Assembly (NCBI GenBank): GCA_009602725.1 | Contig: WELB01000120.1 | Coordinates: 198,863 to 234,358 of the forward strand | Origin: Spirogloea muscicola | Lineage: Eukaryota; Streptophyta; Zygnematophyceae; Spirogloeales; Spirogloeaceae | Direction of reading: 5' to 3' | Length of the DNA stretch: 35,496 nt | Shown here: positions 1-35,496 of the stretch, in pieces | How the letters are laid out: each line of letters begins with the position of its first letter | How positions within the stretch are numbered: position 1 is the first letter of the stretch | Position numbers and translations under genes: made by a program | Notes under the pieces: generated by a model | Database searches by the model: none | The model's input: only the letters and a program-made list of their open reading frames with translations | Told to the model about the DNA's origin: nothing

Positions 1-12
1 CGCCGACCCTCC

Positions 13-3000
13 GTGAGCGCGGCCGCTGCGGGCCAGCCGCCGGAGGGCTCGGAGCCCCTGGGGCGCAGAGCCAGGGCCGCCGCCGCCGCGGCGGCCGTCG
101 TCTGCGTCGCCGCTGCTGCCATCAGCTGGCAGGTCTATACGCGCCGGCCCGTCCGAAGTGCTGTGCCCGCCGCTGCCCAGGTACGGGCGGCACTTGCTCG
201 AATTGCTCACCCATGACTCAGGTTGAGCTGAGGCGAGCATATCGTACAGTGAGACCACTGAATTTCTCGTTAAAGACTGATGTATTCTTGCTCTGCACTG
301 CTTGGCCAAGCCTGATCAGACTCAGTTCTTCTGACTGGCGGGCCAACAGAGGTTACATAGCTGGGCTGGCTCAAATCTAGATGATCACCAGTACCTATCT
401 GTCTAGATTTCACCTCGATATCCAATCATTTCGGCTGACATCTCCTTGTGCAGACAAGAGCAGCTCAGAACGATTTGCCTGGTGCTGATGAACATGACAA
501 AGTCCAGAGCACCAGTAGCTCTGAGGTGCGGTGTACTTTCCACAACACAGGATCTCAAGGATGTATTAGCTGGAGTATGCAATAGCGCAAGCAGTTGGCA
601 TCTCTAATTTTCAACTCCTATTGTTTGTCGGTGTCCTTCACTGGGACAGTTACTTGCTCCCACGATGAAGTTGTCGGGCATTTACTGGTTGGGACGCAGG
701 TTCTCACGAAGTGGAGAGCAAGGTGGAATGAGGGCAAGATAGGGTGAGAGCAAGGTGCTCCACACTTTACCAGAATCGCATTTGTCAATTTGCAGGACAA
801 GCCAAGGTTCTCACCCTGTCAGTCACTCGATTATTCAGTCAGCAAAGTGCTGCTCATTGTGGTGTTGTTGCACGAGTTGGAGTGCTGCAAGTGCTTTCAT
901 CCTTCATACACCGCTTTTAAGAGCTTCTCACATTGCTTGCCAAAGGAGGACTATGGGATATTCTGAAGATTTCCTGGTAGTCACCACCTTCATGGGCTAG
1001 CATAGATCACAAACGAGACTGCTTTGGAGATTGTTAATTACTACTACTTGTGCTATCCAGTCTGCCGTCCATATCACCCATTACTCAACTAGACCTCGAC
1101 AGTTTACTTAATAACTCCTGCAAAAGGTACTGTCAGTCACTTTAGTTGCAATAATTTGATTGACATAGCACGTGGCTGATCTGGTTCCACCAGGTTCCAC
1201 CGTGAAGAAGTTCATCCCGCCCTCATTCAGTTCATCGGCAAGCTGCTGCCGACAAATCGGAGAGTTGATGGCAGACCCTCGACCGTCTTCGTTCCACTAT
1301 GTGGAAAGAGCATCGACATGCTCTGGCTCGCCGTCCTCAGTCACAAGGTGAGCTTAGTTCTCCTTGTCTCTGGCACGTCTGCACAGACATTCAACGAAGA
1401 TCATGGATGCAGCCCGCCAGCGTGCCTGTAGGAGTATTGATTGCTGCATGATTGTCTGTATTCCTTGAAGGTGGTGGGGATTGATATCTCTTCGCTAGCT
1501 CTTGAGCAATTCTTCAAAGAGTCACGGCAAGCTTCTCTTGCAATTGAGCCCTAGTGAGAAGTCGCAGTCTGAGCATTTGAGCAGATTTGAAGCCTTCTGA
1601 GTATAGATAAGAGTATAGCAAGATATCACTCATGTTGATCCCAAGGACAATCACTTGCTTCTTGCTTGGCCTGTTTGCCTGCCGTCAACAAAGTGGACCG
1701 GCAATGTCAGCCAGTTAAATAATCTCATGTTCTCAATTATACAGAAGAGGATTCACTCATGCATAACACCTTACTAAGGAAAGGCTGCTTACATGAAGAG
1801 CTGATTGGCATACACCCTATCCCTCGTGTGTGGCTGGACACAGGCTCCCACGGACCACTATGTCAATAAGTAGACCAACAATGACAGGAAAAGGAGATGT
1901 TGGTACAGATGCTCTGGCCCCACACTTGCAAAGACTTCACACATGCGGGAACATTGCACTCTTGGAGGGCGATTTGTTTGCTCTTGAGGAGGTTGGCAAG
2001 CTCAAAGGCCAGCAGAAGCAGCCATCCTGGTGGGGCATTGTCAGCAGCCAAGGAGGACAAGTGGATGCCATCTGGGTGAGGAATGCACTCAGCAGGCAAA
2101 AGCTCCTCCGCAGAGCAGTATACTTCGTCTGCATAGAGATCAAGCAGATCAAGCAGATCAAGCATCCCCTGAATGAAAAACATTACTTTCAGCATATGCT
2201 TGTGGTGCATGCTGGTGCTTTGACTGTGCAGCTTCTAGACCTATCACTACATTGGCAAACAAGGATTGAGTATTCTTCAGCTGTTAGTGGTCACACCCAG
2301 GCAGCTGGAGCATTTGTTGACAAGCTCGCCACTGTGAGGCCAATCATGAGTTGATCTTTGGCAGGATCGAGGCTCCTTGGTCGCTGTGGAGCCGGAGACT
2401 CGGTCTCGATATGCATCTCTGATGAGCTCGCTTCTTCGAAGTGGAGGCAGGATACTCCTGGTGATGGTTGCAACAAAATGCAGCTTGTAGTATCTGACAG
2501 TAACTTGCAGGGTCTATGCTTGCAGAGTCTCCTCATGAGTGCTTAGAGTTCTTCTACCTTGAGCTGAGTGGTCATCCCATCCTGACAGTCTTACACTGTT
2601 TAAGTTCATTGAGACTGCAACTTTATCTCTTCTTGCATTGTGGTGCAATTGTTGTGCTGACCGTTAGCAGAAGGCTCACACTAAGCCTGCAGTTGTTCAT
2701 TTCATCACCTGATAGAGCTTATGATCTCAACCTGCCTCCGGTTGCCTCCAGGCTAGTGTTGAGTATGATGAAGCTCTTGCAACTGGTCCTCCTCACTCCA
2801 TTCGAGTTGAGAAAGTAAGACGGCATACTTCGGTCAACTCAGCAGATGCGCAGGAATTGCAAGTAAAATTGCCTTGTTTAGTGGTTCAAAATCATGTACT
2901 CTGTAATGAGTTGCTGCAATGACAACTCTTGTGGTGGACATGTCTCTTCACCTCAGCTTATCCTATCTATAACTGCATACTGCACATGCAAACATTAACA

Positions 3001-3249
3001 TTAAAAAGTTCCATGTTGTCATACTTAGCTCCAGAACAGGTCTAAGTCTTGCTTGAGCCGCTTGAGAGACACGCTGGCATCTGACAAACCCATTTAATGT
3101 CTGCAACACAGGTGAAAGCTCTCTAAGAACCCCTTGGTTTTACGATTGAGATTCTTGCTCAAGACCAGGCGGATATAATCCCAGACAGGTTGCAGGACTC
3201 TGGGGTGAAGACAATGATGGACACGACAATACTGCTGACTAAGAAGTAG
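13..3249 (+). CDS. TPMT: Thiopurine S-methyltransferase-like SAM methyltransferase, 9 exons, with an in-frame TAA in the last exon
   Basis: Transfers methyl from S-adenosylmethionine to thiol (and perhaps other heteroatom) substrates. Exons I support: 13-180, 454-525, 700-743, 1194-1347, 1471-1553, 1871-2075, 2365-2460, 2752-2814, 3112-3249; phases agree throughout. Family signatures in order: GFHREEVHP, the SAM-binding block VFVPLCGKSIDMLWLA, VVGIDISSLALEQFF, then VDAIW joined to DRGSLVAVEP, RILLASVEYD, GPPHS, and a C-terminal GVKTMMDTTILLTKK. The N-terminus (MSAAAAGQ...) has a hydrophobic Ala/Val stretch at about residues 24-43, which may be a targeting sequence or membrane anchor. The acceptor of exon 6 (aataag at 1865-1870) is poor, so that junction is less certain. 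In the last exon the frame reads VKAL-TAA-EPLGFTIEIL, so codon 300 of about 340 is a stop at a position that is usually aromatic in the family. The normal terminator is TAG at 3247-3249. Confidence 0.85.
2139..2164. repeat. Short tandem repeat, three 9-bp units
   Basis: Three consecutive copies of agatcaagc lie in the TPMT intron just after exon 6. It looks like ordinary slippage and no function is visible. Confidence 0.7.
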
Positions 3250-3759
3250 TGAGACCTTGAAAGACTTGGAGCTACTCAAGAAACTTGCCAGCTCATATAT
3301 CAGATACAAATGACCTGTCATGAGTATTCAACACGACTGTGGAATAACATCTGCTGAATGAAGCCAATAATGCATCCCCCAACTGCAGATGAGCAGCAAT
3401 ACATGTCATACATGTCATGACACGTGACATCACTTTCTGCAGCACCCTGCTCCAGGTGTGAACTGCTGTACCCAGAACTTGACAGGGAAGGGAATACTGG
3501 GCTCCCCACACAATGCAGTGGCAGTCAATCTGCTTTCAGAACAGATTAGCTATCAGTCTGGCGAGAGTTGCTAGGTAGAAAGGATGTCCGATTAGAAACG
3601 TAGTGACCACTGCCATACGCTCAGTTGGTGCTCCAATTTTGGGTGCTCAACAGTACTCAACAAGTTGGACTCCTCGGAAATATATGGACTTTTAGGCAAA
3701 AAGAGGAATTATTGAGATCCCAACATGTTGTACATGGAGTATGGCAGAAGTGTCAATTG
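3250..3759. other. Intergenic region between convergent TPMT and D-cysteine desulfhydrase 2
   Basis: About 510 bp between the TPMT stop (plus strand) and the desulfhydrase stop (minus strand). It presumably holds both 3' UTRs. I see no exon-like segment, structured RNA or repeat worth naming. Confidence 0.6.
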
Positions 3760-6419
3760 TCAAGGAGGGTGGAACTCTAATGAGGAGCGTTGTGCCAGAC
3801 CAAAAAGGCCCAACATACCCCCAGTGTGCACCATGGCTACACGCCCCCTACCTCTAGATTTACTGTGAATAAGATCCAACCTATCAGGCTTCACTCCTTC
3901 AGAGCCTTGCTTGACACCGCCACCATGCCTGGCAAGTTGTCCAGCTCCTGCATAGAGGGTGCTCTTATTACTAGGCTCGGCTTGGCCTGTCGAGCTGACC
4001 GTCGCCTGAAGCGTCAAGGCCAGCTTCTCGGACCACTCCCAACCTGCTAGTGTGTAGATGGGGTCTAGAAGGATGCCTGTGGACTGCGCAACAGCCCGAC
4101 ATTTGCGAACTTCTCCAGGAAAGACCTTCCCAAACCTGCGTGAGACATTTGAGACACCGTTTTCACAACGATTGGGAAAGATACTCTGGACACCTACACA
4201 ACAAATCAGCACTGGCTGCTGAGGTGGTCATTGCTGAAAGTCTGCTGTACACTGACAACCCAAAGTCTTGCAAGTGCAAGATTTTGCACTTGCAGAACAC
4301 AGTGCTTGGCACCATGTTGATGCCTCTGGGAGGAGCAAAGCAACCCTTTAATGTGCAGCTTTGAGGTCTACGTATCACATGTATGACTACATGCCCAGTA
4401 TGAGTATGAAGAGATGACAACTTGACCCTCACCTGCGTGGAGTCAGCCGCTCCACCCAAACTAGCGGCAGGCAATCTGCTGAGTCAGCCTCGCCGCCCTT
4501 GAGGAGATCCTCGACAAGGCTTCCATCGTCGTTGCTGCCATGCTCAGTCCTGGTGGCGCTGCCGGAGCTGGGCTGCAGCCATGCTGTGGCAGCCTCGGCA
4601 ATGAGCTTCCGCCGCTGAGCAACATAGTCAGCCTCACTTCCTGCTAGTGTTACCCCCACAACTTGCCAGGGTAGCCTGCAAATGTACACAGCAAGTGCAC
4701 GATTGGACTTTATATTCGGATGCAGGAGTAAGCTGTTGGATGGACTTACTATATCTGCATCTCAAATTCAGAAGCCACTGCTGAAATGTGGTGGACAAGA
4801 CTGGCCGGGTTGGAAAACAATCAGATACGTGGTATGTCACCAACTTCAGCAGCCAGATGCCGAGGGCCAAGCCAACGGCGGTTGTGCCGGTGCCGCTGTC
4901 CACAACGAGGTGCCACTGGCGAGTGGGCTCCGGAAAGCCTCCAGACGCCAAGCTGTGGACGAGCCTCACCAGGCCTGCAATTCAAGTAATGATAAATCAC
5001 AGAGAACCATTTGCCAAGGGGTTGACATAAGAAGAGATATCTTACTCACTGCTGCAATTACTGCATTGTTGAGAATGCTGATGGTGAGCCTGAGATCAAA
5101 AGCTCACCAAGGAGAGCCAGGGCATCACCGGCGCCTTCCTTGATGACCCCTACTTTGACGCTGCTCTCAGCTGAGGCCCCCTCCCGCTCAATCCGGGAGG
5201 CATGCTTCTGGAGCATGTGCTCCCGGTCAGCATACTCCGAGCGAGGCACATAGCTCATCGTGGCCGCGCACATGCCGCTGACAAGGTTGTAGCCGGTGGC
5301 GACCCGCGGCGGCTCTCCTCGAAGCAGGAGGTGCGCCCTCATTCCGCTCTGCGCACAGGCCACAGCTGCCCAACATGCTGAGAATCAAGAAAGACCCAAA
5401 GCCCGGCTGACAAACACTTGTAATTTTGATGTCACTTAGTAACTTAACATTGATACTTGTAACTCTTGCTGCTATTGCACCTCCTCCTGAGTTATTCTTC
5501 TACAGCGCAACGATTTCTCACCTACGGCAGCAGCGTGGGCGCTCTGGCACCCTCCGCACGTGACCTACATTGCACAATAAGAGGCGAGGAGTCACCATGT
5601 CAGCATTCCACTGCCAAAGAGTCAGCATTAGGTGCCCGCCCCTTCAGCCGCTTCCAGCCAACACGTGTTGCAGGCCAGTATGGATTTAGTTGGTATGCCA
5701 GTGACTGTCAAAGCCATCTGCCATGACGGCCATACGACCAACACTGCTGAGTGCCTCAGAACACACACGGCCAGATGTCCGTCATTTAACACATGGGCGT
5801 CAATTGGTGGTGGGACGTCTGCATTTTGGGCTGGATCAGGCATAGTGGGGCCTTCAGAGCGAACCACGTCGGTGACGCCGTGCGCGAGCAGGGCCGGGAC
5901 GACGGCGTCCAGCTTGCGCAGCTTGTTGCCGCCCATCAGCGGGTGCAGTAGGTCGTCCCGGACGACCACGAACTGCGCCGCCGCGTCCTGCGGCGCAGCC
6001 GGGCCCCGATGATCCCACAGCTTGTAGGGACGGCCGGAGGCGCCGTCGCCGGTCACGAGGTGGCAGCTGGCGGCGGGCGACGGCAGCAGCCAGTCGCGGT
6101 CGAGGGCGCTGCGCAGCCAGGCGGGGACCTGCGCGCGCCGAGGCCTCGAGGCGACGCTTAGGTTTCCGGGCCAGTCGCGGCCGCGAGAGGACGGCGGCGG
6201 CGGCGGCGGCGGCGGCGGGGGCCCGGAGGACCTTGTCGACGGTAGTCTCGAGGAGCGTAGGGATGGGCGCCCAAAGCAGCAGCGCAAAGAGGGCAAGCGG
6301 CGGACCAGCGGCAAGTCTCGCCGGCACGAAGAAGACGAGGAGGATGGCGATGGCGAGCCGGAGGAGGGGAGCGAGAGTGACAGCGACGAGGAGCGCGGGC
6401 GACGCCGGAGGAGGCGCAA
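3760..6419 (-). CDS. D-CDES2: D-cysteine desulfhydrase 2-like PLP enzyme, at least 6 exons; 5' end uncertain
   Basis: Fold-type II PLP enzyme of the D-cysteine desulfhydrase/ACC deaminase family, which breaks D-cysteine into pyruvate, sulfide and ammonia. The motifs match the plant mitochondrial D-CDES2 branch better than D-CDES1. Exons in transcript order: 6128-5868, 5564-5522, 5365-5108, 4974-4845, 4675-4433, 4135-3760, with matching phases. Key motifs: VVRDDLLHPLMGGNKLRKLD (containing the PLP lysine), VTCGGCQSAHAAAVAVACAQ, LLLRGEPPRVATGYNLVSG, VVDSGTGTTAVGLALG, FGKVFPGEV, TGILLDPIYTLAGW and VAMVHTGGMLGLFGLAQR. The stop is TGA. About 60 residues between WEWSEKLA and VAMVHTGG are an unfamiliar insert. 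From 6128 the exons encode about 436 residues, close to the usual length. Upstream the frame stays open to a Met at 6419 through Pro/Ser/Arg-rich low complexity, but 6128 follows a good acceptor, so a separate first exon is equally possible. It diverges from the zeta GST gene. Confidence 0.9.
4269..4294. repeat. 11-bp perfect inverted repeat with 4-nt loop
   Basis: The arms tgcaagtgcaa and ttgcacttgca flank gatt, within the last intron of the desulfhydrase gene. It would fold as a tight hairpin in either transcript. Confidence 0.85.
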
Positions 6420-6505
6420 GAAGCGTCGGTCGCACAGGAGGAGGCNGCAGCGGCGACGGCGACGGCGGCGGCGGCGGCGGCGGGGGCGGCGGCGGCGGCG
6501 GCGCC
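6130..6505. promoter_or_regulatory. GC-rich bidirectional promoter region with CGG repeats and an assembly gap
   Basis: This GC-rich block separates the divergent desulfhydrase and zeta GST genes and must hold both promoters. It contains CGG tracts at about 6192-6217 and 6451-6503 and a single N at 6446 just before the second tract. The N suggests an unresolved join, so the true length is unknown. The plus strand also carries a charged open frame (see findings). Confidence 0.6.
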
Positions 6506-9257
6506 ATGGCCGCGGTAAGCAAGGGCCCGCGCGCCAGGCCCTCCTCTGACGTCGCTCCTCGTCTCCTCTCAGCTGCCGCTGCCGGCTCGCTCGACACCGA
6601 GCTGGCAGCTCCCAATTAGCCGGCGCCGCACTACCAGATAACGACGACGACAGGCCGTCTGGCCCCAGTCGCGCGCCACATCCCGTCTGCGTGGCAGCGC
6701 AGGGCCTCTAACGTCTCAGCGGCGTTGATAGGCGGCACTGGAGACGGACTGTCCATCACTTGTAAGCTGATGGCTGACAGCTGACGGCTACCGCGGCCGC
6801 CCCTCTGACAGTACCAGCAGATCACGCTCTACTCCTACTACCAGAGCTCGTGCTCCTACCGCGTCAGGATCGCGCTGAATCTCAAAGGTCCTTCCCCTCT
6901 GGCGCAGCATTAGAAGACAACAAATCTGTAAAACAAAATGTTAGATGAAGTGGGTCATCACCGGTAGTGCCTTGGACCTTGCATGATGCACATAGTAGCC
7001 GCTCTTCGTGCATTGGACTGTCGGAGATAGCATTGGCTGGCGTCGTCTGAGTACAGCCAGTGTCCCATGCATGAGCACCAGTCAAGGAATCTGGATAATC
7101 AGACTGTCAACTCTTCCTCCCTACATTGACCCAACCTGTACGTAGTGATCTTTCCAAACACTTGATAATTAACTTGCTCAAAGGCAAGCCGACGCAGTTG
7201 ACAAGTCTCACACTCATACACTCATACTGTCGGCTTGCCTCAGGCTTGAAGTACAAGTATATTGCTGTCAACATCCACCCCAACACCAACGAGCAGCTTT
7301 CAGATGGTACGGTGTAAATCTGGGTTGTATGCTTGCAGCCATTACCAATCTACTGGGAGCCTGCCTGGATCAAGGGCAAAGTCACATATATACCGAAACT
7401 CCAATGGCCGCCAGCACGGTTATTCCTTTCCTTATGACCTTTGAGACAAATGTGGCTCATGCTACTTGCGCTGTGTCAACTGGCAGACTTCAAGAAGGTC
7501 AACCCGGCAAGTATGGTCCCAGTGCTGGTGGTCGACGACCACGTATTGTCGGAGTCCACGGCCATTTGTGAGGTTGCTCTATATTGCTGGCTTTGCATGT
7601 CGTTCACTGTGCATATCAGGTTTACAGATAGTCCTGTTATTGTAATATATGTCCTTCAGTCTTCTGCTCTTCAGACAAGTTGACATAGCCAAGTGAGAGC
7701 TAACTCATCACCTTCTTGCTGCAAGGGGATACATGCTCTGGAGGTAGGTGTATCTGCTTGGCTTGTCATAGCATGTCAAAGCTAATCATAGGTTGTTGTT
7801 TAGTGCAAGCTGCTGATGTTGTCCTTCTTGCTGATATTTTTCTTTTCTTCCTTCGGTAGCTTCTTGAAGAGAAGTTTCCTGATCCTCCACTCCTGCCCTC
7901 GGATGTGTACAAGAGGGCTCAAGTACGTAAGGTGAGACGTTTAATCCAATGGAAGCGTGTTGGGTCCTTTCATAGCATTCACACTGGCATGGGCTGTGCA
8001 TTTGCCAGTAAATATATATATTCCGATTGCTGCTTCACATCTTCTCAGCAGTCAAAGTTTCTGTCTTTAAGATGCTGAAGAAGCATATCTTGGAGCCAAG
8101 TCTCACAGGTCGTCCAGATAATCAATGCTGGGATCCAACCTCTTCAAGGCAGTGGTGTGGTGGTGAGCCTGCAGCAAAGACCTTGATGTCTCTGCATGGT
8201 GCCCTCATGCAAATGTCACGTTAGAGCATGGCTCCTGGCTGCAAACCTCTTATTCTCATCAAGTGTACACGAGTTTTTACCTGGCCAATACTTCACGGCA
8301 GGCTTATGTCAAAGAGAAATATGGACAGGAAGATGTAATTCCTTGGTCACAGACGTGGATCACCAAGGGCTTCGAGGGTCAGTCATTATTTCCTTCTTCT
8401 AGTGTTTTGGACCATTTCTAGATGTCTGAGAAGGTCCTAGAAGAGCAGCTGTATTGTGTGCTTCTTGAGCAAGTCATCAGATGCTCAATAGATCTAGTTA
8501 TGCTGCTGGCAAGCGTGCATCACAAGAAGTTCTGGGTGACACCGGTCTCTTTGCACCACACGCACTGGCTTATCTCCTGCCTTGCAGCCCTTCAATGTCC
8601 TACAGAAATCGCTAAGTGGCTATTAGTCCTACTCTTGTGCAGCACTGGAACAGATTCTGCAGACTTCTGCAGGAAAGTATTGCTTTGGGGACCAGGTGAC
8701 AATGGTAAGTCTCCTTCTTATTGCTTGCACATGCCAGCTGAGTAATGGAGGAGCAGTCCTGCTGCCTCCTTCATGGGAGTGTACCTTGAGCTGGTGGAGG
8801 CAGCATCACTAACGCTTGCATTGCAAGTGCTCAACACAGGCAGACGTCTTCCTTGTACCCCAGGTGTTCAATGCACGACGCTTCGAGGTGGATCTGGTAG
8901 TTGCACATGCCCGTAGCCAGACGTGCTTCTACCATGCCCCCTTAGTATTAGCTCTACTAAAGTAATGGCACTTGCAATGATCCATGGCGAATGCGATTGC
9001 TTATCTAAAGTCTGCGGGTTGTGCATCTGCTCTTGGCATCTCATTCTGAGCAGCAGGTAGAGAGCTGTTCGCTCTCACTGCACGTCCTCACTCCGAGGAG
9101 GACATCCTAAGTACATCCTGATGACCAATGTTGCTGTGGCTGTCTGCATTGCCAGGCCAAGTATCCTCTACTGGAGCGCATCTCCAGTGCCCTTCTTGAG
9201 CTACCTGAATTCCAAGCGGCCTCCCCAAAAGAGCAACCAGATGCGCCCAAGTCATAG
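6506..9257 (+). CDS. GSTZ1: Maleylacetoacetate isomerase / glutathione S-transferase zeta, 10 exons, 218 aa
   Basis: Glutathione-dependent cis-trans isomerisation of maleylacetoacetate to fumarylacetoacetate in tyrosine catabolism, usually cytosolic or mitochondrial. Exons: 6506-6514, 6812-6887, 7244-7306, 7487-7572, 7860-7931, 8109-8162, 8302-8377, 8643-8704, 8840-8896, 9156-9257; these give 218 residues, the usual family size. The N-terminal thioredoxin-fold domain starts ITLYSYYQSSCSYRVRIALN, with the zeta-class catalytic SSCSYR motif. It continues with NPASMVPVLVVDDHVLSEST and LLEEKFPDPPLLPSDVYKRA. The helical domain holds WSQTWITKGFE, GKYCFGDQVTMADVFLVPQV and ends EQPDAPKS before TAG. 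The first exon carries only ATG GCC GCG (M-A-A). The intron after exon 4 uses an unusual donor, GAG|gttgct. No in-frame stops or frame breaks are seen. Confidence 0.95.
7182..7240. repeat. 12-bp perfect inverted repeat directly before a 3' splice site
   Basis: AGGCAAGCCGAC (7182-7193) and GTCGGCTTGCCT (7229-7240) are exact reverse complements separated by 35 nt. The right arm ends against the cag acceptor (7241-7243) of zeta GST exon 3. A pre-mRNA hairpin here would enclose most of the region between branch site and acceptor. Confidence 0.85.
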
Positions 9258-10206
9258 TGTGGAACTCTTCCCCTAAGACGAGACCTTATTGGCAATTAGT
9301 ATGGTGAGCTTGTAGCATGCCATGCCATGAGAGAAGTCTTTACCAATGCTTCCTGGAGCAACTCAAGGAGACAAGCATTCAGAATATGCTGCTCTCAAGC
9401 GTCCGTCATCTTCAGTGGTGAATGACCTGACATTGTATAAGTAAGCAGTACGATTGCAAAGTCCTGCATTCGTAATCTTTCATAAATTATGGACAAGTGT
9501 CCAGCCACCATGGCCACCATGGTAATCTAATGGCAAGCAGTAAGCAAGACCTCAGCCCATTCTCAGCTGCCCAGGTGTGCCAACGTCACTGTCGGTCGTT
9601 GAAATTTGTAGTTGTCCAACTCAGGGCTATGAAATTTTCTCAAATTCCAATGATGGTCTTGATCACTGTGGCCAAGCAATGGCATCGGTGTTACATATGC
9701 TTGACCTCTTTAGTGTCAGAGTGAGTAGTGCATGATGACAACAAGCACTTCCAGAGAAGCATGCTCCTCTACAAACAGGGCTGAGAACAACCCTACCACC
9801 CCCCCCCCTCCCAGCAAAAAGTAGTGGAGAGTGGCCATAAAATTCTGGTCAATGTCGGAAGTCTGAGTGCCCGTGAAACATAGCGCAGGCGCATGCGCCT
9901 CTGACTTCTAAAAAGATGTGCACTTCAAAGGTTGTAGCATGTTCTTGGGGCTCACCAGAACTCGCAAAAGTTGGTGCAAGACTGAGAGCGTCAAGAGCTT
10001 GTTGCACAAGTAGGAAACAAGACCTGTTGAGGAGAACCGTCAGGAAAAAATTAGAGTGTTATTTGAGTTTAGGTCGCCCATCTTTCTTAATCGCGCCTTC
10101 AACCAGAATCTCATCATCCGGCTCTCTTCTTAGTGGGGAGCAGATAAGCACAAGTTGTCCAAAAGGTGTCATGCAGGGCAACAGCAAATTGATCCCTGTA
10201 GATTGA
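9258..10206. other. Intergenic region without a recognised gene
   Basis: About 950 bp between the zeta GST stop and the last exon-like segment of the unidentified minus-strand gene. It contains a C-rich run at about 9797-9812. Short open frames exist in several phases, but none shows a family motif or paired splice sites. Confidence 0.5.
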
Positions 10207-12679
10207 CTAGCTAGTTGCAAACTCCTCATAACCAGGATAAACTGAACACTGTTGCACATCCCTTATGGACAACATGAAAGGCTTGTTCCTCAGAGACTTG
10301 GGTATAAGGCTAATCGTCAATCTTGCTAGAAGTCCGTTGGAGCTCGTCCTCAATTTTCTCATCCTTGGAACATACTTAGAGCTCAACAAAGCACCATACA
10401 TAAGCACAACTAGAGCAGCTGATGTAACAAGGTAAGCCCCTCCAACTATCCCTGGATCACTTTACATCAATAAGTGCATATGCTGCCTCATGATGAAGAC
10501 AGATGGGGGTGAACTTGCACAGCTGGTGGAGCCAATGACGACACTCTCCTAGCGCTCAGTGGAAGAAGAAGTCGTCTAGGTTTGTGGCGCACGTGGTGCA
10601 TGACCTCTTGCCACCAACCCGTTCAGGGCAGATTACATCTTCGCGCTTTCTTATGACTCATTGCAAGCGACCTATCACCAGCACCTCATGTTTGAACATG
10701 TGATGCTGCTGGAGGCCAGGGGCTTCATGTATGGGAAAGCTCCTCTGACCAAAGGATAGCAGACCGGGTGTGCCATATGGATATTGAAGAGTCCAAAACT
10801 CACCAATTGGAGGAACTGGCACCAATGTGCCGCAGCATTAGAGTGAACAAGTCACCCATGACGAGCACCGCCAAAGTAATCGCACCTTCTGCCAGCAAAG
10901 AGCACGTGTCAATCAGAATGTCATCCAGATGTAGCCAACATCCGACGCAGGAGCAGCAGTCAAAAAGCTGGACCTGTCTTTAATTGTTGACCATTATGCT
11001 CTTTGAAGGTTAACTAAGGAGAAACAAAATTGCAGAATTTGCCCCTCCACTCCTACCTTCAAGACTAGGCAACATCATAGAAGAGATTGTACATGAAATA
11101 GATTGAACCCTGACAAAAGCTCTTTCACCAGTAAGCTTCTCATTATATCAACTGCTGCGCTATACAGGTCGGGCTGATTGTGTGCTAAATGACACGATTG
11201 TGCTGAATGCGAAAGGCCAACGCAGACATTTGGGAAGGTCAGCGGTGGTGAGTAGCATCAACAAGTAGCTTTAGCAAGGACTCAAATTGTTCAAACTCAA
11301 GCTTACCAGAAGCAGAACAGAGTGTTTGCCTTGCGTGACCTTGACCTCACAATTTGCATTCCTAGTTGTAGCAAGGGAAGGCAAGGCAACACAAGGCAAT
11401 TTGCTTGTGCCTTGATTGGCAACAACTTGCCAAAGCCTATATGAATAAGACTCAAGTTCCTCTTTGACCTCAGAGTGTGTAACATAGACATTCACTTCAT
11501 CAGCCCCGAGGGACTTCAGTGAAATCCGCTTTTATATCATCAATGGTCCTTACTTCCGCTGCGTGCCAAAGTCACTAAGATAGTAGTCAACAAAAGAAAT
11601 TTATGACGGGCATACATGTCATGCTTCAAAATGAGCTCCCAAAGGACGTTCATCACCAACTCGAGTAAGTTACCCTCTCCAGCAAAGACAAATGGCATGG
11701 TGCTCAGACAGAAGCATCTACGTTCAGCGGGCAGCCCAAGGCTAGCCCTCGTACAAGAGGTGTCAGATAGCATAAGTACTCCTCATTGCACCCACTAGAT
11801 GCAGAACTCGGTCTTGCAGACTTGCCTGTGCGAGAGACCTTCCCATGACATCACAAGAGCACAGGTAGACCACATGTAGACCATGCTGGTTATGAGGCAG
11901 CATAGCAAGAAGTGGGAATTACCTGTCTGCAGCATTCATTGCAGATGATACACAAGCATCCCAAGCTGAGCTTGGAGCATGGTAAAGGCATTCATCCTCA
12001 CACTGGAGCAGCTCAGGTGACCACAAAATGCCACAGTATGTGTCAGCAACACCGTTCTGTATTAACTTAGCCTTAGCCAATACAACAGTTTGTGTATATT
12101 TGTGCGCACATCAGGGGGTGTGTGCCAACGTTGTAGGCCCGCACAACCATGTTGGGATTGGCGGGAGGATATGCAGTTGGAAGTCCTGCTGTGGCCCAGT
12201 CATTTCATACCCCGGCCACCATCACATCTCTGTGGAGGGGCTCAGAGGAGGGCAAGCCAAGCACGACACCAACAGCAGCTGCCTGAGGACCAAGCCACGG
12301 CATTGCACTGTGCAGCTTCACAACAACTTCACTCGACCTGCTAAGCTAAACATGTATGCTGCTGATATGTATATGGAGCCACAGCAAAGAGTGCCTTGTG
12401 ACAGTTGCTTGCAAGGAAGAGACTTGAGCAGATGGCTCAGTTGTGGCAAAGGTGTTAGTTCGATTCGTGCCAGCAACTTCCTCACTGCCACTCGGAAGAG
12501 GGAGCTTGGAGATCATCAAAGCCACCAAGACTGCTCAGTCCGACACAAAGCCTATTTCATTGAAAAGTACTACGAAGAGCTTATGCCTTGCTACCAATGC
12601 CATGTGCTTACCCTCAGCGCAGGAACTGCTGCGCTAGCCTCCTCAGCAGCACGCAAGGTTGGTGCATGAATGAGAGCAC
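10207..12679 (-). CDS. Unidentified multi-exon gene, minus strand; partial model
   Basis: I do not recognise the product. Exon-like segments with good splice borders: 12679-12612 (ends AAVPALR before gtaagc), 12337-12211 (KLHSAMPWLGPQAAAVG), 12002-11923, 11838-11792 and 11747-11722. The last three join in phase and read CEDECLYHAPSSAWDAC, then SLAQASLQDRVLHLVGLAL, then GCPLN. Also 10973-10804 (AITLAVLVMGDLFTLMLRHIG, ends before gtgagt) and a terminal segment 10418-10207 starting AALVVLMYGALLSSKYV and ending in TAG. Some segments are hydrophobic and could be membrane or helical-repeat pieces. RVLHLVGLAL loosely recalls a helical stretch of UBR-type E3 ligases, too weakly for a call. The nearest GC-rich block (13.6-14.1 kb) could hold its promoter and first exon. 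Not all junctions are solved, so it may be a fast-evolving gene or a decayed one. Confidence 0.35.
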
Positions 12680-13599
12680 CTGCTACCTACATAGACAAGG
12701 CACATCAAAGGACTGTCAAAACTGAATCATTGTAAGCAGATCACACATAGAACTGAAATATAACTGCAATCTAGAAGCACATGTGCACAGCGAATGTGTC
12801 TGTCTACAGCATGCGACATCATCTGCTAATGCATCGGAGGGAATCCGAATGACTGTGCTTCATCATCCACATTCTGAGCACCAAACGCATGGAGCTGAAT
12901 TTGCATCTATGTCTTCTACTTCTTCAGACTGGCTGTAGCAAAGCTACAAATAGTCATGCTCGTCGGCTTGGCTAAGAGCTGTTTCTTAGTAGAATGTCAG
13001 CAACAGACAGCAATGTGCTCCATTGCTCATAAGCCTCAGAGACCTGCAACCCACTTTGCTGTGATGACCACTTGAAGATACAGAATACCGTCTAAAAATT
13101 GCTCCAAGGTTTATGTGGACGACCGCAGGTCTCAGACATCCAAGGAAAAACCGCATCAGGACTCAAACCCTGGCAAGGGCGAGAACTCTTGGGCGGCCAC
13201 TGCGAATGTTTTGAGAAACAAGCCTTAACGTTTCTCATCATCGACTTGCGATTCATGTACTTGAGCAGAGAAATATCATACTGCTACTGAACCATTTGCA
13301 AGTAGATCACACTGTTTACTATGACAGAGCCCTTAACCGACACTAGACCATAATGTCAGACGTGAAGTAGCATCCCACCTAGAAGCAAAGGAACACAGAA
13401 GCACGGTGCTAACAAGCAGTACAACTCCGACCAAAACCAAGCTATCGCATTCCCCAGCCAGTGCAAATGACAGATGTAGCTGCCGAGACGTCATTGGACA
13501 GCAGTGCGTCAAGGGGCCTGGACTGCTCAGTTCAGCGGGGTTAGCAACATCCGTGGCAAGCCACCTTCAGCTCTGTTGAGCTTGATAATGTCGTGAAGT

Positions 13600-13959
13600 C
13601 ATCAACGCAGATCCAGGGCCCTGAACGTCCTCACCTGACTGACTCTACCAGCCGACGACTGACACCAAGGGCATGCCACTGAAGGCGGCATGGAGAATGG
13701 AGGCCGAAGTAAAGACCGAGCTGACAGAACAGAGCGCGATTCGTGAAAGCTAAGTAGGCCGCTGCTTGCTACAGGAGGACGCGGTGACAAGCGGCTGCCG
13801 ACGTCAGGAGTCGGGCCCGAGAACAAGATGGGGCCGATGTCTACCACGCCAGTGGGAGGCGGCGCGGGCGCTGCCGTCGACCCGGCCCCAGGGGACCGCC
13901 AGCGGGCTCGACGGGCGAGCTAGCAAATCGAGGCGCCCCGAAGAGCGGGTGGCGGCGGG

Positions 13960-13990
<31 letters not shown>

Positions 13991-14056
13991 NAGCGAGAGG
14001 GGGCGGGGTTGGGTTGGGGTTTGGGGTTTCTCGGGGAAAGGCGTTAGTGGCATGGG
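13600..14056. promoter_or_regulatory. GC-rich block with triplet repeat and assembly gap, probable promoter region
   Basis: GC-rich DNA with GGC repeats at about 13951-13990 and an N at 13991. Other recognised genes here mostly start in such blocks, so this is probably the 5' end of the unidentified minus-strand gene or of an unseen plus-strand transcript. The 12-mer atggggccgatg occurs on both sides of the N (13825-13836 and 14052-14063). The N is followed by GGGTTTGGGG-like telomere-type sequence near 14010-14030. Confidence 0.45.
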
Positions 14057-14399
14057 GCCGATGATCCTTGGTGGTCAGGATCGACACTGGTTTGCAGGTA
14101 GCGGCGGCTGTGGCAGAAGAAATAAGGAAAGGGGTTCTTCCAACGGGGCGAAGCAAGCGATGGGCGAGGGCTGTGGGAAGAAAGGAAATGCGGCTGCTGA
14201 TATCGAAGGATCGGCTGTAAGAGAAGCGCGGCCAGATCGGCTGTAAACTGCGCCGAGCTTTGGCGGCGGCCTCCGGCTTCCGTCAGGGCGACGTCTTTCC
14301 ACCAGCTAGCTACTCGGATCTGCATCTCCTGTCTAGAGGTTACTGAGCGTTCCCTGGCTGATAGTCTTAGTCCTAGTCGTTCGCACTCAAGCTCCCTCA

Positions 14400-14645
14400 G
14401 ACCTTGTCCATTCTTTTGGGCTGGCCTTTCCCAGCCACCAGTCAATCTGGCCGCGCTTCCTTCTGCCAGCGAGATGCATACAGGTGTATCATGACGGAGC
14501 CAAAGTGAGGAGAGACGAGCAGTGGCTCTCCCAAAGAAAGGATGGAAAGAAAGGGGGCGAGGGCTGGGGAAAAGAAGAATCATTCAGTCCAGTAAGAGGG
14601 CGACGGGTGTGATCGGCCAGCCACAGGAAAAAAGAATTGAGAAAG
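14400..14645 (-). repeat. Dispersed repeat family, copy 1
   Basis: It contains ttttgggctggcc followed by ttcccagcc at 14415-14438. On the minus strand it has ttctttttt, tgtggctggcc, cgccctcttactgga and gagagccact. The same blocks recur in the same order near 18.5, 33.8 and 34.4 kb. It lies upstream of CMC2. Confidence 0.65.
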
Positions 14646-14882
14646 GTTGAAGGGGCCAGAAAAGTGTGGCCCGTCGTCTGGAAGCTTCTGTTCACCCCGC
14701 TAGTCACGAACGGCCAACCCCTGACGCCGTCTTCGCCGCCGCCGCGGCCGCCCGAGACCGGCGAGGCAGTGCTGCGGTGGGCGGGCCTCCAAAGACGGCC
14801 TCCAAGGGGCTCGCCTCTTGGCCTCCCTGCCATCTGCCAGACGTCGTAGCTCGTCTGGCCGGGCGCTCGTGCCGGCAGGCCG

Positions 14883-15653
14883 ATGCATCCGCCCCTCGCG
14901 CTGCACAAGCACCCCCGCTGCGCCGACGTGAGGCCTCCCGCGAGCCCGCCGCTGTGACGCCCAAGTCCTGAACAAGCTCACGAGTCAGCTCGCGATCTTG
15001 AAGGTTTTTCAGAAAAAGACTACGGTTTACTTCCGAGACAGTGTGCATAACCAATTTCGCCTTTTAAAGTTACGTACATCTCGATCTGAACCACTTCTGC
15101 TGGCCGTAACTCCCACCGCCTCGAGTTGCGCGCAGATCATCCTCAAGTTCAAGGCGTGCCACGAGGAGCACCCGTACGCCAAGTTCTTCGGCGCCTGCAA
15201 TGACTTCAAGGCTGCGCTCGACCGCTGCTTCCGGGAAGAGGTGCTTCCGCCAGCCCTCTTTGGGCAGCGCACTGTGCTTCCATTGTCCGCTTATGACCTA
15301 GTGCCTCCCTGAGGCGACTGCTTGGGCAGCAGGATACCTAACAAGTCTGGGCGCTGATTTAGTCAAGTTGAGAGGTCTAGCAGTGCTGCCAAGCGAACAG
15401 GTTGCTGCTGCGCGCTGTCAGTTGTCAGCGTCTCTTCCCGGCCAGCTCTTGTGCTGAGGTTATGCTTGCGTGATTTCACTAGATGCCCTCTGAGGTGCTC
15501 TACTGAGCTATATTGTTTGTTCATCAAGTGGTGCAGAAGGCTGAGAATCGGAAGGTGAACTTTGAGAACAGCAAGCGGTCGCAGGAGAGGCTGCGGGCCG
15601 GGAAGGTCGCCAGGGCTACTGCCACTGTGACGCCGTCAAGCGGTGCCGGTTAG
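14883..15653 (+). CDS. CMC2: COX assembly mitochondrial protein 2 (CMC2-like twin CX9C protein), 3 exons, 88 aa
   Basis: Small mitochondrial intermembrane-space protein that helps cytochrome c oxidase biogenesis. Exons 14883-14927, 15136-15240 and 15537-15653 join in phase 0 and give 88 residues. It starts MHPPLALHKHPRCAD, the typical CMC2 opening with an early Cys. Exon 2 reads ILKFKACHEEHPYAKFFGAC followed by NDFKAALDRCFREE. Together these give a twin CX9C layout: the exon 1 Cys with KAC, and FGAC with DRC, the family FFG-C-N-D signature. The basic C-terminal tail (KAENRKVNFENSKR) also matches the family. The stop is TAG. Only 14 bp separate it from the next possible start codon, that of HAL3 on the same strand. 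Confidence 0.87.
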
Positions 15654-15667
15654 GTGCAGCCCCGCTT

Positions 15668-17000
15668 TTGAGCTGCCAAGCTCAGCATGATTGCGGTGAA
15701 CACAAGAGGGCTTCAGCTGCTCAGTCCCTCCAGATGGGGTCTCCGTCCTCCCAGCTTGTGACCAGCCAGGCGCCGCCCGACTCGCCTGGCCTAGTGAAAG
15801 CCTTCAGCAGGCGGCCCCGCATTCTGCTGGCAGCCTCCGGCAGCGTGGCCGCCATCAAGTTCCCCATTCTTGCAGAGAGTCTCAGCGAGTGGGCTGACGT
15901 GAAGGCGGTGGTAACCGAGGCCGCCCTTCACTTTGTGGACAAGCAGGCAGTGCCCTGCAATGTGCCGCTTCTGACGGGCGCTGAGGAGTGGACCAGCTGG
16001 AAGCGGGTTGGCGATGACGTGCTGCACATAGAACTTCGCAGATGGGCAGATGCGCTGGTTGTGGCACCAACCTCGGCAAACACGCTCGCAAAGGTTGGTG
16101 CTACTTGACAGTACACTTGACAGTGTCAGTCCCAGTCGCCTCACTGAAAAGATAGGTCTTACAAGGTCATACTCACTGTTTGAAGCGCAAGTTGAAGGGT
16201 TTCAATACTTCTGTTGCCTGGAAGTAGAGATGCTGTAATTCAGGAGACGGGCAGTGCTGTGACTTGGTAGCTACAAAGTTGCAGTTGGGTATGATGACAG
16301 AACCATCCAAACAGTTATCCCTGGCTGAATAAAGCGTGTGGATACAACTATTACTACGGTTCTGACCCAATCATGTAGGTCGAATCAAGCGTAGATTGCA
16401 TTTTGATATGTATGCTTGGCAGCAAATGAGATGGCGCCATTCAGCAATTGTATTGTAACCTTTTATATTGGATGAAAGAGAGCAGTCGGCAGGGGGTAGT
16501 CATAGGCACACAGCTAGTCACAGCACAGTGGTTGTCTGTGACTGCAGGTTGCTGGAGGCATCTGCGACAACCTGCTTACTTGCATTGTCAGAGCTTGGGA
16601 TTTCAAAAAGCCCATGTTTTTGGCTCCTGCAATGAACACATTTATGTGGAATAGCCCCTTCACAGCGCGGCATCTGGCTGGTGAGAAGCAGAAGGTGCAT
16701 CATCTGAAGCATAACATGAAAATTCTAGCTTTTGATCACAAGCAGACTGGTGTGATTTTAACCTCACATCATTTAACACCCAAAAGTCGACTGTTACATG
16801 GTTGTCTGTTGTGTCCTGGAACAGCTGTTCAAGAGCTGGGTGTCAAGGTCATCTCGCCCATCAGCAAGAAGCTTGCGTGCGGTGATGTTGGCAATGGCGC
16901 AATGGCGGAGCCTGCTACTATTGAAGCTATTTTGCAAACAGAGTTGATTGCGATTGACCTAAAGACAACCGGCAAAAGCCCATCAGCTACCAGCAGTTAG
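15668..17000 (+). CDS. HAL3: HAL3-type flavoprotein / phosphopantothenoylcysteine decarboxylase, 3 exons
   Basis: FMN-dependent decarboxylation of 4'-phosphopantothenoylcysteine to 4'-phosphopantetheine in CoA synthesis. Plant HAL3 is also linked to salt tolerance. Exons 15668-16093, 16548-16680, 16825-17000. Motifs: RILLAASGSVAAIK (flavoprotein N-terminus), VLHIELRRWADALVVAPTSA with the catalytic His, NTLAK joined to VAGGICDNLLTCIVRAWDF, the PXMNXXMW motif as PAMNTFMW, and the substrate clamp LACGDVGNGAMAEP. The start may be ATG 15668 (244 aa) or ATG 15734 (222 aa); the second lies nearer the usual length. The first intron has a gttggt donor. The stop is TAG, and TGTAA (polyadenylation-like) follows at about 17017. 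The whole gene is crowded behind CMC2 with little room for its own promoter. Confidence 0.95.
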
Positions 17001-17968
17001 TAACAATTTTAGACGTGTAATGTACAGCCAGTCACAGGCCTGGATTTTTGCAGCTAAGTTCCACCCCACGTGGGGGTGGAACTTAGACCCCCACGCCATG
17101 TCGATAGGGCCTATTTATCTGTGATAGAGGTTGCGAGCATCATGCCTCAACAACGTCAATCTGTGTATAGGCCTTCTGATAATGCATTGAGTAGTGACTA
17201 TATAATGAAGGGCAGTTTTACGAATTAGCCTCTGACAAGGACTTACAGTAAGGTTGAATGTATCTCCACGATTGATCACTGGCTAAACTACTAGGTCATC
17301 TTGTGCTTTGTAGGAATGTGCAGGGTATGGTCCTCTTTCATGACATTAGTATCTAGCAGGAGCATCAGAAGCACGGGTCTGGAGCTGCCCTCTACGCCCA
17401 CGGCATACATTCAACAGCTTCTTGTGTTTAACACGCAGGATTGCAGGCCCCTTCTCCGATCTCTCTTCTCCTATCGATGCTGTTGGGACTGGACTGGCTA
17501 GACATGAATGACGAGCTTTGTGCTCGGTAATATGGCTTCGACCTATATGTATTGTGGCACAATTGAGCTCAGATCAGAATAATCTTTGATTGTATGTAAA
17601 TTGGCTGCGAGCTACACCCCATCTCTCTCATGCCGATGTCCATCCTGGACAGAGAAAGCGCACACACTAGTTGACATACTACAGCTCCCACCTCATTGTA
17701 CACGTCAGCGCGCACATCCTGGAGCATTGCCACCGAGGACTAGCGCCTGCAAGCGCACAGACTGCACAGTCGGCATGGCCACTTGTACTTTGCCTAGGCG
17801 TGTCACAATAACGTTGACCTCAGAGCTAGCTGCATCGTCTCGAGTCGATGCGGATTTCATCACGGCAAGCAAGTCCCACAAGCACCACATGTGCCAGCCT
17901 TGCTGACGAGGGCCGCAGGAGGGCACTTTGGGCGAGCCTGTGGAAGCATGCCCACCTCGTGAATCAGA
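17001..17968. other. Intergenic region between convergent HAL3 and the ATP synthase f-like gene
   Basis: About 970 bp. It holds the putative HAL3 polyadenylation signal near 17017 and the 33-bp palindrome at 17054-17086. The remainder shows no exon-like segment with family motifs. Confidence 0.6.
17054..17086. repeat. 33-bp palindrome with CACGTG centre
   Basis: Arms ctaagttccacccc and ggggtggaacttag (14 bp, perfect) surround acgtg, so the centre contains the E-box/G-box CACGTG. It lies 54 bp after the HAL3 stop. It could be a 3' processing or termination hairpin, a factor site, or a remnant of a mobile element. Confidence 0.9.
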
Positions 17969-18241
17969 TCAGTGGTGGCCGCCGCCGTGCTTCTTGGCCT
18001 CCTCGTGGGCCATGTGGCGGCTTTCGGCGGGCCAGCCGACGGCGTAGGCGAGGACGAAGACGGCGGCGACGAGCTGGTTGAGCGGCGCGATGCTGTCCTT
18101 CTTGATGTGCGCGTCGTGGTACTGCCGCACCCAGCCGTCGAAGCCCGCTGTCACCTTCTCCGGGCTCAGCGACGACCGCAGGTAGGCCGGCAGCTCCCGC
18201 GCCTTGAGCTTGGACACCTCCGCCAGCATCTTGTGCGACAT
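17969..18241 (-). CDS. Probable mitochondrial F1Fo ATP synthase subunit f-like protein, 90 aa
   Basis: Small single-span inner-membrane protein. Reading from ATG 18241 gives 90 residues: an amphipathic start MSHKMLAEVSKLKARELPAY, then GFDGWVRQYHDAHIKKDSIA, then a hydrophobic segment PLNQLVAAVFVLAYAVGW, and a charged His/Lys tail HEEAKKHGGGHH before TGA. This order (KL-x-ELP, a YY/H-rich linker with K-x-SI, one membrane span, then E-x-x-H and KH tail) follows ATP synthase subunit f of animals and fungi, which is about 90 residues. The frame is open to an upstream Met at 18349 with Pro/Arg-rich sequence, but that part looks like GC-rich 5' UTR. No intron is needed. It could be another small respiratory-chain subunit. 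It diverges from PSMA6. Confidence 0.65.
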   Translation of the reverse strand: MSHKMLAEVSKLKARELPAYLRSSLSPEKVTAGFDGWVRQYHDAHIKKDSIAPLNQLVAAVFVLAYAVGWPAESRHMAHEEAKKHGGGHH

Positions 18242-19167
18242 GGCGCCCCGCTGGGCCCCGCGCCTGGGCTCCCGCCGAGGGCCCTGCGGCGGCGGCGGAG
18301 CCTGGGCAGGGCGCGGTGATGCGTTGTAGTTTGGAAGGTGATTATCCACTTGTGGACTCGTCGGTGCATCACTTTAACGTGCAGCTAGTCTGTCGGATTT
18401 GAGGCTCCTCACTCGTCAGTACTGAGTGGTCCATCCTCGCCCCGTTCTGACTTCGCATCTTCAGGCCCCTTTGTAGCTACTTAGCGATTCAGGCCCCCCA
18501 GTCATTGTGGCCCCTTCGAACCTTATTCAATTCTTTTCGGGCTGGCTGTTCACAGCCCTTTGCTTTTGTCCATTCTTTTTTGGCTGGCTTCTGCCAGCCC
18601 CTCTCTTCTATGGGCGAGCTCATCTTCTTTGCCCCCATTGGGACAGCCACTTCTTCTTTCGAGTCTTATACGGGGGCTGTGAAAAGCCAGCGTGCCGAAA
18701 GGCGCCAGAAAGCACGCAGTTACGCAGGGGTTAGGTGTCATGTCTGATTATACGTCGCCTGCGCAGGGGCTGACTTATTTACTCTGACGGCGCCAACTGA
18801 CCACACAATGGGCCACATTGGCGAGAACAGCGCTTTACGCTGGCGCCATGTAAACGGTGAAGCCCGAGCCGTTTGGGACGCCGTCAGTGGGCCCCCGTTA
18901 GGAAGCCCCGGGGCAGCCATAAACCCTTGACCTCACCTCCGCCCGGCGCTCGCCGCCGCAAGACGCGCCGGGTGTCGCGGGCCGCCACCGCCGTCGCCGC
19001 CGCCGCCGCCGCAGCCGCCGGGATTGGCTTGTACGGCCAGGGCTTAGACTTTGGGGCAGTGCCGGCTGCGGAGACCCGTCGTCCGGGCCCTTCGCCGTGA
19101 AGGCGGCACCCTGCCGTCGTTGCGTCGCGGGATCCACGCCGCCGCCGCCGCCGCCGCCGCCGCCGCG
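18242..19167. promoter_or_regulatory. Divergent promoter region between the ATP synthase f-like gene and PSMA6
   Basis: About 930 bp holding both promoters, one long copy of the dispersed repeat (18457-18735), and a GCC triplet tract running into the PSMA6 start (19137-19167). I do not see a clear TATA box. Confidence 0.55.
18457..18735 (+). repeat. Dispersed repeat family, copy 2 (longest)
   Basis: Ordered blocks: caggcccctttgtagct, attcttttcgggctggct with ttcacagcc, a second attcttttttggctggct, tgcccccattggga, gccacttcttcttt, and ggcgccagaaagcac. Reading the minus strand of 34700-34830 gives the same first blocks in the same order, and 33770-33950 gives the last ones, so it behaves as one dispersed element of roughly 250 bp. 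Confidence 0.75.
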
Positions 19168-19366
19168 ATGAGCCGCGGCAGCGGCGCCGGGTATGACCGG
19201 CACATCACCATCTTCTCCCCCGAGGGCAAGCTCTTCCAAGTCGGTGAGCGCCGCCGCCAGCGCTGCCGCCGCCATCGCCACCGCCGCCGCTGCCGCCGCC
19301 GTCGCCGCCGCCGCCGCCNGGGCCCTTCGCCGTGAAGGCGGCACCCTGCCGTCGTTGCGTCGCGGG

Positions 19367-19367
<1 letters not shown>
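19085..19367. repeat. 48-bp direct repeat flanking an assembly gap
   Basis: An identical 48-bp block starting gggcccttcgccgtgaaggc occurs at 19085-19132 and 19320-19367. Each is followed by a CCG triplet tract, and the second begins right after the N at 19319. This is typical of two contig ends that overlap but were not merged, or of a real tandem duplication that broke assembly. Confidence 0.85.
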
Positions 19368-19407
<40 letters not shown>

Positions 19408-21606
19408 GGCCGTCGATAACTGCGGGGACCCCTGGCGGGCGCTGCTGCTGCTGGCTGGAATTTGCCACCGGCCTGCCCATTGACAATTGGGGTTTTGGGT
19501 TTGCTCCTGCTCGCTCGCTGGCGCTGAGTTGCGGCGGTGGCGGCGGCGGCGCAGGACAAGCTCCTGGATCCGGCGAGCGTCACGCACCTCTTCGTTGTGA
19601 CGCGGTTCATCGGCCTGCTGGCGACGGGCATGACCGGTGCGCGCCCCTTTGCCTAAAGCCCTTGAAGCCCTTTTGCTTCCTGAGATCAAGGCTCGAGCCC
19701 TCGCCTCCTCCTCTCATCCCGAGTCGTCCGCTTTGCCCAGCCACAGCCCTAAACCCGAAACCCTTAACACCTATACCATAAACCCTTAAACCCTGAACCT
19801 TGAACCCTGAATCCTAACCCTTTTCTGCACCTCAAGGGGGAGGGAGGGGTAGAGAAGGTATAGGATTCACGGATTGAAAGCCTGGGGTTAAGGTTTAGGA
19901 TATAAGGGTTTGGTCTTTAGGTTTGGGCTTTAGTCGCCGACTGCGACTTGGCAGCCCTCTGACGCGGCGCGATGGGCGCTCGCTGGGCAGCCGACGCGCG
20001 GTCTCTGGTGCAGAAGGCGCGCAGCGAGGCGGCCGAGTTCAGGTTCAAGTTTGGGTACGAGATCCCGGTCGACTACCTCGCCAAGAGGTGCGGCCGTCGT
20101 CTGACACTGCTTGTGTAACCGCGGCGAGCTTCACATAGCCTGCTTAGCTCAGTTAGTAGCTTCAGGTACGTTGGACTAAGCTTGTCTTGGCTGAAGTCAA
20201 GGTCACAGCTTGACTTTAGAGCTTACAGTGTACCAGTCAGGTCCTCGGTCCTCATCTTCCATGCCTGTCAGCCGCCCAGCCGCTCACCGTGCCGCCTCCA
20301 TGGCCATGGGGTCAAGGGTGCAGACTGGCGGATCAGGCGCAGGTGTACACGCAACATGCGTACATGCGTCCGCTGGGCGTCGGTAAGCAGCCGGCCCCTG
20401 CTGTGAGAGCTACGCACTCTCTGTGCGAGCCAGTAGGCCTGCTCTTCTTGCACGTCCCCGCCCTTTCTCGGACGCGGCAGCTGACGGCTTTGCCTTGGCT
20501 TGCAGCCGCCATCATCTGTGGGATCGATGAGGAGATGGGTCCGCAGCTGTACAAGTGCGACCCCGCTGGCTACTTTGTCGGTTACAAGGTGCGCATTCAG
20601 TGCCGCTGAGTCACGTGCAGTTCAAAGCATTGTCTAGTTCATTTATTACAATTCACCTCTCTGCGCATTGCAAGCTGACAGGAGGCATTCAGCATCAGGC
20701 TGAAGCTGCATATCTCTCATGACTCATGACTCTTGCTGCAACAGGCCACATGCGCAGGCGCCAAGGAGCAGGAGGCCACCAACTTTCTGGAGAAGAAAGT
20801 GAAGGGCACCCCTCAGTTCTCCTATGACGAGACTGTACAGGTCCTGCTGCCGCCGACTAGCCACATAAATTTGTCTCTATGTTCAGTATTCCTGGCCAAC
20901 AAAAATCCATAACTGCTGCTCCAGGACTTGTTTTGCAAGCAGTCCCTCTTTGTCACTGAAAGCATCACAATCCTTCAATCAGAGATTTGCAATTGTGCTG
21001 TAGCTTTACATTTAGTGCTTTGCAAGCCTCCGTCTTGCTCGCCTCTGTCCTCCAATGGGCACCGTGCTAGTAAGGGCACCTGCTTGATTGACCAGCTTCC
21101 CTGATTGACAGTGTCGTGTGTCCCCCTGGCAGACAGCAATTTCTGCGCTCCAATCAGTACTGGCCGAAGATTTCAAGGCAACAGAGATTGAGGTATCGGT
21201 TGTCCCGACACTTTGATGATCACCTTGTGCAAAATTTTGATGAGGGTAGTCTTTTAGTCATGGCAATGTTTACGGCAACATGACATGCACGTTGCACAAG
21301 AATCTGCCCGACACATCTCGCACTCAATTAGGCTCCTGGAGGCTGCCGTTGCTCAAGGCATAAGGAAGGGGTGGGGAGCGAGGTGGATGTCTAGAAGATG
21401 TCACATGTCCGACTCAGAGTCAAAAGTTGCAATGTGTGTTGGGGGTTCACATCAGTGGTCTTTGTTATCTGTTTCACTCTGTTAATTGACTGCAATCTTG
21501 TCATTGGCAGGTGGGAGTGGTAAGGAGCGAGGGGGACCGCTCCTTTCGTGTCCTGTCGCTGGACGAAGTGGAGCAGCATCTGACGGCCATCAGTGAGCGC
21601 GACTGA
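19168..21606 (+). CDS. PSMA6: 20S proteasome subunit alpha type-6; second exon missing at an assembly gap
   Basis: An outer-ring alpha subunit of the 20S proteasome, which gates substrate entry. Exons: 19168-19243 (starts [20 protein letters not shown]), 19555-19636, 19991-20087, 20334-20392, 20506-20588, 20745-20840, 21133-21192, 21511-21606. Motifs: [90 protein letters not shown]. It ends in ERD before TGA. The first exon ends in phase 1 after KLFQV and the next begins in phase 0 at DKLLDP. The segment normally reading EYA...VTQKKV is absent, and the missing length must be 2 mod 3; about 92 nt would restore the usual family size. An N at 19319 and the 48-bp duplication lie exactly there. 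The rest is intact. Confidence 0.96.
19747..19934. repeat. Degenerate telomere-type repeats in inverted arrangement
   Basis: Degenerate CCCTAAA-like units run from about 19747 to 19820 (for example aaacccttaaaccctgaac). From about 19883 to 19934 TTTAGGG-like units follow in the opposite sense (ggggttaaggtttagg, ataagggtttgg). They lie in the third PSMA6 intron of the complete gene. It may be a remnant of telomeric insertion during break repair. Confidence 0.7.
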
Positions 21607-22386
21607 TACTAGACTTAAATGCAATCCAGATTATCACCATTTGAGACACTTCTGTGCTCAGTACATAACTGGCAAGCCCACTTATAACGAATTGTGCGTC
21701 AAGGCTTAGAAGTTACATCAAGCATTTTCAATGCATGGTCACACATTAATAAATGAGTTGCCGCACATGGGCCCTGCTTAATGATCAAGACCCTGCTAAA
21801 AGTGCTCAAAATCTTAAGAATGTCTGTCAAGTATGCAGCTTCATCTGTCTTCATCTACGTGTCCCAAATTTGAAGGTCAACATGACGACCCTCCATATGA
21901 CAGCCATGACAGACATCATGAGCAGCAAATGGCGTAGCTATTATGACATCTTCATTCTCTGCTTTAGAGAGGTGGCGTGATCTGTGCCAAGACCCTCATA
22001 AAGCAGTGTGGGCTAAGACTATTCACATTGGAAAGGGTAGCCGAACGATTGTATGCTAAGATCTTCAAAGTAAGAGTGTGGTCTAGAAGTACACTTGGTA
22101 AATGGGTGCTGAACAAAGGCGTTGGCGTAAGGATGGAGGAGCAGGACTTGACAATCTGCAAAGGTTGGTCTGAGCCCATTGAGCATGCCAATGACAAGCA
22201 TAGCAAGCATCCATGAGACGATAGGGATTTGAAGGGACGCAAGCGAATCTTGCAATACAATGGAGCCGCGGGCCCTGCGGTGTGCTTGGAGTGTTCAATC
22301 AAAGCGTGGAGAGCCCTGGCTGGCCAAGGATGGCCATGGTCTATCAGCGAGACTGATTTTTGGAGGTCAGTCGAGGCAGGCTTGAC
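21607..22386. other. Intergenic region between convergent PSMA6 and NHX
   Basis: About 780 bp holding both 3' ends. An AATAAA-like string (ttaataaatgag) occurs near 21748 on the plus strand. No gene-like segment was recognised. Confidence 0.6.
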
Positions 22387-25300
22387 TCATCCAAACTCAG
22401 GCTGTCCGAGCAGCCGCTCATTTATGAGGCCGTGGTGCGTGGAGCCATCCTCGGGTAAGAGCTGCACAAAGCCCCGACCGCCGAACATGGGCCGCATGTA
22501 GCTGTCGTCAAAGCGCCGCCAGACGGAGTGCACATCTGGCGCGGGCAGCATGAGCAGCGCCGCAAGGCTGGATAGGCGCTGGGGCGGTGCGTCTGGGTCC
22601 CGTAAGCTGAGGCTGCTGGACTCATTACTTTCATGGTGCTGAGCGCTCCCCAGCAGCGGGGAATGATTCCCGTTTTGGTCTGGCATTGCCCAACACATAC
22701 ATCACACTCATGCCTTGCAACTAAGTCTATCTGGGCAAGCAGCACTTCATGGTACAAAGCAAGCAATACTGTCAGGTTCAGACATTCTACAGCTGAGCTT
22801 GCAGCTGGCCTGTCACTTGAACGCAGTGCTTGCATATCAAGCTTTCTACACAATTGTGGACTTTGTATCATCTTCTGAGAGGCGTCATATGACCAAGTTG
22901 TGTGCCATCAGAATCACACCTGGAGTAGAGCCTTGTTCTACGGAGTGCCCCTCACTATCAGAAATTCGAACATGATGCTTGTGGGGCTGCAGCGTCTTGA
23001 TAATTGGTCTTGTGAGTAGCCCAAAGACCTAACATAAGCAGATACACGACAGCATGGGAAAAGGGCTGCCTTTTTTCCCCGAAAAGCTTCCCACAAGCTC
23101 AGATCTAGGTTGATAATTTAGAGAGCGGTGTTCGATCACTTTGATCAGTAGGTGTCACGTGTGGTTTCTGTCTTACAATGGTTGTGAAGAGGACGACAAG
23201 GATGGTGGTGCAGATGATGGTCGCTTGCTCATAGTTAATGATATCCCCTTGCTGAGTAAACTGCGACCAACAACATCAAACTTAAGATGAAGTACTGAGT
23301 CAAGGTGAGCCTGTCCTAGAGCTGGCCAACAGGGCTTGCGCACAATTTTGTCCTCACAAGGTTAACTACATGTAGTCACTGCAAGACTGTATCACGCATG
23401 TCCCACAGATTGGTAAAAGTGCAAGCTTCAACATAAGTGCTGTTTGCACCTGATTGAATGCCAGGGCAATCGTCACAGCTCCTCTCATCATTCCGGCCCA
23501 CCATATCACAACCTGTATGTGACTTGTGCATTATTAGACCAGAAAACAGCAACATTCCCTACTGCTGGCTCTTGAAAAAATGAAATTTGCAGCCCTGATT
23601 GGTCTTCACTCCAGCCATTTGCGCCTAATGATTGCGCCTAATAATTGTGCCTAACAGCAACAGGGTCTTACTCACCATCTGTTTCCAGTGCAGCTTTGCT
23701 GACCGGTTGTGAGCGAAGTTGGACAGGTATGAGAGTGGAAACACAAATGCTGCCCTACCGAGGACCAGGAGCAGCAGGAGACTCACAGCCGACTTGATGG
23801 CTAATCTGGGGACAGTCAACATGTAGTTTGCCTTATGAATGTCATGGAGGCAGACAAGCTCATTATCATTCCCCCGAGTTTTTGCTTTTGTAGCCTTCTA
23901 ACTAGCAAGGCATGAAGGTCAGAGACGCAAGTGGACAACAATGTCAGTGAGAACTTGCTGAGCTTCTTGACAACGCAGAGGAGGTGCTCCGACATGTACT
24001 GCTTGAACAACTTACTGGGAATCAATGGCTCCCCACTTCTCCGGGTCTAGTGCGTCCAGGCCAACATAGAGAAATATGAAAGTTTCTGCAATGTATGACA
24101 TGGTGGCAAAAGCATGCCTGTTGCACAAGCCCCCAAGTATGTGAGCAAGTGCTCTTGGCCACACGGGTAACACACATCTACATGAATCAAGTACAAATCC
24201 AGATACCAAGCAAACATGAAATCTGCACGTACTTGCTAGTGACCCTGGAGGCCTCAGTGACATTGTGCCATGCATAGTGCGCCATCACTATCCCACAAAA
24301 GAATACTGTGAGAATCCCGCTCAATTCGAGCAGCTGTGAAAGAAGAGTTTCGAAGTCCTTGTTAAGTATACTACACTGTCATTAGCCTCAGACAGGTCAA
24401 GGTCAGATTGACTTAGAAGCAGTCATTGATAAGGTGATATTGCGCATGTGATAGATGCAGAATTATTTGATTGGTGCAACTCTATGTAAAAAGTCCTGCG
24501 AGCATAAAGAATGGCACCTGCACAAATTACCTCAGCAAACACATACGAGAGATAAGCCATGAGAGTCATTAGCGCTATTTCTCGATCAGTTGAGTGCCTG
24601 CACATGCATGACAGGAATTGCGATGCTGCAGTGACATCATTCTGATCCAAATATGCAAGCAATTAATCTCATTGGTGCAAGCCCAGAAACAACAGTAATA
24701 ACAGTTGGAAGAAGTCTGGAGGCTATATCCTTAATTCTAGCTTGGCGGATTTCTAAATGATCTCTCACCGGCCAATGTACAGCCTCTTGATTGCGTAAGC
24801 TGTCAGCAAGCCGGTCTACAAAGACAGTTTGACGCACAGTAGAAGCTATCAAGAATCGCTTAGCAACCAAGCCCAGGCCTCAGTATTACATGCTTCCACC
24901 ACCTTCAGCTATGACCGGCATGAGTGGCCAAGTTTATAAAAGTAACTGCAGCGTAAAGTGTTGTCAACGTGACCAAAAAGTCAGGGTGATTACTACCAGA
25001 TTACAAGCTCCTTCAGAGTAAAGGCAACTCATACTCACCACAATTCCAAGGGCGGTGCTAGTCAAGAAGAGGTAGGAGAAACTGGCAACGATAGAGAGGA
25101 ATTTGACAACTCCAAAGGTGTTGAAGTCATAGTTTTGAATGGCTCGGAAAAGTACAACTGATGCTGCATCATTTACCACTCCCTCTCCAAAGACCAGAGC
25201 ATATAGGAATGGAGTCTCGTTCTGGTCGAGAATCTGCGACAACAACATGTGATAAGAAAAGTCGTCTCAGAAGGATGCAGGTTAAGTGGTACAGATATAG

Positions 25301-26741
25301 TTTGTTATAGTCAGCAGCTCCCAAGACCCCATCCCTGCAGCTACAGACATCACTTGGCCCATAATAAAGAATAGAGATGTTAGCATTTCATTCAGAATAG
25401 TGAACTTGCGGTGACGACACTGTTGCACAATCTCCCCTCTGTGGTGCAATTTACATACCTGCAGGGTACAGACAGAGTCTGTGGCAGAAAAGATTGATCC
25501 AAGAGCTGCCAAGACGTTGCAAAAGACTAGTAAAGAACAGGCTCAATAGTGCTCAATACGTAGCAGGCATTGGCAACATGACATTGATAAGCCGCACTGC
25601 TATTGGTCGTCACGTCTACATTAGTATTTGCCCTTACAAGCATTTCATCAAGACTTTCCCCCACCTAAATAATCTTTGATACTGAGATCCTTGAAACCAA
25701 GCCGCGGGCAGATGTAGTGGGCCCCTGCATTTTACCAAGCCCAAAATGCACATCAGCACGGAGCCGTGAAGCATAGGTATAAGGCACAAGAATATGTGAT
25801 GCATCCATCTCCTTATCCCAACTTCACTCTATCTGCCCAGCACAGAGCCCTTGTCTACGTACAAGTGCACAAGGTTCAGGAGAATTGCAGTCCTCGGAAG
25901 GAGCTTATAAGTAGACCGAGTGGCTGTACCAAAAGCTATAACGATGAAGGAGATGAAAGTGCCTACAACTCCATACATGATGATGGTCATGAAGTTCCGG
26001 AAAAACTGCTTCTTCTTGACTTGAAAACTGCAGGTAAGACAGACGTTCTTCCACTGGCTCACGAGGACTTGTAATCACTTCACCTTGTAGTCAGCACTGT
26101 GGTATCAGCAGATGCAGTGTAATGTGTGCCTTATCCACATTCAACAATTTCAATAGCTTACCCCGCATTGAAAATAATTGGCGGCAGAAGATAGATGAAA
26201 AATAGTTCCTCATTGAAACGAAGAACATGCGAGGATGCTCCTCCGCTAAATATGAGAACACATCCACCAGACAGGAGCCCCTGTTTTGAATAGAGAAGCT
26301 GTAATTATGTCAAATGTTCCATATCCCATACCAGCAATTTTCGAAGCTCAGCATTGCTGAGCTAGCCTCAGTACAGATTTATAGGACAAACAAGTCCGGT
26401 ATGTCCTGGAATGCACTAGGGAGTACAATGACAATTATGCTAGTATTGCAACTACAAGAAAGCACACATGTAAGAAACAAATCACTATTCACATGAGTCA
26501 AGCAAGAAAGACACGAAGGCTGTTACTTTGAAACTCCACAAAAGACAGACAGATTTACAGAGCCTGGAGTAAGACATCATAGGCAGCCGCAATAGGTCTT
26601 TCGGATGTGCATCAGTGCTTCTTCAAGTATGCTTACTATTGTGATCGCAGTGATGGACTCTGATAGCCATCGGCTCTCCTCCAGTAGATGACCCACTATA
26701 ATGCAGAGGGATATGAGGGCCGTGAAGAGCGTAATGGACAT
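22387..26741 (-). CDS. NHX1: Vacuolar Na+(K+)/H+ antiporter, class I NHX type, 15 exons, 539 aa
   Basis: CPA1 family exchanger that moves Na+ or K+ into the vacuole in exchange for H+. Exons in transcript order: 26741-26637, 26280-26162, 26027-25930, 25724-25665, 25505-25459, 25233-25039, 24815-24769, 24597-24531, 24333-24233, 24117-24016, 23805-23676, 23512-23450, 23260-23177, 23028-22920, 22679-22387. Phases agree and sum to 539 codons, almost the length of plant NHX1. Motifs: GHLLEESRW, the amiloride-site FFIYLLPPIIFNAG, FQVKKKQFFRNFMTI, FSATDSVCTLQ, NETPFLYALVFGEGVVNDAA, GRHSTDREIALMTLMAYLSY, FCGIVMAHYAWHNVTEASRV, AETFIFLYVGLDAL, LGRAAFVFPLSYLSN, VVIWWAGMMRGAVTIALAFN and a C-terminal VWRRFDDSYMRPMFGGRGFV before TGA. 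The start ATG 26741 (MSITLFTAL) gives a family-like N-terminus; an upstream in-frame TGA and a possible acceptor at 26786 leave a longer form open. Confidence 0.96.
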
Positions 26742-28609
26742 GACATCAGGCGAAGACTTCCTAACATCATCACCACCACTTTGCCCTGCTGCTGCTCACG
26801 AGTCAAGAAGTGGAATGTGCACGCTCAGTTCAATCTGAGTTGCACTCCCTGCAGCTAAGCCTACCTACAGCTCCTCAAGTCAGGAACTGCCTCACAGCCT
26901 TGTAATGAAGATCATAATATTAAATAGCTGCAGGGGTACGGTGCATCACAACTGCGTTACAAAGCACCAGAAGTAAGTGCTGCCACAATTCATGTCTGCT
27001 TCTGCCAATTCTATGAAGCCCGCCAACAATCTAACTTTTCAACGCAAAGACAAATCTGCTACCGCGGAGGAAAGGCTTGAAATGGCATCTGGAGAGATAT
27101 GGAAAGACTAGAAGGCAGTGTCCCATCACCAAGTGCAGTCACAACCCACACGCTGCTGCCAGTATACGAAGCACCCGTAGCTGCAACAGCCTAGCTACTT
27201 AGAATGCCAGCTACACCTTTCCCTCAAGGGAAAACCTTGTATCAGCTGCGATCAGCTTGATCAGCTGTGTCCTACATCTTATCGGAAGATCGGTGAAGAA
27301 CTGGCTTAAGCATGAGCAGCTAGCCAGGGGATGTCTGCCTTGCCTTGTGCTAAGAGGTGGCTGAGGAACACGGCTCCGGTCCTCTTGAGCGGACCATGCC
27401 CAACGTCCATCGCATGATCAGCCATGTCTGCATGAAGAGCAACAACTTGTTAATGATAGCAGCGCCCAGAGCGTGTTGTTGCCGTCAGAAAAGCGTGCCC
27501 CAGCCCGGAGAAGCTAGCGTGCCTGCCTGTCACAGGCAAGGATTGACCAGGCCTCCACAGGTCTCCTGACTCCCTGCCAATATCGTGCCTACTCCACCCG
27601 GGTGAAGACAAGATCACGGGTCTCTCAATTACGCAGGAGTCAATGGAAGGATCCTTAAGCTGTCGTGCATGAGCCATGCTTCGCCATGCCAAGATGTACC
27701 GATAGCCAGTTCAATGCAGGCGGCCGCTAGTCTTCAATCCTGCTGACGTATCGCAAGCAGGCTCTGCAGCAGGCTGTTGCATTCTCATCCCACAATAACA
27801 AAGCCTTTCAGCAGGCAATTTTGATATGACATGGCGCTTGCACATGCAATTGTGGCTGACATCGGCAGTCTTACGAAAAGCCATATGCAGGTAAAGCGCA
27901 GATCGTTAGGCCAGCTGCGCGACGGGACGAGCACCTGAGGAGCTCTGCTTCGAGCCGCGCTCAGATTTTCAAGCCGCGCCCGCTGCCGCCGGCGGCGCGC
28001 ACGCCACTGCCTGCAGTGCGTCGGGAGGAGGTCGCAGCGCGCTGCGGCGCCATGCCATCGCAGCGACGTCGGGGCCGCGCAGCGCTTGCGGCGGCTTTGC
28101 GGCGGCGCTTCGCGGCGGAGCTGCGATGGCGGCGAGGGGCTTAGACTGGGGAGGGGGGGGGGCAGTACAAGTATTGATGAGAGGGGAGAGGCTTGGGATA
28201 ACCCCACCGGATGGGGACCGGGCGGCTGGGCAAGGGGTTTGAGCATCAGGCCGTCTCCCCACGTCGGGATAGTGGCTCTAGCGGCACTGCCAGTGGCGAT
28301 CTGACGTCGGGGGCGCCGTCGGCCGCAGCCGGGAGCCCTGACCGGACGCGGCTAACCGCGCTAACCGCCATGCAGGGCCCGGCGCCCGACGATGGCGGCG
28401 GCGGCCGGGTCGCCACCGTCGGGCGTCGTCCGCCGCCCGTGCTGGCTAAGTGTTGTCAAAGCTGGTACTATACGTGGTCAAAAGACCTGCAGACTCCGAC
28501 ACAGGAGGTACGTGCAAGCCTATACTTTGTGTAGCATGCGCCGCGCCTCTGGTAAATATCGTAATAATCCAGTAGATCAGAAGGTGAACGTTAGCACGTT
28601 TTGGTCGTG

Positions 28610-28690
28610 TTGCCAGCAAGAGAGAATGACAATTCCAAGAAAGGGAGATGGTTGTGATTGGCCCAGCTCATGCAAGAGCAGGTAATGTGA
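28610..28690 (-). repeat. Dispersed repeat family, partial copy 3
   Basis: It contains gggagatggttgtgattggc, which parallels gggcgatggctgtgattgcc near 34340, with caattcc/tcttccaa upstream in both. It is partial and weaker than the other copies. Confidence 0.45.
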
Positions 28691-28836
28691 GGACAGAGTG
28701 GGGATCATTACAGGGTGACGACGAGGTGACGAAGAGACAAAGAGAGAGCTTTTCGACATCCAAAATGAGGCCAAGTGACGCCTGCAGGCCTCTTCGCCAC
28801 TTCTCACCGTCTTCCGGCCCCCCCGGCCAGCCCAGC

Positions 28837-28837
<1 letters not shown>

Positions 28838-28876
<39 letters not shown>

Positions 28877-28997
28877 AAGGACGCTCTGCCTCTTCGCCCG
28901 TCTGTCGGGCCGCCGAGCCGAGCCGGCGGCGGCGAAGGCCAAATTGCGGCGGCGTTGCGCCTCGAGCGGAGGAATCTGCATTCAACCGCCTTCGCCA

Positions 28998-29032
<35 letters not shown>

Positions 29033-29033
29033 A
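28838..29033. repeat. Inverted pair of CCG and CGG triplet tracts
   Basis: A CCG tract of about 39 bp (28838-28876) faces a GGC/CGG tract of about 34 bp (29000-29033), 123 bp apart, in the P4H 5' region. The two tracts are mutually complementary and could pair within a transcript. Confidence 0.8.
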
Positions 29034-29140
29034 AGCCGTTCTGAGGCGGCGGAGATGGCGGGAGGGCCGTTGCGGAGCCCGGTGCGGTTGCCCGGGCGCT
29101 AGCAGCAGCCGGAACCCCCAGTCCCGGCAAAGAGGCGGCC

Positions 29141-31959
29141 ATGGCGCGCGCCAGCGGCGCGCCCGGCGCGGCCGCCATCGGCACGCGCATCGTCTTCGCC
29201 TTCCTCCTCTGCATGGCCGTCGGCATGACCTTCGGTGCGCCCGCCGGCATCTCGCTGCGGCGGCCATGGCGCGCGTGGCATCCTCCCTCCCTCGCGCCGC
29301 GCCCGTTGCTGACGGCCCGTCGTCCTCCTCGCGACGCGCGCGAGCGCCGCAGCGGCGGTCCTCCAGCTCTCGACGCTCGGGCCTTTCGAGGACAGCACTG
29401 GTGAGCCGCCTCGCCCTGGGGACTCCGCCGTGGCCATGAGCCGGTGCCACGGCCTCTGGCATTGCGCGCCGCTGATAATCCCACGGGGCCGGCTGCTGCG
29501 GCTCCCGCAGAGCTGCGGCGGGGCTACTCCTCGCGCGGCCGTGCGCTGGGGGAGAGCATCCAGTCTGTCGCCGGTGAGGAGCCCCTTGCTCCAGCTTCAA
29601 GCTCTGGGCCCTGCTAAGGCTCGGGCGTCGGCGAGTATATGACGCATGTTCGGTTCTGGAGCATCGCAGACGGCGGCATTGCTTTCAGCAAGCACGTGCC
29701 ACGCAAGAGCACCAGAGCTGCTCTTCCACTTTCAGGTCCGCTGTTCAATTTCTGCCTCCCCCCTCTCTCCTCTACCCCCTTGGGCTCTCCTTTACGCCCT
29801 TTCCGTTGGCTTTGCACTCGAGGCGCCCACGGCAGCCCCGCTTGACAAAACCCAATTCCAGTAATTTTGGCGCTTGGCTCGTCAAGGGTCTGACGATGTG
29901 TCGCCTTTGCTGCTGCAGATCTGCCCTGGTCTAATGACACCGAAGCACAGGTTCTACGGGTCGGCCTTGTGAGAACATCACGCCGACTCCTCAGGTCCTC
30001 CCCGTGCATGCTGCAATCCATGAGCCGGCAGTCTTGGCATGACCCAGCTGACTTGCCCTGCCGCGGCTCGCCGTTGCCTTTCCGAGCATGCCGCAGGTGA
30101 AGCCGGAGGTCGTGAGCTGGTCGCCGCGCGTCGTCGTCTACCACAGCTTCCTCAGCAAGACAGTGAGCTTCTCTCCGCACCATCCTGCCCTTCTCTCCTC
30201 CATCCTCCCTCTCCTCTCTTCTTTTCCGCCCCCTCTTTGTCCAACCTTCCTCCCTGGCTTCACAAAAGTGCCCCTTGCTCCACACTAAAGCCACACTTAC
30301 AATAACTGTGCAAGTGCGGCAATCATATCCTGTCCGACAGGAGTGCGAGCAGCTGCTTGGGCTAGCGCGCCCACGTCTTGAGAAGTCAACGGTCGTGGAC
30401 GTCTCCACGGGCATGGTGCACCCATCTTGCTACTTGTACATTGACAGCAGTGAGCTGGCCAACAATAGCACTTTCTCCATGATTGTTGATATCACTGGAC
30501 TTTATTGTGCACCACTACTTGATGGTCTGGTCTTGCCCATGGGCAGGGAGTGCACAGCAAGGTGCGGACAAGCTCTGGCATGTTCCTGACTGATGACGAC
30601 CGTCTTTTACCGTTCGTGCGGGTGAGCTGCCAGCTGCAGCTGTAGTAGTTGGTGGTGTTGTTGCCTTGCCCCGTGGCGAGCCACAGGGTTCTTCAGCCCC
30701 TGCTGCTGGAGGCATGCGCAGGATATCGAGAAGCGAATTGCGGCGTACTCGATGATTCCTGTGGAGAATGGCGAGCTCCTGCAGGTCCTTCGGTGAGCAA
30801 TTACATAAGACGAAACCGATTGAATGGACTTTCCCCTGCCACTAGGCGCCTGCTTTGCCGTAGCACATCTGACACTGGCCGGCACGGGCCTGCTGTGTGG
30901 CGGGGATGGCCTGCAGGTACGAGCCGGGCCAATACTATCTACCCCACCCTGACTTTTTCTCGCAGGGTGACAAGGCAAGCATGCTCGCTCATTGCATCTC
31001 CCCTCATGCTACTTGTTAAGGCAGTAGACCAGGAGGTTATGCTGAGAAGAGTATGTAAGCTCTGTGTAGTTGAGTAGTGTGTTACCAGTTCAAAGCAGAG
31101 CATGTATCACAGATTTGGTGCAGGTTTCCCCCATGATAATATGTAGACGTCTCTGTATAGCCATTTTAGAGGATGCCTGAAACTTAAAGAAGTTGAGCCA
31201 GCCACAGCACGGCGTCATTAAGTGCAGCAGCACTCAATGATCACGATTTATTATCACGTCTCTGCATTGATTGACCAGCTGGATGTGCTCGTTATGCTTG
31301 ATGTACTCACATTGTGCCTGGGGCTTGCTTGGCCGTGCAGTACAACTTGGAACGCGGCGGGCAGCGCATTGCCACGCTGCTCATGTACCTGACAGACAAC
31401 GTGGAGGGTGGCGAGACCATCTTTCCGGATGTTAGCTCCGTCATAAGGCCCACAATGACTCGCTTGCTCAAGTGCAGTGAATGCATTACAATATTGGTGT
31501 GCTTGAGCGAGGCTTTGCTGTCCTAAAGTTTGGCATGCTGCTGCGGACTGGCATGTGCTGAGGACCTGGATTGCGGCGTCATGGCAGGCTGGTGACAGAA
31601 CGCAGAAGTGCTGGTGCGGCGGGGAGCTGAAGCCAGGTGTATGCGTGAAGCCGGTGATGGGCAACGCTGTCCTCTTTTGGAGCATGGTGCGTTATCTCTC
31701 ATACACCTTCAGTGGTGCTGGCTGTGACGGCACCCCGCACGAGCAACACAGCAGCTCGCTCTTGCTTTCACCAGTAAGGTCAGTTGCCGGCATTGGGCAC
31801 TGCTAGAGGAGCTTGTAGCCTGACGTTGCATTGTTATGCCGTTTGGCACAGGGCCTGAACGGCGACGCGGATATCAAAAGCATGCACGGCGGGTGCAGCG
31901 TGATCAAGGGCGAAAAATGGTCTTCTACCAAGTGGATGCGAGAGGCCGAATTCCACTGA
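29141..31959 (+). CDS. P4H: Prolyl 4-hydroxylase (2-oxoglutarate/Fe(II) dioxygenase), 12 exons, 298 aa
   Basis: Hydroxylates proline in secreted or cell-wall proteins, in the ER/Golgi. Exons: 29141-29234, 29353-29400, 29511-29573, 29919-29968, 30097-30162, 30341-30415, 30547-30621, 30722-30792, 30917-30974, 31341-31430, 31588-31686, 31852-31959; phases agree. The N-terminus has a signal anchor (IVFAFLLCMAVGMTFAAVLQ). Catalytic domain: VVSWSPRVVVYHSFLSKTEC, KVRTSSGMFLTDDD, RYEPGQYYLPHPDFF with the Fe-binding H-x-D, GGQRIATLLMYLTDNVEGGE, a Cys-rich loop TQKCWCGGELKPGVCVKPVM, GNAVLFWS, and SMHGGCSVIKGEKWSSTKWM with the distal His and the 2-oxoglutarate-binding Lys. It ends EAEFH before TGA. Intron 9 uses a GC donor (AAG|gcaagc), and intron 10 uses gttagc. 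The length matches plant and algal P4Hs. Confidence 0.96.
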
Positions 31960-33457
31960 CAAGACGTTGGAGCCACTTTTGTGTCCTTCTGAGAGGGCTG
32001 TGAAATGAGTGCTGCAACCTGCGCCTGGGTGGCCTGAATTACGCAAGTGGGAGCAAATATGAAGCACTTGCAGGGTTCTTAAGCTATGGAGGCTTCTCGT
32101 CAGAACAAGCACAAGCTGCGGCAGCCGCAGGCAGTAGCGCTGGTGCCCTTGCAGCATCGCCGTGGCCCTCATGGCCCGCCTCCTGTCCTGCGGCTGCCTT
32201 GCTGGATTGGAGCTAAGCCATTTTTCCCCATCACCTGTCAAAAAGTGGGTAAGTCAAAAGTGGGTGTGTCAATCACGGTATCAGCCTCCATGTGCAAGCC
32301 CTTATTGACTGCTAGCTTTGAGCAAGTTCAACTCCTTGCTGTTGCCAGCTTCAATCAAGCGGCAAGTGACCGCCACCTTCCTGATAATCTCCTATTATTG
32401 ACGGATTCGGGATGTCTCTCTCTCTCTGCAATGGTAAAACAGATGCAATTTCACGCCCATTAGCTCTCGCCCACAATCCTACCGCCCGACACTTGCAGGA
32501 TAAAGCTGGAAGTGTCCTTGTTGCCCATCTGGTTGTTTTCAGATGGGATATAAACACTGTCTCCATGTTGCCAGGCGCGGAAGCTAAATAACCCCAGCAA
32601 GGTTGTCCAGAGTTTGGGATTAGGCTGTCGTCCGTACGACCTAAGGGGGTGACAGGCTACTAAGACAAGATCGGAGATACTCCAGAAATAGCAGCTGCGT
32701 ATTCATGAGAATGGCTTGGCGCTGACTGAGGGTATCCGAAACAGGGTGAAGGGGCTACCTATGCAGCAGGTGCCCTGGGTGGTCGCGCTGCCAGAGGCAG
32801 GCATTCGGAACACTCAGGCACCGCGCCAGAGTAGTGCACTTGGCTTCTTTTCGGTGTGACCACAGAATTGTCATTGAAGCGCGAGCACAGTCTCTGATTT
32901 AAATACAATCACAATCACTTGTGACATAATCAGTAGTAAATACTTTGTCCACCACAGAACTTCCCATTTGAGGAGGCCACGTCACGCACCAAACTTGGCT
33001 TCATGCGGGATGTGCTTAAAAGCCTTTCTTTAAGAAAGCTCACCAGTCGCCTGAATGAAACTGGCCCGAGGCTTCTTGTGACTTGGAAGTTTCCACACCA
33101 GGGTGATTTAAGCTAAGCTGAGGTTCCAGTCTTCTTGATAGGGAATCAAGTGTCTGAGGACGAGGCTCCCTTCCTCAACCACCTTGTCTGCAGTTGTCGG
33201 GTTTGCGTGAGCTGTTGCTGTCATTGTGCTGTCTCCAAGTTCCTGGAGGCCACTGCCCGAATCAGGGCCCAATCTCCATGAAGGACAATTTCTCACTTGT
33301 GAGCATCCATGTCGCCCCTGAAGAAGGCTGCAGATTGCCAAGCGCAGCCGGGAAGGTTGGATCTCGTTGGGACAGCACGTCTCAAGGTCGAGAGTCCTTT
33401 GGTTTTGGTGAATGGAGCAGTTGTAGGGGCCGCCAGCAGGAGTGATAGGCACGACTC
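31960..33457. other. Region downstream of P4H without a confirmed gene
   Basis: About 1.5 kb. A plus-strand segment at 32958-33102 is open and has an acceptor (accacag) and a donor (G|gtgatt); it reads NFPFEEATSRTKLGFMRD and onward. Another open segment starts at ATG 32086 and meets a gtaagt donor near 32246. Neither resembles a family I know and they were not joined. There is a short TC repeat near 32416. Confidence 0.35.
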
Positions 33458-33950
33458 TTTCCAGTAGAGGGTAACCCCCCCAGTTGTCTTGTCGCTCAGT
33501 GACGTTTAGAGAGTCCAGCCAAAGGAAGAGCTGCTTCTTTGGAATGAGGAAACGCTTAGGCTCACTACTTCGACATGCTTCGCACTGATAGCATTTCCAG
33601 CTCTTTGGAAAGTTTTCATCCTTGGCTGGGCTGGCCTTTCACAGCCACCACAACCTCGTCAATTACTAACTCCTACTTGTGATGTAGTCCCATCCTACTT
33701 AGGGCTGCTGACTAGGGGGTCACTGAGCTCTCATTGGCTGTGGCCGCTTGCACAGCTGTGTGCATTCAGCACTTTTCGGCCCTGTGAACCTTGCTCATTT
33801 TTTTCTGGCTGGCCAACCACAGTCATCGCCCCCTACTGGAAGAGACTATATGCTCTAAGAGAGCCACTTTCCCAACGAGTTGAAGTTGAACAGGGTCCAT
33901 AGGGCCAGAAGGCGCCAAAAGCACACAGGTGTGCAAGAGATACCGCGAAT
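33458..33950. repeat. Dispersed repeat family, copies 4 and 5
   Basis: Blocks: ctctttccagtagagggt (33460), ttggctgggctggcc with tttcacagccacc (33620-33645), then ctcatttttttctggctggc, cgccccctactggaagag, gagagccactttccc, and ggccagaaggcgccaaaagc (to about 33930). The last series has the same order as copy 2. Confidence 0.7.
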
Positions 33951-34299
33951 GGGAGCTTAGTAACCCGGAATCAGCAGCCGCAAGTCGGAGTAACCTGCCT
34001 GGCAGAGAGGCACCCCGACGAGACCAGAAGTAGCCAAGTGTCTTTCTCAGAAGTAGCAGTCAAAGCGCGGCCTGCTCGCAAGTGCACAGCGTGGGCATGT
34101 ATGAAATGATGGAGGGCCTGAATGGCTGAAGTACGAAGGCAAGCACCTTGAAAGATGTACACAACCTGCTGCTAAGCTGACCCGCTCAGTAACCACGAGT
34201 CAGCACATACATTTCGCTGACTGATGCCCGAATACCGGCCGGCGATTGACAAGCTCTCGTGCCACAAGCTAAGGCTCGACCAGCTTTCTGGTGCAAAGA

Positions 34300-34830
34300 C
34301 AAACCTGGTAACGTTGGAATGAGGACTCTTCCAATAGAGGGCGATGGCTGTGATTGCCAGGCCAGAACAAACAACTCTCGAATGGGCCAGATGAGCGTTG
34401 ACGGGAAAAATAGCTCCTCAGTTCGCGGCAATGGCTGTGAGAGGCCCAGTCCAAAGGAGTGTACCAGGTGAGAAGCACGCTGTCAGAAGGAAAGGTGGTG
34501 CCGCATGCGGAACACCGGGAGGCACTGCACCGTTCCAACGACGTCGAAACGGTACGCCCCAACAGCCCACGGGGTGGTCGTTCCCGGGTCGTCCCGTGGC
34601 TAGTCGTCGAAGCACTGGCGCCGTGCCACGTCGGCCGACAGCCCCACGTGGCAAGTGCCCGACAGCACGGGCGCAGATCCAATCATGTCGCATCGCATCG
34701 GCGCCATTTCCTGTAAGGAGAAGAAGTGGCACTGCCAATGGGGGCGAGGGCTGCGAAAAGCCAGCCCAAAAAGAATGCACAAAGGTCAGAGGGGCCTAAG
34801 AGCGGTGAGCAGCTACAAAGGGGCCTGAGG
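34300..34830 (-). repeat. Dispersed repeat family, copies 6 and 7
   Basis: Copy 6 (34315-34475) has tcttccaatagagggcgatg, ggctgtgattgccaggcc and ggctgtgagaggcccag. Copy 7 (34700-34830) has aagaagtggcactgccaatg, gggcgagggctgcgaaaagc, cagcccaaaaagaatg and agctacaaaggggcctgagg. Copy 7 is close to the reverse complement of the first half of copy 2. Confidence 0.75.
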
Positions 34831-34889
34831 ATGCAATGGTAAAACAGGGGGCGCCATTCCTGTAAGCGCAACGGACTGTGCAAAGCCCC

Positions 34890-35496
34890 AAGCAGATGAT
34901 TGCCGGGAGGGGGTCGTCGCTTTGTCGGCTTTCGGGGGAGGCGCCGTGAGGCGCGGCGCAAGCTCCGGGGATGCGCCGGGGGCGTGGCGGCACTGCGCGC
35001 CGAGCCGTGGCGCGTCAGCCCTGTCGCCACGTGGCGTGCGTCCGCCGGCCTGGCGGGGCCCGCTCAGGCCAGCCGGCGCGAATGATTGGGCGGAGCCCCC
35101 GGGGGGCAACCCCGGACTGGGCGTAACTGCTCCGCTAATGGCTCCTCCACGGCCTCGCCGTTTGTCGCCGCCGGTTAGTGCCCCCCCAAGCCCGAACGGC
35201 CACGATCCCACCTCGGTGGCATCGACGGCGCCCAAGGCGCGGTGCGACCCCGGCGCCGCCTGCCGACGGCGGGATGGAGATGCGTTACCACGGTGATAGA
35301 AGTGCGTTAGTGCCGGCGGGCGGGACAGACGGGGTGGGGGAGCGCGCGGATCATTGTGGGGGGGTACGGAGGAGGGAGGGAGGGGGGCGTGGGGGCGCGG
35401 TCGGGCGAGGAGGTCAGTATTGTCACTGTACAGTGCTCGGGGAGAGAGAGAAGGGAAGGGGCCCAGCCGCCAGCCACCCCCCTCCTCCCCCCCCCC
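34890..35496. other. GC-rich terminal block, probably the promoter or 5' end of a gene beyond the window
   Basis: Strongly GC-rich with long open frames on both strands, as expected of composition alone, ending in C-rich low-complexity sequence. Most recognised genes in this window begin in such a block, so a gene start nearby is likely. No protein motif is visible. Confidence 0.4.

Follow-up and report, generated by a model that had tools for sequence, protein, structure and literature searches.

Whether a set of short segments scattered over one stretch of the Spirogloea muscicola genome constitutes a genuine repeat family and, if so, of what kind, is the question raised by this locus. The window, meaning the whole 35,496-nucleotide stretch that was analysed (contig WELB01000120.1 of assembly GCA_009602725.1, positions 198,863 to 234,358), had been predicted from its letters to contain copies of a dispersed repeat with an inverted-repeat core, for which a MITE, a SINE or a mobile regulatory element was proposed.

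The genes of the window are eukaryotic and intron-rich. Pfam searches revealed a Cmc1-like protein at 41.9 bits and a flavoprotein domain detected in two exons, one scoring 66.2 bits and the other 20.6, slightly short of the 22.7 required; a Na+/H+ exchanger, at 26.1 bits, likewise falls marginally short of its cut-off (26.2). The protein encoded at 17972-18241 has no Pfam match, and its weak PDB match is to ATP synthase subunit f (E 0.0025). For a 32-residue exon at 31344-31439 the best hits are the prolyl 4-hydroxylase entries 2jig and 3gze (E 1.2e-6), which we take to be the Chlamydomonas enzyme structures. A proteasome alpha sequence, partial and assembled by eye, has its top score (243 bits) against PDB entry 7qve, presumably the spinach proteasome, and at most 196 bits against others. 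Together these matches make a green alga the likely source. The proteasome gene also holds a 91-nt duplication (19076-19166 and 19311-19401, 93% identical, ending in CCG runs), of which one copy sits directly 5' of the first coding exon and the other in intron 1; one of them is flanked by an N, and the duplication could be an assembly artefact. The G+C content of the window is 53.7%. The observed/expected ratio of CpG is mostly 0.24-0.65 outside gene-start islands, with an excess of TpG/CpA, and 0.8-1.24 within them, a pattern that would be in keeping with a CpG-methylated genome. With a ratio of about 1 amid CpG-depleted, TpG/CpA-rich sequence, the gene-start islands resemble the CpG islands of vertebrates.

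Copies and modules of the repeat family

Comparison of the window with itself by blastn, with CG-only runs masked and matches considered up to an E value of 1, gave 17 self-matches. Eight reach at least 44 bits, six of which connect or fall within the predicted repeat places, the other two being the proteasome gene duplication (19085/19320) and a short palindrome at 17054. None of 60 local dinucleotide shuffles produced a match of at least 44 bits, the top shuffle score being 42.8. Six seed modules (a, b, c1, f, h and j) were picked by eye following the original prediction, and each was recovered by a leave-one-out profile built from the other five, with E values of 2e-9 to 6e-5; the top profile match outside any copy has an E value of 0.48. 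The six-module profile retrieved five further modules (e, c2, d, c3 and i) more weakly, at E 2e-5 to 0.053. Matches between copies display about 68-96% identity over 24-106 nt, with blast E values never below 4e-6. The self-comparison, set against the shuffles, and the leave-one-out profiles together confirm a dispersed repeat family in the window, which is real and degenerate. Its members are listed below, with E values of non-seed modules taken from the six-module profile.

Copy F, full-length foldback: 33686-34002, unstranded; arms 33693-33797 and 33887-33989, 73% identical over 105 nt, E 7.7e-9; fold z -7.9
Module f (blocks 1-3), within copy F: 33778-33844, plus strand; leave-one-out E 2.6e-8 (profile span 33779-33841)
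Copy C: 18494-18733, plus strand; aligns with 33727-33942 of copy F, E 8.2e-7; fold z -2.9
Module c1: 18509-18558, plus strand; leave-one-out E 2e-9
Module c2, in copy C: 18566-18609; E 7e-5
Module c3, inverted, in copy C: 18672-18700; E 0.026
Copy B, reverse orientation: 14459-14662, minus strand; aligns with 18504-18712 of copy C, E 4.4e-5
Module b: 14585-14657 (profile span 14595-14657), minus strand; leave-one-out E 1.2e-6
Module a, inverted relative to module b: 14390-14455 (profile span 14394-14437), plus strand; leave-one-out E 3.1e-6; 87% identical to 34749-34793
Module j: 34730-34851 (profile span 34739-34796), minus strand; leave-one-out E 1.4e-8
Module h, dyad plus CGCCCTCTATTGGAAGAG: 34326-34388 (profile span 34327-34367), minus strand; leave-one-out E 5.8e-5; 83% identical over 46 nt to 33799-33844
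Module e, mainly dyad, isolated: 33606-33657, plus strand; E 2.3e-5; 23 of 24 nt identical to 14417-14440
Module i, doubtful: 34427-34464, minus strand; E 0.053
Module d, partial and weak: 28633-28663, minus strand; E 0.0013; 86% identical over 28 nt to 34329-34356

Copies were therefore recovered near 14.5, 18.5, 33.8, 34.35 and 34.75 kb as predicted; that near 28.6 kb is weak, comprising half of the core only, and the one placed at 33.5 kb exists but sits at 33.61-33.66 kb. Profile matches on both strands bear out the predicted dual orientation, and the modules lie outside exons as far as these could be recognised by eye. The segments also have no recognisable coding capacity, in line with the prediction; none of nine open frames taken from the five clusters of modules has a Pfam match (E 0.01), and three further open frames at 33.1-35.3 kb likewise matched nothing in Pfam. 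Separately from the family, the palindrome at 17054-17086 is a near-perfect one of 33 nt (CTAAGTTCCACCCC..GGGGTGGAACTTAG), directly 3' of the flavoprotein gene.

Block order, foldback structure and decay

The unit, as delineated by eye, comprises five blocks: block 1, GGCCCCTTNGAACCTT..CATTCTTTTT; block 2, an 18-nt dyad, GGCTGGCNNTTCACAGCC, of the GGCTGG-CAGCC type; block 3, CGCCCYCTAYTGGAAGAG; block 4, GAGCCACTTCTTCTTTC; and block 5, GGCGCCAGAAAGCAC. This order agrees with the one originally described, although all five blocks are present only at 18.5 and 33.8 kb and the other copies retain fewer. In copy C two modules in tandem (c1 and c2) precede a third, inverted one (c3); block 3 of this copy is a variant, GCCCCCATTGG, located after the second module from 18631, with GCCACTT at 18646-18652 and GGCGCCAGAAAGCAC at 18701-18715. 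Downstream of module f, copy F carries GAGCCACTT at 33861-33869 and GGCGCC at 33911-33916. Only blocks 1-4 are clear in copy B, which carries GAGCCACTG (complement of 14520-14528). Module j comprises blocks 1-4 plus GGCGCC (34700-34705), with GCCACTT nearby as the complement of 34724-34730; module h has blocks 2-3 and a trace of block 1, module a blocks 1-2, module e mainly the dyad, and module d half of the dyad and part of block 3.

The alignment of copy C with copy F, and that of copy C with the reverse complement of copy B (E 2e-4 with the query reversed), have uncertain middles, with mean posterior accuracies of 0.64 and 0.49, respectively. Homology extends beyond the core between 18438-18509 and about 34778-34853, and between the right arms of F and C, with no shuffle as good among 3000 in either case; the outer part of module j is common to 18438-18559 (E 4.6e-8). 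Shared outer ends are absent, the copies terminating at differing points. No outward extension of module a to 14281 is claimed: its match to the right arm of F was equalled by 7 of 3000 shuffles and that to the left arm by 43 of 3000, which is non-significant given the 91 pairs compared. A possible partial copy, corresponding to the GCCACTT..GGCTGTGAAA part, was noticed at 31967-32026, 3' of the prolyl 4-hydroxylase stop codon; none of 3000 shuffles matched 18638-18706 as well, at a place picked by eye, and an nhmmer query with 31940-32060 found itself alone, so that an extra copy here is doubtful.

The clearest single structure in the window is copy F. An nhmmer comparison of 33680-33996 with the reverse strand of 33686-34002 (E 6e-27) revealed that it is palindromic over about 317 nt, and the RNA fold of 33680-34000 reaches -152 kcal/mol, a value equalled by none of 100 shuffles and ranking first among 470 sliding windows. 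An inverted repeat is thus present, as predicted, but rather than being limited to the 18-nt core it spans the whole of this element. Folding of 18450-18780 (z -2.9; 1 of 100 shuffles as good) and of 14380-14680 (z -3.1; 0 of 100) is weaker, and z scores of about -3 are not rare here, since 8 of the 470 windows, mainly ones unrelated to the repeat, score -3 or below. The clusters at 34300-34850 (z -1.2; 11 of 100) and 28500-28800 (z -0.4; 30 of 100) do not fold significantly. Palindromy of the whole element is therefore displayed by one copy, suggested in two clusters and without sign in the other two. The second-best fold of the window (z -4.9) lies elsewhere, at 19748-19921 in an intron of the proteasome alpha gene, where degenerate telomere-like repeats (CCCTAAA/TTTAGGG type, by eye) are arranged in inverted fashion.

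The arms of copy F align with 77 matches, 16 transitions, 10 transversions and 2 gap columns, thus differing at 26 of 103 aligned bases. When the transitions are read on plus-strand RNA, 7 lead to a G-U pair and 9 to an A-C mismatch; this lack of G-U bias reveals no visible upkeep of the hairpin as RNA and is as expected for a decaying DNA element. No CpG is common to both arms and 8 positions differ in CpG status, a small number that would fit loss of methylated CpG. Around copy F, where a target-site duplication was sought, the longest flanking match is 4 nt against a null median of 5; the ends of this copy are poorly defined, and decay could have erased an old duplication.

Promoter, RNA-gene and SINE readings

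The chief rival of a MITE-like origin is a composite promoter element, in which a dimer-binding dyad, GGCTGGC..TTCACAGCC, would be placed at fixed distance from ATTCTTTTT and CGCCCYCTAYTGGA and clustered near gene starts. The dyad is the best-kept part of the repeat, 9 of 11 blast matches between copies covering all (8) or half (1) of it, and modules occur singly (a and e), in tandem (c1-c2) and inverted, with the 18.5 kb cluster lying between two divergent genes. Mean pairwise identity in the dyad is 0.79 over nine modules, compared with 0.54 in shuffles and 0.55-0.65 in the flanks, which are at or slightly above shuffle level; however, the figure of 0.79 is biased and circular, because the modules were found by the dyad. 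Several copies do lie upstream of genes, as had been noted, though perhaps no more often than chance would place them in a single window. With CpG islands as a stand-in for gene starts, six island definitions place 2-4 of the 5 clusters and 4-9 of the 11 modules inside, at P values of 0.02 to 0.28. Three definitions include four clusters (P 0.02-0.08), but under the other three the number is two or three (P 0.12-0.28). The first definition used, in which islands make up 27% of the window, included 3 of 5 clusters and 7 of 11 modules (P 0.12-0.14); it split an island at 18.45-18.60 kb and so omitted the 18.5 kb cluster, and the wider set of definitions makes the promoter reading slightly more likely. 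As enrichment varies in this way with the definition, the proposed role as a mobile regulatory element is not established.

Two further observations count against a promoter element. The common sequence exceeds the size of a binding site (105 nt in the F arms, 105-122 nt between copy C and module j), and the 33.6-34.0 kb cluster, despite the CpG island starting at 34.3 kb, lies about 4.5 kb from the nearest recognised gene start (29.1 kb). Taken together, the evidence leaves this reading somewhat unlikely. A combined possibility appears distinctly unlikely, namely that a strongly CpG-depleted green alga co-opted a transposon-derived palindrome as a recurring promoter-proximal binding platform and preserved the spacing between the dyad and the neighbouring CCARTAGRGGGC tract close to where unrelated housekeeping genes begin. 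A CTCF-like interpretation of CCAGTAGGGGGC at 33828-33839, which agrees at every position with the vertebrate CTCF core consensus, was discarded: a single such match where 0.16 would be expected over the window is unremarkable, and no CTCF is known in green plants.

A family of hairpin RNA or microRNA-precursor-like genes would account for the strong fold of copy F, and Rfam MIR2619 matches on the minus strand with an E value of 0.00026, but its 28.4 bits fall far short of the gathering score of 113; the match is probably due to the hairpin shape. The differences between the arms carry no pairing-preserving bias, the other copies fold weakly or non-significantly, and Rfam returned nothing at the gathering threshold across the window. 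A search with relaxed threshold, confined to 33590-34900 and 18400-18850, gave MIR2619 and DnaX, both below cut-off. Hairpin RNA genes are accordingly a very improbable explanation.

The size, the dispersion and the lack of recognisable coding capacity would suit a SINE family, an explanation nevertheless close to negligible, as no pair of pol III A and B boxes, in the patterns used for the search, is spaced at 20-80 nt on either strand of the five clusters, the window contains no tRNA (ARAGORN, 0) and no Rfam match at gathering threshold, so that a tie to tRNA, 5S or 7SL RNA is not supported, neither an A-rich nor a poly-A tail was seen by eye, and one copy is palindromic. The green alga Coccomyxa subellipsoidea C-169 likewise has short dispersed repeats at a G+C content (53%) similar to that of the window, with SINEs given as 8.8% of its repeats (PMC3446292). 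The repeat described here differs from those SINEs in having neither pol III boxes nor a tail.

A possible MITE-like or foldback origin

The leading explanation, with roughly even chances of being right, is that the copies are ancient, degenerate, non-autonomous MITE-like or foldback elements of some 200-320 bp. They are scattered in both orientations and colinear, they include one full palindrome, and they have no recognisable coding capacity; the mixed orientation and the tandem and inverted modules also count for this origin. Of the two mobile-element classes originally offered, the arms of copy F favour MITE/foldback, and SINE falls away. MITEs are short non-coding elements, dispersed in both orientations, with inverted-repeat structure, all of which the present family shares, its inverted repeat being evident in copy F and weak in two clusters. 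Unlike MITEs, the copies display no common ends, and copy F has arms only 73% alike and no target-site duplication around it. Foldback elements such as Tm1 of root-knot nematodes likewise have long arms filling most of the element, with tandem and inverted units; relative to these, the copies here are shorter and far more decayed, and their arms have no regular internal repeats.

Counting against a MITE-like origin are the missing target-site duplication and common ends, the strong hairpin in just one of five clusters, the centring of conservation on the dyad and a placement that, depending on the island definition, may favour CpG islands. With the inverted repeat seen in one copy and a target-site duplication absent from the one copy tested, membership of the MITEs is not proven. 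A Helitron-type end, suggested by a short hairpin, was rejected as no CTRR was seen by eye at the set distance that such ends have from the hairpin. Core patterns, three in viral sequence and two in genome contigs, found no match in IMG/VR or GTDB genomes, as expected of viral and prokaryotic collections; one of the patterns exactly matches no copy in the window and its result carries little weight. Among the matches listed from the open-licence literature, no such element is named in titles or the starts of abstracts.

If the elements are MITE-like, a transposase encoded elsewhere in the genome would have moved them by recognising their inverted arms, and the copies in the window would now be dead and decayed. 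The best survival of the dyad GGCTGGCNNTTCACAGCC may reflect a former transposase-binding site or, more speculatively, the retention of some copies as protein-binding sites.

An old MITE-like family would be an ordinary relic, yet of a kind that standard repeat finding would miss, because blast E values between copies are no better than 4e-6; repeat finding in the Coccomyxa genome used E below 1e-15 (PMC3446292). If the dyad has been kept near gene starts, the family would offer a directly testable case in which algae have turned a mobile element to regulatory use.
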